Assembly: GCA_015056795.1 (NCBI GenBank)
Contig: SVFO01000005.1
Location: forward strand, 62,001-126,000
Length of the DNA stretch: 64,000 nucleotides
Direction of reading: 5' to 3'
Source: Lachnospiraceae bacterium
GTDB lineage: Bacteria > Bacillota > Clostridia > Lachnospirales > Lachnospiraceae
A program made the translations under genes and the position numbers. This document shows positions 1-64,000 of this stretch, in pieces. The stretch's first letter is position 1. Each line of letters opens with the position of its first letter. The notes below the pieces were generated by a model that saw only the letters and a list, made by a program, of their open reading frames with translations, was not told where the DNA came from and made no database searches.

Positions 1-1
1 A

Positions 2-1618
2 TGGGAGTATTTTCCGGATCTTTTGTTAGAGACCTTGGGCATTGCCGCGGTGATTATGGCGCAGACGCTCCTTGCCTCTGGAAATTATGCAAGAAAATAT
101 CAGGATTCCTTAGACACCAATCGGGAGCTTTTAGCATATGGTGTCATGAATATCGGTGGTGCGCTCGTGGGCGTTTGTCCCATCAACGGCAGCGTTTCGA
201 GAAGCGGCATTGCGGACTCTTTGGGCGTTCGGTCGCAACTAGCTTCGCTTACGGCATCCGTTACCATGCTCGGAGTGATTCTATTTGGAACCCCGATCCT
301 GAAATATCTTCCCGTACCGATTTTGACAGGCATTGTCATGACGGCGTTAATTGGAATTCTAGAGATCAAAATGGCGAAAAAGCTTTGGAAGACGAGTAAG
401 AATGAATTGCTTGTTTTTCTGCTGGCGTTCTTTGGCGTACTGTTTTTTGGTACGCTGAATGGTGTCATCATTGGCGTTTTGCTTTCCTTTGGCGAGGTTG
501 CCATGCGCGCGGTTGTTCCGCCGACGGCCTTTGTCGGAAGGATTCCTGGGCATGGAAATTTTTATTCCCTAAAGCGTAACTCCGCGGCGAGACCTATTAA
601 GAACACGGTGATCTATCGCTTTAGCGGGAATTTGTTTTTTGCGAACATAGATTTGTTTTGCAATCAAATTGAGGCAGGGCTGAAGGAGGATACGCATCAG
701 GTGGTCGTGGATGCGCGAGGCATTGGCAGCATTGACGTCACGGCGACGGAGCGTTTGGTGCAGCTCCATCATAGCCTGCGCGAGCGGGGCATTCTCTTTT
801 ATCTCACCGAGCATGACGGGTCGCTCAACGATCAGCTTCGCAAAATGGGCGGAGAGAGCTTAATTCAGGAGGGTGCCGTTCGCAGAACCATTACGCTGGC
901 GCTTCGAGATGCAGGGCTGGAGAAGCCATATGAGCTAGAGGAGCGAGGCGGAACTTGGGCGGCAAAAGAAGGCAAATCTGGTATCATGGAGAATAAGAGA
1001 AAGAAGGAAAAAATCGAAAAGCATGCCTTAAATATGGTCAAGGACATTGGAGCTTTTGAAAAAACGAAATCTCAGACAGACAATATGGAAATAGACTTCA
1101 AAGGCATTGAAGCCGTGGAACGGCTTGCGGAGTTTGAGTGGGTCTTTGGTGCAGGCGCAGAAGGAAAGATGGAGGAGCTTGCGCAGGAGCTGGTCGAAGA
1201 ATTTGTGGCAGCAGGTTCGTTAGATAAAGATTTATTGGATGAGAATTTGTCAAACGATGACTTGACGGAAGCAGACAAATCGGAATCAGAGTTTGAGGCA
1301 AAGCTTCTTGATAAGAGGGGAGTCCGTACTTCATGGGGACTACTTGGCAGATTTGATGAGGACGAATTTTGGGATTTCATGGAGGTACATTTAGAGGAGC
1401 TTGTGCGCGAAGGAAAGCTCGAGCAGGATTTGGCGGCCAGGGTGGAGCGTCATATTGAAAAGCGCAGGGAATTTGGCCAGAGAAAGCTGGAGGAGCTGAA
1501 CCCGCAGGCGGCAAAGCTGCTTGCCAGCCATGGAAAAACGATCCGAAATTACGTAAAGAGGACGCATCCCGAGGAATATGAGAGATACCTGGAGGTGCGC
1601 GGAAATGATAATCGCTGA
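2..1618 (+). CDS. SulP-type anion transporter, 5' truncated, with STAS domain and long C-terminal tail
   Basis: The reading frame is open to the left edge, so the N-terminal half lies outside the window. What remains has several hydrophobic membrane segments containing the SulP-like stretch NGSVSRSGIADSLG, then a STAS domain (starting near IYRFSGNLFFAN, with VVVDARGIGSIDVTA) about 195-300 residues into the visible part. SulP proteins are membrane anion (sulfate, bicarbonate or similar) permeases. After the STAS domain there is an unusual hydrophilic, acidic extension of about 230 residues rich in Glu, Asp and Lys, ending in a charged helical segment (HIEKRREFGQRKLEEL). I do not recognise this tail. 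Family assignment is good; substrate is unknown. Confidence 0.8.
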   Translation, partial: WEYFPDLLLETLGIAAVIMAQTLLASGNYARKYQDSLDTNRELLAYGVMNIGGALVGVCPINGSVSRSGIADSLGVRSQLASLTASVTMLGVILFGTPILKYLPVPILTGIVMTALIGILEIKMAKKLWKTSKNELLVFLLAFFGVLFFGTLNGVIIGVLLSFGEVAMRAVVPPTAFVGRIPGHGNFYSLKRNSAARPIKNTVIYRFSGNLFFANIDLFCNQIEAGLKEDTHQVVVDARGIGSIDVTATERLVQLHHSLRERGILFYLTEHDGSLNDQLRKMGGESLIQEGAVRRTITLALRDAGLEKPYELEERGGTWAAKEGKSGIMENKRKKEKIEKHALNMVKDIGAFEKTKSQTDNMEIDFKGIEAVERLAEFEWVFGAGAEGKMEELAQELVEEFVAAGSLDKDLLDENLSNDDLTEADKSESEFEAKLLDKRGVRTSWGLLGRFDEDEFWDFMEVHLEELVREGKLEQDLAARVERHIEKRREFGQRKLEELNPQAAKLLASHGKTIRNYVKRTHPEEYERYLEVRGNDNR

Positions 1619-1913
1619 AACCATAGAATATGATGAAACATGATTTTTGATGGGTGATGGGATTAAAAGCAATGAAGTTGTTGAGAAAAACGATGGAATT
1701 CAGGATAAAACAACGATATTACAGATAATTCTTGATATCGATGTTTTTTCAAAGCAAGTACGGGAAAATGAACAACGAAAAAGAAGAAAATTCACTGTTT
1801 CGTTGGACTATCGAAACGAGAGGGGAAAAAAGGACAAGGAAAAGTAAAGAACACGACGACGTTCAATTTATGATACAGGAATTTGAAGCGAGATATGGAA
1901 GGAATAAAGTGAA

Positions 1914-2864
1914 ATGTCTGATCAAGAAATGTTAGATTCTAAGGATGGGTTAGGGGAGAAAAGGAACGGGAATTCATCTTCCGAGAAGAATTCCCCAAAA
2001 AAAGATAAATCAGGAAAAAAACGAATCGGAATCAAGAAGAAAATTGGGATTGCCATTTTAGTCCTGTTTTTGGTGACGCTTCCGGGATATTTTCTTGGAC
2101 TCACGGTCAGAACCTACGAGGTACGGGATGAGCGGATTTTGGGAAGTCTTCGCATCGCACTGGTCACGGATTTGCACTCCTGCAAATATGGGGAGGGGCA
2201 GAAGGAGCTATTAACGAAGATCGAGGAGCAAAAGCCTGACGTAATCCTGCTGGGCGGGGATATTTTTGATGATAAGCTTTCTGACGTGAGGACGGAGGAG
2301 TTCCTGGCTGGAATTTCTGGGAAGTATCCCTGCTATTATGTCACGGGAAATCATGAGGCCTGGGCAGGCGGCAATGCTTATCGGATGAAGATGGAAATTT
2401 TGAAGAAATATGACATAACGAAATTGTCAGGAGATAGCGTGCTGTTGGAGACAGGGAGTGGAACCGTAAGGCTTTGCGGCGTGGATGATCCAGACATCAT
2501 TTTGGTTCAGGCAGCGAATTCTTTTGAGACGGAGTTTGCGGGGCTGCGGGAAAGCATTTCGGAGGAGGAGTTTACGATTCTTCTGACACACAGGCCTGAG
2601 ATGATTGAAAGGTACGCGAAGGCGGGATTTGACCTGGTGCTTGCGGGGCATGCTCACGGCGGTCAGGTTCGGATACCCGGGATCATGAATGGTTTCTATG
2701 CGCCGAACCAGGGGCTCTTTCCGAAGTATGCTGGTGGGCGGTATGATTTGGATGGCATGACGATGATTGTCAGCCGAGGACTGGCGAGGGAGTCCACGTT
2801 CTTTCCGAGATTCTGTAATGCACCCGAGCTCGTGATCATCGATTTGTCAGGAAAGGGTAATTGA
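1914..2864 (+). CDS. Membrane-anchored calcineurin-like metallophosphoesterase (YkuE type)
   Basis: The 316-residue protein has a Lys-rich N-terminus, one transmembrane segment (about residues 40-62), then a metallophosphoesterase domain. All family metal-binding motifs are present in order: TDLHS (D-x-H), GGDIFDD (GD), GNHE, LTHRPE and GHAHGGQ. Family members are dimetal phosphoesterases; YkuE-like ones act at the envelope, possibly on phospholipids. The GGAAGGA Shine-Dalgarno site sits 9 bases before the ATG. A strong terminator follows, so it seems to be the last gene of its transcript. The natural substrate cannot be told from sequence. Confidence 0.88.
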   Translation: MSDQEMLDSKDGLGEKRNGNSSSEKNSPKKDKSGKKRIGIKKKIGIAILVLFLVTLPGYFLGLTVRTYEVRDERILGSLRIALVTDLHSCKYGEGQKELLTKIEEQKPDVILLGGDIFDDKLSDVRTEEFLAGISGKYPCYYVTGNHEAWAGGNAYRMKMEILKKYDITKLSGDSVLLETGSGTVRLCGVDDPDIILVQAANSFETEFAGLRESISEEEFTILLTHRPEMIERYAKAGFDLVLAGHAHGGQVRIPGIMNGFYAPNQGLFPKYAGGRYDLDGMTMIVSRGLARESTFFPRFCNAPELVIIDLSGKGN

Positions 2865-2903
2865 GAGAAAATCGAAAAAACATGGTAAAAATGCCTAAAA
2901 ATG

Positions 2904-2936
2904 GGGATGTCAAAAACCTTTGACATCCCTTTTTTT
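2904..2936 (+). terminator. Rho-independent terminator after the phosphoesterase gene
   Basis: A perfect 11-bp stem (2904-2914 with 2919-2929), AACC loop, followed by seven T. A second copy of the TGTCAAA...CTTTGA core lies just downstream at about 2952-2970. Confidence 0.85.
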
Positions 2937-3100
2937 GGGCATTTTGGGCAAATGTCAAAGACCTTTGATAGACAAAAGGCTAGGAATAGAATATGGTGAA
3001 AGCAAGCAAGGGGGAGCGAAGCCGAACATGAACAGTTGGCGAAGCATGGAAAAAGAACTCCTCAAAAAATACAAAAAAATACAAGATAAGGAGAGAGACG

Positions 3101-3835
3101 ATGGAACTTTTGAAGATGTTAGGTGAGGTTTTAATATGTTGGGTGCTTGCTTATTTCGCATGTGGATTTGTGCATGAGGGTGGTCACGTGGTTGCAGGAT
3201 TAATACAGGGATGGAAATTTGAAATTTTGGTGGTGGGACCTTTGAAGCTGTACCGAGATGAAAAGGATGACAAGGTGAAGCTCGGAATCGAGAAGAATCT
3301 GGTGCTTTGGGGCGGAATCGGCGGGTCGATCCCCAGAGAGGAAAGCGAAGATAACCTGAAGAAATTTGCAAGGGTTCTGCTGGCAGGCCCTGTAGCTTCC
3401 CTAGTGATGGGACTTCTTTGCAGCATTTCCTTATTCTTTCATGTTAGCATTTTTAATGCCATGATGACGTTCGTTCCCATTGCCATGGGTATCGCATGTC
3501 TCATCCCGAATGCAAAGACGGGTATTCTTTACACTGATGGCGGAAGATTTTTAAGAATCGTCAAGGGCGGAAGGACGCTGGCAGAGGAGAAGGCCATTTT
3601 TGATGCAACATTTCACGGCAGCTTTCATCCAGGCAGCCGATATGATGAGACAGGCATTGAGGCAATGACGACCTCTAAGGATTTGTCCTTCCAATATATG
3701 GGTCATTACTATGCTTATCAAAATGCCAAGATGGAGCAGGATCAGGATGGAATGCAGGCAAGAATCGCAAGCATGGAGAGCCTTAAGGCGCAGGTGCCGA
3801 AATTTATCAGGGAAACCTATGTGCTGGAGGACTAG
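3101..3835 (+). CDS. M50-like (site-2 protease type) membrane metallopeptidase
   Basis: A 244-residue protein with hydrophobic segments near residues 7-35, 92-115 and 120-138. The first carries HEGGH at residues 25-29, matching the zinc motif HExxH; the third is followed by NAKTGILYTDGGRF, which resembles the N-x-x-x-x-x-x-D-G metal-ligand motif of M50 proteases (Asp146). The C-terminal 90 residues are soluble and unrecognised. M50 enzymes cut within membranes, often releasing regulators. Here the order and spacing of the two motifs are right but the protein is short and divergent, so activity is inferred. AAGGAGAG precedes the ATG. No obvious substrate is adjacent, although a membrane-anchored XRE regulator follows. 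Confidence 0.65.
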   Translation: MELLKMLGEVLICWVLAYFACGFVHEGGHVVAGLIQGWKFEILVVGPLKLYRDEKDDKVKLGIEKNLVLWGGIGGSIPREESEDNLKKFARVLLAGPVASLVMGLLCSISLFFHVSIFNAMMTFVPIAMGIACLIPNAKTGILYTDGGRFLRIVKGGRTLAEEKAIFDATFHGSFHPGSRYDETGIEAMTTSKDLSFQYMGHYYAYQNAKMEQDQDGMQARIASMESLKAQVPKFIRETYVLED

Positions 3836-3941
3836 AAGCGCTTTTCATAACCCCCTCCTTGTGATATCATAAAACATGCATAGAAAAACAAACGGCTGTG
3901 AAGCAAATCAAAAGAGCTACGAAGCGAGGGGAGCAAAAATC

Positions 3942-4517
3942 ATGGAACTGAGCAATCAGATGAAAAAGTATCGAACGGAAGCGGGACTGTCGCAGGACGC
4001 GCTGGCGGAAAAGATTTTTGTCTCCCGGCAGACGATTTCCAATTGGGAGACGGGAAAAAATTATCCTGACATCAACAGTCTGCTTCGCATGAGCGAGGTG
4101 TTTGGCGTTTCCGTGGATACCCTGCTGAAGGGTGACGTGGAGGTGATTAAGGAGATGGTGAATCAGGACGATCAAAGAGAATTCAATAAATTAGGCTGGA
4201 TTTACTCGATTTTATTTTTTCTCACGATCATCACGCCAGTTCCGCTGGCAAAGCTGCTGCGATTTTGGGGCTTGGGAATCTGGCTGTGTCTCGCGGGTAC
4301 TTCCGTTGTCTTCGCATTTTATGTTGAGAAAAAGAAGAAGGAGCTGAACATTCAGACCTATCGCGAGATTGTGGCGTTTATGGAGGGAAAGCGCCTAGAT
4401 GAGATTGAACAGATGAAGGAGGAGGCGAAGAGGCCCTATCAGAAGATTTTGCTGGTTTTGGCTGTCGCTGCCATTGCACTCGTCATCAGTATCCTCATGT
4501 TTTTCTTATGGAAATAG
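3942..4517 (+). CDS. XRE-family regulator with two C-terminal transmembrane segments
   Basis: The first 65 residues form a Cro/CI helix-turn-helix (LSQDALAEKIFVSRQTISNWETGKNYPDI). Two hydrophobic segments follow at about residues 85-125, then a charged linker and a final membrane helix at the C-terminus. The start at 3942 is preferred over an upstream in-frame ATG because GAGGGGAG lies 8 bases before it. Membrane-tethered XRE regulators of this form are common in Firmicutes and their triggers are mostly unknown. The M50-like peptidase directly upstream would be a plausible but unproven releasing protease. A terminator follows. Confidence 0.82.
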   Translation: MELSNQMKKYRTEAGLSQDALAEKIFVSRQTISNWETGKNYPDINSLLRMSEVFGVSVDTLLKGDVEVIKEMVNQDDQREFNKLGWIYSILFFLTIITPVPLAKLLRFWGLGIWLCLAGTSVVFAFYVEKKKKELNIQTYREIVAFMEGKRLDEIEQMKEEAKRPYQKILLVLAVAAIALVISILMFFLWK

Positions 4518-4540
4518 AGCGTTACGCAATATAAGACAAA

Positions 4541-4587
4541 AAGATGAATTCCACAGGCTTGTGATTCTGTGGGATTCATCTTTTTTT
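4541..4587 (+). terminator. Rho-independent terminator
   Basis: A long stem (about 16 bp with one bulge on each side, AAGATGAATTCCACAG and its complement) followed by seven T. It separates the XRE regulator from the ABC transporter pair. Confidence 0.85.
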
Positions 4588-4728
4588 GCGTTGGATAAGA
4601 ATTTGATAAGAATTTTATAGTAGTTTCTTAAAGAAGTATGGACGGAAGTCTTGTATAGTGGTATTAACGAGAAACGGATCGAAGGGTGCGATGCGATCCA
4701 GACAAATAGAATGATGGAGAATGAAAAA

Positions 4729-5487
4729 ATGAAAGCAATCTTAAAGACGGAAAAGCTATGTAAGACATTTTCAAATGAAGGCCTGCAGCAGCATGTAATT
4801 AAAAATCTTGACCTCGAAATTATGGAAAAGGATTTCACAATCATCATGGGATCCTCAGGATCTGGAAAATCGACGCTTCTCTATGCACTGTCAGGCATGG
4901 ATAAGCCCTCACTCGGAAAGGTTTTCTTTCATGGAGAAGACATCTCGGACTATAGCAATGACAAGCTGGCGCTCTTTCGAAGAAAGCACTGTGGCTTTGT
5001 CTTCCAGAGCATTTACCTGCTCGAGAACATGAACGTACTCGACAATGTTCTCACAGGCGCCTTAGTTGCACAGAAAAATTCCCCTGAGCTTGTGGCGAAG
5101 GTAAAGGAGCTTCTGAAGAAGGTCGGAATCGACGAGCCTCTTTGGAAGAAGTATCCGAACCAGCTTTCTGGCGGTGAGTGTCAGCGCGTGGGAATCGTTC
5201 GGGCCGTGATCAACGATCCGCAGATCCTTTTCGCAGACGAGCCGACGGGAGCGCTGAATTCCTCCTCCGGACAGGATGTGTTGGACGTCTTCACGGAGCT
5301 TCATAAAAGCGGACAGAGCATTGTCATGGTAACGCATGACTTAAAGACGGCACTTCGCGGAACCAGAGTGCTTTATCTAAGGGACGGCGGTATTGTGGGA
5401 GAACACAGAATGCCAGAGTACGAAACCGATGATCTTCAAAAGAGAAGAGAATCCTTGCAGAAGTTCTTAAATGAGATGGGATGGTAG
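4729..5487 (+). CDS. ABC transporter ATP-binding protein (MacB/BceA/LolD type)
   Basis: A 252-residue ATPase with Walker A GSSGSGKST (residues 41-49), Q-loop region FVFQS, signature LSGGECQR, Walker B ILFADEPTGAL and switch VTHD. The ADEPTGAL form is typical of ATPases partnering FtsX/MacB permeases. The start at 4729 is chosen because GGAGA sits 8 bases upstream; longer in-frame starts exist. The permease starts 3 bases after its stop, so they form one transporter. Such pairs in Firmicutes commonly handle antimicrobial peptides or lipoproteins; the nearby two-component system supports a peptide-sensing role by inference. Confidence 0.92.
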   Translation: MKAILKTEKLCKTFSNEGLQQHVIKNLDLEIMEKDFTIIMGSSGSGKSTLLYALSGMDKPSLGKVFFHGEDISDYSNDKLALFRRKHCGFVFQSIYLLENMNVLDNVLTGALVAQKNSPELVAKVKELLKKVGIDEPLWKKYPNQLSGGECQRVGIVRAVINDPQILFADEPTGALNSSSGQDVLDVFTELHKSGQSIVMVTHDLKTALRGTRVLYLRDGGIVGEHRMPEYETDDLQKRRESLQKFLNEMGW

Positions 5488-5490
5488 AGC

Positions 5491-7977
5491 ATGAAAAAGA
5501 TTTTAAGATTATCTATGGCAAACATTAAAAAGCACGGAAGGGAATCGATCCTTCTGACGATCCTGATCTTTCTTTGCATCACGCTTCTTTCCTCCGCAGT
5601 CTCGGCAGTGAAGGGAATTAAGCTGGTCATGCCCAGCATGGTCGAAAACAGTGGATGCTATAAAAACTTTATCTATATCAATCAGGATAAGTATTCGGAT
5701 CGGTATCTGGCGTTTCTCGAAAATGATCCTCGCGTGGAAGGCTATGATCATACAAGTATGGTAACGGACCTCCTCAAGGTAAGGGTCGGTCAGGATGCCG
5801 ATACAGAGCAGCTGTTTGACATCAGCTTTGTGCCAGAAAGCGGCGAAAGACGAATGGAAAGCTTTTCGGCACACATTGACTTTCAGAGTGTGGAGCATCC
5901 CATCGTCCTGGCTAGTCCAAATAAAGAAAAGCTCGAGATTTCCGTGGGAGACGAACTGACGGTGATTCGAAATGGAAAAGAGTTTTCCTTCACGGTTGCA
6001 GGCTTCTATGACTGTGGTATCTGGGCCTATGGCACGAAGGCAGTGATCTCCGAGGATGACTTTGCAAGCTTGGAAAACTATATGGCGCGTTATGAGGTGA
6101 TCGGAATAAATACGGTTTCTGGCACGGATGACGATGCTTTACTCAAGGATTTCAGGGCGTTTGCACAGGACGCTTCCATCGGTGACCTTACCTCGGCAAT
6201 GTATTTGACGACTTACAAAGACATGGTTGACATGAACGAAACAAACATGGAGCTGCTAAGCATCATCATCGCGATTTTGTCAGGCGTGATCGTGATCGCC
6301 GTCATGATCATGATTCGATTCCGCATCGTCAGCGACCTGAAAGAGCAGATCTTATCCATCGGCGTTTTGGAGGCACTTGGATATACCTCGGGAGAGATTG
6401 CTGCATCGTATGTCGCAGAATATATGCTGCTCGCTCTCGCAGGTGCTGTGATCGGCATCGTTCCATCTTACTTTTTTGCAAAGGTGCAGCTGCATAGTGC
6501 GGCAAGTTCGGTGAACTATGGAGGAGCTGTTGCCGTTCCTGTCATCCCGATCCTTTGCTGTGTCATCATTATCCTGCTGTTTGTGGGCCTGACGGCGATG
6601 AGCAGGGCGCTGGCCGTTCGTAAGTATCCGCCAGTTCTGGCGTTTCGAAAGGGAATCGAAACCCACAGCTTTAAGAAGAACCTTGTTCCGCTGGAAAAGA
6701 CAAGGGGCAGCGTACACGTAAGGCTTGCCATGAAGGAATTCCTGCAGGGCGCGAGAAATCAGATTGGTTTAACCGTATGTATTGCGGCCTGCACGGTCAT
6801 GGTTCTTTTAAGCTTTATGATTGGCAGCTTTTTTAGTAGCGCGGACAGGATCTTAGGCAGTGTCTGTGGTCATGAGATGTGTGACATGAGGATTGAGGGA
6901 ACGGTAGATATCGATCCGGAAGCGTTTGTGGCAGAGCTGGAAAGTATGCCGGAGGTAAAAAAGGTTTTGACGCCTGCGGTTGGCATTGGCGTAAAGATCA
7001 ATGGCAATGATAACTCCGTGGGCTTGGAGGTTTACGAGGATTATGCAAAGACTTCTACCATCCTTCTGACAGAGGGAAGACTACCCGAACATGATAATGA
7101 AGTGGCCCTGGCGGTTCAGGAAAAGAAAGGCATAGGCGTGGAGGTTGGAGATACCGTTACGATCGAGTATGGAAAGGTAAAGCGAGATTATCTCGTAACG
7201 GGATGTGTAAACTCAGCGGTGGATCCCATGACGGCCTACCTTACGACGGAAGGCTTCAAACGAATGAATCCCGCATATGTGCCTCACACCTTTGACATGT
7301 ATTTGAATGAGGGCGTTGACAAGAATGCTTTTGCAGATTTCCTAAAGGGTCGTTACGGAAAGGAAATTGCACAGTACAAGGACGGGGAAGTGACTGGGGA
7401 CACCTTAGAAGAAAGAATTAGGAGCGCTGCGAATGCTAAGATGGCGAAGGCCATGACGGAAAAGGGCGTAAGCTATATGGAGTATTCGATTCAGGTGGGT
7501 GATCAGGTCATTACGGGCAGCACCTCGGCCATGAAGATCCGGAAGCTAACCTTTGTAAAGGAAGAGAACCAGGAGATCGCGAGCATGCTTTGTATTTCCT
7601 TCGCGGGAATTTCCATTGGCATGATGATCGCATCGGGCGTGATCGTGATCCTGATGCTCGCCATTCTGATGGCATCCACGATCAGAAAGCAGTACAGGGA
7701 GCTCGGCATCCTGAAGAGCCTTGGTTATACGTCCAGGGAGCTGATGTTCCAGATGGCCTTTCGCATCATACCAGTTGCACTGATTGCGGTGGTGATTGGA
7801 ACATTTCTTTCCATCCCGCTGATGGGCATCGTTGGAGCCTTTGTTTGTAAGATTGAAGTGTCTGTGATGGGTATTCTTTTCATGGATCTTGCGATCCTTG
7901 CCTTCTGCTTTGGATGCGCATATACATGCGCAAGAAGGATCAAAAAGATTTCGGCGTATGAACTCATTACAGAGTAG
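5491..7977 (+). CDS. ABC transporter permease with two FtsX domains
   Basis: An 828-residue membrane protein. It has an N-terminal membrane helix, a large extracytoplasmic region, three membrane helices (about residues 250-375), a second N-terminal-type helix (near residue 430), another extracytoplasmic region and three final helices (about 700-820). The repeats ILEALGYTSGEIAASY and ILKSLGYTSRELMFQ are the FtsX-domain signatures. It partners the ATPase just upstream. This two-FtsX layout differs from the 10-helix BceB type with one large loop. Substrate unknown; peptide or lipid export or detoxification is inferred. Confidence 0.9.
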   Translation: MKKILRLSMANIKKHGRESILLTILIFLCITLLSSAVSAVKGIKLVMPSMVENSGCYKNFIYINQDKYSDRYLAFLENDPRVEGYDHTSMVTDLLKVRVGQDADTEQLFDISFVPESGERRMESFSAHIDFQSVEHPIVLASPNKEKLEISVGDELTVIRNGKEFSFTVAGFYDCGIWAYGTKAVISEDDFASLENYMARYEVIGINTVSGTDDDALLKDFRAFAQDASIGDLTSAMYLTTYKDMVDMNETNMELLSIIIAILSGVIVIAVMIMIRFRIVSDLKEQILSIGVLEALGYTSGEIAASYVAEYMLLALAGAVIGIVPSYFFAKVQLHSAASSVNYGGAVAVPVIPILCCVIIILLFVGLTAMSRALAVRKYPPVLAFRKGIETHSFKKNLVPLEKTRGSVHVRLAMKEFLQGARNQIGLTVCIAACTVMVLLSFMIGSFFSSADRILGSVCGHEMCDMRIEGTVDIDPEAFVAELESMPEVKKVLTPAVGIGVKINGNDNSVGLEVYEDYAKTSTILLTEGRLPEHDNEVALAVQEKKGIGVEVGDTVTIEYGKVKRDYLVTGCVNSAVDPMTAYLTTEGFKRMNPAYVPHTFDMYLNEGVDKNAFADFLKGRYGKEIAQYKDGEVTGDTLEERIRSAANAKMAKAMTEKGVSYMEYSIQVGDQVITGSTSAMKIRKLTFVKEENQEIASMLCISFAGISIGMMIASGVIVILMLAILMASTIRKQYRELGILKSLGYTSRELMFQMAFRIIPVALIAVVIGTFLSIPLMGIVGAFVCKIEVSVMGILFMDLAILAFCFGCAYTCARRIKKISAYELITE

Positions 7978-7983
7978 GGGCTG

Positions 7984-8037
7984 TCCCCTCGAGGTTATGG
8001 AAAGTTTATCGAAAGACATTGCCCCGAGGGGGGACGA
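7984..8037. repeat. Imperfect palindrome sharing a 13-mer with the 42.4-kb MITE-like element
   Basis: GTCCCCTCG pairs with CGAGGGGGGAC across about 35 bases, with no T-run. The left arm contains CCCCTCGAGGTTA, the exact complement of a 13-mer in the palindrome at 42382-42512, so it may be a remnant of the same repeat family. Confidence 0.45.
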
Positions 8038-8090
8038 TAGAAGATTTGAATAGTTTTGGAATAGTAATAAGTATGGGAGAGAGTTTTAGG

Positions 8091-10055
8091 ATGAGAAGGA
8101 ATAGGAAGCAGAGTTTGAAGAAGGTAGTTTGCGGGTGCGCTGGTGCGTTGTTGGCGATTAGTGTATGCATGGGCACGGCAGAACCCATGGCGTGCAAGGC
8201 AGAAGGAAATATTGGGGCGAAAAGCACAGAGTCCGTGGGTATAAAGGCGCAAAATCCACAGGATCAGGTGGCGTCGGGGAGGTATTTGAACATTGGCTCG
8301 GTGAGTAAGATGTATACGGTGGCGGCGGTGATGCAGCTGGTGGATCAGGGCAAGGTGGATCTGGATGCTCCCGTGGTGGATTATATTTCAGATTTTAAGC
8401 TGGCGGATGAAAGATATCAGAAGATCACGGTACGCATGCTGATGAACCATACCTCTGGACTGATGGGATCGGTCTACGGGGAGATCTTCCTCTTAGGTGA
8501 TGCGAGCAGTGATTATCACGACTCCTTTTTGAGCATTCTTCAGAAGGAGGGGTTAAAATATGGGCCAGGAAAATGCAATTGCTATTGCAACGACGGGTTC
8601 ACTCTGCTGGAAATCCTTGTGGAACGCGTGAGTGGAATGGCATTTACGGATTATCTGGAAGAAAATATTTGTAAGCCGCTCTCTTTGGAGAAAACAGGTA
8701 CGCCATGGAATATGGATGCGGAAGATCATGTGTCCATCTATGTAAACGGCGACGTCGAAATGGCCCCTGAGCGTGGGTCAGCCATTGGTGCAGGCGGCAT
8801 TATTTCCACGGCAAATGACGTGAGCAGCTTTGGAGCAGCATTCTTTCGCGGTAATCAAGCATTGCTTTCCGAGAAGGCAAAGAAGGAGATGGCGAAGAAT
8901 TATCAGGTCGGCTGCCTTGAAAGCTTTGGCCTTGGATGGGATGAGGTGACGAAGAAGGATTATGAAAAGGCAGGCGTGACCGTTCTCAGTAAGGGTGGAG
9001 ATACCTTCTTTCAGCATGCGAGCCTTGTGGTGGCACCAGAGGAAAAGATCAGCGTTTCGGTTCTCTCCTCTGGCGGCGACAGTAGCCTGAATGAGGAAAT
9101 GGCATTGGAGCTTTTGGACATTGCCCTTTTGGAGCAGGGAGTCAGCGTGGAGCACCCAGCAAAGGAACAGCCGGAGCTTTCCGAAGCAGTGCCTGAGAAA
9201 TATCTTTCATACGAAGGAGTTTATGCGAATGCTTATGGGACGGTTAGCATTACCTTCCCGAATCAGCAATATATGCAGATCGTTTCCCTTACCTATGATA
9301 CGGTGTTTGAACAGCAATACATGTATTCCAAGGATGGCAATTTCGTAGAGATGAGCGGCGACGTGGCCTCTGGAAAGGCGATTCCCGTACGCCCTGTCAA
9401 TATGGTTGCGATTGAAGAAAAGAACGGTCAGGTCTATCTTATGGATCAGCTGGGCGGATATTCTCTCTATAAAGCATCGGAAAACAAGGTAAGCGATCAG
9501 GTGCAAAAGGCTTGGGAGCAGCGGGACGGTATTTCCTACTACTATGTAAGTGGTTCCGCGTCGGATGAAACCTATGCCATTGAAAACCATTGCGCTACCT
9601 TACATACGAGTGAGGCTGCAAGGGGTTATGTTAACGGTCGCGTGATGCTTGACGAAAATCAGGCTGGCTATCAAAGGATCATGCCAGGGACAGCGTCCAG
9701 GGATCTTAGCAATGTCAGGATGGAAAAGGTGAACGGAAAAGAGTATCTGTGCATGGATGAATATAACTACAGATATATCTCCGAAGAATGCATTCCCGTA
9801 CTGACGGAGGATATTACCGAGGTGGAGCTAAAGACGAAGGAAGCCAGCTGGTATAAGCTAGGCGGCGCAAAGAACATGACGCTTCGGCTGGAGCTTCCCG
9901 AAAAGGCAGCAGTTTATGTGTATGACCAATATGGCAACATAAGATATTCCAGCCATATGATCCAGTATGGAAACGAGGTTCCTCTGCCGGAAAACGGAAG
10001 TATTGTTTTTATCGGTGAAACGGGCGGACAAGTGAATGTCAGAATCATCAAGTAA
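8091..10055 (+). CDS. Secreted serine hydrolase of the beta-lactamase (class C/PBP4*) fold, shortened N-terminus
   Basis: Residues 1-38 look like a signal peptide (basic start, hydrophobic core, cleavage near ACKA). The catalytic SxxK is S70-V-S-K73 within GSVSKMYT; YCN serves as the Y-x-N motif and KGG as the third motif. The remaining 300 residues form a C-terminal region of unclear fold. The family includes DD-peptidases and esterases. Odd point: only about 30 residues separate the signal peptide from SxxK, whereas relatives normally carry 40-50 more residues forming the first strands of the sheet. The start at 8091 follows GGGAGAGAG. It follows the ABC pair and precedes the two-component genes. 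Confidence 0.8.
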   Translation: MRRNRKQSLKKVVCGCAGALLAISVCMGTAEPMACKAEGNIGAKSTESVGIKAQNPQDQVASGRYLNIGSVSKMYTVAAVMQLVDQGKVDLDAPVVDYISDFKLADERYQKITVRMLMNHTSGLMGSVYGEIFLLGDASSDYHDSFLSILQKEGLKYGPGKCNCYCNDGFTLLEILVERVSGMAFTDYLEENICKPLSLEKTGTPWNMDAEDHVSIYVNGDVEMAPERGSAIGAGGIISTANDVSSFGAAFFRGNQALLSEKAKKEMAKNYQVGCLESFGLGWDEVTKKDYEKAGVTVLSKGGDTFFQHASLVVAPEEKISVSVLSSGGDSSLNEEMALELLDIALLEQGVSVEHPAKEQPELSEAVPEKYLSYEGVYANAYGTVSITFPNQQYMQIVSLTYDTVFEQQYMYSKDGNFVEMSGDVASGKAIPVRPVNMVAIEEKNGQVYLMDQLGGYSLYKASENKVSDQVQKAWEQRDGISYYYVSGSASDETYAIENHCATLHTSEAARGYVNGRVMLDENQAGYQRIMPGTASRDLSNVRMEKVNGKEYLCMDEYNYRYISEECIPVLTEDITEVELKTKEASWYKLGGAKNMTLRLELPEKAAVYVYDQYGNIRYSSHMIQYGNEVPLPENGSIVFIGETGGQVNVRIIK

Positions 10056-10070
10056 ATGAAATCCTATAGC

Positions 10071-10139
10071 AAAAAGACCGCAGATATGGTAAAGTAAAAG
10101 TGCCGCAAGGCACGCTAAAAAAATCTGTGGTCTTTTTTA
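10071..10139 (+). terminator. Rho-independent terminator with nested hairpin
   Basis: A 15-base stem AAAAAGACCGCAGAT pairs with 10123-10137, ending in a T-run. Inside it GTGCC-GCAA-GGCAC (10100-10113) forms a second hairpin. It lies between the serine hydrolase and the response regulator. Confidence 0.8.
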
Positions 10140-10162
10140 TTTTAGGATGCGGGGAGGATGCC

Positions 10163-10888
10163 ATGAATACAAAGTGTCTGATCGTGGATGATGACATTAC
10201 GATTGCCGAGAACACGGCGGAATACTTTAATATGTTTGACGTTTCCACGGCCTATGTGACAAGCTATGATGATGCGATTGCATTTCTGGAATCCAATGAG
10301 GTATCCCTCATTCTCCTCGACATTAACCTGGGAGAGAAATCGGGCTTCGAGCTCTGCAAACGAATCCGAGAGGATTATGACATGCCGATTTTCTTTATCA
10401 GCGCGAGAAAAAGTGATGACAATGTGTTGATCGCATTAAATATCGGCGGTGATGACTATATCAGTAAGCCATTTTCGCTCAACATTCTTCTTGCGAAGGT
10501 AAAGACGGTGCTTGCCCGTTATGAAAAGGCATCGGAGGCCATGAAGGCAGTTTCATCGAAAACGGTATCCGAGGAAGTGGCGTGGAAAGACGGAAAAATT
10601 TTGCTTTCGCCAGGTATTTATTTGGATACGCAGACACATAAGCTTGTCCGCGGGGAAGAAACGATCGTCCTAAAGGTGATGGAATATAAAATGCTGCTTT
10701 ACCTGTTGGAGCATCGGGGACGCGTGGTGACGAAGGATGAACTGCTCACAAGCGTTTGGGAAGACGAGTATATCGGAGAAGGTACGCTTGCCGTACACGC
10801 GAGACATTTACGGGAGAAAATCGAAAAGGACCCGAAGAACCCTGAGATCATTAAGACGGTCTGGGGCGTGGGATATATGATCGAATGA
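10163..10888 (+). CDS. OmpR/PhoB-family response regulator
   Basis: A 242-residue protein. The receiver domain has the acidic pair in VDDD, the phosphoacceptor Asp53 in LLDINLG, and the conserved Lys in SKPFS. The C-terminal winged helix (residues about 140-240) has the VMEYKMLLYLLEHRGRVV and GVGYMIE signatures. GGGGAGG lies 5 bases before the ATG. It overlaps the kinase gene by four bases. Binding targets are likely the ABC transporter and hydrolase genes upstream, from neighbourhood alone. Confidence 0.93.
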   Translation: MNTKCLIVDDDITIAENTAEYFNMFDVSTAYVTSYDDAIAFLESNEVSLILLDINLGEKSGFELCKRIREDYDMPIFFISARKSDDNVLIALNIGGDDYISKPFSLNILLAKVKTVLARYEKASEAMKAVSSKTVSEEVAWKDGKILLSPGIYLDTQTHKLVRGEETIVLKVMEYKMLLYLLEHRGRVVTKDELLTSVWEDEYIGEGTLAVHARHLREKIEKDPKNPEIIKTVWGVGYMIE

Positions 10889-12159
10889 AAAAACCATTTT
10901 CCAAATTTGTTTTCATAGAAGCATTGCTTTTGATCGCAGCGTTGATCCTGCTGGGGATCAATGCCTATTGCTATCAAAGCCGCGAGGTCGATATTGTTGC
11001 GATCAATGATTCCGTACAGACAATCAAGGAGCATTGGGAGGCGGCTGACTTTTCAAGGATCACGCTTCCGCAGACGCAGATCATGATCCTTGGGGCAGAT
11101 GAGAGCGTGCTATATCAGACGGACTCGAAGACTTTCGCGGGGGTCATGTCAATGTCAGCTGCCATTCGGAAAAACATGATTTGTATCCCTGTTACGGATG
11201 GTGATAGTCTTCTCGGAACCGTTGTGATACCGAATCCCGCCAAGGAAGACTATCGGTTTTTCAGTCAAAGGATTTTGTGGATTACGGCTTTGATCATGAT
11301 TGTGATCTTCCTCTTCCATGCTTCCTTCCTTTGGTATATCAACCGAAACGTGGTCCGTCCGTTTCAGCGGATGAAGGAATTTGCCGCGCAGGTTGCACAG
11401 GGCAATTTGGATGAGCCCCTGCACATGGAAAAGAATAATATGTTTGGGCTCTTTACCGAGAGCTTCGACATGATGCGTGAAGAGCTGCGTGCCTCGAAAA
11501 ATCGGGAGATCGCATTAAAGGTGAAGGAGAAGGAGCTGGTAGCTTCGCTTAGCCATGACTTAAAATCTCCAGTGACGGGAATTAAGGTGATCTGTGAGCT
11601 TTTGGAGGTGAAGGTCGAGGATGCCTATGTTCTTGGAAAGATTAAAAACATTCGGCAGAAAACGGAAGAGATGAATGCGCTTCTGTCGGATCTGTTGTCG
11701 GCAGCGTTAGATGACCTTGGAGAATTGAATGTCAACTGCAGTGAGGTGATGTCGGATATTTTAGGACGGCTTGTTGAGGAACAGGATACGAAGAAAAAGG
11801 TAGTTGCGGGCGAAATCCCAGGATGTATTCTTCGCATCGATCAGACAAGGCTCTCGCAGGTGATTGGAAACATTATCGGAAATTCGTACAAATATGCAGA
11901 CACGGAGATTGAGGTGTCCTATGAATTTCGCGACCAGTATCTCATGATGACGATTCGTGATCATGGGGAGGGTGTGGATTCTGAAGAGCTTCCGCTTCTT
12001 GCGAATAAGTTTTATCGGGGAAAAAAGCATGCCGCAGACAAAGAAGGCAGCGGCCTTGGACTGTACATTTCCAGGGAGCTGATGGAGAAAATGCAGGGAG
12101 AGCTTCTTCTGTCATGTAAGGATGGCTTTGTTGTCACCCTGCTATTGCCGCTCGCCTAA
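10885..12159 (+). CDS. Sensor histidine kinase with HAMP domain
   Basis: A 424-residue kinase. Two membrane helices (about residues 7-27 and 130-152) flank an extracytoplasmic sensor of about 100 residues. HAMP follows, then the dimerisation box SLSHDLKSPV with His224, the N-box (IGNIIGNSYKYA), G1 (DHGEGV) and G2 (GSGLGLYIS). Its start overlaps the regulator stop (ATGA). The sensor domain is large enough to bind a ligand directly, unlike the short intramembrane BceS sensors. Confidence 0.93.
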   Translation: MKKPFSKFVFIEALLLIAALILLGINAYCYQSREVDIVAINDSVQTIKEHWEAADFSRITLPQTQIMILGADESVLYQTDSKTFAGVMSMSAAIRKNMICIPVTDGDSLLGTVVIPNPAKEDYRFFSQRILWITALIMIVIFLFHASFLWYINRNVVRPFQRMKEFAAQVAQGNLDEPLHMEKNNMFGLFTESFDMMREELRASKNREIALKVKEKELVASLSHDLKSPVTGIKVICELLEVKVEDAYVLGKIKNIRQKTEEMNALLSDLLSAALDDLGELNVNCSEVMSDILGRLVEEQDTKKKVVAGEIPGCILRIDQTRLSQVIGNIIGNSYKYADTEIEVSYEFRDQYLMMTIRDHGEGVDSEELPLLANKFYRGKKHAADKEGSGLGLYISRELMEKMQGELLLSCKDGFVVTLLLPLA

Positions 12160-12215
12160 CATCTCGTATTAGACTAACAGCAAGCCGAAAAGGATAGACA
12201 TAGTTCCATGGAAAG

Positions 12216-13241
12216 TTAAGCTAGCAGCCAGCCAGAGAAGATGGATGTCAAAATCGTGATGGTCGCGATGGAGACAACCGTGGTTACGGCAACGCCAGAG
12301 GAGAGGATCGTAGTATCTTCTCCTATTTTTTGGGCCTGAATCATGGGGAGGTTTCCGACGGGTACGGCTGCCATGAGGCACATCGCCAGGGTTGCAACCG
12401 GATCAAAGCCGATGGCGCGCATCGCAAAGACAATGCCAACGGGTACAAGGAGCATGCGAAGGAGGACATAGCCCCAGATGCGCAGATCCTTGACCGCGGA
12501 TTCCAGATTGGATCTGGCAATGGAGACGCCTAGGATCGTCATGGACAGAAATACCGTGGAATTACCGATATATTCGATGGTGTTTGCAAGGATGGGCGGA
12601 AGGGTTATGTTGTACCAAAAAACAACGAGACTTAAGATCGCCATGACAGTGCCTGGGCTGAGAATTCTCAATAAGGCATGGCCAAGTTCAGAAAGGGACG
12701 AAGCATGACTGGGTGTAGCCGTGTTAGGCATGGAAGCACTAGAGGCAGAAGAACCTGAAACGATAGGATCTGTGATATTGCTTTTCCCGCGTCCCAGCAC
12801 GGTAACGCCGTGGGTATAGAACAGCAGGCTATAAAAGACGTTGATCACGATGACGTAGAGGATCGCGTTGGCGGGCAAGATGGCCTTTGCCACGGGAATG
12901 CCAAGAAAGCCCGTGTTGGTATACACGGTCATCAGATGGTAAAAGCGGCGTTTGTCGGGTTCGGCGCGCAAAAGCCGCGGAATGATAAAGCCCAAAACGA
13001 TGAGCAGCGCGTAAAATGCGGCGCCAAGGGCGATGGCCATGAGCAGGTCTTTATGGGTAGCCGTCAGGCCTCCCGACAGGATCGAGGCCATGATCAGGGC
13101 AGGATTGCAGACGTCCACCACGATGGCGGAGAGCTTTTGGGAAGTTAAGTTGTCAATGATGTTCTTTTTTTGCAAATAAATGCCGATGGCGACGAGAATG
13201 CAAATCACGCCCATCTGCTGCAGAATAATGCTAAGACTCAT
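12216..13241 (-). CDS. AEC (auxin efflux carrier) family transporter
   Basis: A 341-residue protein with about ten hydrophobic segments in two five-helix halves, with NPALIMASI in the first half and the family-like PVGNLPMIQAQ near the C-terminus. Bacterial AEC proteins carry organic acids such as malate. A hydrophilic 30-residue Ser-rich loop separates the halves. It is convergent with the kinase gene, with about 55 bases between stops and no clear terminator. Substrate unknown. Confidence 0.85.
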   Translation of the reverse strand: MSLSIILQQMGVICILVAIGIYLQKKNIIDNLTSQKLSAIVVDVCNPALIMASILSGGLTATHKDLLMAIALGAAFYALLIVLGFIIPRLLRAEPDKRRFYHLMTVYTNTGFLGIPVAKAILPANAILYVIVINVFYSLLFYTHGVTVLGRGKSNITDPIVSGSSASSASMPNTATPSHASSLSELGHALLRILSPGTVMAILSLVVFWYNITLPPILANTIEYIGNSTVFLSMTILGVSIARSNLESAVKDLRIWGYVLLRMLLVPVGIVFAMRAIGFDPVATLAMCLMAAVPVGNLPMIQAQKIGEDTTILSSGVAVTTVVSIATITILTSIFSGWLLA

Positions 13242-13419
13242 ACAGGATTCCTCGTATCTTTTGAGTACCGATTACTTATTATCGTAAACGGAAGCTTTTC
13301 GTAGTTTTTGTTTTTAGAAAATTAAAATGTTTGGTTGACAGCGATTGCATTGTAGCATACCCGCCAGGAAGATGCAATAACGCGAATTGTTCATCATTTG
13401 TCATTTTTTTACCAAAAAA

Positions 13420-14343
13420 TCAGGATCCGCTGGAGCAATAATGTCGCACGCCAAAGCGCCAGAAGAGGTAGCTTGGAATCAGGAACAGGATTGCGAGGAG
13501 CGGAAGGAACGTCAGCAGAGGATTGTCGCTTTTTCCGATAATGTAGCTCAGCGGGTAGTACTGTACGAGCGCATAGGGGACGAGAAAGGTTCCAAAGAAC
13601 AGCATCTTTTTCCCGTAGACGTCAATGGGGTATTTCCCGTGCTCCCGGGCGCCGTCCGTGAAGACATTCATGAACTCCAGACCCTCCAGCGTGAAGAAGC
13701 AGAACGCGGCGTAGATCATAAAGATGCCGGAAAAGAGTGCCGTTCCGCCGATCAGCATAAAAAGGAGCGTCAGAATCTTCGAAAAGCTCCAGTCCACGCC
13801 GCAGCGCGGGATCGCATAGACAAACATGAGGAGAGCCTGGAGCATCCGTCCGATCCTGGTCAGCTCAAATTTGCTTCCGAGGACCTGCAAAACTTCATTT
13901 CTCGGGCGCACCAGAACCTGGTCAAAGCTTCCCGTCCGCACCATGGAGGAAAAGGAATCGAAGCCGCGCGCGCTCATCTCCGCGAGGGAGAACTCCATGA
14001 GGAAGATGGCAAAGCAGAGCAGAACCTCGTTATAGGTGTATCCCTTTACGCTGTGGAAGCGTTGGAACATAAAGTATAAGCCTAAGAAAACGCTGAAGGA
14101 GACAAAGAACTGACCAAGCACCATAAGGAAGAAGGAAAGCTTATATTGCATGGCGCTTCGGATGTTGATGCTGACATAATGTAGCCAGAGCCTTAACGCA
14201 CTTTTCTTTTTGATTGATCCCTGCGACTTATTACTGAATGTTGTCTGTGCGTCATGCATTGTTACGGTAGATTCCTTTTGAGTTATGGTAGAAAGGCTTT
14301 CGTCAATAGGGGAATTGGATTGATTATGGAATTGATCTTTCAT
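13420..14343 (-). CDS. ABC-2 type permease, second subunit (COG3694-like)
   Basis: A 307-residue protein with about six membrane helices and a non-conserved hydrophilic N-terminus of about 50 residues. FDSFSSMVRTGSFDQVLVRP is typical of the COG3694 group, which is encoded with a second permease and a COG4586 ATPase. It is the last gene of the three-gene operon 15973 to 13420. Substrate is not known for this group; export of a small molecule or lipid is inferred. Confidence 0.85.
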   Translation of the reverse strand: MKDQFHNQSNSPIDESLSTITQKESTVTMHDAQTTFSNKSQGSIKKKSALRLWLHYVSINIRSAMQYKLSFFLMVLGQFFVSFSVFLGLYFMFQRFHSVKGYTYNEVLLCFAIFLMEFSLAEMSARGFDSFSSMVRTGSFDQVLVRPRNEVLQVLGSKFELTRIGRMLQALLMFVYAIPRCGVDWSFSKILTLLFMLIGGTALFSGIFMIYAAFCFFTLEGLEFMNVFTDGAREHGKYPIDVYGKKMLFFGTFLVPYALVQYYPLSYIIGKSDNPLLTFLPLLAILFLIPSYLFWRFGVRHYCSSGS

Positions 14344-14351
14344 TTGTTATT

Positions 14352-15173
14352 TCACCCCCCTTGAATGCAGGCCTTATGCTCGGCCAGCCGGCATAAACCG
14401 GCGCCGATCAGCACCAACGCGATCAGCCAAAAAAACTGAAGTCCCAGAGTGACCTTGATCTCTTCCGCAGGCATGCTGCCGCTATAGATTCGAAGCGGGG
14501 CATTTTGCATGGAGGCGAAGGGTAAAAGCTCCAGCACCATCCGAACCCTATCAGGCATAAAGGGAATCGGGATAATGCCGCCTGCTAGGAAATCCACCAG
14601 GGAGGCAAACAGGACCCTGACGCCCTGCGGAGAAATCGTAAAGAAGGTCACGCCATACACGATCATGCAAAAGGCCGTAGCCACGGCGGTTCCGAGAACC
14701 AAAGAGAGCAAAAACAACAGGAAGGTTCCAAGGTCAGGCGGCAGCGCCAATCGGTAGGGCTTTGGAATGAGGAACGCCACGATCAAAATGGGGCTACACC
14801 GAAGCACTGCGCGGGAGAAGCGGTTGGCGAGGCTTCTTGCGATCCACATGTTGTAGATTCGGATGGGACGGCACAGCTCATAGGCAATGTTGCCATTGGC
14901 AATCGTGTCAAAAATCTCGTTTTCCATCATCCAGGTATTGAACAGAGCGAGGAACGCCTGCTGTAGCCAGACATAGGACACGGTGTCCTGAAAGCTCATC
15001 GGGAAGGCCGTAGGGTCCGCCTCATAAAAGGCAGAGAAGGCGATGATGAGAAGGAAGCCCCAAGCGAACTGGGTCGTGATCCCGGCTGCGGCAGCAGCCC
15101 TGTACTGCAGGCCCTGAAGGAATCGCAGTCGAAAGAAGGACTGATATTTTCGTAAAGCTAAGGAGCTTTTCAT
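14352..15173 (-). CDS. ABC-2 type permease, first subunit (COG4587-like)
   Basis: A 273-residue membrane protein with six predicted helices. The stretch ENEIFDTIANGNIAYELCRP matches the paired-permease group and parallels the corresponding VRTGSFDQVLVRP part of the next subunit, so the two form a heterodimer. It lies 8 bases before the next permease and 11 bases after the ATPase gene on the minus strand. Confidence 0.86.
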   Translation of the reverse strand: MKSSLALRKYQSFFRLRFLQGLQYRAAAAAGITTQFAWGFLLIIAFSAFYEADPTAFPMSFQDTVSYVWLQQAFLALFNTWMMENEIFDTIANGNIAYELCRPIRIYNMWIARSLANRFSRAVLRCSPILIVAFLIPKPYRLALPPDLGTFLLFLLSLVLGTAVATAFCMIVYGVTFFTISPQGVRVLFASLVDFLAGGIIPIPFMPDRVRMVLELLPFASMQNAPLRIYSGSMPAEEIKVTLGLQFFWLIALVLIGAGLCRLAEHKACIQGG

Positions 15174-15184
15174 CAGATCACCCC

Positions 15185-15973
15185 CTATACGTCGAAGGAG
15201 CGATACAGCTCCGCCACGGTCTCGTCGATGGTCTCATTCCCCTTTTTAATGTCATCAAGCGTGCCGTCCATCAGGATTTCACCCTTGCCGATCAGAATGA
15301 TGCGATCCGAGAGTGCTTCAATGTCCTGCATGTCGTGGGTCGTCAGGAGTACCGTCGTTCCGTGCAGCTGATTTCTCTTTCGAATAAAGTCCCGCACGGC
15401 AAGCTTTGAGACTGCGTCAAGTCCGATGGTAGGTTCATCGAGAAACAAAATCCTGGGATCATGCAGCAGGGACGCCGCGAGCTCGCACCGCATTCTTTGG
15501 CCGAGGGAGAGCTGCCTTGTCGGAGAGCGGAGCAATTCTCCTAAATCTAACAGCTCCGTCAATTCTTCCAGATTTTGTTTGTAGCTTTGTGGAGAAATGG
15601 AATAAATATCCTTTAGAAGTTCAAAAGAATCAATGACCGGTACGTCCCACCACAGCTGCGACCTTTGGCCGAAGACCACGCCGATTTGACCTACGTGACG
15701 GATGCGATCCTTATAGGGAACGCGGTCGTCAACTAAGACCGTCCCGCCGTCGGGTGTTAGGATACCGCTTAGAATCTTGATCGTGGAGCTTTTTCCGGCG
15801 CCGTTTGGGCCGATGTACCCCACCATCTCACCATCCTGAATGGTGAAGGAGACATTCTTTAAGGCTTGAATTGTCTCATACTCGCGGTGAAACAGGGATT
15901 TTACTGCCTCACCAAAGCCTGCGTTTCGCTTTGCAACCTTGTACGACTTACTGACGTTTTCCATCGTAATCAT
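15185..15973 (-). CDS. ABC transporter ATP-binding protein (COG4586-like)
   Basis: A 262-residue ATPase. Walker A is GPNGAGKSST, the Q-loop is in GVVFGQRSQLWWDVPV, the signature is LSLGQRMRCELA, Walker B is ILFLDEPTIGLD and the switch is TTHD. The GQRSQLWWD motif is characteristic of the COG4586 group that pairs with the two permeases found directly downstream. A GGGGGAAG ribosome site precedes the start. First gene of the operon. Confidence 0.93.
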   Translation of the reverse strand: MITMENVSKSYKVAKRNAGFGEAVKSLFHREYETIQALKNVSFTIQDGEMVGYIGPNGAGKSSTIKILSGILTPDGGTVLVDDRVPYKDRIRHVGQIGVVFGQRSQLWWDVPVIDSFELLKDIYSISPQSYKQNLEELTELLDLGELLRSPTRQLSLGQRMRCELAASLLHDPRILFLDEPTIGLDAVSKLAVRDFIRKRNQLHGTTVLLTTHDMQDIEALSDRIILIGKGEILMDGTLDDIKKGNETIDETVAELYRSFDV

Positions 15974-16191
15974 TGTTACTTCCCCCTGGTAGTTATACTA
16001 TTGTTCGTTTGCCTCACTTCATATCTTGCCAAGTTCCTGGTACGCACCTTATGTAATTACTGCAGTTTCCGCGATTTTTCGTCGCGTGGATAATACTTTA
16101 CTACGTTTTATACGAAAATGCAATAGAAATCTTGGGTAAAACCTGTCATTTTACAAAACATAAAAAATTAAAGTAAAACTTTAAATAGTTA
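15974..16191. other. Divergent intergenic region between ABC operon and DUF2975 gene
   Basis: AT-rich spacer between two diverging operons. A weak minus-strand promoter (TTGCAT, 17 bases, TAAAGT) may lie around 16090-16130. No ORF or RNA gene recognised. Confidence 0.4.
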
Positions 16192-16220
16192 TTGACATAC
16201 TTATATTGGTATGATATATT
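16192..16220 (+). promoter_or_regulatory. Vegetative promoter for the DUF2975/XRE pair
   Basis: TTGACA, 17-base spacer, TATATT, with an extended -10 TGA just before the hexamer. Confidence 0.8.
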
Positions 16221-16321
16221 AAACTTGCCGGCAGGGAAATAATTAAAATAATTAAACTATTACTTTAAAACATGAACAGGAAACAGACATTGTTTTAGAT
16301 AGTGACATGGAGGAAATTATC

Positions 16322-16936
16322 ATGGAAGAAAGCAAATTAAAGGTAAGACGTAAGAAAGTAAGGATCATGCAGTCATTGACGTTTTTTCTCGTAATGATCA
16401 TGATGTTTTCACTTCAAGATTTCTTTAGGGATTTAACGAGCAAGGATGCAACCTATGAGATTCGTTATGAGATGCCCTTTGGCGTGACGAACGGACAGCA
16501 CGTGTATGAGCTTTTCAAAAACGGCGAGCATGTCTGCGACGTGGATTACAATGAATTCAATCTTTTGGATGAGAACGGTAACCAGGATATTTGGTATTGC
16601 CTCATGATCCAGGACGTGCGGAACCTTTGCTATATGGTCATCCTGAGCATCATGTTGATCATTGTCATCATCATCGTGAACGACACGATCGATGGCTCGC
16701 CCTTCAATCGCCCAAACGTAAAGCGCATTCGCCTGATCGGGGCTTTGCAGATCGCGCTTGCGGTCGTTCCGGGGCTGGTGACCATTGTGATGAAGTTCTT
16801 CAAATTTGAGTATGCAAGCATTCAGTTCCAGTGGACGGGATTCTATATGTTTATCATCGCTTTTGCCATTATGATGCTCGCGCAGGTCTTCGATTATGGC
16901 GTAAAACTCCAGGAGGACGTTGACAGCATTGCATAG
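16322..16936 (+). CDS. DUF2975 family membrane protein
   Basis: A 204-residue protein with four membrane helices (about residues 15-35, 105-128, 143-165 and 175-200) and an extracytoplasmic loop after the first. GSPFNRPNVKRIR after the second helix is the DUF2975 hallmark. These proteins are nearly always encoded next to a small XRE regulator, as here. Function unknown. GGAGG lies 8 bases before the chosen start. Confidence 0.82.
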   Translation: MEESKLKVRRKKVRIMQSLTFFLVMIMMFSLQDFFRDLTSKDATYEIRYEMPFGVTNGQHVYELFKNGEHVCDVDYNEFNLLDENGNQDIWYCLMIQDVRNLCYMVILSIMLIIVIIIVNDTIDGSPFNRPNVKRIRLIGALQIALAVVPGLVTIVMKFFKFEYASIQFQWTGFYMFIIAFAIMMLAQVFDYGVKLQEDVDSIA

Positions 16937-17055
16937 CGCAGAAAACTTAGAATGCATTCAGTAGCTGTAATTAGTACGTAACGGAACATGATACATCATG
17001 AAAAACAGTTTGCGATGCAAGTGGCACGGGAATGACGGAACATGGAGGATAAGAC

Positions 17056-17259
17056 ATGATTATCATTCGATTAGACCGCATGATGGCGGATCGAAAAATA
17101 TCATTAAATGAACTGGCAGACAAGGTTGGCATGACCAACGTCAACCTCTCCAATTTAAAGACGGGCAAGATGAAGGGTATCCGGTTTGAGACGTTGGAGG
17201 CGATCTGTAAGGTACTGGATTGCCAGCCGGGGGATCTCATGGAATATAAGGAAGGGTGA
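17056..17259 (+). CDS. Small XRE-family regulator (YozG-like) paired with DUF2975
   Basis: A 67-residue protein consisting of one helix-turn-helix domain (ISLNELADKVGMTNVNLSNLKTG) and the typical ending CQPGDLMEY. It is the usual partner of DUF2975 proteins, probably their transcriptional regulator. Located 119 bases after the DUF2975 stop. Confidence 0.88.
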   Translation: MIIIRLDRMMADRKISLNELADKVGMTNVNLSNLKTGKMKGIRFETLEAICKVLDCQPGDLMEYKEG

Positions 17260-17410
17260 GGCTTCTGTTACAATTTAAAAAATACTTGCGATTTCGCTTC
17301 GTTTCATGTATATTATATGCACGCGCTTATGTGCGCCCTTTCAGAACGAAGTTTTTCTTCAAAAGGGAGTTCATTTAGATACGGGCAATCCATGGGAGGA
17401 GGTGAAATCC

Positions 17411-18298
17411 ATGCATTCGTACCTGCGGGCCATTGGCTTTAGTGAATTAAAGGATCGGAAAAAGTTAAAGGAGCTCCTTACGGACACCATCATGACGGCG
17501 GATCGGCGGGCCTATGCCATGAATACGGAGAACGTCATGCTGGGCGAATTTTGCAAGGATTTCGCTGATGACCTGGGAATTGCCGTGTGCGGAGAGTTCG
17601 ACGAGGAAGATAAGTTTATTTACGAATATTATTATCCTTACCTTCGCGGTGAGGGCGTGACGACCAGCGAGGATGTCTCCGTGGAGCGCCATATTGCGCG
17701 GGATTCCTACGCGGGCGTTGTTGAGGACGTCAACATGGGCGTCTCCATGATCTTTTATTTGCAGAACATGATTCCCTATGTTAGCGCGCAGACCTCCGGG
17801 CGCCTTCCGATTCGCGGAACGACCCTGACGCTGTCAGGACTGTCCCTCGGGGGCAAGATTTTGTTCCCGATTCATGTTGACGAGCAGCAGAAGGATCAGA
17901 TCCGCCGCCGCACGACCCTTCGAAACCAGCTGATCGAGGAGGCGCGCAAGGGAAGCGAGGAAGCCATGGAAACCTTGACCCTAGAGGACATGGACACCTA
18001 CTCCGCGATCAATTCCCGCATTCAGCACGAGGACGTGTTCTCCATCGTTGATACATTCTTTATGCCGTATGGCATGGAGTGCGATCAGTATTCCGTCATG
18101 GGAGAAATCGTTGGCATGCGCCTTGTGACAAACCATGTCACGGGCGAGAAAATATATATCTTAACAATTTGCTGCAATGAATTGACATTTGACGTGTGTA
18201 TCAATATAATAGATTTGTTGGGTGAGCCGCAGGTAGGCCGCAGATTTAAGGGCAATGTCTGGCTGCAGGGCTTTATCAATTTCCCCGACAACATGTAA
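17411..18298 (+). CDS. DUF3881-like protein of unknown function
   Basis: A 295-residue soluble protein beginning MHSYLRAIGFSELKDR, which I recognise as the DUF3881 group found mainly in Lachnospiraceae. No catalytic motif is evident. GGGAGGAGG lies just upstream of 17411, so an upstream in-frame start is rejected. Its stop is 62 bases before a tRNA gene. Function unknown. Confidence 0.72.
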   Translation: MHSYLRAIGFSELKDRKKLKELLTDTIMTADRRAYAMNTENVMLGEFCKDFADDLGIAVCGEFDEEDKFIYEYYYPYLRGEGVTTSEDVSVERHIARDSYAGVVEDVNMGVSMIFYLQNMIPYVSAQTSGRLPIRGTTLTLSGLSLGGKILFPIHVDEQQKDQIRRRTTLRNQLIEEARKGSEEAMETLTLEDMDTYSAINSRIQHEDVFSIVDTFFMPYGMECDQYSVMGEIVGMRLVTNHVTGEKIYILTICCNELTFDVCINIIDLLGEPQVGRRFKGNVWLQGFINFPDNM

Positions 18299-18360
18299 GA
18301 CGTTCCATTGATAAACTTGCAATAACAGGGTTTCATGGTCCGCAAGGGCTTTGAAAATAT

Positions 18361-18433
18361 GTTGGTGTAGCACAGTGGATAGTGCAGTCGCCTCCTAAGC
18401 GAAAGATCGGGCGTTCGAGTCGCCTCACCAACG
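18361..18433 (+). tRNA. tRNA-Arg (anticodon CCT)
   Basis: A 73-base cloverleaf. The acceptor stem GTTGGTG pairs with CACCAAC, the D stem GCAC with GTGC, the anticodon loop is CTCCTAA, and the T arm GGGCG-TTCGAGT-CGCCT has one G-T pair. The first anticodon-stem pair is a G-A mismatch. CCA is not encoded. It reads AGG codons. Confidence 0.92.
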
Positions 18434-18436
18434 CGG

Positions 18437-18490
18437 AAAGCATTAAAATTTTTGGATTTTATTAGAATTCAAAATTTTAATGCTTTTTTT
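18437..18490 (+). terminator. Terminator after tRNA-Arg
   Basis: AAAGCATTAAAATTTT pairs with AAAATTTTAATGCTTT and is followed by a T-run. Confidence 0.8.
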
Positions 18491-18574
18491 GACAGAAAAA
18501 ATGAACCTTTGACGCGTTCATGAAAATATAAAAGTGAAGGCGATAAATAAAGTGACGTCACAGAGGAACCTCAG

Positions 18575-19090
18575 ATGAATACTATGAATGCTGAATTTTA
18601 TGTAAAAGAATATGGAAAGAGCTTGTATTCCTTCTGCCTCTACTGCACGCGTGACAAGGAGGCCGCAGATGACCTGTATCAGCAGACCTTTTTGGTAGCG
18701 CTCGAAAAGGATGAGATCAAACGGGAGGCAAATCCGAAGTCTTATCTGATTACCATTGCCATGAATCTTTGGAGAAACCAGATGAGAAAGGCGGCCTGGC
18801 GAAAAAAGATCGCAGATGTTTCCTATCTTGGAGAGGAAGAACTGGCGCAGATTGCTGACAGGGGATGCTCCGTGGAGGAGGAAGTGCAGAAAAGGCAGGA
18901 GGAGGTGCTAGTTCGACAGAACGTGCTAAAGCTGCCAGAGAAGCTCAGGGTCGTGATCTTACTGTATTACATGGAGGACATGTCCGTTGAAGAGATCGCC
19001 TTGGCACTCAAAATTCCTGCGGGAACGGTAAAAAGCAGGATGAACAAAGCCAAAAATGTGTTAAAGGAGAGATTGCAATATGGAAAATAG
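18575..19090 (+). CDS. ECF-type RNA polymerase sigma factor
   Basis: A 171-residue sigma-70 protein with only regions 2 and 4. Region 2 includes DKEAADDLYQQTFLVAL; region 4 includes LPEKLRVVILLYYMEDMSVEEIA followed by the helix-turn-helix IPAGTVKSRMNKAK. It overlaps the next gene, a putative anti-sigma factor, by 11 bases. A TGACGTCA palindrome lies 15 bases before the start. Confidence 0.92.
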   Translation: MNTMNAEFYVKEYGKSLYSFCLYCTRDKEAADDLYQQTFLVALEKDEIKREANPKSYLITIAMNLWRNQMRKAAWRKKIADVSYLGEEELAQIADRGCSVEEEVQKRQEEVLVRQNVLKLPEKLRVVILLYYMEDMSVEEIALALKIPAGTVKSRMNKAKNVLKERLQYGK

Positions 19091-19970
19091 AGAGTTGGAT
19101 GCAATGTTAAAACAGTCCTTACAGCCTGCCATCCAGGCAGAGGAAAGCCTTGACAGGGCAATTTTAGAAAGGTTGGCAGACCCATCCGATGCAGGAGGCG
19201 ACGGGATCGGAAACGATCAGGCAGGAAACGGCATGACGGGAAAAGGCATAAAGGGGAGAGCCTTCCAAAGGAATCTTCCCAAGGCAGCAGCCATTGTCCT
19301 CGCCATTTTGGTGATTGGCACGGGAACAGTCTATGCGGCAGGATATATTTATAACAAAATCATTGTAACCGATCATGGGGTGTCCATCGGAAATGAAGAG
19401 TATATTATTGATGAAGAGTTGGCAAAGCCTGTGGAATATGCCCCCGTGGAGGAAGTGGCCACACAGGAGCCAGGAGAGGGCGATCAGTGGCTTTCGATGA
19501 AGAAAGAAAAGGTCTCAGGTCAGTTTTTCAATACCTATTATACCTATCCCGATTATCAAACAGCAATTGGCGACACGAGGTTTGAAAGCCTCTTCACTGA
19601 ACTGCCAGGGAAGGAGCAGGGGGTGTTTGATAGCGTGATTTATAGCATAACGGAAGAAGATGGTGATGTCATTAGTTATAGTTTGGATGCTTGTTTTGAT
19701 TTAGAAGACAAAATTTTCTGTACACATCAGATGATGGCAGACGAAGGCTTTACAGAGGATGATGCATTTGGTGTTAGCATGCAACAAACAGGCAATGTAC
19801 GTACCTATCTCTCTGGTTCTGGAACAGAATTTACCTTAGTGGATGACCTGGAAAGGGAGCAGTATACCATCGTCCTGATTTTTCGGGAAAAGGATCTTGG
19901 GTATTTGAGCTTCCAAGGATTTTCGGAGGAGGAGATCCATCATATATTGGACCTGGTGAAGCTTCCGTAA
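19080..19970 (+). CDS. Putative membrane anti-sigma factor
   Basis: A 296-residue protein with a cytoplasmic N-terminus of about 75 residues, one membrane helix (about 78-100) and a 195-residue extracytoplasmic domain I do not recognise. The topology and translational coupling to the ECF sigma gene (11-base overlap) fit an anti-sigma factor that senses an external signal. There is no zinc-finger motif in the N-terminus, so this is not a ZAS-type anti-sigma. Confidence 0.75.
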   Translation: MENRELDAMLKQSLQPAIQAEESLDRAILERLADPSDAGGDGIGNDQAGNGMTGKGIKGRAFQRNLPKAAAIVLAILVIGTGTVYAAGYIYNKIIVTDHGVSIGNEEYIIDEELAKPVEYAPVEEVATQEPGEGDQWLSMKKEKVSGQFFNTYYTYPDYQTAIGDTRFESLFTELPGKEQGVFDSVIYSITEEDGDVISYSLDACFDLEDKIFCTHQMMADEGFTEDDAFGVSMQQTGNVRTYLSGSGTEFTLVDDLEREQYTIVLIFREKDLGYLSFQGFSEEEIHHILDLVKLP

Positions 19971-20038
19971 GTTTAGTCTAAGCAGAGTTGCAGGGCGCAT
20001 GATTATTGTCATGTGCCCCTTTTCTATATTCAAATTCG

Positions 20039-20383
20039 TTAGTTTTGCTTGTATTTATCCATTGCAAGAATAATGCGAAAAATTTGTTCTTGTTCTGATT
20101 TTGTTTTAGATGACAACAGTTCATAGCATTCTAAAGGGATATTTCTTTCGTTTTTAATCAGCGAATTGTTATTTATTTTTTCAAACAACTTTTCAAGAGG
20201 CAAATCTAAACCGAGGCAAATTTTTTCCAAACTTTCAAGTGTTGCATTTTTCTCACCGCGCTCAACTTGACCAATATAGGTTGGATGACAGCCAGATAGC
20301 TCAGCGAGTTTTTCTTGACTCAGCCCTTTTTGAGTACGGTAATTCCTGATACGCTGTCCGATAGCTTTTACTAAATCACTCAT
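20039..20383 (-). CDS. XRE-family repressor of the 20-29 kb island
   Basis: A 114-residue protein with an N-terminal Cro/CI helix-turn-helix (LSQEKLAELSGCHPTYIGQVERGEKNATL) and a short C-terminal helical tail. It is transcribed away from the island genes. A perfect inverted repeat overlaps the divergent promoter, so it is probably a repressor of the island and of itself. AAAAGGA lies 8 bases before the second ATG, which is used here. Confidence 0.85.
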   Translation of the reverse strand: MSDLVKAIGQRIRNYRTQKGLSQEKLAELSGCHPTYIGQVERGEKNATLESLEKICLGLDLPLEKLFEKINNNSLIKNERNIPLECYELLSSKTKSEQEQIFRIILAMDKYKQN

Positions 20384-20441
20384 ACCAATCATCCTTTTTT
20401 TATATAGTCTATAAATATAATATTTCCTTTTCTACAGACTA

Positions 20442-20470
20442 TTGATATTGCTTTGGGATCGTGATATACT
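20442..20470 (+). promoter_or_regulatory. Promoter of the HerA/metallopeptidase island
   Basis: TTGATA, 17-base spacer, TATACT, with extended -10 TGA. The -10 overlaps the left arm of the operator at 20466. Confidence 0.75.
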
Positions 20471-20508
20471 ATAAATATTATTTATGAAGGAAATAGTATT
20501 TATAGTAT
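20466..20508. promoter_or_regulatory. Operator: perfect 12-bp inverted repeat
   Basis: ATACTATAAATA at 20466-20477 and its exact complement at 20497-20508, 19 bases apart. A third related site, ATAGTCTATAAATATA, occurs near 20404, just before the divergent repressor gene. The placement over the -10 and start site fits repression by the adjacent XRE protein. Confidence 0.7.
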
Positions 20509-20619
20509 CTTTTTAATGCTATTTTAGACAAATATGTGATAAGACTTACGCATGTTCAACAATCAATTTACTGACGAGCCTAGGGTTTACTGTAAAAAAT
20601 AGTATGGGAGGCAAAAAGA

Positions 20620-21210
20620 ATGGCTTACAAGATGGAAAGATTAACTTGTCCAGGATGCGGATTCCCTGTAGAAATCGGTATGAAAGAATGTCCAGCGGGA
20701 CATCCATTAAATATATCAACTTTTACAAGTGTATATGATATGCCGTTGCCGCTTGTTAATAAATATACGAATACCTATCAAAAGGATTTAGTAAATGACC
20801 CTTCAAACAAAGAATTAAATCACTCTATTGGTATTTGTTATTTAAAACTAAAGTTATATGACAAAGCAATTTCTGCATTTGAAAGAGCGATGGAGGACAA
20901 TTTTGATAACTCTGAAACCTTTTTTTATGCAGCAATCGCATTATTAAGGGGAAAAAAAGCTTTTCTTGCGCTTCGATCAAGCATTGACAAAGCGGAAGAA
21001 TATATAAATGCGGCATTAATGATTGAACCGAAAGGCATTTATTATTATTTCCTTGCCTACATAAAATATGATTTCTTTGAGAGAAAATTCCTAAATACAT
21101 CACCAAACTATAAAGAAGCGCTTCATATGGCTAATGATGCAGGCCTATCAGAGTATGACATACAAATGTTATATGGGATGTTAAATGTTGAACGTCCAAG
21201 TATTCTGTAA
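20620..21210 (+). CDS. Zinc-ribbon and TPR-like protein
   Basis: A 196-residue soluble protein. A short zinc-ribbon-like motif at residues 9-28 (CPGC...CPAGH) is followed by tetratricopeptide-like helices, for example NHSIGICYLKLKLYDKAISAFERAM. TPR domains mediate protein contacts. It is the first gene of the island operon, about 140 bases downstream of the promoter. Exact role unknown. Confidence 0.65.
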   Translation: MAYKMERLTCPGCGFPVEIGMKECPAGHPLNISTFTSVYDMPLPLVNKYTNTYQKDLVNDPSNKELNHSIGICYLKLKLYDKAISAFERAMEDNFDNSETFFYAAIALLRGKKAFLALRSSIDKAEEYINAALMIEPKGIYYYFLAYIKYDFFERKFLNTSPNYKEALHMANDAGLSEYDIQMLYGMLNVERPSIL

Positions 21211-21267
21211 TTATTGCCATGGCCACACATGGTGATGATATATAACATAAGACAAAGGAGGACGCTT

Positions 21268-21969
21268 ATGGATTACGAACTAACAAAACGATACTTTAAG
21301 GTGGTTGATGAATATATTAACTATAAATCATGTGCCATCATGATCGGGGTTGGAGCTTTATTGTTCTTAAGTATTGCGAAAGTTCCTGCCATGGGAATTT
21401 TCGGTTTAATTATTGCAGGAATTGGTGTCTTTAGGATTGTTTCCAAGAAGAATAAAATCAGTAGTGAGAAGGCGAGTATCCCTTCTGATGAAGAATACGA
21501 CAATGAGGTTGTCAAGAATTTGAATAATCTAAAATCCAAGGCTTTGAATGCGCTTGGACTTGACGCGGATGAAGTAAAAGAGATTGAACCGATTTCTTTT
21601 GATGGATATGTATATAAAAATGCATCCAATGCCAAAAAGGGTAAAGATGATTTATGGCGTACTAATAAATATGAATATGTCATCCTTTTCTTTTCGGAGC
21701 ACGAGGTTCATTGTTATACATACAATTTTGATACAACGGCAGATAAAAAGACTGAAGCGACAGATGTATATTTTTATAAAGACATTGTGTCTGTTTCTAC
21801 GGCTAGTGATTCCACGAAACTACTTGGGCAAAACATTGATTACGAATACTTTAAGCTCACAACGGCGGGAGGAACCGCACTTTCGGTTTCCCTTCGTGAT
21901 ACTAGTAATGCCCAAAGATCTATTAATGCAATGCGTACATTGCTTAAGGCAAAAAAACAACAGGGTTAA
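21268..21969 (+). CDS. Membrane protein of unknown function
   Basis: A 233-residue protein with two membrane helices close together (about residues 24-60) and a soluble C-terminal domain of about 170 residues. That domain, with alternating beta-strand-like stretches (YEYVILFFSEHEVHCYTYNF), is not recognised. AAAGGAGG lies 6 bases before the ATG. A terminator-like hairpin follows, so expression of the next genes may be reduced relative to this one. Confidence 0.6.
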   Translation: MDYELTKRYFKVVDEYINYKSCAIMIGVGALLFLSIAKVPAMGIFGLIIAGIGVFRIVSKKNKISSEKASIPSDEEYDNEVVKNLNNLKSKALNALGLDADEVKEIEPISFDGYVYKNASNAKKGKDDLWRTNKYEYVILFFSEHEVHCYTYNFDTTADKKTEATDVYFYKDIVSVSTASDSTKLLGQNIDYEYFKLTTAGGTALSVSLRDTSNAQRSINAMRTLLKAKKQQG

Positions 21970-21974
21970 AAACG

Positions 21975-22027
21975 CCTGTGTAATCTAATGCTTTGTGGCG
22001 GGTTATTAGGTTGCACAGGTTTTTTTT
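21975..22027 (+). terminator. Hairpin plus T-run inside the island (partial terminator)
   Basis: CCTGTG/CACAGG with inner CTAAT/ATTAG pairing, followed by eight T. It lies 39 bases before the ATPase gene; with no strong promoter after it, it probably tunes rather than ends transcription. Confidence 0.65.
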
Positions 22028-22065
22028 ATTATTAGGTATAAAATTTTGTAATCAGGAGAATTAAA

Positions 22066-24747
22066 ATGCCAACAAGTATAAGTTTAGAGAAGCTCATAAA
22101 TGGAGAAATGATTGCACTGGGATGCCTTGAAATCACGGCCATTCCGCATGCTTCAATTATCGAAGACAGGCAAAATTCTTTATCTGACATTGTTGAAGTT
22201 TATAAATCTGAGACCGTTGCCTTACTCAATGAAGTTTATCAGTCGTACAAATCGCTTAGTTCTTTGAGCGGATACTCAAAGGATACATCTTTTGAGTTAT
22301 TATGGACAACGCATGAAGTAAAAAACCAGCCATTCAAGGCAGAAATTAAGCTACATATTATCGTTCGTGTAATTGACGCATCTGATAGCCTTGCGAAGGA
22401 AGCTGTACTAAACATATTGCGTTTGTTTAAATCAACATTGTCAATTCAAAAGTATGATTTTAGAGAAATTAACTATGAAGAACTATCTAAACAAATAGCG
22501 TCTGTTGAGGATACATCAGTTAAGGCGATAATGAAAGAAGAAAAAGTTGAGAGTCTTCAAAACCAACTGTTACCATACTGCTATGCATATGATCGCATTC
22601 CAATTTCAAGTAACGATCTTAGCAGAATAGTTAATGTTTTAATTGATTATCCAAATTGTGCTATTTCTTTTCAGCTGATTCCGACGGTCATTGGGAATGA
22701 AGAAGCAGTAGAAATTGATCGAGTTTCTCAAATATTGGAAACGCTGAGTAAAGGAGTAATGAATCAAGGAATAGGTAATATTAGTTTTACGCTTGCGGAA
22801 AATCATGCAAAAACATATAGATATTACTCTGAACATAAAACCTCTTCACTTTTTATATATAACATCCTTGTTTATGGTAATGAAACTGCCACTTCTAATA
22901 TTTCTGGTCGAGTGTTTGGACAACTCAGTACAGGTAAAGATAGTACGGCTAGTCTAAAACTTGTTGATTTAGACGCTGGAGAGATAAATAAGGATACTAA
23001 TTTTTATCCTCTTCCATGGGCAGTCAATGAGATACTTATAAACAAGGGTCGAAACTATCAAATATGGAGTTCTGGGCAATTTTCACAAGCCTATTATCGT
23101 TTGCCGTTAATTCTTACGGCAGAGGAAGCGGCAGAGTTTTTTAGGCTTCCCATTGGTAACGACAGGATAACTGCGGGACTTCCGATTAATGAATCTGGTA
23201 AGGGTACTAAAACATATACGTCAAATATTATTAATGCAGGTGACATTGAAGTTGGCAAGCTGCGTTCATCAACGAATGGAGATACGATAGGTTTTTCGCT
23301 CAAGGATTTAGCAAAGCATATGCTAATTGTTGGAACACCAGGCTCTGGTAAAACAACTTTCTCCGTGAGTTTATTAGATCGGCTTTGGAAAGAGCATCAT
23401 ATACCTTTTTTAGTTATTGAACCTGCGAAAAATGAATATCGGGCATTAGTACAAAGTATTCCTGAGTTACAAGTGTTTACGCCAGGTAAAAATTTTATAT
23501 CGCCATTTGTTTTTAATCCTTTTGTGCCTCCCAAAAACGTAAAACTGGAAACATATAAATCAACCTTAAAGACGGCCTTTTCCGCCGCTGTATCAATGTC
23601 TACTCCTCTTGATAAAATATTTGAGGAAACAATAAACAATTGCTACTCTGATTTTAGATGGCTTGATACATATACCATTGATGACAAGGGACAGATTTTT
23701 AATATTTCTGATTTTATAAAATGCTTTCAAAATACATTTGAAGAGATTGGATATACTGGTGACGCAAAGAATATAGGCCGTGCTGGCGTGGTTCGGTTGA
23801 ATAGCTTGAGTAATTTGTTTGACAATTATTTTTCCATTCCCATACAAGATCTGCTTGAAAAGCCGACAATCATTGAACTTGCGGCAATTGAGAATAGTGA
23901 TCAGAAGGCTTTAATTATTTCGTTACTTCTACTTTCTATTCTTGCATATGTGAATTCTAATTATGTAGGGGAAGGTGGACTTAAGAATGTGATTCTTCTG
24001 GAAGAAGCTCACGTGCTTTTGGATGCAGAATCCAATGCGAGTCAGGGAGACGCAAATCCTAGTGCCATAGCGCAAGGTTTGGTAAAGAGAATGCTTGCTG
24101 AAATACGTTCGTATGGCGTGGGAATCGTTATTGCGGATCAGTCTCCTCGTAAAGTATCAACTGACGTGGTTGCGCTCACTGACATGAAGATGGTATTTCG
24201 CCTTGTTGAAACAATGGACAAACAGATTGTTGCAGACAGCATGAATATGAGCGAGGCTCAGACGCAAAGAATGTCTCGGTTAAAACCTGGTGAAGCATAT
24301 CTTTTTTTCAACAGGCTTGATGAACCAGAAGAAGTGATAACGCCAGATTATCGCTTAGAGAACAACATTAGTATTACTCTTTCCGATGATGGAATACGAG
24401 AGTTGAGTACTTATTGGAATGATAAACAGGAGCATTTAAGACCTTATCCAGAATGCGCAAAAACGAAGTATTGCTCACATTCATGTGATTATGCAAGAAG
24501 AATTCTTGCACGAGAAATTGCCAGGAGAATTTTTGTCAAAAACTTCAAAGCTGGGATGTCAGACTTTGAAGCAGTAAAGAAGGTCTTTGGGCAGATAACT
24601 AACTTAGTGAAGGCAGAGCTTAATGACGAACCATTTTCTAAAGAATTGCTTTCATGTGTGAAGGTCCATTTGTGGAGAAGAATACGTTATGGCACAAAGA
24701 TTCCTGTAAGAGACATTCACATAGTAAATTCTCTCGAAAAACCTTAG
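22066..24747 (+). CDS. HerA/DUF87-like hexameric ATPase
   Basis: An 893-residue protein. An N-terminal region of about 400 residues is unrecognised. The P-loop domain carries Walker A GTPGSGKT at residues 423-430, FLVIEPAKNEYR, a Walker B ending in Glu646-Glu647 (NVILLEEAHVLLD), and the sensor-like IVIADQSPRKV. This combination is typical of HerA/VirB4-like translocases that move DNA or protein. The C-terminus has a Cys cluster (C-x6-C-x3-C near TKYCSHSC). HerA-like ATPases occur in phage defence and in secretion systems; neither can be assigned from sequence. AGGAGA precedes the ATG. Confidence 0.82.
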   Translation: MPTSISLEKLINGEMIALGCLEITAIPHASIIEDRQNSLSDIVEVYKSETVALLNEVYQSYKSLSSLSGYSKDTSFELLWTTHEVKNQPFKAEIKLHIIVRVIDASDSLAKEAVLNILRLFKSTLSIQKYDFREINYEELSKQIASVEDTSVKAIMKEEKVESLQNQLLPYCYAYDRIPISSNDLSRIVNVLIDYPNCAISFQLIPTVIGNEEAVEIDRVSQILETLSKGVMNQGIGNISFTLAENHAKTYRYYSEHKTSSLFIYNILVYGNETATSNISGRVFGQLSTGKDSTASLKLVDLDAGEINKDTNFYPLPWAVNEILINKGRNYQIWSSGQFSQAYYRLPLILTAEEAAEFFRLPIGNDRITAGLPINESGKGTKTYTSNIINAGDIEVGKLRSSTNGDTIGFSLKDLAKHMLIVGTPGSGKTTFSVSLLDRLWKEHHIPFLVIEPAKNEYRALVQSIPELQVFTPGKNFISPFVFNPFVPPKNVKLETYKSTLKTAFSAAVSMSTPLDKIFEETINNCYSDFRWLDTYTIDDKGQIFNISDFIKCFQNTFEEIGYTGDAKNIGRAGVVRLNSLSNLFDNYFSIPIQDLLEKPTIIELAAIENSDQKALIISLLLLSILAYVNSNYVGEGGLKNVILLEEAHVLLDAESNASQGDANPSAIAQGLVKRMLAEIRSYGVGIVIADQSPRKVSTDVVALTDMKMVFRLVETMDKQIVADSMNMSEAQTQRMSRLKPGEAYLFFNRLDEPEEVITPDYRLENNISITLSDDGIRELSTYWNDKQEHLRPYPECAKTKYCSHSCDYARRILAREIARRIFVKNFKAGMSDFEAVKKVFGQITNLVKAELNDEPFSKELLSCVKVHLWRRIRYGTKIPVRDIHIVNSLEKP

Positions 24748-24766
24748 AAGGGAGGAATAGTACCAA

Positions 24767-27211
24767 ATGGATGAAGAATATAGCGATAGTATAGATACTT
24801 CAACAGATATGGATATCTCTGATGTAGATGTGTCTGACGATATTCCTGCAGAAATACCAGAAGATCTGCCAGAAGATGATTATTCTGGCACAGATATTGC
24901 CGACGAGGTTTCCGAGGATGTGTCGGAAGATCCAGTAGTTGACGATAGTGAATATGATGGAACCGATGAATCTATTGAAGAGGACTGCATAGCGCCTGAG
25001 AACGGTGAACTAGATGAAGCTATGGATGAAATTGAAGAGGATTCTCTTGAAGAATCAGAAGACCTCGCTGAAGATTACGAGGAACAGGATGATATTACCG
25101 AAGATACGGATGATTTTGTTGAAGTGCAGAACAGCGAGATGGATGATGCTGAGGAAATTTTGGAGGACACGGATAATTATGAGGTGACCGATCAGGAGGA
25201 AACCTTTACTGAAAATATCTCGGAGGATGTGTCCGATGCCGAAACGGTAGATGACACCACTGATGCCGAAGATACTGATGCCACAGAGCAATCGGAAGAT
25301 ATAACCAATACTGAGGAAACGGAAGATGTCGATGATACTGAGGATGTCGCGGAGCAGCTAGAGGACATGCCAGATGCTGAAGCTACGGATGAAAAAGTTG
25401 ATGCAGAGAGTACTGATACCACGGAGCAGCAGGAGAATAAGCCTGATACCGAGGTAGTGGATGCGGCTGCAGATGTTGAGGATATCGAAACTTCCGAACA
25501 GTTGGATGATGTATCCGATACCGAGACGGCGGATGAGGTTTCAGGTGTTGAGGATAATGAAATTTCAGAACAGCTGGATGATGTGCCCGAAATTGAGACG
25601 GCGGATGAGGTTTCGGATGTAGAGGATACCGAAATCTCCGAACGGCTGGATGATGTGCTTGATACCGAGGCAGCGGATGAAGCTTCAGATGTTGAGGATA
25701 CAGAAGATGGGGAGCAATTGAAAGCCATAGATGATACTGAGTCTTTGGATGATATGACAGATAACGATGCTGCTGCTTTGACGGAACAAGATGTCGGTGA
25801 AAGCGATACAGAAACCTATGATTATGAAACATCACCAGAAGTGAAGGATTCCGTTAATCCTGAAATCTCGGGAGAACTTGTTTCTGCGGAAAACCCATAT
25901 CGGGAAAGATGGGAGCAGTTCGGAGAAGAATTTTCAGACGATGGCGAGGAATCAGAAGGTTGGGATTCGCTAAAAGAGGTTCCGTTTAGTGGAGATGAAA
26001 CATTGGACGGGGATATTCGGACAAACGACATGGAGCAACCAGATCGTGGATCGTGGTCATCAGATGATTCTCCCAAAGTATTAAAGCGTAATGAATACGA
26101 TTTACTCAAGTCGGGTAATGATGCTATTAATCAACGATTAGAGGTTCAGGCAGATGATTATAGAGACCGTGGAATGAGCGAGACAGAAATTGAAGATCGT
26201 CTGGCGGCAGACAAATGGAAATTCCAGAAAGAATTTCTTGATGATGCTTTCCCTGGGGAAGATGTCTCGCCTAATGTATTCAATGGATTTAGCGAACATG
26301 GCTCGAAGGATCGTATTGAGGAAATGGAACGATCTGAATTGCTAAGAGAGATAGTAACTAAATCAAAAGACAAAAATGCAGACATGGATTCCGATGTTAT
26401 GGAAACGCAAGATAGAAATCATCCATTATCAGAGGAAGTTATTGATGAATTTTCTACGAATGAGGCTCCAGCCGTCAACAGTGAATTCAATGCTGAAAAT
26501 GATGTTCCAATTATTCCAAGGCCATCTGATTTGGACAGAAGAATAATTGACATTTTTCCAGAAGGACGCCGTAAGGCTATAGATGAAGCATTTGCTGACG
26601 CACCGCAAGAGCTTGTGGAAACATTAAACGATTACTCCGATGGATTAAAGCATATTAAGGATAGTGGATATGAACTTAATGAGAATGGTCAGATGGTAAA
26701 ACTCGGATGTTATTATGAGGATGGCAGTGATACAATTACCATGGATGAGCACATGACAGATGCGGAGTATGCAGAGGTATTTCCTCATGAATTTGGACAT
26801 TATGTGGATTGTCAAAAGGGTTGGGAATCTACGGATGCAGACTTTACGCAGGCCATTCAGGAAGATATTGGCGCATTTGACAAATTAACACCAGAGGGGA
26901 AAGCGCATTTTAATGACATGTTGGATGATGCTTTTTCAACTGGAGCCGCATATGACAGATCTGTAACCGACATACTTTCAGCAATGTTTGGAAATGATTC
27001 GGATATTATTCAAAGGTTTAATGATGAGAATGTAGCATACTATCAGCACACGAATGATTACTGGAGCATTCCTGGTATGATGCAAAAGGAAATATATGCG
27101 AATAATATGGCAATACAAGTTAGCCAGACAAGGGTTAGCAAGAACTTTATTGAACGCTGGTTTGGAAGCACCACTTCTTGTTTTAAGGAGAAATTTGGTT
27201 TAAATAATTGA
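24767..27211 (+). CDS. Highly acidic protein with C-terminal zincin metallopeptidase domain
   Basis: An 814-residue protein. Residues 1 to about 365 are almost entirely Asp, Glu, Thr, Ser, Val and Ala and contain three tandem 24-residue repeats (EQLDDV...TADEVSDVED) at 25496-25711. A middle linker leads to a C-terminal domain with HEFGHYVD at residues 674-681 (HExxH zinc motif), followed by a helical segment and a late MAIQVSQ region. There is no signal peptide. The layout of repetitive N-terminus and terminal enzyme domain, followed 14 bases later by a small ORF, resembles toxin-immunity gene pairs, but the link is inference. Its gene starts 19 bases after the ATPase stop. Confidence 0.75.
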   Translation: MDEEYSDSIDTSTDMDISDVDVSDDIPAEIPEDLPEDDYSGTDIADEVSEDVSEDPVVDDSEYDGTDESIEEDCIAPENGELDEAMDEIEEDSLEESEDLAEDYEEQDDITEDTDDFVEVQNSEMDDAEEILEDTDNYEVTDQEETFTENISEDVSDAETVDDTTDAEDTDATEQSEDITNTEETEDVDDTEDVAEQLEDMPDAEATDEKVDAESTDTTEQQENKPDTEVVDAAADVEDIETSEQLDDVSDTETADEVSGVEDNEISEQLDDVPEIETADEVSDVEDTEISERLDDVLDTEAADEASDVEDTEDGEQLKAIDDTESLDDMTDNDAAALTEQDVGESDTETYDYETSPEVKDSVNPEISGELVSAENPYRERWEQFGEEFSDDGEESEGWDSLKEVPFSGDETLDGDIRTNDMEQPDRGSWSSDDSPKVLKRNEYDLLKSGNDAINQRLEVQADDYRDRGMSETEIEDRLAADKWKFQKEFLDDAFPGEDVSPNVFNGFSEHGSKDRIEEMERSELLREIVTKSKDKNADMDSDVMETQDRNHPLSEEVIDEFSTNEAPAVNSEFNAENDVPIIPRPSDLDRRIIDIFPEGRRKAIDEAFADAPQELVETLNDYSDGLKHIKDSGYELNENGQMVKLGCYYEDGSDTITMDEHMTDAEYAEVFPHEFGHYVDCQKGWESTDADFTQAIQEDIGAFDKLTPEGKAHFNDMLDDAFSTGAAYDRSVTDILSAMFGNDSDIIQRFNDENVAYYQHTNDYWSIPGMMQKEIYANNMAIQVSQTRVSKNFIERWFGSTTSCFKEKFGLNN
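25496..25711 (+). repeat. Three tandem 72-bp coding repeats
   Basis: Each unit encodes 24 residues beginning EQLDDV or ERLDDV. Units differ by several substitutions at the DNA level. They lie within the acidic region of the metallopeptidase gene. Confidence 0.8.
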
Positions 27212-27225
27212 GCGGAGGTGTAAAA

Positions 27226-27432
27226 ATGAATAGTATCGAATTTGGGAGAAAGTGTCAGCCTTTCAACAAAGAATACAAGGAACTGTTTGGCAAAGTTCCT
27301 TGCCCTGATGATTATGCGTGTAACCGCGATGAATTCTTTGATGCATTGAAAAAGGCGATTGAAACTAAAACAGAGATTGAAAAGCTCGTTTCTGTTCGAG
27401 CAATTAATAGTGATCCAACTAAAATATTTTAG
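27226..27432 (+). CDS. Small unknown protein (possible immunity or accessory factor)
   Basis: A 68-residue protein with a perfect ribosome site (GGAGGTG) 6 bases before the ATG. No family recognised; mainly helical, with three Cys in the first half. It sits between the acidic metallopeptidase and the SPFH gene. Position suggests a partner of the metallopeptidase. Confidence 0.6.
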   Translation: MNSIEFGRKCQPFNKEYKELFGKVPCPDDYACNRDEFFDALKKAIETKTEIEKLVSVRAINSDPTKIF

Positions 27433-27450
27433 TTGAGGGAGGAAATTGAC

Positions 27451-28605
27451 ATGGCACTATTTGGTAAAAACCCTAACGAAGTAGCCTATACAGGCGGTAA
27501 GAAACATTGGGCAGATGTTATCAAAAACTCTGCTCCTGGAGAACTGCTAATTTGGCGTCAACCAGAGGAAGATTTTAACACCAATTCTACACTAATTGTA
27601 ATGCCTGGTGAAGAAGCCATATTTATTAAGGGGGGTGCAATAGAGCAGACATTTGAAAATGGAACATATAAACTCTCCACGGAGAATTATCCTTTTATTA
27701 GTCGTCTGAGAAATGCTTTTACTGGAGGAATTAGCACATTTAATTGTGTTGTTTACTTTGTAAGAAAGGCAGATAGTCAGGAAATTATTTGGGGAACAGA
27801 TAGCCCAATTCAAGTAAGGGACAAGGTATGGGGCGTCCGCACGGATGCACGAGTACGTGGGGCATATAAAGTCCGTATTGATAATCCAGCCAAGTTTTTG
27901 GAAAAACTTATTGGTAATAATGTTCCTTTACAATTTCAAGAAGACCTAAACAAGTATTTTCGTAATGAATTTCAAGGGAAAATTAAAGCTTCCATTTCTA
28001 GATTTCTGAATAGCTTGGATCAGGAATTGATTGGTATTGATGCCTATTTGGATGAGTTGTCAGAAAAAGTTGAGCCATTTATTAACGAAGCCCTTGAGGA
28101 TTATGGCTTAAAGTGCATAAAGTTTTCCTTATCGGGTCTGGATGTAGATACAACAAAATACGATATGCTTGATACATCTCAAATGGAATTAATTGCTCGT
28201 CAAAGAGGTTATCAGGGAGACAAAGCAGGACTAGATATTCTTGGAGCTGATTGGACCAGGGTTCAAGGTGTAAATGTGTTGAAAGACATAGCCAATAATC
28301 CTGGTGCAGGTGGTGTTGCCGCTGCTGGAGCAGGTATGGGAATGGGTATTGGTGCGGCTGGTGTTTTTGGCTCCATTGCACAACAGGTGTTTGCACCAGT
28401 AAATAATGGATTTCCTACGCAACCCCCGATACAACAGCAACCTTCAGGAAGGTTTACTCAACAACAATCGACATCTGGATCAAAGCAGAGTACACAAGAG
28501 GATCCATTAGAGGTTCTTGCAAAACTAAAGAAAATGCTTGATGCAGGACTTATTGAGCAGGCGGAATATGATGCCAAAAAAGCTGATGTCCTGAGTAGAA
28601 TGTGA
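27451..28605 (+). CDS. SPFH-domain protein with C-terminal SHOCT motif (YdjI-like)
   Basis: A 384-residue protein. The N-terminal 250 residues are an SPFH domain of the YdjI (virion-core-like) type, including the opening MALFGKNPNEVAYTGG and IWRQPEED. A Gly/Ala-rich hydrophobic stretch (about 283-310), a Gln-rich linker and a final SHOCT motif (DPLEVLAKLKKMLDAGLIEQAEYDAKKAD) follow. SPFH proteins form membrane-associated oligomers. GAGGGAGG lies just before the start at 27451, preferred to a longer in-frame start. Confidence 0.85.
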   Translation: MALFGKNPNEVAYTGGKKHWADVIKNSAPGELLIWRQPEEDFNTNSTLIVMPGEEAIFIKGGAIEQTFENGTYKLSTENYPFISRLRNAFTGGISTFNCVVYFVRKADSQEIIWGTDSPIQVRDKVWGVRTDARVRGAYKVRIDNPAKFLEKLIGNNVPLQFQEDLNKYFRNEFQGKIKASISRFLNSLDQELIGIDAYLDELSEKVEPFINEALEDYGLKCIKFSLSGLDVDTTKYDMLDTSQMELIARQRGYQGDKAGLDILGADWTRVQGVNVLKDIANNPGAGGVAAAGAGMGMGIGAAGVFGSIAQQVFAPVNNGFPTQPPIQQQPSGRFTQQQSTSGSKQSTQEDPLEVLAKLKKMLDAGLIEQAEYDAKKADVLSRM

Positions 28606-28619
28606 GGTGGCATGAGAAA

Positions 28620-29300
28620 ATGAAAAGAAAATCCGTATTATGGGTGGCATTGGATTTAGTCTTTTTGATTGTGTTCAATACGATATTTTTTGTAGTAGGA
28701 GGCACGGCACATTCTGCATCTGTGTGGCTCTCATATGTTTTTATTCATTTTGCGTATTTTATGGTGCTAATCACTCCATTTCTTATTCGCAAAGGGAGTA
28801 GTGCAGTTGTTTGGGGATTTTCGATTTATAGCATATCCTCGATTTATTTTATTATTGAATTTTCTGTCGGAATAGTGTTTATTCTGCTCAAACAAGATTC
28901 CTACAAACCGGCTTTGGTAGTGCAAATTGTTATTGCTGGAATTTACGCGATTCTTCTATTATCTCACTTAATCGCGAATGAATCCTCCGCAAATAATGTG
29001 AAACGTCATGAACAGGAAGTCATTTATATTAAAGAAGTGGCATCACGAGTGAAATTAATGATGGGTAAGCTATCTGACAAAAAAACGAACAAAGAAATAG
29101 AAAAGCTCTATGATCTTCTTCGTTCAAGCCCATCAAAATCAAGCGGTGCTGTCTACTCACTTGAAAGATCCATTGTTGACATGATTACAGAATTAGAAAC
29201 AAGTATTGCATCAAATGACCTTGAAATTACAAAAAAAATAATTTCAAAAACAATTGCTGCGGTGGAAGAAAGAAACCGAAAACTGAGGCAATTAAATTAA
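28620..29300 (+). CDS. Membrane protein with C-terminal coiled coil
   Basis: A 226-residue protein with four hydrophobic helices in the first 120 residues and a charged helical C-terminal half. No family recognised with confidence; the tail faintly resembles XpaC-type proteins. GAGGTGG precedes the ATG. It is the last gene of the island operon, followed by a terminator. Confidence 0.6.
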   Translation: MKRKSVLWVALDLVFLIVFNTIFFVVGGTAHSASVWLSYVFIHFAYFMVLITPFLIRKGSSAVVWGFSIYSISSIYFIIEFSVGIVFILLKQDSYKPALVVQIVIAGIYAILLLSHLIANESSANNVKRHEQEVIYIKEVASRVKLMMGKLSDKKTNKEIEKLYDLLRSSPSKSSGAVYSLERSIVDMITELETSIASNDLEITKKIISKTIAAVEERNRKLRQLN

Positions 29301-29308
29301 CTAATGGG

Positions 29309-29342
29309 AAGACCGTTTGCCTATCTGGCAGGCGGTCTTTTG
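29309..29342 (+). terminator. Terminator of the island operon
   Basis: AAGACCG..TGCC pairs with GGCA..CGGTCTT (two G-T pairs between), TATCT loop, then four T. Confidence 0.75.
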
Positions 29343-29352
29343 GTATTGACGA

Positions 29353-29548
29353 TCATGCCGTCAGTCTGTGGCGAAAGTCCACAAGCAGGATCATCGCATA
29401 GTCCCTCTTGCTAATAGGGCAGTTGTGGTCAATCGCATTGATCATCGTAGCAATTGAAGCCGTTTCTGAGAAAGCGTTCCGTCATTGTATTTCGTCTGGG
29501 AGTTATATCCGTTTCAAGGTACGCAAGACCACGCTTCATATCAAACAT
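29353..29548 (-). pseudogene. Decayed tyrosine recombinase fragment
   Basis: On the minus strand two frames together read like the central part of a tyrosine recombinase: ETDITPRRNTMTERFLRNGF in one frame, then after a frameshift MINAIDHNCPISKRDYAMIL in the other, a match to the familiar I-x-x-ID...KRDYAIILL stretch that precedes the first catalytic Arg. Both frames end in stops. The fragment is too short to be functional. It sits at the distal end of the AT-rich island. Confidence 0.5.
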
Positions 29549-29780
29549 ATCTTAAGGCCAATGTGACAATCAAGCAGGGAAAATAGAGAAAGAGAAAAGT
29601 TTCAAAGATTATATTAAATTTGACATGATTTATGATTTGGAATATAAGGGATCAAATTCTGCTTAAAAAAGCAACAAAATAGTGCAAATGCAATATATTA
29701 AAAGAATATTCTTGATATCTAAAATGGGAGAAGCTGAAAAATACATTAAAATAGATCAAGAATTAGATTAAATTTACCAC
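29549..29780. other. AT-rich spacer between recombinase fragment and leuA promoter
   Basis: No ORF, RNA gene or clear repeat seen. In particular no T-box signature was found, despite the leucine gene downstream. Confidence 0.4.
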
Positions 29781-29809
29781 TTGTTTATGCATGATATTAG
29801 TGCTATGAT
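29781..29809 (+). promoter_or_regulatory. Promoter of leuA
   Basis: TTGTTT, 17-base spacer, TATGAT with extended -10 TGC. The leader is about 85 bases long. Confidence 0.65.
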
Positions 29810-29901
29810 GTAGAAACGATAAGAACAACAAAAACGGCAACGCACTCTCCTGAAAATGTGAAGAGGAAGGACTTGCGGATTGCCAAATGGAGGAAGTCAT
29901 C

Positions 29902-31902
29902 ATGACCGAGAAAGAAATCAAGCAAAAATATCAGAAGAGCTATCATTTACCCCCGAAGATGACCTATGACTGGGTAAAGAAGGAGTGTATTACGAAGGCG
30001 CCCATCTGGTGCAGCGTGGATCTGCGCGATGGTAACCAGGCGCTGATCGATCCTATGGACCTTGAGAGCAAGCTGGAATTTTTCAAGATTTTGGTGGACG
30101 TTGGCTTTAAGGAGATTGAGGTAGGATTTCCCGCATCCTCCGATACGGAATATAATTTCATCCGCGCATTGATCGAGCGCGACATGATTCCCGACGACGT
30201 AACGATCCAGGTACTGACGCAGGCGAGAGAGCACATCATTAAAAAGACCTTCGAGGCAGTCAAGGGCGCGCCCCATGCGGTGGTCCACCTTTACAATTCC
30301 ACTTCCGTGGAGCAGCGGGAGCAGGTATTTAAGAAGAGCAAGGAAGAGATCACGAAGATTGCGGTGGACGGCGCAAAGCTCCTTAAGAAGCTGGCGGATG
30401 AGACCGACGGAAATTTCACCTTCGAGTATAGTCCCGAGAGCTTCTCCCAGACCGAGGTGGATTTTGCGCTGGACGTATGTAATGCCGTGCTGGACGTATG
30501 GAAGCCGACCAAGGAGCGCAAGGCGATCATCAACCTTCCCTCCACGGTTCAGGTGGCAATGCCGCACGTATTTGCCTGCCAGATTGAATACATGCATAAG
30601 AACTTAAAGTATCGCGACGGCGTTGTCCTTTCCGTACATCCTCATAATGACCGCGGCACGGGTATTTCCGATGCGGAGTTCGGCGTGCTTGCCGGTGCGG
30701 ACCGCGTAGAGGGAACCCTGTTTGGAAACGGAGAGAGAACCGGTAACGTGGACGTGGTGACGCTTGCCATGAACATGATGACCCACGGCGTGGACAGTAA
30801 ACTGGACTTCTCCCATATCATGGACATACGTGCAAAGTATGAGAAGTTCACGGGCATGAAGGTTCACGAGAGAACCCCCTATGCCGGAGACCTTGTATTT
30901 ACGGCTTTTTCCGGCTCCCATCAGGATGCCATCAGTAAGGGCATGCAGTGGAGACAGGACGGAAAGAGCGGCAAGCGCTGGGACGTTCCTTATCTGCCCA
31001 TCGACCCGACCGACCTTGGCCGTGAGTATGAGTCCGACGTCATCCGCATCAATTCCGTATCTGGTAAGGGCGGCGTGGCATTTGTGTTAAAGCAGCAGTT
31101 TGGTTTCTCCCTGCCGCTTGCCATGCGCGAGGAGGTTGGTTACCTCATCAAGGGCGTGTCTGACAGAAGGCATCAGGAGCTTCCTCCGAAGGAGATTTAT
31201 CGGATCTTTGAGGAGACCTACATTCAGCCTAGGAATGTCTTTAACATTCCGGAGTGCCACTTTAAGCAGGAGAATGGCATTCAGGCAGAGGTTACCGTAG
31301 ATCAAAACGGCGCGCGCCGCGTGATTAGTACCAGCGGTAATGGCCGTCTCGATGCCGTGAGCAATGCGATCAAGACCTACTTTGGCATTACCTACGAGCT
31401 TTCCGTTTATGAAGAGCACGCCATTTCCAAGGGATCTTCCTCCAAGGCAGCCGCTTACGTTGGCATCCTTTCCGAGGGCAAGTTCTATTGGGGCGTTGGC
31501 GTGGATGAGGATATCATTAAGGCTTCCATCGCGGCACTGGTTTCCGCGACGAACAAGCTGACCGCAGAGCAGCACGTGACACAGGGACGCGACGAGAGAA
31601 CCGTCGAGATCATCAGCTATGTGCAAAAGCACTATGCGGACGTAACGCTTGAGAGCCTTTCTGAGTATTGTCATCTGTCTGGCCCTTATCTCTCCAAGTT
31701 CATCAAGGAGAAGACGGGTAAGACCTTCCAGGATGTTGTCCGCGAGCAGCGCATGAAGAAGGCCCGCCTGCTCTTAAAGGAGTCCGACCAGACGGTGGAG
31801 AGTGTTTCCGAGGCCGTTGGCTATGAGAATGTGGAGCATTTCAATCGTCTCTTCAAGAAAGCATATGGCGTGACGCCGCTGCAATTTAAAAAGCAGAGAT
31901 AA
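29902..31902 (+). CDS. leuA: 2-isopropylmalate synthase fused to an AraC-type DNA-binding domain
   Basis: A 666-residue protein. The first 560 residues are a complete long-form LeuA: catalytic barrel with DLRDGNQALIDPM and the metal-binding HPHNDRG, then the regulatory domain (SGNGRLDAVSNAIKTYFG and YEEHA). LeuA condenses acetyl-CoA with 2-oxoisovalerate, the first step of leucine synthesis. Residues about 563-666 form a two-helix-turn-helix AraC domain (LESLSEYCHLSGPYLSKFIKEKTG and VESVSEAVGYENVEHFNRLFKKAYGVTPLQF). The fusion is in one uninterrupted frame and the linker is short. GGAGG lies 8 bases before 29902. The fusion suggests an enzyme that also binds DNA; that is inference. Confidence 0.9.
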   Translation: MTEKEIKQKYQKSYHLPPKMTYDWVKKECITKAPIWCSVDLRDGNQALIDPMDLESKLEFFKILVDVGFKEIEVGFPASSDTEYNFIRALIERDMIPDDVTIQVLTQAREHIIKKTFEAVKGAPHAVVHLYNSTSVEQREQVFKKSKEEITKIAVDGAKLLKKLADETDGNFTFEYSPESFSQTEVDFALDVCNAVLDVWKPTKERKAIINLPSTVQVAMPHVFACQIEYMHKNLKYRDGVVLSVHPHNDRGTGISDAEFGVLAGADRVEGTLFGNGERTGNVDVVTLAMNMMTHGVDSKLDFSHIMDIRAKYEKFTGMKVHERTPYAGDLVFTAFSGSHQDAISKGMQWRQDGKSGKRWDVPYLPIDPTDLGREYESDVIRINSVSGKGGVAFVLKQQFGFSLPLAMREEVGYLIKGVSDRRHQELPPKEIYRIFEETYIQPRNVFNIPECHFKQENGIQAEVTVDQNGARRVISTSGNGRLDAVSNAIKTYFGITYELSVYEEHAISKGSSSKAAAYVGILSEGKFYWGVGVDEDIIKASIAALVSATNKLTAEQHVTQGRDERTVEIISYVQKHYADVTLESLSEYCHLSGPYLSKFIKEKTGKTFQDVVREQRMKKARLLLKESDQTVESVSEAVGYENVEHFNRLFKKAYGVTPLQFKKQR

Positions 31903-31941
31903 CGTTTTCTCGTGACCACAAAAGTGATTTTTTGTAAGAAA

Positions 31942-31988
31942 AAAGCCCTTTCTCAGGTGAAATTTACGTGAAAGGGCTTTATTTTTTT
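31942..31988 (+). terminator. Terminator after leuA
   Basis: AAAGCCCTTTC pairs with GAAAGGGCTTT (31970-31980), 17-base loop, then A and seven T. Confidence 0.85.
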
Positions 31989-32049
31989 GATAGAATGGGA
32001 TAGAATGTTTTTATTCTGGGATTTACCAACAAGGAAGGAGACATGTATT

Positions 32050-33687
32050 ATGTCTAAGGAAGTAAAAAAGAATGCAGCCGCCGAGGAGGAAAAGGCGGAG
32101 AAGGTCGTAACAAAATATGACCTGAAGGTGCAAAGAAGAAAAGCGGAAAAGGAAAAGGAGAAAAGGACGAAGGACATAACGACGGCCGTTAGTGTCATCA
32201 TTCTGTTGGCGCTGGCTGCTTTTGTGCTTTCCTTCCCGATTCGTACCTATCTTAGCCTGCACAAGGCTTATATCAAGGTGGGAAACGAGGATATCACGAA
32301 GGTAGAATTTGATTATTCCTACTGGACGGTCGTGAATAATTATGTAAACAGCTATTCTCAGTATTTAAGCTGGTTTGGCCTTGATGTCACGAAGGATCTC
32401 GCATCCCAGTCCTATGACGGAACCCGTTCCTGGAAGGATTATTTCGAAGAGATGACCGTGAATACCCTGCGTCAGAACAAGGCACTGAAGGCAGATGCGC
32501 AGGCAAAGGGCTTTACCAAGGACGTAACGGAGGATTATCATCGCATCCTTGAGCAGCAGAAGGCAAATGCGAAGGCATCAGGAATTTCCTTAAATAAATA
32601 CCTGCAGCAGAATTTCGGTTCCTATGCAACCGAGGCAAGAATTAAGCCCTTCCTGGAGGAGGCACTGTTTGTAAATGCATATCTTAAGAAGCTTTCTGAT
32701 GACAATACGCCTGCTGAGGCGGAGGTTCAGGCGAAGTACGAGGAGGATCCTAAGAGCTATGACAGCGTAGATTATCGGATTCAACAGTTTGACGCCGTGC
32801 TTCCTACCGAGCCCACGGAGCTTGCAGATCCCGTGGAGGAGTCTGAGGACGGTACGAAGAGCGAGGAGACTACCTATACGCCTTCCGAGGCTGAGATTCA
32901 GAAGGCAATGGATGACGCGAGGGAGCTTGCAACGGCGGCGATTGCAACCGTAAAGACCGAGGGAGAGCAGGTTGTTGGCATTTCCTATGCATCCGCAAAT
33001 AATACGATTCGCGACTGGCTGTTTGACGATGCGAGAAAGGCTGGGAACACCACGGTTCTTGAGGACACGAGCTCACATATCGTTTATGCCGTGGCATTTG
33101 AGAAGAAATATCGCGATGAGACGCCTACGGCGGATGTTCGTATCATGGTAGCCGATACGCAGGAGCAGGCGCAGGAGGTTTATAATACTTGGAATGGCAA
33201 TGGTGCAACTGAGGAGAATTTCATTGATCTTTGCAATGGCAAGTATGCAGAGTTAGCCGTGGCAGAGGATGGACTTTTGCAGGGCATTACTAAGAATGAA
33301 GATCTCTATGAGGAGCTGCTTGACTGGATCTATGCGGAGGGACGTAAGACGGGTGATTGCGAGGTTATAAACGTTCCTGACGTGGCAAGCTTTGTGATTT
33401 ATTATGTTGGAGAATCGAAGCCGGCATGGTATCACACGATTGAGAACGATCTTCGCAGTACGGCAGTCAATGACTATATTGAGCAGATCAAGGAGACCGT
33501 TCAGGTATCTGATCCTGATAAGAATTTGAATTACCTGATCATCGAGGAAGAGGAATCCAAGGCAGCAGCCGAGAGTGCAGCGGCAGAAAGTGAAGCAGCG
33601 GAGAATTCCGATGCGCAGAGTAGTGAAGCAGAGAGCACTGAGGGCGAAGAGGGTTCTTCTGCATCGGACGAAAGCGCAGCAGAGTAA
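32050..33687 (+). CDS. Membrane-anchored SurA/PrsA-like chaperone or foldase
   Basis: A 545-residue protein with a Lys/Glu-rich cytoplasmic start, one membrane helix (about residues 48-68), then an extracytoplasmic region. The region after the helix (VGNEDITKVEFDYSY, then NTLRQNKALKADAQAKGFTK) resembles the SurA_N helical domain of PrsA/SurA foldases; the parvulin domain is divergent and lacks clear active-site motifs. The C-terminus is a 40-residue Ser/Ala/Glu-rich tail. Likely a cell-surface protein-folding factor. The start at 32050 follows AAGGAAGGAG. Confidence 0.65.
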   Translation: MSKEVKKNAAAEEEKAEKVVTKYDLKVQRRKAEKEKEKRTKDITTAVSVIILLALAAFVLSFPIRTYLSLHKAYIKVGNEDITKVEFDYSYWTVVNNYVNSYSQYLSWFGLDVTKDLASQSYDGTRSWKDYFEEMTVNTLRQNKALKADAQAKGFTKDVTEDYHRILEQQKANAKASGISLNKYLQQNFGSYATEARIKPFLEEALFVNAYLKKLSDDNTPAEAEVQAKYEEDPKSYDSVDYRIQQFDAVLPTEPTELADPVEESEDGTKSEETTYTPSEAEIQKAMDDARELATAAIATVKTEGEQVVGISYASANNTIRDWLFDDARKAGNTTVLEDTSSHIVYAVAFEKKYRDETPTADVRIMVADTQEQAQEVYNTWNGNGATEENFIDLCNGKYAELAVAEDGLLQGITKNEDLYEELLDWIYAEGRKTGDCEVINVPDVASFVIYYVGESKPAWYHTIENDLRSTAVNDYIEQIKETVQVSDPDKNLNYLIIEEEESKAAAESAAAESEAAENSDAQSSEAESTEGEEGSSASDESAAE

Positions 33688-33718
33688 TTGTTACAACCAA
33701 CATTTTCAAAACCTAAGC

Positions 33719-33752
33719 GGGGAGGTGCAGCTTCAGCACCTCCCCATTTTTT
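33719..33752 (+). terminator. Terminator
   Basis: A perfect 10-bp stem GGGGAGGTGC/GCACCTCCCC followed by A and six T. Confidence 0.88.
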
Positions 33753-33952
33753 GTAGCGAGGAAAGGAAACAAGCGACTGCGAAGCAGGCATTTGTTTCCT
33801 ACCGAGCTCAAGCGCGTGGAAATCTGCGATTTCCAGGCTAAGCACGAAATAAAATCAGAAGCTGCGAAGCAGCGGCAGATGCCGAAGGCAGCTGGATTTT
33901 ATGAGTAAAAGAGGAAAGGAAACAAGCGACGCCGAATTTTATGAGTGAAGAG
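33753..33952. repeat. Structured intergenic repeat, related to the 40.6-kb array
   Basis: Contains hairpin I (AGGAAACAA at 33764-33772 with TTGTTTCCT at 33792-33800, enclosing CTGC-GAA-GCAG), an extra hairpin (TGGAAATC-TGC-GATTTCCA), hairpin II (ATAAAATC/GATTTTAT enclosing GCTGC-GAA-GCAGC and TGCC-GAA-GGCA), and a truncated second copy near 33911-33948. It begins directly after a terminator, as does the related array at 40.6 kb. Confidence 0.8.
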
Positions 33953-33965
33953 GTAACAAAAAGAC

Positions 33966-33995
33966 TTGACGATGCTCTTCTCTTTTGTTTATAGT
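33966..33995 (+). promoter_or_regulatory. Promoter of HAD phosphatase gene
   Basis: TTGACG, 18-base spacer, TATAGT, 46 bases before the start codon. Confidence 0.6.
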
Positions 33996-34041
33996 GAAGA
34001 TACGATGCTGTTTGGTTTATGGATGGAAAGGTTAAATACGA

Positions 34042-34857
34042 ATGAATAGAGATGATGAAAGGGTACTGGTGCTGGACATTGACGGCACGCTTACCAATTC
34101 GGAAAAGCAAATTACGCCTGACACGAAGGCAGGGATTCAAGCAATATTACGTCGGGGGCATAAGGTAATTCTGGCTTCCGGTCGGCCGACGCCAGGAATG
34201 CGGCGCTATGAAAAGGAGCTGGAGCTGGAAAAGTATGGCGGATATCTGCTGTCCTTTAACGGGGGTCGAATCATTGAATGCCGCAGCGGAGAGATTGTTT
34301 ACCAGCGGCTTTTGTCACTGAGCGTGCTGCCCAACCTATATCATTTTGCGAAGGAGCACGGGTGTGGTTTGATTACCTATCTGGGAGATACCGTGATCTC
34401 AGCGTTTGAGCCGGATGAATACGTAAAGCTGGAGGCAAGGATCAACGGACTTCCGATTCGCGTGGTGGAGAATTTCCTGGAGTTTGTGGATTTCGACATC
34501 AATAAGTGCCTTGTGACGGCGCCGCCTGAGGTCGCACCAGGGTATGAAAAAGAATTGCGGGAGCTGTATCAGGGAATCGCCAGTGTCTATCGATCCGAGG
34601 CATTTTTCATTGAGATTATGCCTGAGAACGTTGATAAGGCGTCCTCTCTGGATCGTATGCTGGAAAGCATTGGCTTGACGAGGGAGAATGCAATTTGCTG
34701 CGGCGATGGCTTTAATGACATTTCCATGATCAAGTACGCGGGACTCGGCGTTGCCATGGGAAATGCGAAGCCGGAGGTCAAGGAGGCCGCTGACTATGTG
34801 ACCGCGACCAACGACGAGGACGGTATCGTTGAAGTCATCCAGAAGTTTGTGCCATGA
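34042..34857 (+). CDS. Cof-type HAD-superfamily phosphatase
   Basis: A 271-residue protein with HAD motif I LDIDGTLTNS, motif II LASGRP, a C2B cap, and motif III/IV GDGFNDISMIKYAGLGVAMGNA. Cof-type HADs dephosphorylate sugar phosphates, nucleotides or cofactors such as PLP or FMN. Substrate cannot be assigned. Followed 111 bases later by the CCA-adding enzyme. Confidence 0.93.
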   Translation: MNRDDERVLVLDIDGTLTNSEKQITPDTKAGIQAILRRGHKVILASGRPTPGMRRYEKELELEKYGGYLLSFNGGRIIECRSGEIVYQRLLSLSVLPNLYHFAKEHGCGLITYLGDTVISAFEPDEYVKLEARINGLPIRVVENFLEFVDFDINKCLVTAPPEVAPGYEKELRELYQGIASVYRSEAFFIEIMPENVDKASSLDRMLESIGLTRENAICCGDGFNDISMIKYAGLGVAMGNAKPEVKEAADYVTATNDEDGIVEVIQKFVP

Positions 34858-34968
34858 GAAATTCCTGATCAAGCAATATGGCAATAGAAGTTTATTGGAA
34901 ACAGATCAAAAAAGTGGTTGGCCTGAGAAAATAGTTTGGAAGAGTATATAGAGCGGGTAAAGTATTTT

Positions 34969-36345
34969 ATGAATTTAAAGTCTGTAGTTATTGAAATTCC
35001 AGAAGGCGCGAGAGAGGTTTTGGAGACGCTGCATGGTGCAGGATATGAGGCCTATGTGGTTGGCGGATGCGTGCGAGATTCGATTTTGGGGCGGAAGCCG
35101 CAGGATTGGGACGTCACGACCTCAGCGCGACCAGAGGAGGTCAAGGCGCTGTTTCGCAGGACGATTGACACGGGAATTCAGCATGGAACGGTCACGATTA
35201 TGATCGGCAATGAGGGCTTCGAGGTCACGACCTATCGAATTGACGGGAAATATGAGGACAGCCGTCATCCCAGCGAGGTCATTTTTACCCCGAGCCTGGA
35301 GGAGGACCTAAAGCGCAGGGATTTTACGATCAATGCGATGGCATATAATGACAAGGAGGGTCTGGTGGATCTCTTTGGTGGCATGGAGGACATCGAAAAA
35401 AAGATGATTCGCTGCGTGGGAGATCCGAAGGCGAGGTTCGGAGAGGATGCACTTCGCATCATGCGCGCCGTGCGATTTTCCGCGCAGCTTGGATATGAAA
35501 TTGATGAGAAGACCAAGGAGGCAATTCAGGAGCTGGCCCCGACGCTGAAGAACATCAGCGCGGAGCGGATTCAGACGGAGCTGGTAAAGCTCGTGGTTTC
35601 TGACCATCCTGAGTATCTGAAAATTGCCTATGAGACAGGGATTACGAAGGTGGTGCTGCCGGAATTTGACCTCATGATGGAGACGCCGCAGCGGCATGCC
35701 CACCATTGCTATAACGTGGGGGAGCATTCCCTGGTATCCATGACCCATGTTCCGGCAAATAAGGTTCTGCGCCTGACCATGCTTTTTCATGACCTTGGAA
35801 AGCCGGCGTGTCTAACCGTGGATGAAGAGGGAATTACCCATTTTTATGGGCATCCAAAGGTGAGTGAAGAAATTGCGCGAAAGATTATGCGGAGACTTAA
35901 GTTTGATAACGATACGACAGAGCTTGTATGCAAGCTGGTGAAATATCATGATTACGGCAATGAGGATGCGCCAGATCAAAGGGCGATGCGACGAGCCTTG
36001 AACAAGATTGGTGAGGATGCCTTTCCCATCATGTTTGACGTTTGGCGGGCGGACATTTTGGCGCAGAGTGAGTATAAGCGCGAGGAAAAGCTGGCGCGTG
36101 CTTGGCAATGGCAGCAGTACTATGAGGCCATCATGGAGCAGCATGAGTGCGTGAGCTTAAAGGACCTGGCCATCAACGGAAGTGACCTGATCCAGCTGGG
36201 AATGAAGCCGGGGCGTGAGCTGGGAAGCTGCCTGCAGGCTCTTTTAGAGGAGGTTTTAGAGGAGCCAGCTCGCAACACGAAGGAATACTTGACGGAGCAA
36301 GCGAGACAGCGGATAAAGGGGCAGATGCCTGAGAAAATGAAATGA
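34969..36345 (+). CDS. cca: CCA tRNA nucleotidyltransferase with HD domain
   Basis: A 458-residue class II nucleotidyltransferase. GGCVRD, the catalytic DWDVTT (D-x-D), RRDFTINAMAYN and RFGEDALRIMRAVRF match the tRNA nucleotidyltransferase head and neck; an HD-type domain follows (YNVGEHSLVSM, FHDLGKPAC, VKYHDYGNED). It adds or repairs the 3' CCA of tRNAs, needed here because the tRNAs in this window do not encode CCA. A TTG 33 bases upstream is an alternative start. Confidence 0.92.
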   Translation: MNLKSVVIEIPEGAREVLETLHGAGYEAYVVGGCVRDSILGRKPQDWDVTTSARPEEVKALFRRTIDTGIQHGTVTIMIGNEGFEVTTYRIDGKYEDSRHPSEVIFTPSLEEDLKRRDFTINAMAYNDKEGLVDLFGGMEDIEKKMIRCVGDPKARFGEDALRIMRAVRFSAQLGYEIDEKTKEAIQELAPTLKNISAERIQTELVKLVVSDHPEYLKIAYETGITKVVLPEFDLMMETPQRHAHHCYNVGEHSLVSMTHVPANKVLRLTMLFHDLGKPACLTVDEEGITHFYGHPKVSEEIARKIMRRLKFDNDTTELVCKLVKYHDYGNEDAPDQRAMRRALNKIGEDAFPIMFDVWRADILAQSEYKREEKLARAWQWQQYYEAIMEQHECVSLKDLAINGSDLIQLGMKPGRELGSCLQALLEEVLEEPARNTKEYLTEQARQRIKGQMPEKMK

Positions 36346-36565
36346 TTGGCAGATGAGGCGGAAGCCTGAGAAGGGAAAAAGACCGATAGAAGAGATGGAT
36401 GTCTGAGTAAGGATTTGATAAAGAGCTTCATCTTGGCATAAAACCATCCTTTGATTCATAAGTTTAGGTGTGACCCGAAGGAAAGCTTAGAAGTCGCGGT
36501 GCGGATAGTAATCGCGATTCATGAGAAATCACTTCGATCACAGTCTAGGAATCGGAGGATGGAGC

Positions 36566-37759
36566 ATGAATGACAGGGCTGTCAGTTTGTTGGACCAATA
36601 TGAAATAGAGGTGGCAGGAACCCGTAAGGGACGGGGGGCGATCCTATGTGACACCGACAGGGGCACCCTGATTTTTAAGGAATATGCGGGAAGTCCGCAG
36701 CATCTGCGCGTGCAGGATCGACTTCTTCGAACCATTGCGGAGAAGGGTCTCGTTGAGGCAGAGCAGCTTCTTCCAACGAAGGAGGGCGAGTTTTCCGTTA
36801 AGGATCATGACGGGGTTTCGTATATATTAAAGACCTATCGCGAGGGGCGGGAGTGCAATATCCGTGAGCCCGAGGAATGCCTTGCGGCAGTAAGGCAGCT
36901 CGCGAAGCTCCATTTAAGCACGCAGGAGGGGCTAACCTCGGAACCGTGGGAAGGAAGGAAATCGCCGACGGATGAATGGTTGCAGGAAGAGCAGCCGAAG
37001 GATATCGCAGTCCTATCGAACGGAGGAATGGAACCAGAGGATGCAAGAGCTATGGCAGATGCAGGAATGGAGACGGAGGATGCCAGGATCAGGTCGGATA
37101 TCCAATCAGGGCAAGAGAACCTCGAGGCCAAAGGAAATGCCGTGCGAAAGGATGAAGCCAAGGCTGAGCTGGCACCAGTGGATGTCATGGCGGAGTATGA
37201 AAAGCGCAATCGGGAGCTTCGACGTATTCGAAAGTTTTTGCTGGGGCGCAGCCAAAAGACCTGGTTTGAGATTTCTTTATTAGGGTGTTTTGATCGGTTT
37301 TATGATCAGGCGAAGGAAGCCCAGGAGGGCTGGAAGGCCTATCAAAACGCGGCGCAGCGAGAGGATCGGCTTGCATATTGTCATGGCGATTACCAATATC
37401 ACAACATCCTTTTGGATCAAAAGGCCTGGTACCTGATTAATTTTGAGCGATGCATCAAGGATGATCCCGTGCGAGACCTGCACTTGCTACTTCGTAAGCT
37501 TTTGGAAAAGAGTGGCTGGTCCGCGCAGCTTGGCGAGAAGCTTCTTCGTGAGTATGAAAGAATCAGGCCCCTTTCGGCGATCAGTAAAATCGACCTGTAT
37601 TACCGACTTTCCTATCCTGAGAAGTTTTGGAAGATCGCGAATTTTTATTATAATTCGGGGAAAGCCTGGATCCCTGGAAAGAATCTGGAAAAATTAGAGA
37701 AATTACTGTCGCAGGAAACTGAAAAGAAAGCATTTCTTGAGACCGTCTTCCGAGTTTAA
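36566..37759 (+). CDS. CotS-family spore coat protein, kinase-like
   Basis: A 397-residue protein of the CotS/aminoglycoside-phosphotransferase-like fold. The N-lobe runs over residues 1-120, followed by a low-complexity, Glu/Asp-rich insert (about 140-205), then the C-lobe with the catalytic-loop motif CHGDYQYHNILL. The metal-binding Asp is replaced by Asn (YLINFERC), so catalysis is doubtful. CotS proteins are spore coat components. GGAGGATGGAGC precedes the start. The stop codon lies in the loop of the following terminator. Confidence 0.82.
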   Translation: MNDRAVSLLDQYEIEVAGTRKGRGAILCDTDRGTLIFKEYAGSPQHLRVQDRLLRTIAEKGLVEAEQLLPTKEGEFSVKDHDGVSYILKTYREGRECNIREPEECLAAVRQLAKLHLSTQEGLTSEPWEGRKSPTDEWLQEEQPKDIAVLSNGGMEPEDARAMADAGMETEDARIRSDIQSGQENLEAKGNAVRKDEAKAELAPVDVMAEYEKRNRELRRIRKFLLGRSQKTWFEISLLGCFDRFYDQAKEAQEGWKAYQNAAQREDRLAYCHGDYQYHNILLDQKAWYLINFERCIKDDPVRDLHLLLRKLLEKSGWSAQLGEKLLREYERIRPLSAISKIDLYYRLSYPEKFWKIANFYYNSGKAWIPGKNLEKLEKLLSQETEKKAFLETVFRV

Positions 37760-37776
37760 GGAAGGCGGCCTTTTTA
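37741..37776 (+). terminator. Terminator overlapping the CotS-like stop codon
   Basis: CCGTCTTCC pairs with GGAAGGCGG (one G-T), the TAA stop is in the loop, and five T follow. Confidence 0.75.
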
Positions 37777-37837
37777 TTGTGATAGTCGTGAATATATGAT
37801 ATTATTATTCCATGCGAGACCAACGGAGGAGCCAGTC

Positions 37838-38587
37838 ATGAAAGAAACAAAGTATGATAAAGAATTGATGGAAAAGGATCCATTGTTTGCGATCCATAAG
37901 TTTTCTTTGCCACACATAGGCGAAGAGTATGAGAAATTTCGTATTTTACATGTGGGTGAAAGTAACTACTTAGGGCAGGATGCTGAAACAGAATCTGATC
38001 AGTTTGGGATTCCTTTTTTTGCGGAAAAATGGTGGAATACGGAATATACCATGGAAGAACTGATGAGAGTATACCCGGAGACATGCTGGGATGGTGATTG
38101 GACTAGAAACGTGATTAAGGAATTTGGAACCGGGCTCTCAGATTTCTTCGATATTTACAAGGCCATGGGAACGGCCTTGTTGAAATTGAAATTTCCGGAA
38201 GTGGAACCGTCTGAAAAAAATATTCGGGAGTATTATTATAAATATTTTGCTTTTACGGATTATTATAAAATGCCTTCCCTCTATAAGGGAAAAGCTTTTA
38301 ACATAAGCTTAAACGTAGGAAGAAAAAAGTTGTCTGAGGAAGAAAACAAAAAATATCCCTCAAGAGAATTCAATAGGAATAATAAGGCGCAGGCACAATT
38401 GGCATTGGATACGGTAATCGAGGTGCTTGATCCTAAAGTGGTTTTGGTGACGTCTTCTCTGGCAATGCATGCTTACCAAGGAAAATACAAGGACAGGTTT
38501 CTTCATGTCCATCATCCGAGCAGTCGTAGATTCGGGTATTTTAAGCAAGAGGATCTAGAAAATGAACTAAAAAAAGCATTGCAGTAA
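37838..38587 (+). CDS. Unknown protein, possible uracil-DNA-glycosylase-like fold
   Basis: A 249-residue soluble protein. ILHVGESNYLG near residue 35 and VHHPSSRRFGY near the C-terminus sit where UDG-superfamily proteins carry their first active-site loop and His-containing last loop. This resemblance is weak. GGAGGA lies 9 bases before the ATG. The next gene has a similar first-loop motif, suggesting a functional or evolutionary pair. AT content rises from here to 39.5 kb, hinting at acquisition. Confidence 0.45.
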   Translation: MKETKYDKELMEKDPLFAIHKFSLPHIGEEYEKFRILHVGESNYLGQDAETESDQFGIPFFAEKWWNTEYTMEELMRVYPETCWDGDWTRNVIKEFGTGLSDFFDIYKAMGTALLKLKFPEVEPSEKNIREYYYKYFAFTDYYKMPSLYKGKAFNISLNVGRKKLSEEENKKYPSREFNRNNKAQAQLALDTVIEVLDPKVVLVTSSLAMHAYQGKYKDRFLHVHHPSSRRFGYFKQEDLENELKKALQ

Positions 38588-38704
38588 AACGAAAAAATTA
38601 TTGAAACATACTAAGAAAAGTGTATTAGCGAAGTTTACATTTATAAAAGGAAAAGTTTATGTCATTTGTTTGCGAAACAGATTAATAAAGGAGAGTATGG
38701 ATAA

Positions 38705-39478
38705 ATGAATAAATATCAGGAATTAACTATCAATGGATTAAAAGAAGGATTAAAAAAACAATGGGATTTTATGAATTCACTTTCTACTGGTTTTTTTATT
38801 TCAGATGATGATACGAATCCGGAAGATTGTGTTTTAACTATCGGTCTTAATCCGGCAGGAGACAGTATAAATGCTGATGACGAAAGAAATCAACGGTTAT
38901 ACTTATTTTCAGTTGACGATGATTTAGCAATCGATAGTTATGCTGAAGAAAAACAAGGGCGCATTGTAAATAATGGCTATTATCGCAAAATTATGAAAAT
39001 TGTTGATCATACTGTTGGAAAAGGACGGTGGCCATGGAGCAAGGAATCATGGGCAGTATTGGAAAAGCAAATAGATTCAGACGCATTGCTAAACCATAAT
39101 AAATTGAATATTAAAAAACAATATGACCGGGATCAGAAGAGAAAAATTACGGTTTATCACGGAGATATGTTTTATGTGCATAAAACTGATTCGACAGAAA
39201 TTGAAATGAAGAAAAATTGGGATGGAGTTGAGTATTGTAAAAAAATGTTAAGTTATCATATGGATGACTTAAAGGCACATAATAAAAGTATTAAGTATGT
39301 TTACATTCCAAATAAGAAAATTTCGAACTGGCTTGCAGTAGGAAAAGAATATGTCATGTTAGACGATGGTACTTATGTATTTTTAAGTGAACAGCCAACT
39401 GCTAGCTGGTGGAATAGACATCAAAGGGACGTAAAAGACCCCGAGACTATCAATAGAATCTTAAATCATGTGTTGTAA
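38705..39478 (+). CDS. Unknown protein, possible uracil-DNA-glycosylase-like fold
   Basis: A 257-residue soluble protein. VLTIGLNPAGDS at residues about 40-52 resembles the UDG-superfamily loop G-x-N-P-G. Elsewhere it is Lys/Asp/Asn-rich with no recognised motif. AAAGGAGAG lies before the start. It is markedly more AT-rich than its neighbours downstream. Confidence 0.45.
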   Translation: MNKYQELTINGLKEGLKKQWDFMNSLSTGFFISDDDTNPEDCVLTIGLNPAGDSINADDERNQRLYLFSVDDDLAIDSYAEEKQGRIVNNGYYRKIMKIVDHTVGKGRWPWSKESWAVLEKQIDSDALLNHNKLNIKKQYDRDQKRKITVYHGDMFYVHKTDSTEIEMKKNWDGVEYCKKMLSYHMDDLKAHNKSIKYVYIPNKKISNWLAVGKEYVMLDDGTYVFLSEQPTASWWNRHQRDVKDPETINRILNHVL

Positions 39479-39615
39479 ATGATGAATAGTATATAATCAT
39501 ATAATCATGCAAGAAAATTGCAAAAAGTCAAAATGTTTTGTTGACAAGCCTAGGCTTTCACGTTAATGTAAAGGTTGAAGGGCGTATGGAGATAAGCTTA
39601 CGTGAGGTGAAGGCA

Positions 39616-40491
39616 ATGGATGAGAGAAATGATTTCAACCGCAAGTATGTCGCGACGCGGTTGCCGGATAAATTGAAGTTAGCAGCCTATATTAAGGAAG
39701 CTAAGGGCCCAGGGAGGACCATGGCGGAGTTTGCGGAGCAGTGCGGCACGCTGACCGCGTCTTCGTTTTCGCGGATCATTCACGGGAATCTTGCGAAGTC
39801 TTTGTCTGCGGAGATTATTCAGTCGATCGTGAAAAATGCCGCGCCAGGGGCTCGCGTAGATTATGAAAGCATGATGCAGGCGAATGGCATGGTGCCGGAG
39901 GAGCAAGGGAAACAAGCTTCGGAGGAAGTCGTTTACTGGGAGGTGCTTGAGCGAAAGAATAAGGAGCTTCAGGTGAGAAATATTCTTGCGGACGAGCATT
40001 TGGCCAGGGGACACATGATTCAGTATTTTCCGAGGCTTTTTGAAGATCTTTCCTTGGATGGGAGCAATCCTGTTCCTAATCATATTCCGAAGAGCAAGTT
40101 TGGACTTATCGTTCCCAGCTCTTTTGCGATTCGGATTCAGGGGTATGAGCCGCTGTATTGGAATTATGTCGTGAATTTGACGACTCTTGATAACAGGGGT
40201 GGAAGACCTAAAGCATTGCCAGGTTTTCGAGCCTATCATTCCTTCTTTTTAAGGGACGCATGGGAGCCGGAAACATTGAAGGATGTAATGCAAACCTTTG
40301 TGTTTGTGGAGAAAACGGCGTATGAGGTGTTTCTCTCCATGCTGTCCGAAATAAAAGTGCATAACTATGTTTCAGCACTGTTGGTAGATCTGGATGCGGG
40401 CAGAGTCGTGGAGGAGAGCTTCCTGGAACGGTATGATGGGAAACAAATGACGAGTATCTTTTTGGAAAAAAGGATGGAGGAATATCAATAG
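39616..40491 (+). CDS. HTH-domain protein of unknown function
   Basis: A 291-residue protein. Residues about 15-80 look like a helix-turn-helix (RTMAEFAEQCGTLTASSFSRIIHG). The rest is an alpha/beta domain not recognised, with GRPKALPGFRAYHSFF at its centre. GTGAGGTGAAGG sits just before the chosen ATG; a longer in-frame start is less likely. A T-poor terminator-like hairpin follows. Confidence 0.6.
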   Translation: MDERNDFNRKYVATRLPDKLKLAAYIKEAKGPGRTMAEFAEQCGTLTASSFSRIIHGNLAKSLSAEIIQSIVKNAAPGARVDYESMMQANGMVPEEQGKQASEEVVYWEVLERKNKELQVRNILADEHLARGHMIQYFPRLFEDLSLDGSNPVPNHIPKSKFGLIVPSSFAIRIQGYEPLYWNYVVNLTTLDNRGGRPKALPGFRAYHSFFLRDAWEPETLKDVMQTFVFVEKTAYEVFLSMLSEIKVHNYVSALLVDLDAGRVVEESFLERYDGKQMTSIFLEKRMEEYQ

Positions 40492-40537
40492 GAAGCAGTT
40501 GATTTGAAAATTGAATAACATATATTAGATGAATGAG

Positions 40538-40570
40538 GAAGACCCTGCAAGGAGATTGCAGGGTCTTCTT
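40538..40570 (+). terminator. Hairpin after the HTH gene
   Basis: A perfect 13-bp stem (GAAGACCCTGCAA with its complement), five-base loop, weak T-run. Confidence 0.7.
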
Positions 40571-40580
40571 GTGTAGCGAG

Positions 40581-40850
40581 GAAGGAAACCAAGCGACTGC
40601 GAAGCAGGCATTTGGTTTCAACCGAGCGTACACGAAATAAAATCATAAGCTGCGAAGCAGCGACAGATGCCGAAGGCAGCTGGATTTTATGAGTGAAGAG
40701 GAAGGAAACCAAGCGACTGCGAAGCAGGCATTTGGTTTCAACCGAGCGTACACGAAATAAAATCATAAGCTGCGAAGCAGCGACAGATGCCGAAGGCAGC
40801 TGGATTTTATGAGTGAAGAGGAAGGAAACCAAGCGACTGCGAAGCAGGCA
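40581..40850. repeat. Tandem 120-bp structured repeat, 2.25 copies
   Basis: Identical units at 40581-40700 and 40701-40820, with a 30-base third start to 40850. Each unit folds into two hairpins: GAAACCAA/TTGGTTTC enclosing CTGC-GAA-GCAG, and ATAAAATC/GATTTTAT enclosing GCTGC-GAA-GCAGC and TGCC-GAA-GGCA. Compared with the copy at 33.75 kb, the first stem has an extra C on one arm and a matching extra G on the other. Confidence 0.9.
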
Positions 40851-40932
40851 AGAAAAATTCACAAAGGAAATCGTGATATTTTGTATAAACATTACAAATA
40901 TTATGCAAACACAAAATAATTACAAAAAACTA
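40851..40932. other. AT-rich region with repeated A-tracts
   Basis: Many short A-tracts (ACAAA, TACAAA) precede the promoter at 40933. They may bend DNA or act as UP elements. No ORF. Confidence 0.35.
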
Positions 40933-40961
40933 TTTACAAACGCAAAAGAAAATGCTATTTT
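40933..40961 (+). promoter_or_regulatory. Promoter of the ClpP/AAA operon
   Basis: TTTACA, 17-base spacer, TATTTT with extended -10 TGC. It gives a leader of about 265 bases. Confidence 0.6.
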
Positions 40962-41095
40962 GTAAACACGATAAAATGCAAAATCAAAATTGCGAGAACA
41001 CAAAATATTGTTTGACCGCGATTTGGGGTTTTGTGACGTTTTGTCACGCACATTTGGAACAGGACGTGACGCTTTTCAAAACAGGTACCTTGAAA

Positions 41096-41212
41096 ATTGA
41101 ATATGGACAATAGAATTCGGCGACCAAATTCTATTGCCCAGTGGTAACACGAAACTGCGGAGTGATCCGCAGCATCCGTTGAGGTCAAAAGCCTTTTGAT
41201 CCCAACGACATA
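41096..41212 (+). ncRNA. Structured 5' leader of the ClpP/AAA operon
   Basis: Three consecutive hairpins: CAATAGAATT/AATTCTATTG, CTGCGGA-GTGA-TCCGCAG, and CGTTG/CAACG enclosing GG-TCAAAAG with CTTTTGA-TCC. Between the first two is CCCAGTGGTAACACGAAA. The third ends shortly before the Shine-Dalgarno site (GGGAGGA). I do not recognise a known riboswitch class. Confidence 0.5.
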
Positions 41213-41230
41213 GCATGGGAGGACAAGATT

Positions 41231-42364
41231 ATGAAAAACGAAAAGAATCAGAATGTATTGGATGAATTGCAGGACATAATCGACACCATGGAGCAGCAGG
41301 TAAAAAAGCTTCCGGACCTTTTTATGGACGTTATGTCCATGGGAATGGGCCTGGATGGGGACGATCCCATGAACAGCCGTGACATTGCCGACGAGCTTCG
41401 CGGCGAGTATATCGATCTGACGCCGGATCTGGTAGAAGAAGCGCAGCGGGATGCCTCTGAGATGACGAACCTTCTGTCGAAGGTGAAAAACATCTTTCCA
41501 GAGAAGCTTATGGTGGATATGGAGCTTTCCGGCATCGGCAAGAACTGTACCTGGAGCTTCCTCGACGACCTTCGTATTTCAGAAAAAGCCCAGAACGAAC
41601 AGGGTCTGGAGGCAGCCTTGAGCTCAGAATTTGGCGATCAGGAATTTGTCAGAATGCCCAAGATTCGAGATCTGTATGAGTATCGTGGATTTGCGGACAG
41701 ATTCCATGATGAGACGCTGCGACCTACGGCCAGGGAATTTCAGAAATTAAAGGAAATCGCCAGGAAGGTAGCAAGAAAGCTTGAGGAGATGGGAAAGACG
41801 CTGCTCCCGGATATAAAAGGAAAGCGTTCCGTACTGGACATGGCATTGGAATACTGTTATCTGGGCGAGGGTTTTGCAAAGTCGATCGCGGCCCAAAGCC
41901 TCTTTTACTCCAGCAATGCGGTTCGTATCCTTAAGGAAGGCTCCGCAATCCGTACCATCCAAGGGATGTATGACAAAACGGATGAAAACGGAACGCTTTT
42001 CCTTCCCGAGTGGTCTACGGATCCCGACATTCCTGATACAGGACGCTTTTACAAGTGCCAGATGGTATGGGATGAGCTGGATTTGGAGCGGACGATTCGA
42101 GATTTTCAGGAGCTTTATACGTCCCTTTTGGAGCTGGGCGAGGAGATTCAGAATACCAAAACGGAACAGGAAGAGTATTTCACGAACTTGGAAAAGAGTC
42201 TAAAGAATGACCTCGTGGCGAAGCACCTGATCCTTCGGGCTAGGAGGTTCTGTCATCTTGTGACCATTGGCGCACCGTCCGTGATCCTTTGGGGAGAGGC
42301 GACTTACCTTGCGCAGGCTTTTGCGCTGAATGCCTGCGGGAAGTCCGTGGAATTAGTGAACTAA
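41231..42364 (+). CDS. Unknown protein A of the ClpP/AAA operon
   Basis: A 377-residue, mostly helical soluble protein with an acidic N-terminal half and two probable coiled-coil stretches (FQKLKEIARKVARKLEEMG and a second near residues 290-320). Near the C-terminus ARRFCHLVTIGAPSVILWGE resembles a segment of the next protein in the operon. No family recognised. It is the first gene after the structured leader, and a MITE-like palindrome follows it. Confidence 0.6.
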   Translation: MKNEKNQNVLDELQDIIDTMEQQVKKLPDLFMDVMSMGMGLDGDDPMNSRDIADELRGEYIDLTPDLVEEAQRDASEMTNLLSKVKNIFPEKLMVDMELSGIGKNCTWSFLDDLRISEKAQNEQGLEAALSSEFGDQEFVRMPKIRDLYEYRGFADRFHDETLRPTAREFQKLKEIARKVARKLEEMGKTLLPDIKGKRSVLDMALEYCYLGEGFAKSIAAQSLFYSSNAVRILKEGSAIRTIQGMYDKTDENGTLFLPEWSTDPDIPDTGRFYKCQMVWDELDLERTIRDFQELYTSLLELGEEIQNTKTEQEEYFTNLEKSLKNDLVAKHLILRARRFCHLVTIGAPSVILWGEATYLAQAFALNACGKSVELVN

Positions 42365-42381
42365 TAAACCAAACAAAGGGC

Positions 42382-42512
42382 AGTGTCATTAAGTTAGGCA
42401 TTTTTGTAACCTCGAGGGGAGGGTTTGGACAATCTTTCTGGGTTAAAAGGTTACCAGAAAGATTGTCCAAACCCATACCCCGAGTTCCTCTTTATCTTAA
42501 CATACTGACACT
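42382..42512. mobile_element. MITE-like 131-bp palindromic element
   Basis: Imperfect 15-bp terminal inverted repeats: AGTGTCATTAAGTTA at the left and the complement of AGTGTCAGTATGTTA at the right (13 of 15 match). The interior has CTCGaGGGG/CCCCGAG and a perfect 21-bp stem (42421-42441 with 42454-42474). No coding capacity. It separates two genes of one operon and may form a strong hairpin in the transcript. Confidence 0.7.
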
Positions 42513-42534
42513 TGGATGAAAGGAGGTCGTACAA

Positions 42535-43596
42535 ATGATAGTGACCATTCGTAGACCAAAAGAGATTACCAGTGACGTACTTTGGGAGCTTTATCAGCTG
42601 CTTTACACCATGGAAAATCCTTATCTGTTTTACGAAACGCGGACCAATGGACAGAAAAAGGACGAGCTATTTTATGTTGAAAGTATTCGCATTGGGGATC
42701 AAGGGTTGATCTATGGTGGATATGATAATATGGGCATGGAGTTACCAACCAGTAAGAATGAATGGGTCGAGCTCATACTGATAAATCTGGAAAATGGAAG
42801 GAAACAAAGGTTCCAGCGTACCATTTGGGTGAATGCGTTATATGTAAACCACAAAAGCGTGCAGGACCTTCTTGCCATCAATGACTTAAGGCTTTCGACC
42901 GGGCAGGAGCTTCAGGACGTAACCTATGAGGCCCGTTCGCTCTATGATGGAATTCCAAAGATCCCGCTGCCTTCTTATTCCATTCCCGTGGAGGTTCATA
43001 AGACGATCGAAAGCAAAAGAAGGGATACTGCGTGGCGTAACGCGCATAGCCTTGCTTTTGACATGTCCATGCATCAAATTGCCTTTCGGCAAGAGGAACA
43101 AAAAGGACTCACAACGCAGGAAATCTTTTTTGCTGCAGAGCATGTCCCTGGCGGCATTTTGCGGGGAACCATCCAATATTTTGATCTGGCAGCAGAGTTT
43201 AAGCTCTTTATTCCTCCCGTTTGTCTGGAGAAATATGTTGGGATCGAACAGAAGGAGGAGCTTCTTAGATTCTTGAATGAAGTGAATGCACGGATTCTTC
43301 CAAGATACCAGGCGGATACCGTAGTAACGAACGATACGAAGAGTCCTTTCTCCTGGCGGATCTTTTATGCCCGAAAAACCGTCTGCCTTGTGACGATGAT
43401 CCCGTATCTTCTTTGGGGGGAGCAGCGAAGAAGAACTCACGGCACGCTCCTGAAGGATAGTCCCAAATTCATGGATCAGCTATCGCAATTTATAATGGAC
43501 ATTCTTTCCGGTGAAAAAATGACGGACGAGGCAATCACGGAAGTAGAGCAAACTCTGTTTAGCGAACATGCGATACAGGGACAAGCGGGTTCATGA
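42535..43596 (+). CDS. Unknown protein B of the ClpP/AAA operon
   Basis: A 353-residue soluble protein. No family recognised. Its C-terminal part contains ARKTVCLVTMIPYLLWGE, similar to ARR...LVT...P...LWGE in the upstream protein A. AAAGGAGG lies 9 bases before the ATG. It is followed 84 bases later by clpP, also with AAGGAGG. Confidence 0.6.
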   Translation: MIVTIRRPKEITSDVLWELYQLLYTMENPYLFYETRTNGQKKDELFYVESIRIGDQGLIYGGYDNMGMELPTSKNEWVELILINLENGRKQRFQRTIWVNALYVNHKSVQDLLAINDLRLSTGQELQDVTYEARSLYDGIPKIPLPSYSIPVEVHKTIESKRRDTAWRNAHSLAFDMSMHQIAFRQEEQKGLTTQEIFFAAEHVPGGILRGTIQYFDLAAEFKLFIPPVCLEKYVGIEQKEELLRFLNEVNARILPRYQADTVVTNDTKSPFSWRIFYARKTVCLVTMIPYLLWGEQRRRTHGTLLKDSPKFMDQLSQFIMDILSGEKMTDEAITEVEQTLFSEHAIQGQAGS

Positions 43597-43680
43597 CAGG
43601 GAAACAGATTTATGATAGGGCAAACAAATTTAAGATAGGAACGATTTATTTCATAGTAGAGAGACAAGGAGGAAAATGAC

Positions 43681-44262
43681 ATGAGATTAGTACCAACCGT
43701 CATTGAAAATACTGGCCGCGGAGAGCGGGCCTACGACATTTATTCCAGACTCTTAAAGGAACGAATTATCTTTTTGGGAGACGAGATTGATGACGCGGCG
43801 GCAAATCTTGTCATCGCGCAGCTTCTGTATCTTGAGTCCGTAGATCCAAAAGCAGACATTAGCCTTTACATCAACAGCCCTGGTGGTTCTGTCTCCGCCG
43901 GCATGGCGATCTACGACACCATGCAGTTTATCCAGTGTGACGTATCAACGATCTGCGTCGGCATGGCCGCGAGCATGGGCGCCTTTCTGCTCGCTGGCGG
44001 CGCCAAAGGAAAGCGCTATGCCCTTCCGAACGCGGAGGTCATGATTCATCAGCCCCTCGGCAGCACCAGCGGACAGGCAACTGACGTGCGGATCGCGGCA
44101 GAGCACATCCTGCAGACAAAGCAAAAGCTTTGCAAGCTTCTTTCGGAGAACACGGGAAGGAGCATTGATCAGATCGCGGCGGACTGCGAGCGCGACAATT
44201 GGAAGACGGCGCAGGAGGCCTTGGAATATGGGCTGATTGACAAGGTCGTAAGTGCTCGCTGA
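43681..44262 (+). CDS. clpP: ClpP-family serine protease (operon-specific paralogue)
   Basis: A 193-residue ClpP of normal length with the catalytic triad Ser98 (GMAASMGAF), His123 (VMIHQP) and Asp172 (ERDNW), plus [17 protein letters not shown]. Housekeeping clpP usually sits next to tig and clpX; here the neighbours are unknown proteins and a CbbX/SpoVK-type AAA protein, so this is probably a dedicated paralogue. The handle-region motif after ERD is NWKT rather than the common F/YMS. Confidence 0.93.
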
Positions 44263-44374
44263 GCGAGAAACGAATCCTTCATCGATTAACGGAGCCGCGT
44301 TTCATGAATCGAATGTCGTGAAGCAAAAATACAATAAACATCGCGAAACAATTTAAAATTAGGAGGAGAATGCC

Positions 44375-46450
44375 ATGTTATTTTATGCATATGAATTGCG
44401 TTGGAAGGATTATGAAAGCCTTTCTGGTTTTGTTGGCAGGGAGGAGGATTTGAGGAAACCTGGTTATCACAGTGCCTTCTCTGAGCGTCCGGAATCCTTG
44501 TATAGCCTGTATAGTGACTCAAAAATCAGTTCCATCAACGAGGAATTTTATGGTGATTTCCTAAAGGATGGAAAGTATGTCATCAATGTGACCCGAAGAA
44601 TGGATATCGAGATGGATGTCTATGTCGCCGTAAGGCTGGATGCCCTTCGCGGAGAGCATTGGGAAGCCGAGATTTTGGAAAAGTTCCCTGACTGTGACAT
44701 TTTGAAGAAAACTGAATTGACGGTCGAGGATTATCGAAACGAGCTCGGCATGAATCGTTTTGGCTCTTCCTCAAGGGTGATGGATCGCCTGAACGTCAAA
44801 TATCAGAGCTCTTGGGCAGATCCCCTTCCCTTTAAACTGGAGGAGTTCGTTCCCGATTACCGTAAGAAGTCCTTATCGTGCTGCAAGAAGCGTGCGGATG
44901 AAATTCTTGGATCTAAGAGCCTTTATGAAGAGCTCGACAGAATTTATGACAAGAAAAATCGGAAGGAGTATTTCGGGCATCCCGTACATTATCTCGTTAG
45001 CGCCGGAGAATGGGAGGCGGCGAGAGACATCTTTGAGCTCCTTTTGGAAGCCCTGTATTCCAATGGACGACTGCTTTCAACGAGACAGGTTGTCGTTCGG
45101 AACGTCAGGAAGGGAACCTATCGTGACGAGCGATACCGCAAGGTTCTGGAGGCTGCCGAAGGTGGCGTTGTCATCATCGAAATGAAGACGGAAGACGACA
45201 TGGGCAGGTTTGCGACGGACTTCCACGAATTCACGAAGCTGACAGGCAAGCTTTTGGAGCAGAACAAGAAGGATACGCTGTTTATCTTTGTCGAGATTAT
45301 GGGCAAATCCTTTAAGGGCAGCGATGCCATGAACAACATTCTGAATAAGGCTGACGTCATTCAGGTCACGGAGGGCAGCGGCACCTATGAGGAAGCAAAG
45401 AATTACTTGAAGGCGCTGACTAAGAAGGCGGATTTCGAGGTGCAGGACTGCAGTGACGTGGCCGGCTATCTTCCCGAGGCGGAAACCTATACCGTGACGG
45501 ACATCTTCAATGCGTACAACGCTTGGTATGGAAGCGGTCTGAAAACCCACGTATATAAGGCTTATAAGACCGAAACGACCTTCAAGGTCGCCTTGACAAA
45601 GATGGAGAGCAAGCCCTATGAGGAGCTGCAGTCCATGATCGGTCTGACCAAGGCGAAGGAGGTCATCGACCAGATCATTTCCGCGTCGAAGGTCATGCGG
45701 GCGCGCGAGCGTATGGGACTCAATGTTGAAGGCGCATCCCTGCACATGCTGTTTTCAGGAAATCCTGGAACGGCAAAGACCTCCGTTGCCAGACTGATCG
45801 CGCAAATCCTGAAGGACGAGGATGTTCTGAAATCTGGTAAGTTCGTAGAGTGTGGCCGTCAGGACCTCGTCGGGAAATATGTCGGCTGGACCGCCAAGAT
45901 CGTGGAAGACAAGTTTAAGGAAGCGCAGGGCGGAGTCTTGTTTATTGACGAGGCCTATTCCCTCGTAGACGACAGCAATACCTATGGCGCTGAGGCCATC
46001 AATACCATCATTCAGCTGATGGAGAACTATCGCAACGAGGTGATCGTCATCTTTGCCGGCTATACGGAGAAGATGAAGGTCTTTCTGGAGCAGAATGAAG
46101 GATTGAGGAGCCGTATCGCCTTCCACATGGAATTCCCTGATTACGACGCGGACGAGCTTCTTGGCATCTTAAGGCTCATGGCGAAGAAGAGAGAATATAC
46201 CCTCGACGAGGATGCCTATAGCGCCTGCAGGGACTATTTTCAGGATGCCCTTACGGAAGAGAATTTTGGTAACGGACGCTATGTTCGAAATCTTTTGGAG
46301 CAGGCGATCCTTCGCCAGTCAGAGAGAGTCATCAAGGAGTCTGCGGACAAGGAGCTTGGCAAGGAAGAGCTTTGCTTTCTGAAAAAGGAAGATTTCCAGC
46401 CTCTTTGTCAGGAAGTCAAAACGATGAGAAGAATGGGCTTTAGCGCGTAA
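44375..46450 (+). CDS. Tandem AAA+ ATPase, CbbX/SpoVK type, first module degenerate
   Basis: A 691-residue protein. A unique N-terminal domain of about 190 residues precedes a region (about 205-345) that reads like an AAA module without Walker motifs (VVIIEM, TLFIFVEIMGK). The second AAA module is complete: IGLTKAKEVIDQI, Walker A GNPGTAKT at 462-469, Walker B GVLFIDEAYSL with Asp525-Glu526, and an Arg-finger-like region LRSRIAFHMEF. CbbX/SpoVK AAA proteins remodel protein complexes. Directly following clpP, it may feed substrates to it, but the usual ClpP-docking IGF/L loop is not obvious. AGGAGGA precedes the ATG. Confidence 0.85.
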   Translation: MLFYAYELRWKDYESLSGFVGREEDLRKPGYHSAFSERPESLYSLYSDSKISSINEEFYGDFLKDGKYVINVTRRMDIEMDVYVAVRLDALRGEHWEAEILEKFPDCDILKKTELTVEDYRNELGMNRFGSSSRVMDRLNVKYQSSWADPLPFKLEEFVPDYRKKSLSCCKKRADEILGSKSLYEELDRIYDKKNRKEYFGHPVHYLVSAGEWEAARDIFELLLEALYSNGRLLSTRQVVVRNVRKGTYRDERYRKVLEAAEGGVVIIEMKTEDDMGRFATDFHEFTKLTGKLLEQNKKDTLFIFVEIMGKSFKGSDAMNNILNKADVIQVTEGSGTYEEAKNYLKALTKKADFEVQDCSDVAGYLPEAETYTVTDIFNAYNAWYGSGLKTHVYKAYKTETTFKVALTKMESKPYEELQSMIGLTKAKEVIDQIISASKVMRARERMGLNVEGASLHMLFSGNPGTAKTSVARLIAQILKDEDVLKSGKFVECGRQDLVGKYVGWTAKIVEDKFKEAQGGVLFIDEAYSLVDDSNTYGAEAINTIIQLMENYRNEVIVIFAGYTEKMKVFLEQNEGLRSRIAFHMEFPDYDADELLGILRLMAKKREYTLDEDAYSACRDYFQDALTEENFGNGRYVRNLLEQAILRQSERVIKESADKELGKEELCFLKKEDFQPLCQEVKTMRRMGFSA

Positions 46451-46471
46451 GAAGCTTTAACAGGGTCTTCC

Positions 46472-46903
46472 ATGAAGAAAAGGGCATGTCTCCAAGTGAG
46501 TATAGAACGCTGTTTGTGGGGGCAAGGAAGAATTGACTTTGACCTGACGGTATGCGATAATAGGGGAAGTCCTAAAATTCTTTTAGAAAAGAGATTTCAT
46601 GGATTTGGAGGAAGAGGGATGGAACAGGAAATTCAATTGATAAATGACATCATCGTGAATGCGATTGCTCATGGTGCGGACATGGGCGGATCCTATGAGC
46701 AGAATGTCGTGGGTCTTAGTGAAGCCATGAACCGCTGGATCCAGGAAAAGGGTCTGCAGGATTCCTATCATGTCATCAGGTCTGCCAGAAAAATCAATGA
46801 ATCCACGGGATATTGGCCAACGCTGGAAATTGCTCCCATGGACCAAGAGGGTGAATTTCCTTTGGAAGATCTCTATGATTTGCAGATGGATCGTGCGGAT
46901 TAA
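46472..46903 (+). CDS. Small unknown protein C of the ClpP/AAA operon
   Basis: A 143-residue soluble protein, last gene of the operon, 21 bases after the AAA gene. No family recognised; CLQVSIERCLWGQGRIDFDL suggests an alpha/beta start. The ribosome site is weak (AGGGTCT), which suggests coupling to the upstream gene. Confidence 0.55.
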   Translation: MKKRACLQVSIERCLWGQGRIDFDLTVCDNRGSPKILLEKRFHGFGGRGMEQEIQLINDIIVNAIAHGADMGGSYEQNVVGLSEAMNRWIQEKGLQDSYHVIRSARKINESTGYWPTLEIAPMDQEGEFPLEDLYDLQMDRAD

Positions 46904-46906
46904 CCC

Positions 46907-46935
46907 TTGACAAAGCCCGTAAAAGCGGCTATATT
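46907..46935 (+). promoter_or_regulatory. Promoter of the HU gene
   Basis: Near-consensus TTGACA, 17-base spacer, TATATT. The -35 overlaps the end of the preceding operon. Confidence 0.82.
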
Positions 46936-47007
46936 CATGTTTAGGCTCGCTTTCGGGGAGTTCGAAAGCAGGCACGACATTAAATTTTACCAGGAGGAGT
47001 TCTAAAC

Positions 47008-47283
47008 ATGAACAAGGCAGAATTAATTGCAGCAATCGCTGAGAGCGCAGATTTTTCCAAGAAGGATGCTGAGAAGGCTCTGAAGGCTTTCACTGACATC
47101 GTAACTGAAGAGCTTAAGAAGGGTGAGAAGGTTCAGCTGGTTGGCTTCGGTACCTTTGAGGTTTCCGTAAGAGCAGCTAGAGAGGGCAGAAACCCTGCTA
47201 CCAATAAGACCATTAAGATTCCTGCATCCAAGGCACCTAAGTTCAAGGCTGGCAAGGCCCTGAAGGATGCCATCAACGAGTAA
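47008..47283 (+). CDS. hup: DNA-binding protein HU
   Basis: A 91-residue HU with the canonical start [12 protein letters not shown], the central GFGTFEV and the arm region [25 protein letters not shown] bends and compacts DNA without strong sequence preference. Strong promoter and AGGAGG indicate high expression. Confidence 0.97.
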
Positions 47284-47343
47284 TCCTTGGGATCAGGCAT
47301 TTCGCAGCCTTGATAGGCATTGCAAACACAAATCCAAAATGGC

Positions 47344-47373
47344 GGGCAGGGGAAAAAATCCCCTGCCTGTTTT
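47344..47373 (+). terminator. Terminator of hup
   Basis: GGCAGGGGA/TCCCCTGCC with five-A loop, followed by TG and four T. Confidence 0.82.
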
Positions 47374-47483
47374 ATATTTTTCGTTCAGGCAGTGAAATTC
47401 CGCCATAAATAACTGGCTGGAAGAACTTTTTGTAATAGTGGCAGTGTTTTCAAGACAACTTCGACTGCTTGAGAGGAAAAAGA

Positions 47484-47712
47484 AGAAACTAGGCAAGCGA
47501 AAAAGAGAGAAAATGCTTGCCTGAGAAGCGAAAAAAAGAAACTAGGCAAGCGGAAAGGAGCGAAAATGCTTGCCTGAGAAGCGAAAAGAAGAAACTAGGC
47601 AAGCGGAAAGGAGCGAAAATGCTTGCCTGAGAAGCGAAAAGAAGAAACTAGGCAAGCGGAAAGGAAGAAAAATACTTGCCTGAGAGGCTGGAATGATGTA
47701 TAGGCAAGCAAA
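47484..47712. repeat. 53-bp tandem array of inverted repeats
   Basis: Copies of AGGCAAGC begin at 47491, 47544, 47597, 47650 and 47702, a spacing of 53, 53, 53 and 52. In the first three AGGCAAGC is followed by GCTTGCCT about 16 to 18 bases later; the fourth has ACTTGCCT and the fifth only the left arm. The linker GAGAAGCGAAAAGAAGAAACT separates copies (minor changes). The 53-bp period is close to five helical turns. The array lies between hup and rqcP. Confidence 0.88.
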
Positions 47713-47762
47713 GGAGAAAAAGAATTAATAGAGAAACGATTCATTATACGGGAGGGTTCATT

Positions 47763-48002
47763 ATGAGATTAGATAAATATTTAAAGGTTTCGAGGTTAAT
47801 TAAGCGTCGCACGGTGGCGAATGAGGCCTGCGATGGTGGCCGTGTCATGATCAACGATAAGCCAGCGAAGGCATCCACGAACGTTAAGGTTGGGGACGTC
47901 ATTACCATTGGCTTTGGCAACAAGGAGGTCAAGGTTGAGGTTCTCAGCATCCAGGAGACCATTCGCAAGGAAGAAGCCGGGGACATGTTTAAATACCTAT
48001 AA
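47763..48002 (+). CDS. rqcP: S4-domain RNA-binding protein RqcP (YabO)
   Basis: A 79-residue protein with one S4 domain (MRLDKYLKVSRLIKRRTVANEACDGGRVMIN). In Bacillus, RqcP binds stalled 50S subunits during ribosome-associated quality control with RqcH. It sits at the head of the conserved yabO-yabP-yabQ-divIC order. AGG-type ribosome site (GGGAGGG) precedes the ATG. Confidence 0.88.
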   Translation: MRLDKYLKVSRLIKRRTVANEACDGGRVMINDKPAKASTNVKVGDVITIGFGNKEVKVEVLSIQETIRKEEAGDMFKYL

Positions 48003-48181
48003 AGTTGTATTTACCTATAAACTTATGCACATCCATTTTTCATGTAGGTTTTTGCATAAAAGCTTCAGAGCATAAGCGTTCACACATAAAGATTTTCTTA
48101 TTAATTTGTATTCATAAAGCGTTCTCCTACGCATATATTGTGATACGTACTACCAATGTCACAGAACAAAAATTGTCCATA

Positions 48182-48335
48182 AACTCAGGGGGGGAAGGCT
48201 TGGCAGTCTCCCAAGATACGCTGCACCCATAGCGCGAGCGGGCACTGTCGCAGGCTATGCCTGCGATCCTGAGCTAAGCGAAGGACGTGCCGAAGGGCAC
48301 ACCTTGAGGAGACTGCCAAGTCAACCCCGAGTTAT
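48182..48335. repeat. Multibranched palindromic element
   Basis: The outer stem AACTC-GGGG/CCCC-GAGTT leads into CTTGGCAGTCTCC/GGAGACTGCCAAG, which encloses TCGCAGGC-TAT-GCCTGCGA and GTGCC-GAAG-GGCAC. There is no coding capacity. Its right end CCCCGAGTT also occurs in the MITE-like element at 42.4 kb. The stretch 48003-48181 before it is AT-rich with nothing recognised. Confidence 0.75.
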
Positions 48336-48360
48336 AATGGAATTTATAGGAGGATGCCAT

Positions 48361-48651
48361 ATGGAGGAGTTGAACGCGCCCATTAAAACGCATAAGCTTA
48401 CGATGTCGGGGAGGAAGACCTGCCTATTGAGCGGCGTGAAGGATGTTTTATCCTTTGATTTACATGAGATCCTGTTAGAGACGGAGCAGGGAATGTTGCA
48501 AATCAAGGGAGACGATCTGCATGTCAGTCGGTTAACGCTGGAAAAGGGAGAAGTGGACATTGACGGAAGGCTGGACAGCTTTACCTATTCGGACGCAGTT
48601 CCCACGGGGCAGCAGAAGGCGTCGTCCTTACTCAGCCGCCTGTTCCGATAG
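48361..48651 (+). CDS. yabP: Sporulation protein YabP
   Basis: A 96-residue protein with the YabP signature (HKLTMSGRKTCLLSGVKDVLSFDLHEILLETEQG and LKGDDLHV-like IKGDDLHVSRL). YabP is needed for spore formation in Bacillus. The start at 48361 follows AGGAGG. Next to yabQ, as in other spore formers. Confidence 0.93.
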   Translation: MEELNAPIKTHKLTMSGRKTCLLSGVKDVLSFDLHEILLETEQGMLQIKGDDLHVSRLTLEKGEVDIDGRLDSFTYSDAVPTGQQKASSLLSRLFR

Positions 48652-48663
48652 GCGAGACGGCCT

Positions 48664-49197
48664 ATGTCGCAGGAAAACCTTTTCATGCTACACGCCCTGG
48701 AAATGGGCGTTTTTCTGGCCTTTGTCTATGATCTTCTTCGGGTGTCCCGCAGAGTATTTCCGCGGGGGTGTATTCTGGTCTCCATAGAAGATCTGCTCTA
48801 CTGGTGCTTCTGTGCGGGAGAAATCCTAAGGCTTCTGCATCGCGATAATCATGGAATTCTCCGTTGGTACGCCATTTTCGCCGCCATGGCAGGGATTTGG
48901 GCATACCTAAGCATCGCGAGTCCTCTCTTTTTGAAATACGCGACCCTCGTTCTAAAAAAGCTGTTGACGGGGCTTTTTGGAGTGATTAAAATAATAGGCA
49001 AAGGAGTGAGTTGCCATGGCAGGAAGAAAAACCAGCGCAAGGTCAAGGGATCAAAGGGACAATGCGCGAAGGAGAAGGAGAGCTGCATATCGAAAGCCAC
49101 AGCAGAACCGTGTCAGCATGTTTCTGGTGACGCTTGCCGTTCTGGTGATTGTTGCGGTGATTGCCATCAGTGCCGTGGGACTTCAGAAAAAGATTGA
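48664..49197 (+). CDS. yabQ: Spore cortex protein YabQ with a long Cys-rich tail
   Basis: A 177-residue protein. The first 115 residues are a typical YabQ with four membrane helices (VFLAFVYDLLRVSRRVFP at its first cytoplasmic turn). In Bacillus, YabQ is needed for cortex formation. The last 60 residues (several Cys, many Lys) lie in the region overlapping divIC by 182 bases in another frame, so this tail may be constrained by divIC rather than by function. Confidence 0.88.
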   Translation: MSQENLFMLHALEMGVFLAFVYDLLRVSRRVFPRGCILVSIEDLLYWCFCAGEILRLLHRDNHGILRWYAIFAAMAGIWAYLSIASPLFLKYATLVLKKLLTGLFGVIKIIGKGVSCHGRKKNQRKVKGSKGQCAKEKESCISKATAEPCQHVSGDACRSGDCCGDCHQCRGTSEKD

Positions 49198-49375
49198 TGC
49201 CTATGATGCGAAGATCGCGGAGCTTCAGGCGGAGATTCAGAAGGAAGAAGAACGGGCAAAGAAATTAGAGGAATTCCGAAAATACACCCAGACGAAGGGC
49301 TATGTTGAGGAAGTGGCTCAGGATCAGCTGGGTCTGGTATATGAAGGTGAGATTCTTTTTAAGCAGGAGAAATAA
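49016..49375 (+). CDS. divIC: Septum formation initiator DivIC/FtsB-like
   Basis: A 119-residue bitopic protein: Arg-rich cytoplasmic N-terminus, one membrane helix (about 33-55), coiled coil (KKIDAYDAKIAELQAEIQKE) and the FtsB/DivIC C-terminal YVEEVAQDQLGLVYEGEILF. It takes part in the divisome with FtsL and DivIB. AAAGGAGTGAG precedes the ATG. The N-terminal half overlaps yabQ. The stop codon is in the loop of the terminator. Confidence 0.92.
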   Translation: MAGRKTSARSRDQRDNARRRRRAAYRKPQQNRVSMFLVTLAVLVIVAVIAISAVGLQKKIDAYDAKIAELQAEIQKEEERAKKLEEFRKYTQTKGYVEEVAQDQLGLVYEGEILFKQEK

Positions 49376-49391
49376 GGCTCCTGCTTTTTTT
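49361..49391 (+). terminator. Terminator overlapping the divIC stop
   Basis: AAGCAGGAG/CTCCTGCTT stem with the TAA in the loop, followed by T-run. Confidence 0.85.
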
Positions 49392-49456
49392 GTCGCTAAA
49401 TATTAAGGCAATCGCAACCAGATTTGACAAAAAGAAAGACGGGTTCTTCCTATAAT
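49391..49456 (+). promoter_or_regulatory. Spo0A-type promoter of spoIIE
   Basis: TTGACA (49424-49429) and TATAAT (49451-49456) are separated by 21 bases, too far for an ordinary vegetative promoter but the spacing known for Spo0A-activated spoIIE and spoIIG promoters in Bacillus. TTTGACA itself is one base from the reverse 0A box TTCGACA, and TGTCGCT at 49391 resembles TGTCGAA. Confidence 0.7.
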
Positions 49457-49492
49457 TGCAACCAAAAGGACTGGTAAAGGGGGCAAATGGGC

Positions 49493-50746
49493 ATGCAATT
49501 CGAGAGGATGCAATTTTTGGAGGAAAAAACGAGGCAGGCGAGATATCCGTTCCAGATGCCGGATGTCTGCGGCGGAAGACTTTGCGGCTACGCGGAGAGC
49601 TTTCGGGAGCTGGCTAGGAGTTTTCAGAGGGAGGAGCCGCAGCAGAGCTTGGATCGGCGTACCTTCTTTGAGGAAGAGCGGCTTCGGGAGAACTGCGGCG
49701 TGATTGCGGGACACTTGATGGAATTGGCGGATATCATGGAACAGACGGCAGATGAGATGGCGGGCGTGGAGCCACTGGAGGAAAAAACTTGGAGGAAGCT
49801 GGCGCATGCCCTGCGCGGAAGGGGACTCATTTTGGAGGGAGCCTGTCGCGTGCCCATGGCGCTGGGCGGACAAGCTTCGCTGGAAGGCGGAGGATCGGGG
49901 ATGGCAGCTCAGCATGCGTCAGGAAGTCAGCTGGGGCTGAGCCTGCGGACGGACCTGGAGGAGGGCATCATGGCCAGAGAGGCGGAGGAGGTTCTGGAAA
50001 ATGTTCTCGGGAAAAAATATTGCCTCTCTTTGACGTCACCGGAAAAGGTTTGGAGGGAGCAGGGGACCTTTCTCTTTGTGGAGGAGCCTGAGTATGTGGC
50101 GCTCACGGGCTTTGCCCGCGTCATGAAGGGTCGCGAGGAAATCTCTGGGGATAATTATTCCATATTACAATCGGAACGTGGAACACTGACCATGCTGTTG
50201 TCCGACGGGACGGGCTCAGGGGAGGATGCCTGCCGCGGCAGCAGCTGGGTACTGGATCTCATGGAAAAGCTTCTGGAGACGGGGTATAGTCCAGAGACGG
50301 CCCTGAAAATGGTGAATGCGACGGCAGTGACCAAGGGAGAGGAAATCGGTCATCCCACGCTGGATCTCTGCCAGCTGGATTTGGAGCGGGGAGATTGCAT
50401 GTTTTGCAAGGCTGGCGGCGCGGTCTCATTTCGAAAAAGGGAGTCGGAGGTTGAGGAGATCGCGGGCGGACAGCTTCCCCTCGGCATCTTTCAGGATTTG
50501 GAGCCCCAAAAGCAGTACCTGCGATTACAGGAGGGAGACAGCATCATTTTGATGACGGACGGCGTTCTGGAGGCCTTTCGCGAAAAGGGGTATGAGGAGG
50601 CCGTACGAAGCTATCTTGTCGGCATGGAGGACATAGGTCCCAGGGAGATGGCGGAGAAGCTGATGCAGCTGGCCATTTTTGCGACGGCTGGAAATGTTAG
50701 GGATGACATGACGATTCTTGTGGCCACGCTATGGAAGAATCCTTGA
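49493..50746 (+). CDS. spoIIE: SpoIIE-type PP2C phosphatase lacking the membrane half
   Basis: A 417-residue protein equivalent to the C-terminal half of SpoIIE: a regulatory helical region (residues 1-180) and a PP2C domain (about 210-417) with LLSDGTGSGEDA, ILMTDGVLEAF and RDDMTILVA. SpoIIE dephosphorylates SpoIIAA to activate sigma-F in the forespore. Bacillus SpoIIE has some 10 membrane helices before this; none are here, and the short upstream region contains a promoter, not a broken frame. Position before tilS matches spoIIE synteny. Confidence 0.85.
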   Translation: MQFERMQFLEEKTRQARYPFQMPDVCGGRLCGYAESFRELARSFQREEPQQSLDRRTFFEEERLRENCGVIAGHLMELADIMEQTADEMAGVEPLEEKTWRKLAHALRGRGLILEGACRVPMALGGQASLEGGGSGMAAQHASGSQLGLSLRTDLEEGIMAREAEEVLENVLGKKYCLSLTSPEKVWREQGTFLFVEEPEYVALTGFARVMKGREEISGDNYSILQSERGTLTMLLSDGTGSGEDACRGSSWVLDLMEKLLETGYSPETALKMVNATAVTKGEEIGHPTLDLCQLDLERGDCMFCKAGGAVSFRKRESEVEEIAGGQLPLGIFQDLEPQKQYLRLQEGDSIILMTDGVLEAFREKGYEEAVRSYLVGMEDIGPREMAEKLMQLAIFATAGNVRDDMTILVATLWKNP

Positions 50747-50788
50747 AAACGTTGACTTTTTTGCGAGTTTGAGATACATTTATATATC

Positions 50789-52432
50789 ATGAAAAGCACG
50801 GATAATATCACGAAAAAGGTATGGGAATACAGTGAATCCCTCGGGATGCTGGAAGCAGGTGACAGAATACTGACGGGAGTGTCAGGTGGGGCAGACTCCG
50901 TCTGCCTCTTGTTTTTGTTGCATGAAATCCAGAAGCATATTCCGATTACCCTGCGAGTTGTTCATGTCTGCCATGGCATTCGAAAAGAGGCTGGCGAGGA
51001 TGCGGATTACGTGAAAAGCCTTTGTGAAAAACTGGCGATTCCTTTTGAGCGGGAGGATGTTGACGTCCCGACGCTAGCAAAAAAGGAAGGTCTTTCCGAG
51101 GAGGAGGCAGGTCGAAGGGCACGCTACGAGATCTTTGAGACTAAGGCTAAGGCTTGGCTGATGGAAGAGGAAGCAAACCTTGTGACGGCTAGAAGCACGA
51201 AGCCAACATCTGGAAGCACGAAGCCGACAGTAACATACGGACGCGTGAAAATCGCATTGGCGCACCATGCAGGTGATCGCGCGGAGACCCTGCTTTTCAA
51301 CCTGTTTCGCGGCAGCGGCCTAAAGGGACTTGCCAGTATTCCGCCCATGCGGGAGACAAAGGCAGCAGGCGTGACGGTGATTCGCCCCCTTCTTTGCTTA
51401 ACGCGGGAGGAGATTGAAGAATACCTGGCGGAGAAGAAAATTGCCTATTGCCAGGATGCGACCAATGCGGGAGATGAATATGCAAGAAATCGGATTCGGC
51501 ATCATATTCTTCCCTATGCGGAGCAGGAAATCTGCCACGGCGCCACGGCGCACCTAAATCAGGCGGCAGAGCTCCTCGCAGAGACGGAGGAGTACCTCAG
51601 GCAGCAGACGAGTGCAGCGCGGAAGGCGTGCGTGGGAAGCTTTGAAGGACAGTCAGAACTGCAATTCGAAGGGCTACTAGAAGGACAATCAAAGGAGCAT
51701 TCAAAGGAGCTTCGAATTACATGTGACAGCTTTGATCGTTTTCCTGCCTTGATCCAAAAGCGTCTTCTTCTGGAGCTTCTTTTGGAGCTAAGTCCTGGTG
51801 CGAAGGACATTGGCGCGGTGCACGTGGAGATGGTGCGGAAGCTCTTTTATGGAGAAAGCGGCCGAGAAGCGGATTTGCCCTTTGGGATCCATGCCAGACG
51901 AGAATATGATCAGGTGATTCTGGAAAGAAGCACGGATCCGGAAGCTCGGGGTGAGGGAGATGCCGCAGATCTGATGGAAAAGGAAGAGAAAATTTCCTTG
52001 TCGGAGCTAGCGGAAAAAGGTTTTCTTACGATTCCATGGGGGGAGGATAGTTTCCTGTTTCACGTTCTTCCTTATGAAAAAAAAGATCAAATTCCAGAAA
52101 AAACCTATACGAAATGGTTCGATTATGATAAAATAAAAAATACGCTTTCTATCCGAACCCGCAGATCAGGTGATTATCTGATGATCCGCGGCGGGGATGG
52201 ATGCCCCGTGCGAAAGCGCCTAAAGGAGTATTTTATCACGGAAAAGCTTCCGAGAAGGCATAGGGAAACATTGCCACTTCTAGTAGAAGAAGGACACGTT
52301 CTCTGGATTACGGGACATCGGATCAGCGAAGCCTACAAGGTGGAGGAGCATACGAAAACCATCTTACAGGTGGAATGGAAAAGGAAATGGAGGACAAAAG
52401 ATGGCGGAGCATGTCAGGGTACTGATATCTGA
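50789..52432 (+). CDS. tilS: tRNA(Ile)-lysidine synthetase TilS
   Basis: A 547-residue protein with the PP-loop SGGADS at residues 32-37, VVHVCHGIRKEAGEDADYV, ALAHHAGDRAETLLFNLFRGSGLKGL and RNRIRHHILP, then a variable region and the C-terminal TilS domain (LSIRTRRSGDYLMIRGGDGCPVRKRLKEYFI). It converts C34 of tRNA-Ile2 to lysidine. A 60-residue Ser/Glu/Lys-rich insertion lies near 275-315, and a low-complexity one near 133-150. The end overlaps hpt by 32 bases. Confidence 0.95.
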   Translation: MKSTDNITKKVWEYSESLGMLEAGDRILTGVSGGADSVCLLFLLHEIQKHIPITLRVVHVCHGIRKEAGEDADYVKSLCEKLAIPFEREDVDVPTLAKKEGLSEEEAGRRARYEIFETKAKAWLMEEEANLVTARSTKPTSGSTKPTVTYGRVKIALAHHAGDRAETLLFNLFRGSGLKGLASIPPMRETKAAGVTVIRPLLCLTREEIEEYLAEKKIAYCQDATNAGDEYARNRIRHHILPYAEQEICHGATAHLNQAAELLAETEEYLRQQTSAARKACVGSFEGQSELQFEGLLEGQSKEHSKELRITCDSFDRFPALIQKRLLLELLLELSPGAKDIGAVHVEMVRKLFYGESGREADLPFGIHARREYDQVILERSTDPEARGEGDAADLMEKEEKISLSELAEKGFLTIPWGEDSFLFHVLPYEKKDQIPEKTYTKWFDYDKIKNTLSIRTRRSGDYLMIRGGDGCPVRKRLKEYFITEKLPRRHRETLPLLVEEGHVLWITGHRISEAYKVEEHTKTILQVEWKRKWRTKDGGACQGTDI

Positions 52433-52925
52433 GGATGAAGTAAATTCCCGCATTCGTGCGATGGGCGAGCAGATTTCTCGCGACTATGCAGGAAAACAGA
52501 TTCACATGATCTGTGTTTTAAAGGGTGGCAGCTTCTTTATGTGTGAGCTGGCAAAGAGAATTACGACACAAGTGTCAATTGACTTTATGAGCGTTTCCAG
52601 TTATGGAAGCGATACAAAGTCCAGCGGCGTCGTAAAGATTGTAAAGGATTTGGACGAATCCATTCAGGGCAAGGATGTTCTTGTGGTGGAGGACATTGTT
52701 GACAGCGGTCGAACCCTGAGCTATCTCATGGAGATGCTGCGGGACCGCAAGCCTGCTAGCTTAAAGCTCTGCACGCTTCTTGACAAGCCTGACCGCAGGG
52801 TGGTTGACGTTGACGTAAATTATACCGGATTTCAGATTCCGGATGCGTATGTAGTTGGTTACGGCCTGGACTATGACCAGAGATATCGTAATCTTCCTTA
52901 TATTGGCGTAATCAGTTTTGACTGA
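52401..52925 (+). CDS. hpt: Hypoxanthine phosphoribosyltransferase
   Basis: A 174-residue enzyme with the PRPP-binding motif VLVVEDIVDSGRTL and the upstream VLKGGSFFMCELAKRI. It salvages hypoxanthine and guanine to IMP and GMP. Overlap with tilS and the following ftsH reproduces the tilS-hpt-ftsH order of Firmicutes. Confidence 0.96.
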   Translation: MAEHVRVLISEDEVNSRIRAMGEQISRDYAGKQIHMICVLKGGSFFMCELAKRITTQVSIDFMSVSSYGSDTKSSGVVKIVKDLDESIQGKDVLVVEDIVDSGRTLSYLMEMLRDRKPASLKLCTLLDKPDRRVVDVDVNYTGFQIPDAYVVGYGLDYDQRYRNLPYIGVISFD

Positions 52926-52942
52926 GACGGGAGGACAGGGCA

Positions 52943-54778
52943 GTGCCACAGAGAAAAAGTAGTGGAATAGGAACTTATATTATCTTTTTGTTGATTCTAT
53001 TTTTGATTTTGCTCGGAATCAACAAGATCACGGATCGCGCGCAGGATTATTCCAGGGAGAGATTGATTCAGGACTTGGAGGAGGGCAAGATTTCGCAGGT
53101 GGTGATCACGCCGAACAGCGAAACGCCTACGGGTACCGTGCTGGTGTCCCTAAAGGATGGAAGCATCCGCAGGGTTTACGTCACGGACGTACAAGAGGCA
53201 GAAGCCTTAGTCAGAAGCTACGGAATCGCACCGAGCATCTCTGACGTAAAGAGGGAGAGTTGGATCGTTACAAGACTTCTCCCCTTAATCATTGCCATTA
53301 TCGTAGGTCTCTTCCTTTTCATGATCTTCTTTGGACAGAGCAATGAACAGGCCAATGCCAGCAACAATAAGATGCTGAACTTTGGCAAGAGCCGCGCGAG
53401 ACTGACCAAGGACAACAAGAAGGTCACCTTTGAAAACGTGGCTGGACTGAGGGAAGAAAAGGAAGAATTAGCAGAGATCGTAGATTTCTTAAAGAATCCT
53501 GCAAAATATACCAAGCTGGGTGCAAGAATTCCCAAGGGTGTTCTGTTAGAGGGCCCTCCTGGAACTGGTAAAACCCTATTGGCAAAGGCCGTTGCCGGTG
53601 AGGCAGGCGTTCCCTTTTTTAGCATTTCCGGATCTGATTTCGTTGAGATGTTCGTCGGCGTCGGTGCTGCGAGAGTCAGGGACATGTTTGCGGAGGCAAA
53701 AAAGAACCTTCCCTGCATCGTATTTATTGATGAGATCGATGCCGTAGCAAGAAGAAGAGGTACGGGTCTTGGCGGCGGACATGACGAGAGAGAGCAGACC
53801 CTGAACCAGCTCCTTGTTGAGATGGATGGCTTTGGAGAGAATGAGGGAATCATCATCATGGCGGCGACCAACCGCGTGGACATTCTGGATCCCGCAATTC
53901 TTCGTCCCGGACGGTTTGACCGAAAGGTGACCGTGTCCGTGCCCGACATTGGCGGTCGTGAGGAGATTTTGAAGGTACATTCCAAAAACAAGAGTCTTGC
54001 AGATGACGTGGACCTGAAACAGGTTGCCCAGACAACGGCAGGCTTCTCTGGCGCAGATCTCGAGAATTTGATGAATGAGGCAGCCATTGGTGCGGCGAGA
54101 GCGGATAAGGCATTTATCTCTCAGGGCGACATCAACAAGGCGTTCATCAAAATTGGCATTGGAACGGAGAAGCACAGTCGCATCGTATCCGACAAGGAGA
54201 AGCAAATTACCGCTTATCATGAGGCTGGTCATGCAATCCTGTTCCACGTGCTTCCTGACGTGGGCCCCGTTTATACGGTATCCATCGTGCCGACGGGACA
54301 GGGCGCCGCTGGTTACACCATGCCCCTGCCGGAGAAGGATGAGATGTTCCTGACCAAGAATCGGATGCTTCAGGAAATCATGGTTTCCCTGGGCGGACGC
54401 ATTGCCGAGGACCTTGTCTTTGGCGACATTACGACTGGTGCAAGCAGCGACATCAAGAAGGCAACAAAGATCGCTCGCAGAATGGTTACCAAATACGGCA
54501 TGTCCGAAAACATTGGCGTCATCAGCTATGACAGCGATGACGATGAAGTGTTTATCGGAAGGGATCTCGCTCATGCCAAGGCCTTTAGTGAGAACGTGAC
54601 GGCACAGATTGACGTCGAGGTAAAGCAGATCATTGACGGCTGCTATGCCAAGGCGAAGGAGATCATTTTGGAGCATAAGGGAGTCCTCGAGAGCTGTGCA
54701 AAGCTCCTGCTCGAGAAGGAAAGAATCACCAGAGAAGAGTTTGAAGCGCTCTTTCCTCCCGCGGTTACAACATTTTAG
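52943..54778 (+). CDS. ftsH: ATP-dependent zinc metalloprotease FtsH
   Basis: A 611-residue protein starting at GTG. Two membrane helices (about residues 8-28 and 110-128) flank a small extracytoplasmic domain; the AAA module has Walker A GPPGTGKT at 204-211, Walker [11 protein letters not shown] and SRH RPGRFDR; the protease domain has HEAGH at 426-430. It degrades misfolded membrane and regulatory proteins. Preceded by GGGAGG. Confidence 0.97.
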
Positions 54779-54942
54779 CCAAAATAGAATTGGTAGAAAT
54801 GCACAAAAATAGCAGAGCGAATTTGTAAACTTTGTGAATTTTGAGACTATGCAAAAAATATAGGGGATGCTATTATAATACACGTAACCCCCCAATACAT
54901 TATAGTTTTTGCTATACCCCATAAGAAAGAAATACCTTCTCT

Positions 54943-54980
54943 GAAACAGGCTACCCCCAAGTAGCCTGTTTCACTTTTAA
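54943..54980 (+). terminator. Terminator-like hairpin after ftsH
   Basis: A perfect 12-bp stem GAAACAGGCTAC/GTAGCCTGTTTC followed by ACTTTTA. The 284-base gap contains nothing else clear; TATAAT at 54874 has no good -35. Confidence 0.65.
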
Positions 54981-55062
54981 AATCTTTGTAGACTCTTTCC
55001 TTTTCCCTCATAAAATGATACAATAGGAACGGATATTAGACTCAAAAAGGAAGCGATGAACT

Positions 55063-57240
55063 ATGGCATTCGACCTGCAATATATCGGCTCCATGAGGCC
55101 GGTTTTTAATTTGAAGGCATTGTTTTCAGATACGACGGAGCAATTTGTCACGCCTGCGGAGCCTGCCGGGTATGACGTCGTCACCATTCGTTTTCGCACG
55201 GCGAGAAACAACGTGGATAACGTGTGGCTTGTCACTAAGGGCAAAAAAATTCCCATGACGAAATTTTGCTCCGAGGATGATTTTGACTATTATTCCTGCG
55301 AGTATCAGCTGGAAAACGAAATTTTGCGCTATCACTTCGAAATTCGCACGGGTACCTTGGTTGCTTATTATGACGTGCGCGGTCTTTGTCATGAACCAAA
55401 CGATTATTATGACATTCCGATCATTCCCGGATTTCAGACGCCAGATTGGGCAAAGGGTGCCGTCATGTACCAGATTTACGTGGACCGATTTTGCAATGGT
55501 GATCGCTCCAATGACGTTCTGACGAATGAATATTCATACATTCAGGAGCCAGTTCAGAAGATGCAGGACTGGTATCAATACCCGTCTGCCATGGACGTTC
55601 GCGAGTTCTATGGCGGAGATTTGCAGGGCGTCATCGACAAGATGGATTACCTGAAGGATTTAGGTGTTGAGGTCATCTACTTTAATCCTCTTTTTGTTTC
55701 TCCCTCGAACCATAAATATGACATTCAGGATTATGACTATATCGATCCGCACTTTGGAAAGATCGTTTCAGACAATGGGGAGCTGTTGCATCCCGGCCAG
55801 AACGAAAACCGCCTTGCAAGCCGCTATATTGACCGCGTGACCAACAAGGCAAACTTGGAGGCCAGCAACGAGCTTTTTGCAAAGGTCGTGCAGGAAGCGC
55901 ATCGCCGCGGCATGAAGGTCATCCTTGATGGCGTGTTTAATCACTGCGGATCCTTTAATAAATGGCTGGATCGCGAGCGCATTTATGAAAATGCCAAGGG
56001 ATACGAGTCTGGGGCATATGTCAGCAGTGAGAGCCCATACCGCAATTATTTTGATTTTAGGGACGAGACGAAATGGCCTTATAATCCTACTTATGATGGC
56101 TGGTGGGGACATGACACCCTGCCAAAGCTCAATTATGAAGGCTCCAAGAAGCTGGAGGAATATGTGCTGAACATCGGTCGAAAATGGGTCTCCGCACCGT
56201 TCAATGCGGATGGCTGGAGACTGGACGTGGCAGCAGACTTAGGTCATAGTTCGGAATATAACCATTACTTCTGGAAGGAATTCCGAAAGGCTGTAAAGGA
56301 GGCCAATCCAAACGCCCTCATCCTTGCTGAGCATTATGGCTGCGCCAGGGATTGGCTGCAGGGGGATGAATGGGATACCGTCATGAACTATGATGCCTTC
56401 ATGGAGCCCGTTACCTGGTTCCTTACGGGCATGGAGAAGCACAGTGATGATTTCCGTGAGGATTTGCTTGGGAATGCAGAGGCCTTTTGGGGTGCCATGC
56501 GCCATCATGGCGCAAACTTTGCCATGCCCAGCTGGCAGGTAGCCATGAATGAGCTCTCCAATCATGACCACTCCAGGTTTCTTACCAGAACGAATCATAA
56601 GGTCGGACGTACGGGAACCCTTGGTCCTCAGGCGGCGGAACAGGATATTCGTAAACCGGTATTCATGGAAGCTGTTGTGATCCAAATGACCTGGATGGGC
56701 GCGCCTACCATTTACTATGGTGATGAGGCAGGTCTTTGCGGCTTCACGGATCCTGACAACCGCCGTACCTATCCCTGGAACAGGGAGGATTTGCAGCTCA
56801 TTAATTTCCACAAGGACGTCATCCGTCTTCGCAATGTCCATGACGAGCTTCGCAGGGGATCTATTTGTTTTGTGGATGCAGGCTATAATTATCTGGCCTA
56901 CGGAAGATTTCACCGGGACGGACATTGCCTGATCCTGATCAACAACAATGACGGGCCACTGGAGAAGGAAATTGATGCCTGGGTCATCGGCATTCCCAAG
57001 ACAGGCCGCATGCGCACCCTGATCCAGACGGACGAGGCAGGCTATTCCCTGGGCGGGCCGGAGTATGTATTACATGCAGGCCGGCTGCATATTACCCTGC
57101 CAAAAACCTCCGCGACGATTTTGAAATATGACAGACACGCACCTTCCGTCATGGAGGACGCCCCCGTCAATGCACAGCTAAAGCCTGAGATCCTGACTCC
57201 TGAGGAGGAAATGCGCCGCAAGAGACGCTTCATCCTATAG
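55063..57240 (+). CDS. Glycoside hydrolase family 13 enzyme (neopullulanase/cyclomaltodextrinase-like)
   Basis: A 725-residue cytoplasmic protein (no signal peptide). An N-terminal beta domain (about 1-125) is followed by the GH13 barrel: DGVFNHCG, DGWRLDVAAD with nucleophile Asp388, ILAEHYG with acid/base Glu423, and LSNHDHSR with Asp502. A C-terminal beta domain closes it. The N-terminal domain and lack of secretion suggest hydrolysis of internal maltodextrins or cyclodextrins. AAGGAAG precedes the ATG. Confidence 0.9.
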   Translation: MAFDLQYIGSMRPVFNLKALFSDTTEQFVTPAEPAGYDVVTIRFRTARNNVDNVWLVTKGKKIPMTKFCSEDDFDYYSCEYQLENEILRYHFEIRTGTLVAYYDVRGLCHEPNDYYDIPIIPGFQTPDWAKGAVMYQIYVDRFCNGDRSNDVLTNEYSYIQEPVQKMQDWYQYPSAMDVREFYGGDLQGVIDKMDYLKDLGVEVIYFNPLFVSPSNHKYDIQDYDYIDPHFGKIVSDNGELLHPGQNENRLASRYIDRVTNKANLEASNELFAKVVQEAHRRGMKVILDGVFNHCGSFNKWLDRERIYENAKGYESGAYVSSESPYRNYFDFRDETKWPYNPTYDGWWGHDTLPKLNYEGSKKLEEYVLNIGRKWVSAPFNADGWRLDVAADLGHSSEYNHYFWKEFRKAVKEANPNALILAEHYGCARDWLQGDEWDTVMNYDAFMEPVTWFLTGMEKHSDDFREDLLGNAEAFWGAMRHHGANFAMPSWQVAMNELSNHDHSRFLTRTNHKVGRTGTLGPQAAEQDIRKPVFMEAVVIQMTWMGAPTIYYGDEAGLCGFTDPDNRRTYPWNREDLQLINFHKDVIRLRNVHDELRRGSICFVDAGYNYLAYGRFHRDGHCLILINNNDGPLEKEIDAWVIGIPKTGRMRTLIQTDEAGYSLGGPEYVLHAGRLHITLPKTSATILKYDRHAPSVMEDAPVNAQLKPEILTPEEEMRRKRRFIL

Positions 57241-57268
57241 CTCAAAAAGCGGATGGCAGGAGGATCTT

Positions 57269-57358
57269 ATGGAAATTGAGAACGCTTTTCATGCCAACCT
57301 GTTCAAGAGAAAAAATTGGCCGATGATTTTACTTGCAATTTGCACGGACTTATGGTAG
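57269..57358 (+). CDS. Possible 29-residue peptide
   Basis: An ATG with GGAGG 5 bases upstream opens a 29-codon frame encoding a peptide with a basic middle and a hydrophobic C-terminal third (WPMILLAICTDLW). It overlaps the tRNA promoter, which makes it doubtful. It could be chance or the remnant of a longer gene. Confidence 0.25.
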   Translation: MEIENAFHANLFKRKNWPMILLAICTDLW

Positions 57359-57361
57359 AAT
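57333..57361 (+). promoter_or_regulatory. Promoter of the tRNA-Tyr/tRNA-Leu pair
   Basis: TTGCAA, 17-base spacer, TAGAAT with extended -10 TGG, about 50 bases before tRNA-Tyr. Confidence 0.65.
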
Positions 57362-57411
57362 TTCACAGTGTTAGGAAATAAGTAACCATTGAAAAATGGA
57401 TTTCCGACCAT

Positions 57412-57493
57412 GGATGGGTTCCCGAGTGGCCAAAGGGGACAGACTGTAAATCTGCTGCAAATTGCTTCGGTGGTTCGAATCCACCCCCATCCA
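57412..57493 (+). tRNA. tRNA-Tyr (anticodon GTA)
   Basis: An 82-base type II cloverleaf. Acceptor GGATGGG/CCCATCC with discriminator A, anticodon loop CTGTAAA, long variable arm, T arm GGTGG-TTCGAAT-CCACC. CCA not encoded. Confidence 0.95.
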
Positions 57494-57582
57494 TTCGCGT
57501 AAGGTGCTCCGATATGTCGTGATTCGCAATCTGCAAGGTTTGCGTCAGGCATACATTGGCAGTAAGCTTGCGTGATGCGTTT

Positions 57583-57666
57583 GCTGGCATGGCGGAATAG
57601 GCAGACGCAAGGGACTTAAAATCCCTCGGTGGCAACACCGTGCCGGTTCAAGTCCGGCTGCCAGCA
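57583..57666 (+). tRNA. tRNA-Leu (anticodon TAA)
   Basis: An 84-base type II cloverleaf. Acceptor GCTGGCA/TGCCAGC with discriminator A, anticodon stem-loop GGGAC-TTAAAA-TCCC, variable arm CGGTGGCAACACCG, T arm GCCGG-TTCAAGT-CCGGC. CCA not encoded. An integrase gene ends 14 bases downstream, so its 3' end is the likely attachment site. Confidence 0.95.
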
Positions 57667-57680
57667 CTGTTTGTTTTTAC
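57640..57680. other. Likely attL of the integrative element
   Basis: The 3' half of tRNA-Leu directly adjoins the integrase-first end of a mobilizable element. The matching right repeat is outside the window, so the exact crossover is unknown. Confidence 0.45.
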
Positions 57681-59084
57681 CTAAAAGCCTGAGAATTCGC
57701 GGTTCTTGGGCTTTTTACTTTTAAATTCTACCACGTTATTTAGTCGACCTTTGGTCGACCTGGCACAAAAAGTGTTTCTAAACTTGGTCAGAGTGGCTTG
57801 TTTACGGGGATTCGTGTAATGCCGGATGTTCGTGTCTGGCGTATGTCCCAGCAGGCATGCACGCTCCGAAGGAGTAAATTCAGCTTCTTCCAGGCGATTG
57901 TTGACGGTTCTGCGAAAGGCGTAGCTGGTTTTGCAAGGCAAGCCCGCGCGATTGAAAACATTTCGGATGAATTCCTCGTAGGATCCCGGCAGGACGTAGC
58001 GACCGTCCGCATAGCAGAAGAGGAATTCCGATTCAATGCCGAACTGTTCCCTGCGGGTCTGAAGCTCATCCAATAGTGCCAGCGCCTTGGGCGTCAGGGG
58101 AAATAACCTTCCGCCCTTGGATTCACCCTTTTCGTTTTTGGTAAACTGCTGATAGTCACCGTCCGCGTCTATCATCGCATGGATGTGTAAATCCTCTGCC
58201 TTAACGTCCCAAGTCTTGAGGGCACACAGCTCCCCGGGTCTGCAACCAATTTCGGCATGTAAAAGCGTCATAACATCATAAAAGTAAAAGGAATGAGCCT
58301 TGTAATGCCTGTGGTATTCCAAACGCCGGTTTAATTCCGCCTCAATCTTTTCCATTTCCTTCTCGGAAATAAGGCCTTCGTCATAATCAAAATCCGATTT
58401 GATGCTTTGATCACAAAGCGCGTAGCAAGGTTTGTTGTTCATTCCCTTGGCGGGATTCTGATAGATGACCATATTTCCGATGGCTGCGGAAAAGATGTTG
58501 TTCAGCAAGGACTTAAAGTTTTTGAAGGCAGATACCTTAAGCGAAAGACGGGTGATCAGCTTCTTGGAGTAGTTTTCAAGGTATTTAGGAGTAATGTCTC
58601 GCACGTCCATGTTTGCCAACTCCTTATCAACGAAGCGTGCGTATTCCGCCTTGGTATTCCGGGCTGTCTTTTCATTTCCGGGGTTGCATTCAATGTAATC
58701 CTTTATGTATAGCTCAAAATAGTAGGACACGGAATGGCTGTGCAGTAAAGCGTCACCGCCGTAGTGGTAGTATAGCTTGTCAATCATGCCTTCGTAGGTC
58801 TTACAGTAGATGGAATTTCCATCTAGTTTTGTTAAATAGTAGTCTTCTCCTTTCTTTTTTGCCGGGCTGATGGCAATCGGATTTCCCCTCTTGCCAACAT
58901 GAACCCGTTTTACAATGGCTTCTTTGGTGTTTAGTTCTGCTTTTTTTCTTCTGTTCATCTTTTCATCGTATGAAGCACCGATTATCCCAAGTATATCATC
59001 CAATTCGCCAAGACGCAACTTGCGAATGTTCGCTTCCGCGTCCCAATAGGCTTGTTTTATAATAATTGCTTTATCCTCTTTCAT
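57681..59084 (-). CDS. int: Tyrosine-recombinase integrase
   Basis: A 467-residue integrase. The SAM-like core-binding domain spans about 115-220 and the catalytic domain about 245-440, with the first Arg in GCRPGELCALK, Y-A-F-R-R-T in place of the usual H-x-L-R-H-T, LGHTPDTNIRHYTN holding the third His and the nucleophile Tyr. It would integrate at the adjacent tRNA-Leu. The H-to-Y change in the second box is tolerated in some families. It is the last gene of the minus-strand mobilization set. Confidence 0.92.
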   Translation of the reverse strand: MKEDKAIIIKQAYWDAEANIRKLRLGELDDILGIIGASYDEKMNRRKKAELNTKEAIVKRVHVGKRGNPIAISPAKKKGEDYYLTKLDGNSIYCKTYEGMIDKLYYHYGGDALLHSHSVSYYFELYIKDYIECNPGNEKTARNTKAEYARFVDKELANMDVRDITPKYLENYSKKLITRLSLKVSAFKNFKSLLNNIFSAAIGNMVIYQNPAKGMNNKPCYALCDQSIKSDFDYDEGLISEKEMEKIEAELNRRLEYHRHYKAHSFYFYDVMTLLHAEIGCRPGELCALKTWDVKAEDLHIHAMIDADGDYQQFTKNEKGESKGGRLFPLTPKALALLDELQTRREQFGIESEFLFCYADGRYVLPGSYEEFIRNVFNRAGLPCKTSYAFRRTVNNRLEEAEFTPSERACLLGHTPDTNIRHYTNPRKQATLTKFRNTFCARSTKGRLNNVVEFKSKKPKNREFSGF

Positions 59085-59107
59085 TCATGTTTTCCTTTGA
59101 CTGAAAC

Positions 59108-59143
59108 AAAAAAGGAGCAGCCTGCAATGCGCAGGACTGCCCC
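59108..59143 (-). terminator. Terminator of the mobilization operon (minus strand)
   Basis: Read on the minus strand: GGGGCAGTCCTGC pairs with GCAGGCTGCTCC (one bulge), then a T-run. It separates the replication-type gene from int. Confidence 0.7.
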
Positions 59144-59196
59144 TTGACATAAAAAAATCCCCTGCCGGGCTTGGCAAAGGACGAGTGACGGGTTAT

Positions 59197-60024
59197 TTAG
59201 TTTGCTATGAGCTTTTTCTCCAGCTCTTCAAAGTCATAATCATTCTGGTTTGCAGGCTTCCATGCGGGTTGCTTGGGAGACGGGTTTGCGGGCTTGTAAT
59301 CGCCCTCCCGCGACTTCCAGCTATCCACCTGCAATCTCCAGTCCGTTACGGGCATTCCTCCGGGAAGCTTCCAGCTTCGGGATCCGTAGTAGGCAAGGAA
59401 CTTTTCGGCATTGAAGTCCTGATAGCCGATTTGTTCGGCATATTCAGTTAATTCCTTTACGGAAGGAATGATGAGAGGGGGAGGGGTCTCTTTATTGTCT
59501 CCCTCGTCTTGTCTGTTCTGTTCTAATCTTTCCTTTTCTGTACTGTCCTTACCTTTACTTATCTGGGCGTCCAAAGCGTCATCCGCTTGTACGCCGTCTG
59601 GTTCCGAAACAGCGTCCGTTTTGGCGTCCATTTGGACGCCATTTTGTTCTTCCTCGGCGGCTTTTTTGGCCAGTTCCTCTTCCGTGAGAAGCCGATAAAC
59701 CTTGCCTTTCGTCGTAACGAGGGCCTTTTCCTTTTGGTAAATGGTGGGAACGTAACGGGCCTTTCTGATCTGATTGTTCAAAAGCCAGTGCGTTACAAGG
59801 TGAAGCCCTCCGTCAAAAGCGATCAGGTATCCCTTGTCCACGAGTTCGCAAAGGTGCTTCTTTGACGCTCCGACCATTCGGGTTACTTTCAGTGCCGACG
59901 AGATGAAGCCGTCGTCATCGGCCTCCAGGTTGAGGTGCACGTAAAGTTCCCTTGCACGCAGTGACATGCCCAGGAAGGCATCCGTGCTTACCACGTCTGA
60001 TGAGATCATTCTTCTTTTTGCCAT
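59197..60024 (-). CDS. Replication-initiation-type protein (phage replisome organizer/DnaD-like)
   Basis: A 275-residue protein. The N-terminal winged-helix-like region (DAFLGMSLRARELYVHLNLEADDDGFI) matches proteins annotated as replisome organizers in phages and mobile elements; a charged linker (about 120-180) leads to a C-terminal segment (FLAYYGSRSWKLPGGMPVTDWR) seen in the same proteins. Its start abuts the relaxase stop. Role in replication of the excised element is inferred. Confidence 0.72.
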   Translation of the reverse strand: MAKRRMISSDVVSTDAFLGMSLRARELYVHLNLEADDDGFISSALKVTRMVGASKKHLCELVDKGYLIAFDGGLHLVTHWLLNNQIRKARYVPTIYQKEKALVTTKGKVYRLLTEEELAKKAAEEEQNGVQMDAKTDAVSEPDGVQADDALDAQISKGKDSTEKERLEQNRQDEGDNKETPPPLIIPSVKELTEYAEQIGYQDFNAEKFLAYYGSRSWKLPGGMPVTDWRLQVDSWKSREGDYKPANPSPKQPAWKPANQNDYDFEELEKKLIAN

Positions 60025-61521
60025 TTATCTTTCTTCTCCTTTTCTAAGTTTGTCTTCGCCGCGTTCGCGCATCGCCTTTTCGTAATCAGCCTGGATTGCC
60101 TTTTTTATGGCGTATGCCGCGCCGGCTTCTTCCTTCAGTTTTTTGTAAGCGGAATACAGGGGCTGCCGTTTTTCCCTCAGGGAGGCCAGCCGTTTCCGCA
60201 GCTCGGTTTCGTCCGGGATTCCGTTTGGATAAATCTCCCCCAGTTCGCGCCTTGCCGCGTAAAACGAGGTCAGCTCGGCGCGGTGCAGTTCCTTAAAGGC
60301 GTCCGATTCTGACTTGCGCCTGATCCCTCGCAGCGCGTCGTAAACCGGCTTCCCTTTTGCCAGCTTTTCCGTGAGGCTCAAGGTTTTTTCAATCAATGAA
60401 ACCTCGTCGTCCAGTTCCCTGACTTCGGCGCAGGCCCTGGAAACTTCGGAATACGTTGCCTTCACTTTTTTGTCCAGGTCGCCAAGGGATGAGATGCCGT
60501 TTGCGTGCAGGAAGTCGATTGCCCTTGCCTGCTGCTTCAGGTTGTTAACCCTGGCCTTGTTGGAGTAAGCCCCGGCGTTTCTCCTTTCGTAATACCCGCA
60601 CAGGACGGAGGCAAGCGTCTGCGATTCCAGTCGGGCCAGCCGTTCGTCTTCCTTAAGCTCCGCGATGCGTTTTCTCAGTTCGGAAATCCAGTCGGCCAGT
60701 GCCTTCACGCTGCCCTTTAGGGAATGAAGGAGCGCGTTTGCCTTCCTGATCAGCCTGTTCCAGTCGCCGACGTCCGTGCGGATTCCCCTTGCCTCCATGG
60801 CGCGGACGGCGGGTCCTTCGTGAACGGTCGGGATGAGGTTGATGCCCCGGTCCTCGTATGAGCGGTGATCCACGCGCTCCGCAATTCCCTTTTTCTCAAA
60901 GGCCTCGTTGACGAGGCGCGCCCAGTTTTCCCTCCAGGCAAGAAGCGTCTCGGGAGTGCCCCAGTTGGTCGTTGCCACCGCGTTGTAAACAAGCTTCCCG
61001 TTCCGGTCCCGCACGCGCTCGCCGTTTTCGTCAAGCGCGTATTCGCGGCGCTGCTTCATTCCCCACGTTCCGTCCGGATTGAGGGGGCGGATCGGGCAGA
61101 GCACGTGAAAGTGGGGATTTTTAATATCGTCGTCCTTGTGGGGATCGTGACACGCCAGGTCGGCGATCATCCCCCGCGCGGTGAAGTTTTCCGCGATGAA
61201 CCGCCTGGCAAGCGCGAGGTTTTCCTCAAAGGACAGCTCGTTTTGAAACGCGACGTCGAAGGAATACGCCAGCTGCGCCCTGGGATGTTTTTCAGCGGAC
61301 TCGACCTCGTTCCAAAGGGTCTCCCTGTCCGAAAGCCTGCGCGGCGCGTGCGCCGGGAGAATGACCTCGGAATGCAGGACGCCCCCCTTCCTTCGGTAGT
61401 CGGGATCCTCGTTGTAGTACGAGTCGTGAAGCCTTTCCCCCGCGCGGTACGCCGCGCTTGCCACGGCGGTTTGTCCCCGGCCCCTGGAAATCTGCGTCAC
61501 CTCGAAATGATAAAGCGCCAT
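60025..61521 (-). CDS. MobQ-type relaxase (MobA/MobL family)
   Basis: A 498-residue relaxase. MALYHFEVTQISRGRGQTAVASAAYRAG is the MobA/MobL start containing the likely catalytic Tyr region, and NPHFHVLCPIRPL is the three-His metal motif. A long coiled-coil C-terminus follows. It nicks the element at oriT for conjugal transfer, using the transfer machinery of another element. The start codon overlaps the end of the upstream gene by one base. GC content is clearly higher than the chromosome around it. Confidence 0.92.
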   Translation of the reverse strand: MALYHFEVTQISRGRGQTAVASAAYRAGERLHDSYYNEDPDYRRKGGVLHSEVILPAHAPRRLSDRETLWNEVESAEKHPRAQLAYSFDVAFQNELSFEENLALARRFIAENFTARGMIADLACHDPHKDDDIKNPHFHVLCPIRPLNPDGTWGMKQRREYALDENGERVRDRNGKLVYNAVATTNWGTPETLLAWRENWARLVNEAFEKKGIAERVDHRSYEDRGINLIPTVHEGPAVRAMEARGIRTDVGDWNRLIRKANALLHSLKGSVKALADWISELRKRIAELKEDERLARLESQTLASVLCGYYERRNAGAYSNKARVNNLKQQARAIDFLHANGISSLGDLDKKVKATYSEVSRACAEVRELDDEVSLIEKTLSLTEKLAKGKPVYDALRGIRRKSESDAFKELHRAELTSFYAARRELGEIYPNGIPDETELRKRLASLREKRQPLYSAYKKLKEEAGAAYAIKKAIQADYEKAMRERGEDKLRKGEER

Positions 61522-61838
61522 CAGTCATCACCTCCTTCCGCGGGAAGGCCTTCCGTCCTTGCCAGCTCAAAAAGTTCCCTCACGCCCGGCACGAGGACGA
61601 GCCTTCTCATGAACGCCCAGAAGACTTCCTGGGGCAGGTTTTCGATTCCGTCAAACACGTACTCAAGCTCAGCTCCCTCGATGATGAGCCGGTGCGTTCT
61701 GGCGGAATCCTTTTTCCTCAGCGCGTTGCGAAGACGGTTCTCCTTGCGCGTAACCCTGCGCTCAAGGACTTCCTTTTCCCGCACGGCCCGCTCAAGGTCG
61801 GCCCGCGCCTCTTCAAGGTTTTTTTCCAAATCCTTCAT
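61521..61838 (-). CDS. DUF3847-like mobilization accessory protein
   Basis: A 105-residue protein: coiled-coil N-terminal 45 residues, then RTHRLIIEGAELEYVFDGIENL, which resembles DUF3847 proteins encoded next to MobQ relaxases. Probably an oriT-binding or relaxosome helper. First gene of the minus-strand set. Confidence 0.7.
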   Translation of the reverse strand: MKDLEKNLEEARADLERAVREKEVLERRVTRKENRLRNALRKKDSARTHRLIIEGAELEYVFDGIENLPQEVFWAFMRRLVLVPGVRELFELARTEGLPAEGGDD

Positions 61839-61989
61839 TCGTTTTTCCTCCTTTTTCCTTTAGATTTTGGAAATAAAAAAGGACCTGAGGCAGTGCCCTG
61901 GTCCTTTCGTCCGGAAGCGAAGCGAACGCAGTTTTTCTTTCCCGCAGCGAGGGGCAGGCGGGAAAAACGCGCGGAATGCCCGGGAGGGT

Positions 61990-62020
61990 ATAGACGTGCG
62001 CCCTTGTCAAAACAAGGGAA
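61990..62020. other. Candidate oriT
   Basis: GTGCGCCCTTG at 61996-62006 resembles the nick region of MobQ (RSF1010-like) origins (GTGCGCCCT), and is followed at once by the hairpin CCCTTGT-CAAA-ACAAGGG. It lies between the relaxase operon and the divergent regulator, where oriT is expected. Inverted repeats also occur at 61888-61905. The remaining part of 61839-62216 holds no ORF. Confidence 0.55.
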
Positions 62021-62216
62021 AAAGAGCTTGTTCGAAACGCTTCTAAAGTAATGATACGGCGGGTAATCCCAAATGGCCCGAAAAACGGCGAAATCACATT
62101 TTGGAGAGCCGCAAAAAAAGTTTTTTAAAGTTTTTGATGCAAAATCGCAACGAACGTGATATGGTAAATACAGAACATATGTTTGGGTGCAAAAGAAAGG
62201 AAAATGAAGAAAACAA

Positions 62217-63056
62217 ATGGGAGAATATTTGCAGGGAACGCTTCAGCAGAGAATGAGGGAACTGCGCGAGGCAAGGGATTATTCGCAGGCAAAGGTTGCC
62301 GGGATTTTGGGAATAGACAAGGCGTCCTACGGAAGGATGGAGAACGGAACGACCAGAACTGTTAACAGCGACGTGCTGACGGGCCTGGCGAACCTTTACG
62401 AAGTTTCGTCGGACTACCTGCTCGGGATTTCGGACGTGCCGCAGAAGACGTATTATGACCTGAAGGCGCTGGGACTCTCCGTGGAGGCCGCGGCAAGCCT
62501 GCTGACGAAAAACGCAAATCAGGAAGTGGTGGACGCGCTTCTTAGGAACGAAAACTTTCTCGAGGCGACGAGACTCATGGCAACGTATTTCAGCGAGATT
62601 GCCGTGATCGCCTTTGCCACGGGCAACAGCGTTTACGATTTTTCGTACGACCTCGCGACGGAATTCATCAACCGGGGACGGATTCCCAAAAACGGTGAGA
62701 CGGACGCCCTCCGGGCACGGATTAAGTCGAAAAGGGCAAGGGCCGAACCGATGGAACTGAACAACATCCGAAAGTATTTCATGGCCGCCGTGGACGATAT
62801 CAGGAAGGAGACGGGAAGCGAGGTTCGCGAATACGCCAAGGGAAAGTTTACCTCGGAAATTCTTGATGCGGTCAGGGCCGAAATTGAAAGGCGGGGGGAT
62901 CCCCTGGCGCTGCCGTTTGAGCAAAGAAAACGCAACGTGATCGAATCGGTTAAGGCGGGCCTGAGGGAAAATCCCGACGTGTATGACGAATACGGGGAAA
63001 AGCTGGACGAGGCAGTTGAGGTGATCATGCCGGCGCTGTTTGACTTATGGAAGTAA
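62217..63056 (+). CDS. XRE-family regulator of the integrative element
   Basis: A 279-residue protein. Residues 8-70 are a Cro/CI domain (YSQAKVAGILGIDKASYGRMENGTT). The remaining 200 residues are helical and unrecognised. Divergent from the mobilization genes and 2 bases before a sigma-factor gene, so it probably controls element transfer. Confidence 0.83.
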   Translation: MGEYLQGTLQQRMRELREARDYSQAKVAGILGIDKASYGRMENGTTRTVNSDVLTGLANLYEVSSDYLLGISDVPQKTYYDLKALGLSVEAAASLLTKNANQEVVDALLRNENFLEATRLMATYFSEIAVIAFATGNSVYDFSYDLATEFINRGRIPKNGETDALRARIKSKRARAEPMELNNIRKYFMAAVDDIRKETGSEVREYAKGKFTSEILDAVRAEIERRGDPLALPFEQRKRNVIESVKAGLRENPDVYDEYGEKLDEAVEVIMPALFDLWK

Positions 63057-63058
63057 AG

Positions 63059-63721
63059 ATGACGAAGGAAGAAAGATACAAAAGAAACCTGGAACTGTGC
63101 AGGAGGGTGAAGGAAAACGACCTTGAGGCGGAGACGGAGCTCCTCATGGAAAACGAGGGGCTTGTCGCGGGTCTGGCCAAAAAGGTGAAGAGATGGAAGA
63201 AGGTGAATTCCTCGGACGGATTCGACGAGGAAGACCTCCTGCAGGAGGGGCGGATCGCCCTGCTGACCGCGGCAAAAAAATACAACAAAAAGAAGGGCGC
63301 GCAGTTTTCCACTTATGCTTACAAGGCCGCCTTTAAGGCGATGTACAGGCTTTGCAGGAAGTTGCAGTCAACCTTTGAGAGGCAGACGGAGGAAGACGGA
63401 CTGACGCGCGTGTTCCTAAGTGACCCGAACGCCGAGGAGAAGACGTACTCCGGCCGGGAAGGCGAAGTGCAGTGGAAGGATCCGACGGGAAACCTGGCCG
63501 TGCTTCACGTCATGCTGGAGAAAATGCAAAACCGGCTGAGGCTCCTCCCTGAGAGACAAAGGCGCCTCCTGGCGTATCACTACGGATTCGGAATGCTTAA
63601 GGCAAACTCCATTTCCAAGACCGCCGCGTACTTTCATCTCGCGGAGAGAACCTTACGGAAAATCGAGAAGGAAGCGCTGGGGACGCTGCGGGAAATGATG
63701 AACGACGGGAAGATCGTATGA
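63059..63721 (+). CDS. Element-encoded sigma-70 family factor
   Basis: A 220-residue sigma factor. Region 2 is clear (FDEEDLLQEGRIALLTAAKKY and KGAQFSTYAYKAAFKAMYR) and region 4 is present (LPERQRRLLAYHYGF and the HTH ISKTAAYFHLAERTLRKIEKEALG). There is no region 1 or 3. It starts 2 bases after the XRE stop, using GGAAG inside the upstream coding end. Likely drives the element's own genes, or host genes. Confidence 0.85.
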   Translation: MTKEERYKRNLELCRRVKENDLEAETELLMENEGLVAGLAKKVKRWKKVNSSDGFDEEDLLQEGRIALLTAAKKYNKKKGAQFSTYAYKAAFKAMYRLCRKLQSTFERQTEEDGLTRVFLSDPNAEEKTYSGREGEVQWKDPTGNLAVLHVMLEKMQNRLRLLPERQRRLLAYHYGFGMLKANSISKTAAYFHLAERTLRKIEKEALGTLREMMNDGKIV

Positions 63722-63826
63722 CAAAGATGAGACTGAAAATTGAAAAAATAAAATGTGGCTTTCAGATATACGACATATAAATCTCATATAAATGATTTTT
63801 AAATTACATTTAAATGAAAATTAGTA

Positions 63827-63855
63827 TTGACAAAGTTAAAATATTTTGTTATAAA
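63827..63855 (+). promoter_or_regulatory. Promoter of the gene at the right edge
   Basis: TTGACA, 17-base spacer, TATAAA with extended -10 TGT, 56 bases before the next ATG. The region is strongly AT-rich, unlike the genes before it. Confidence 0.78.
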
Positions 63856-63910
63856 TATATTGCGTAAGTGGGAATGCGATTTTATATAATTTTTTAAATG
63901 GAGTATTGGA

Positions 63911-64000
63911 ATGAAAGAAGTCAAGATTGCGGATTATGTGCAAACAAGGCAACCCATTAAAGCGATGGTGACCGAAATCATTAATGCCATGAAAGGATCC
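63911..64000 (+). CDS. Unknown protein, cut by the right edge
   Basis: Thirty codons are visible, starting MKEVKIADYVQTRQPIKAMV. No family is recognisable. TGGAG lies 12 bases before the ATG. Confidence 0.5.
   Translation, partial: MKEVKIADYVQTRQPIKAMVTEIINAMKGS

Follow-up and report, generated by a model that had tools for sequence, protein, structure and literature searches.

Polymorphic toxins are classed by their trafficking route. The question raised by one operon in the window, the whole 64,000-nucleotide stretch of Lachnospiraceae DNA that was analyzed, is what its route would be: the gene set has the hallmarks of a toxin with its immunity gene, yet type VII secretion, the delivery system searched for in the genome, gave no match for WXG100 or EssB/YukC. 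The operon is probably, if not firmly so, a horizontally acquired polymorphic-toxin operon, in which a hyperacidic protein would be the modular toxin and the HerA and SPFH genes its trafficking system. The features concerned are as follows, with positions in the window.

19952..29734, no strand: inserted island (empty site in the relative G1083, low GC)
20039..20392, minus strand: XRE/HTH_3 regulator, probable repressor of the operon (Pfam HTH_3, 7.5e-15, over cut-off)
20442..20508, plus strand: promoter-like site and overlapping 18-nt inverted repeat, operator-like (sequence search; similar element in L004)
20620..21210, plus strand: zinc-ribbon (by eye) and TPR protein (TPR_1, 2.2e-6, just under cut-off)
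21268..21969, plus strand: third gene, membrane-anchored protein with a conserved soluble domain (one transmembrane [TM] segment; start reassigned)
21968..22027, plus strand: terminator- or attenuator-like hairpin and then T8, ahead of HerA (folding against shuffles)
22066..24747, plus strand: HerA/FtsK-superfamily ATPase (DUF87, 1.3e-11, over Pfam cut-off)
24767..25906, plus strand: hyperacidic leader, effector residues 1-380 (composition)
26075..26356, plus strand: pre-toxin module, effector residues 437-530 (common to other effectors)
26534..27208, plus strand: C-terminal zincin, variable toxin-type domain (HExxH and further motifs; weak DUF6782)
27226..27432, plus strand: small protein of 68 amino acids, candidate immunity protein for the zincin (position; partner covariation elsewhere)
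27451..28605, plus strand: SPFH (Band_7_1) and SHOCT protein (Pfam, 8.5e-33 and 1.2e-6, both over cut-off)
28602..29300, plus strand: four-TM membrane protein, MEM8 (TM prediction; matches in 55 of 55 pairs)

The operon lies on a 9.8-kb insertion with a GC content of 0.382, against 0.482 in the remaining window. In the close relative G1083 the site is empty and holds 189 unrelated bases instead; in a blastn comparison of the window with L056, the left flank (18739-19951) matches positions 1-1228 at 98%, and the right flank, from 29735 onward, matches from position 1418 at 92%. The AT-rich island of the original prediction is a real insertion of low GC, whose bounds, placed by the empty site at the positions listed, are wider than first drawn; all eight of its predicted genes are present as open reading frames (ORFs) at or near where they had been placed. 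Starts with ribosome-binding sites were revised to 21268 for the third gene, 27226 for the small gene, and 27451 for SPFH. No 10-mers, as sought for attachment-site repeats, are common to 19900-20060 and 29250-29800. A tyrosine integrase lies upstream of the operon in L005, L008, and L023, and as judged from sequence, the operon belongs to a group of related mobile islands and was probably acquired horizontally. According to the record titles, several of the Clostridia loci come from gut or rumen samples.

The XRE gene was confirmed by its HTH_3 domain, and its counterpart in L004 is 68% identical. The predicted inverted repeat is likewise real, with 18-nt arms (20466-20483 and 20491-20508) that are 94% complementary and contain a perfect 12-mer. 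It overlaps the -10 element of the best sigma-70-like site (TTGATA-17-TATACT, 20442-20470), in a region where such sites are not in excess (25, against 32.6 in shuffles); a comparable repeat (12 nt, 92%) is present in L004, where both hexamers can also be recognized by eye. A single repeat-covered promoter had been proposed: the overlap stands, but that the promoter is the only one is doubtful, because the terminator-like hairpin and T8 separate the third gene from HerA. This hairpin (-25.3 kcal/mol, z of -5.75, 0 of 200 shuffles) has counterparts in the same gap of L004 and L008. An XRE repressor on the operator-like repeat, together with an attenuator-like hairpin ahead of HerA, would keep the operon off by default.

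The zinc-ribbon/TPR protein is less certain than originally predicted, as TPR_1 scores 27.7 bits against a cut-off of 27.8, and the zinc ribbon rests on cysteines judged by eye, with UPF0547 at only 0.037. The protein has a weak PADLOC match, and homologues are located upstream of HerA in 14 loci, the window counted. Nine other loci have a membrane protein of the YidD type (PF01809, over cut-off) between the third-gene counterpart and HerA. The product of the third gene looks PH-like by eye.

The predicted HerA-like ATPase and SPFH-SHOCT protein were both borne out by their Pfam domains, and the core formed by HerA, one or more acidic proteins, SPFH-SHOCT, and the membrane protein is not confined to this genome but recurs in other Clostridia. 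As anticipated, no named system with this gene set, and no paper describing a HerA/acidic protein/SPFH operon, is among the literature matches listed. Where HerA is at least 56% identical, SPFH lies downstream of HerA in all 13 loci whose DNA reaches that far, the order HerA, effector(s), SPFH holds in 12 of the 12 loci in which the three genes are readable, and the HerA-effector spacer is at most 21 bases in the ten loci measured. In L027, with a HerA of 33% identity, SPFH is upstream of HerA.

Conservation across these loci is uneven. All 91 HerA pairs (14 loci) and all 78 SPFH pairs (13 loci) match, both with a median identity of approximately 58%, and MEM8 matches in every pair with a median of 38%. 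Pairwise matches are few for the last 180 effector residues (9 of 136 pairs) and for the partner genes behind the effectors (6 of 55 pairs), and all six of these partner pairs have matching effectors too. The tails include an ADP-ribosyltransferase (ART), colicin-type WHH nucleases, and zincins; within the clade to which the window belongs, those over the Pfam cut-off are ADPrib_exo_Tox (5.9e-24) and WHH (5.5e-12) in L023 and WHH (3.3e-7) in L009. Toxin type is not congruent with the HerA tree. Several further tails are toxin-like by context only, because no convincing Pfam match was obtained for the C termini of L003, L011, L012, L014, L015, L025, the second effector of L024, and others; six of these also have no meaningful NCBIfam match. 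By eye, the tails of L003, L005, L012, and L025 look C39-like; the Pfam scan covered L003, L012, and L025 and found nothing. Because the core is constant, the tails and small genes are swapped, and toxin domains are shared, the acidic protein is read as a polymorphic toxin. The effector role first proposed for it is supported by this exchange of the C-terminal domain for other toxin-type domains, while the view from a single window had missed that the metallopeptidase is one of several interchangeable tails.

The acidic protein appears to be modular, with a polyanionic leader of conserved start, a pre-toxin module common to some relatives, and an exchangeable enzymatic C terminus, which in the window would be a zinc peptidase. 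The leader has a net charge of -158, with the first Lys or Arg not before residue 210; it holds a 72-bp tandem repeat (25441-25705) and is probably disordered. Across loci, the effectors' N termini present an acidic leader and a start motif, yet no alignable domain. The acidic-aromatic start motif opens 14 of 16 effectors, compared with 11% at other leader positions, a count in which the pattern was chosen post hoc, two starts were trimmed by eye, and 1 of 17 effectors, with a masked leader, was omitted. The short toxins of Exiguobacterium and Lactococcus lack a strongly acidic leader, and in L026 the leader is less acidic. The pre-toxin module is 56% identical in L007 and 68% identical in L035, despite a HerA that is only approximately 31% identical in the latter. 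Of the acidic zincin in the original prediction, the HExxH motif and the strongly acidic leader are present; no family spans the whole length, and the zincin stays under every family cut-off, its match to DUF6782 being weak (0.0013). Its motifs are HEFGH (26786-26800), YWS (within 27053-27067), and KEIYAN (27086-27103). A sequence search of the PDB gave nothing meaningful for the zincin.

MuF proteins are known toxin carriers, and a relative of the zincin (28% identity, 8.6e-6) forms the C terminus of a MuF protein in L050 (PF04233, Mu_F, 3.1e-13), which perhaps also has a relative of the small partner. The same motifs occur in this protein and in phage phiCD418, whose protein is taken as MuF because its gene follows the portal gene, no Pfam domain having reached 0.01. 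Zincin relatives were found in one phage record, with none on plasmids and none in viral contigs. MuF toxins have a constant N-terminal part, an exchangeable C-terminal toxin, and a small ORF behind, as here (PMC5576092, Jamet et al. 2017). In contrast, their carrier is a phage head protein with a Phage_Mu_F domain, whereas the acidic protein of the window has no Mu_F match in the Pfam scan and its leader is tied to HerA and SPFH genes; no phage structural gene is among the eight genes of the island.

The small gene behind the zincin is likely an immunity gene, a role suggested by its position and by partner covariation elsewhere. Homologues of the 68-amino-acid protein were found in none of 119 other genomes of the family (own genome only, 1 of 120); by eye, Y, G, and P residues are similarly spaced in the small ORFs behind two phage zincins. 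In L023, DUF6985 (1e-13) lies behind the WHH toxin, and the ART has a 61-amino-acid ORF alone downstream. Between the effector and SPFH, L009, L011, and L014 have no same-strand ORF of at least 50 amino acids, and the same holds after the final effector in L024 and in L026.

More distant HerA genes were followed on plasmids, where 5 of the 15 loci opened have a Pfam-confirmed toxin gene directly behind HerA; the genes scanned in the other ten contained no Pfam toxin. In four of the five, a gene for SUKH, an immunity family, or for DUF6985, with an immunity role inferred from position, then follows: WHH and SUKH in Exiguobacterium and Treponema, LHH and SUKH in E. coli, and WHH (1e-15) and DUF6985 (1.5e-5) in Lactococcus. 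In S. clavuligerus an ART is directly behind HerA, and in Kocuria SPFH adjoins HerA. The E. coli HerA was found by near-identity search in 1 of 5426 E. coli genomes, on the same plasmid. By eye, a Rhodococcus tail looks REase-like and a Nocardia tail lipase-like; Pfam found nothing in those scanned. The dynamin-HerA-HNH-immunity loci of E. coli, Treponema, and Lactococcus resemble the operon in combining membrane-remodeling proteins, HerA, a toxin, and SUKH or DUF6985; they differ in having paired dynamins rather than SPFH, a HerA only approximately 26 to 28% identical, and short toxins whose leader is not strongly acidic. We know of no name for these loci.

These observations bear on whether the operon is one system at all. 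HerA, SPFH, and TPR proteins could instead form a membrane-stress or DNA-handling module, with toxin cassettes inserted at a recombination hotspot, as suggested by SPFH relatives on plasmids for which this search gave no HerA match (19 plasmid records match SPFH) and by L007 and L012, where a further gene separates HerA from the acidic gene. This is improbable given the constant gene order and short spacers, the recurrence of the acidic leader with its start motif, and the toxins that distant HerA genes with other neighbors still precede in 5 of 15 loci.

A single system could also act within the cell that makes it. Known defense systems include HerA ATPases paired with nucleases or with Sir2, and HerA, SPFH, and the zinc-ribbon/TPR protein might sense phage or plasmid DNA and release or activate the effector in the same cell, causing abortive infection, with the small gene as antitoxin. 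In this direction point the top PADLOC hit for the ATPase, which is the defense protein mad8 (4.7e-18), PADLOC HerA models from 6.3e-15, matches of the XRE protein to control-protein models (2.5e-16, though these are generic for such regulators), and the location within a mobile island with a repressor; nor was a signal peptide or an export signal of a known type seen. The HerA-Sir2 and HerA-nuclease anti-phage systems and MADS share with the operon a HerA-type ATPase and an enzymatic partner; however, profile scans of the eight genes found no partner of the Sir2, NurA, or DUF4297 type, and the partner here is a protein of toxin type that is swapped between loci and whose small gene covaries with it, accompanied by SPFH and TPR proteins. 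Exported polymorphic toxins are marked by variable tails and by small genes, SUKH included, that covary with them, and a phage MuF protein shares the zincin. Intracellular defense is thus a minority reading, one that retains some weight.

Known export and transfer machines were compared as well. Type VII secretion with LXG/WXG toxins also ties an FtsK/HerA-superfamily ATPase to polymorphic toxins in Bacillota (PMC3482391), but the ATPase of the window has a single DUF87 domain, and the Pfam scan of the acidic protein gave no LXG or WXG match. This route was rejected, as neither WXG100 (control matched in Bacillus subtilis and Thermotoga maritima) nor EssB/YukC (control matched in B. subtilis) had a match in the genome assembly, which is 98.94% complete.

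Among NCBIfam models, the best named match of the ATPase is CedD of the archaeal CedABD DNA import system (3.4e-27), at 95.3 bits against a cut-off of 600. HerA might thus pump DNA as in Ced or conjugation, while the acidic protein, by mimicking DNA, would shield or escort the pumped DNA, and its enzymatic tails would act in the recipient; the polyanionic leader and a Rhodococcus plasmid locus adjoining mobilisation genes would fit. This is very unlikely: no relaxase, type IV secretion system, or Ced membrane subunit was recognized among the genes of the island, so that conjugation and Ced were rejected, and the operon is bacterial and tied to toxins.

The cluster looks like a toxin-delivery system between bacteria, in which HerA likely moves the toxin. 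The Walker A (23332-23358) and Walker B (23989-24012) regions of HerA are conserved in 15 aligned sequences, and a C-terminal C-x5-C-x3-C (24454-24486) is invariant in all 15, the window included. A PDB sequence search matched the C-terminal half of HerA only, and phage records contained two HerA matches of 26 to 28% identity. As the motor, HerA would engage the leader and bring the toxin to a membrane site and across it, the site being formed jointly by SPFH, the four-TM protein, and the anchored product of the third gene; the docking of HerA there is an assumption, because HerA has no convincing predicted TM segment. The toxin would act on neighboring cells, probably relatives without the immunity gene. 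More tentatively, and with considerable doubt, the operon could represent a new class of toxin export, in which the HerA ring threads a Lys/Arg-free polyanionic leader as a stand-in for DNA and serves many toxins with interchangeable membrane-remodeling partners, either SPFH or paired dynamins.

Here, toxin hallmarks go together with a HerA-type motor and membrane scaffolds, both in Clostridia and, in a looser association, on plasmids from four phyla. Should the motor export toxins, this would be a new secretion route of Gram-positive bacteria, in which a DNA pump is reused for proteins. SPFH and dynamin-like proteins would then gain a role in bacterial competition, for which the operon would be a defined test case.

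All eight genes of the original prediction are present in the window, as judged by an open reading frame (ORF) check, and the island that holds them (positions 19952 to 29734) is AT rich as proposed, with a GC content of 0.382 versus 0.482 in the rest of the window. In order, they encode an XRE regulator, a zinc-ribbon/TPR protein, a third protein, a HerA-type ATPase, an acidic protein (the effector), a small protein (its partner), an SPFH-SHOCT protein, and a protein with four transmembrane (TM) segments (MEM8). The XRE regulator, the ATPase, and the SPFH and SHOCT protein score above the Pfam cut-off and the TPR falls marginally below it; the acidic protein and the third, small, and last genes are without a convincing Pfam family. 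Improved starts with ribosome-binding sites lie at 21268, 27226, and 27451, and with the revised starts the intergenic spacers measure 57, 96, 19, 14, 18, and −4 bases.

The inverted repeat noted at the promoter overlaps the −10 element of the best sigma-70-like site, and a similar repeat is present in the related locus L004, where the XRE gene is 68% identical. That this first promoter alone drives HerA onward is doubtful, given a hairpin with a T8 tail ahead of HerA (z of −5.75). Hairpins of differing sequence are likewise placed in L004 and L008, as follows:

Terminator-like hairpins directly 5' of HerA
Window, 21968 to 22027
L004, 9908 to 9964
L008, within 6084 to 6286

Because of these hairpins, expression of HerA and of the downstream genes may, to judge by sequence, be controlled by attenuation beyond simple first-promoter control, with the hairpin as a possible attenuator.

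HerA loci were retrieved from genome contigs (14, at 56 to 74% identity), from viral contigs (one), and from later searches, in which two of the further loci repeat L003 and L009. The predicted co-occurrence of HerA and SPFH genes in other genomes holds, with SPFH downstream of HerA in 13/13 loci where HerA is at least 56% identical and the DNA reaches far enough; this count includes L013, whose effector is unreadable, and leaves out eight loci whose DNA stops short of that region (L002, L004, L006, L007, L008, L010, L016, and L034). Within the same identity range, SPFH has the four-TM protein behind it in 11 of 12 loci, the exception being L009, and in L027 (HerA 33% identical) both genes lie upstream of HerA. 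Ten other loci encode a YidD-type membrane protein, above the Pfam cut-off in each case; nine of them have it between the third gene and HerA, and L012 has it further upstream. In eight of these ten the third gene has no clear TM segment, in L023 it has one, and in L012 there is no third gene. In the window, L004, L008, and L025, the third gene carries a TM segment and no YidD was seen.

Across pairs of loci, which are non-independent in every count, matches were found for HerA in 91/91 (14 loci including L027; median identity, 58.6%), for SPFH in 78/78 (13 loci; 58.2%), for MEM8 in 55/55 (11 loci; 37.7%), for the C-terminal 180 residues across 17 effectors in only 9/136, and for 11 partner genes in 6/55, all six with matching effectors too. 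Effectors match without a partner match in L003/L012 and L016/L027, and L009 has no partner. Among the swapped C-terminal parts in the window's clade, L023 features an ADP-ribosyltransferase exoenzyme (5.9e-24) and, in a second effector, a WHH nuclease (5.5e-12), and the L009 effector also carries WHH (3.3e-7); other tails matched no family convincingly in the profile search. The swapped part is toxin-like. Four loci carry short zincins, with family scores mostly below the cut-off, as follows:

Short acidic zincins with a related partner of ~100 residues, directly behind HerA
L016, 12654 to 13707
L024, 10421 to 11709
L026, 10495 to 11527
L027, 10210 to 11249

Since these zincins adjoin HerA and, in L016, L024, and L026, precede a second acidic gene, they may be processing peptidases of the system instead of cargo toxins.

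The leader of the window's effector (residues 1 to 380) has a net charge of −158, is devoid of Lys and Arg before residue 210, and contains a 72-bp tandem repeat in its coding region. An acidic-then-aromatic start motif, a pattern picked after inspection, occurs in 14 of 16 effectors versus 11% at other leader positions, with two starts trimmed by eye and the seventeenth effector (L005, with a masked-run leader) omitted. The pre-toxin module (residues 437 to 530) is 68% identical in L035, where HerA is only ~31% identical, and another repeated module is shared by L003, L005, L015, and L023, and by eye L024.

The window's zincin tail, with the motifs HEFGH, YWS, and KEIYAN, was found in 2 of 146 genomes including its own. 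Its sole relative there (28% identity; 8.6e-6) is the C terminus of a MuF phage protein (PF04233; 3.1e-13), and in phage phiCD418 the protein encoded after the portal gene contains a second, weak relative (5e-4). A small ORF follows both phage zincin genes, and its spacing of Y, G, and P residues resembles, by eye, that in the product of the window's small gene. In the parts of Jamet et al. (PMC5576092) consulted, MuF toxins are described as a polymorphic family, with metallopeptidase domains in 20% of 191 and a small ORF next downstream in 89.4%. The acidic protein has no Mu_F domain and is not itself a MuF toxin.

Distant HerA genes were found in 42 plasmid records, from which 15 non-redundant loci were examined. 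A Pfam-confirmed toxin gene lies directly behind HerA in five: WHH then SUKH in Exiguobacterium and Treponema, WHH then DUF6985 in Lactococcus (the same pair as in L023), LHH then SUKH in Escherichia coli, and ART in S. clavuligerus (2.1e-24). No Pfam toxin was detected in the genes scanned at the other ten (the C-terminal parts in Priestia and Rhodococcus, Nocardia, and seven more; in Rhodococcus the scan covered the gene two places after HerA). By eye alone, the Rhodococcus and Nocardia genes resemble toxins, and no toxin-like feature was seen in Photobacterium, Acinetobacter, or Anabaena. Kocuria has an SPFH gene immediately ahead of HerA (Band_7, 3e-5). In the HerA tree, where branches are long and some forks weak, loci do not cluster by toxin type. 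Annotation places paired dynamins upstream in the Treponema (L059), E. coli (L064), and Lactococcus (L047) plasmid loci; the single copy checked, from E. coli, scores 2.4e-14 for Dynamin_N. This set of paired dynamins, HerA, nuclease toxin, and SUKH or DUF6985 is rare in E. coli (1/5426 genomes). In a separate subgroup, HerA is followed not by toxins but by small proteins without a Pfam family, those of L048, L052, and L061 with Gly/Ser-rich hydrophobic N termini:

Small proteins behind distant HerA
L048, 7536 to 8177
L061, 6593 to 7511
L051, 6421 to 7020
L052, 10438 to 11145

The island is mobile. In the same-genus relative G1083, flanks of 98% (left) and 92% (right) identity enclose 189 unrelated bases in place of window 19952 to 29734, and ten other same-genus genomes examined gave no HerA match. 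The distribution of HerA is sparse: with the own genome counted each time and possible overlap among samples, matches were found in 7/397 genomes of the family, 4/392 of the order, 2/391 of the class, and, at a looser cut-off, 3/398 of the phylum. L005, L008, and L023 each carry a tyrosine integrase gene ahead of the zinc-ribbon gene; none was seen among the ORFs of the window's island, and its junctions share no 10-mers. Beyond the island, window 29887 to 31902 encodes a 2-isopropylmalate synthase (HMGL-like, IPMS_D2, LeuA_dimer) fused to a C-terminal AraC-type helix-turn-helix (HTH_18, 5.2e-20); the fusion is unlike an assembly artifact, because G1083 has an ORF of equal length (671 amino acids) at the matching place. 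A second AT-rich stretch (GC content, 0.349) spans window 38001 to 39000.

Several known systems were compared with the island. Type VII secretion was rejected, since neither WXG100 nor YukC had a match in the own genome, as was CedD (score of 95 versus a cut-off of 600). An intracellular HerA defense system is kept as a less likely reading, since among PADLOC models the ATPase matches mad8 of a defense system best (4.7e-18); a HerA defense of the Sir2 or NurA type was rejected, as no such partner is among the eight genes. None of the literature matches listed, judged by titles and abstract starts, describes this gene set; few subscription papers and preprints were covered, and an earlier description is possible. 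The part of PMC3482391 consulted names type VII and type IV as FtsK/HerA routes for toxins, and in that of PMC7159879 HerA and SPFH appear in the reference list only. Comparison of the loci argues strongly for a toxin-immunity reading, in which the effector would be a toxin and the small gene its candidate immunity gene. HerA would be the motor, given its constant linkage and the roles of HerA/FtsK proteins elsewhere, and SPFH and the membrane proteins would form the exit site.
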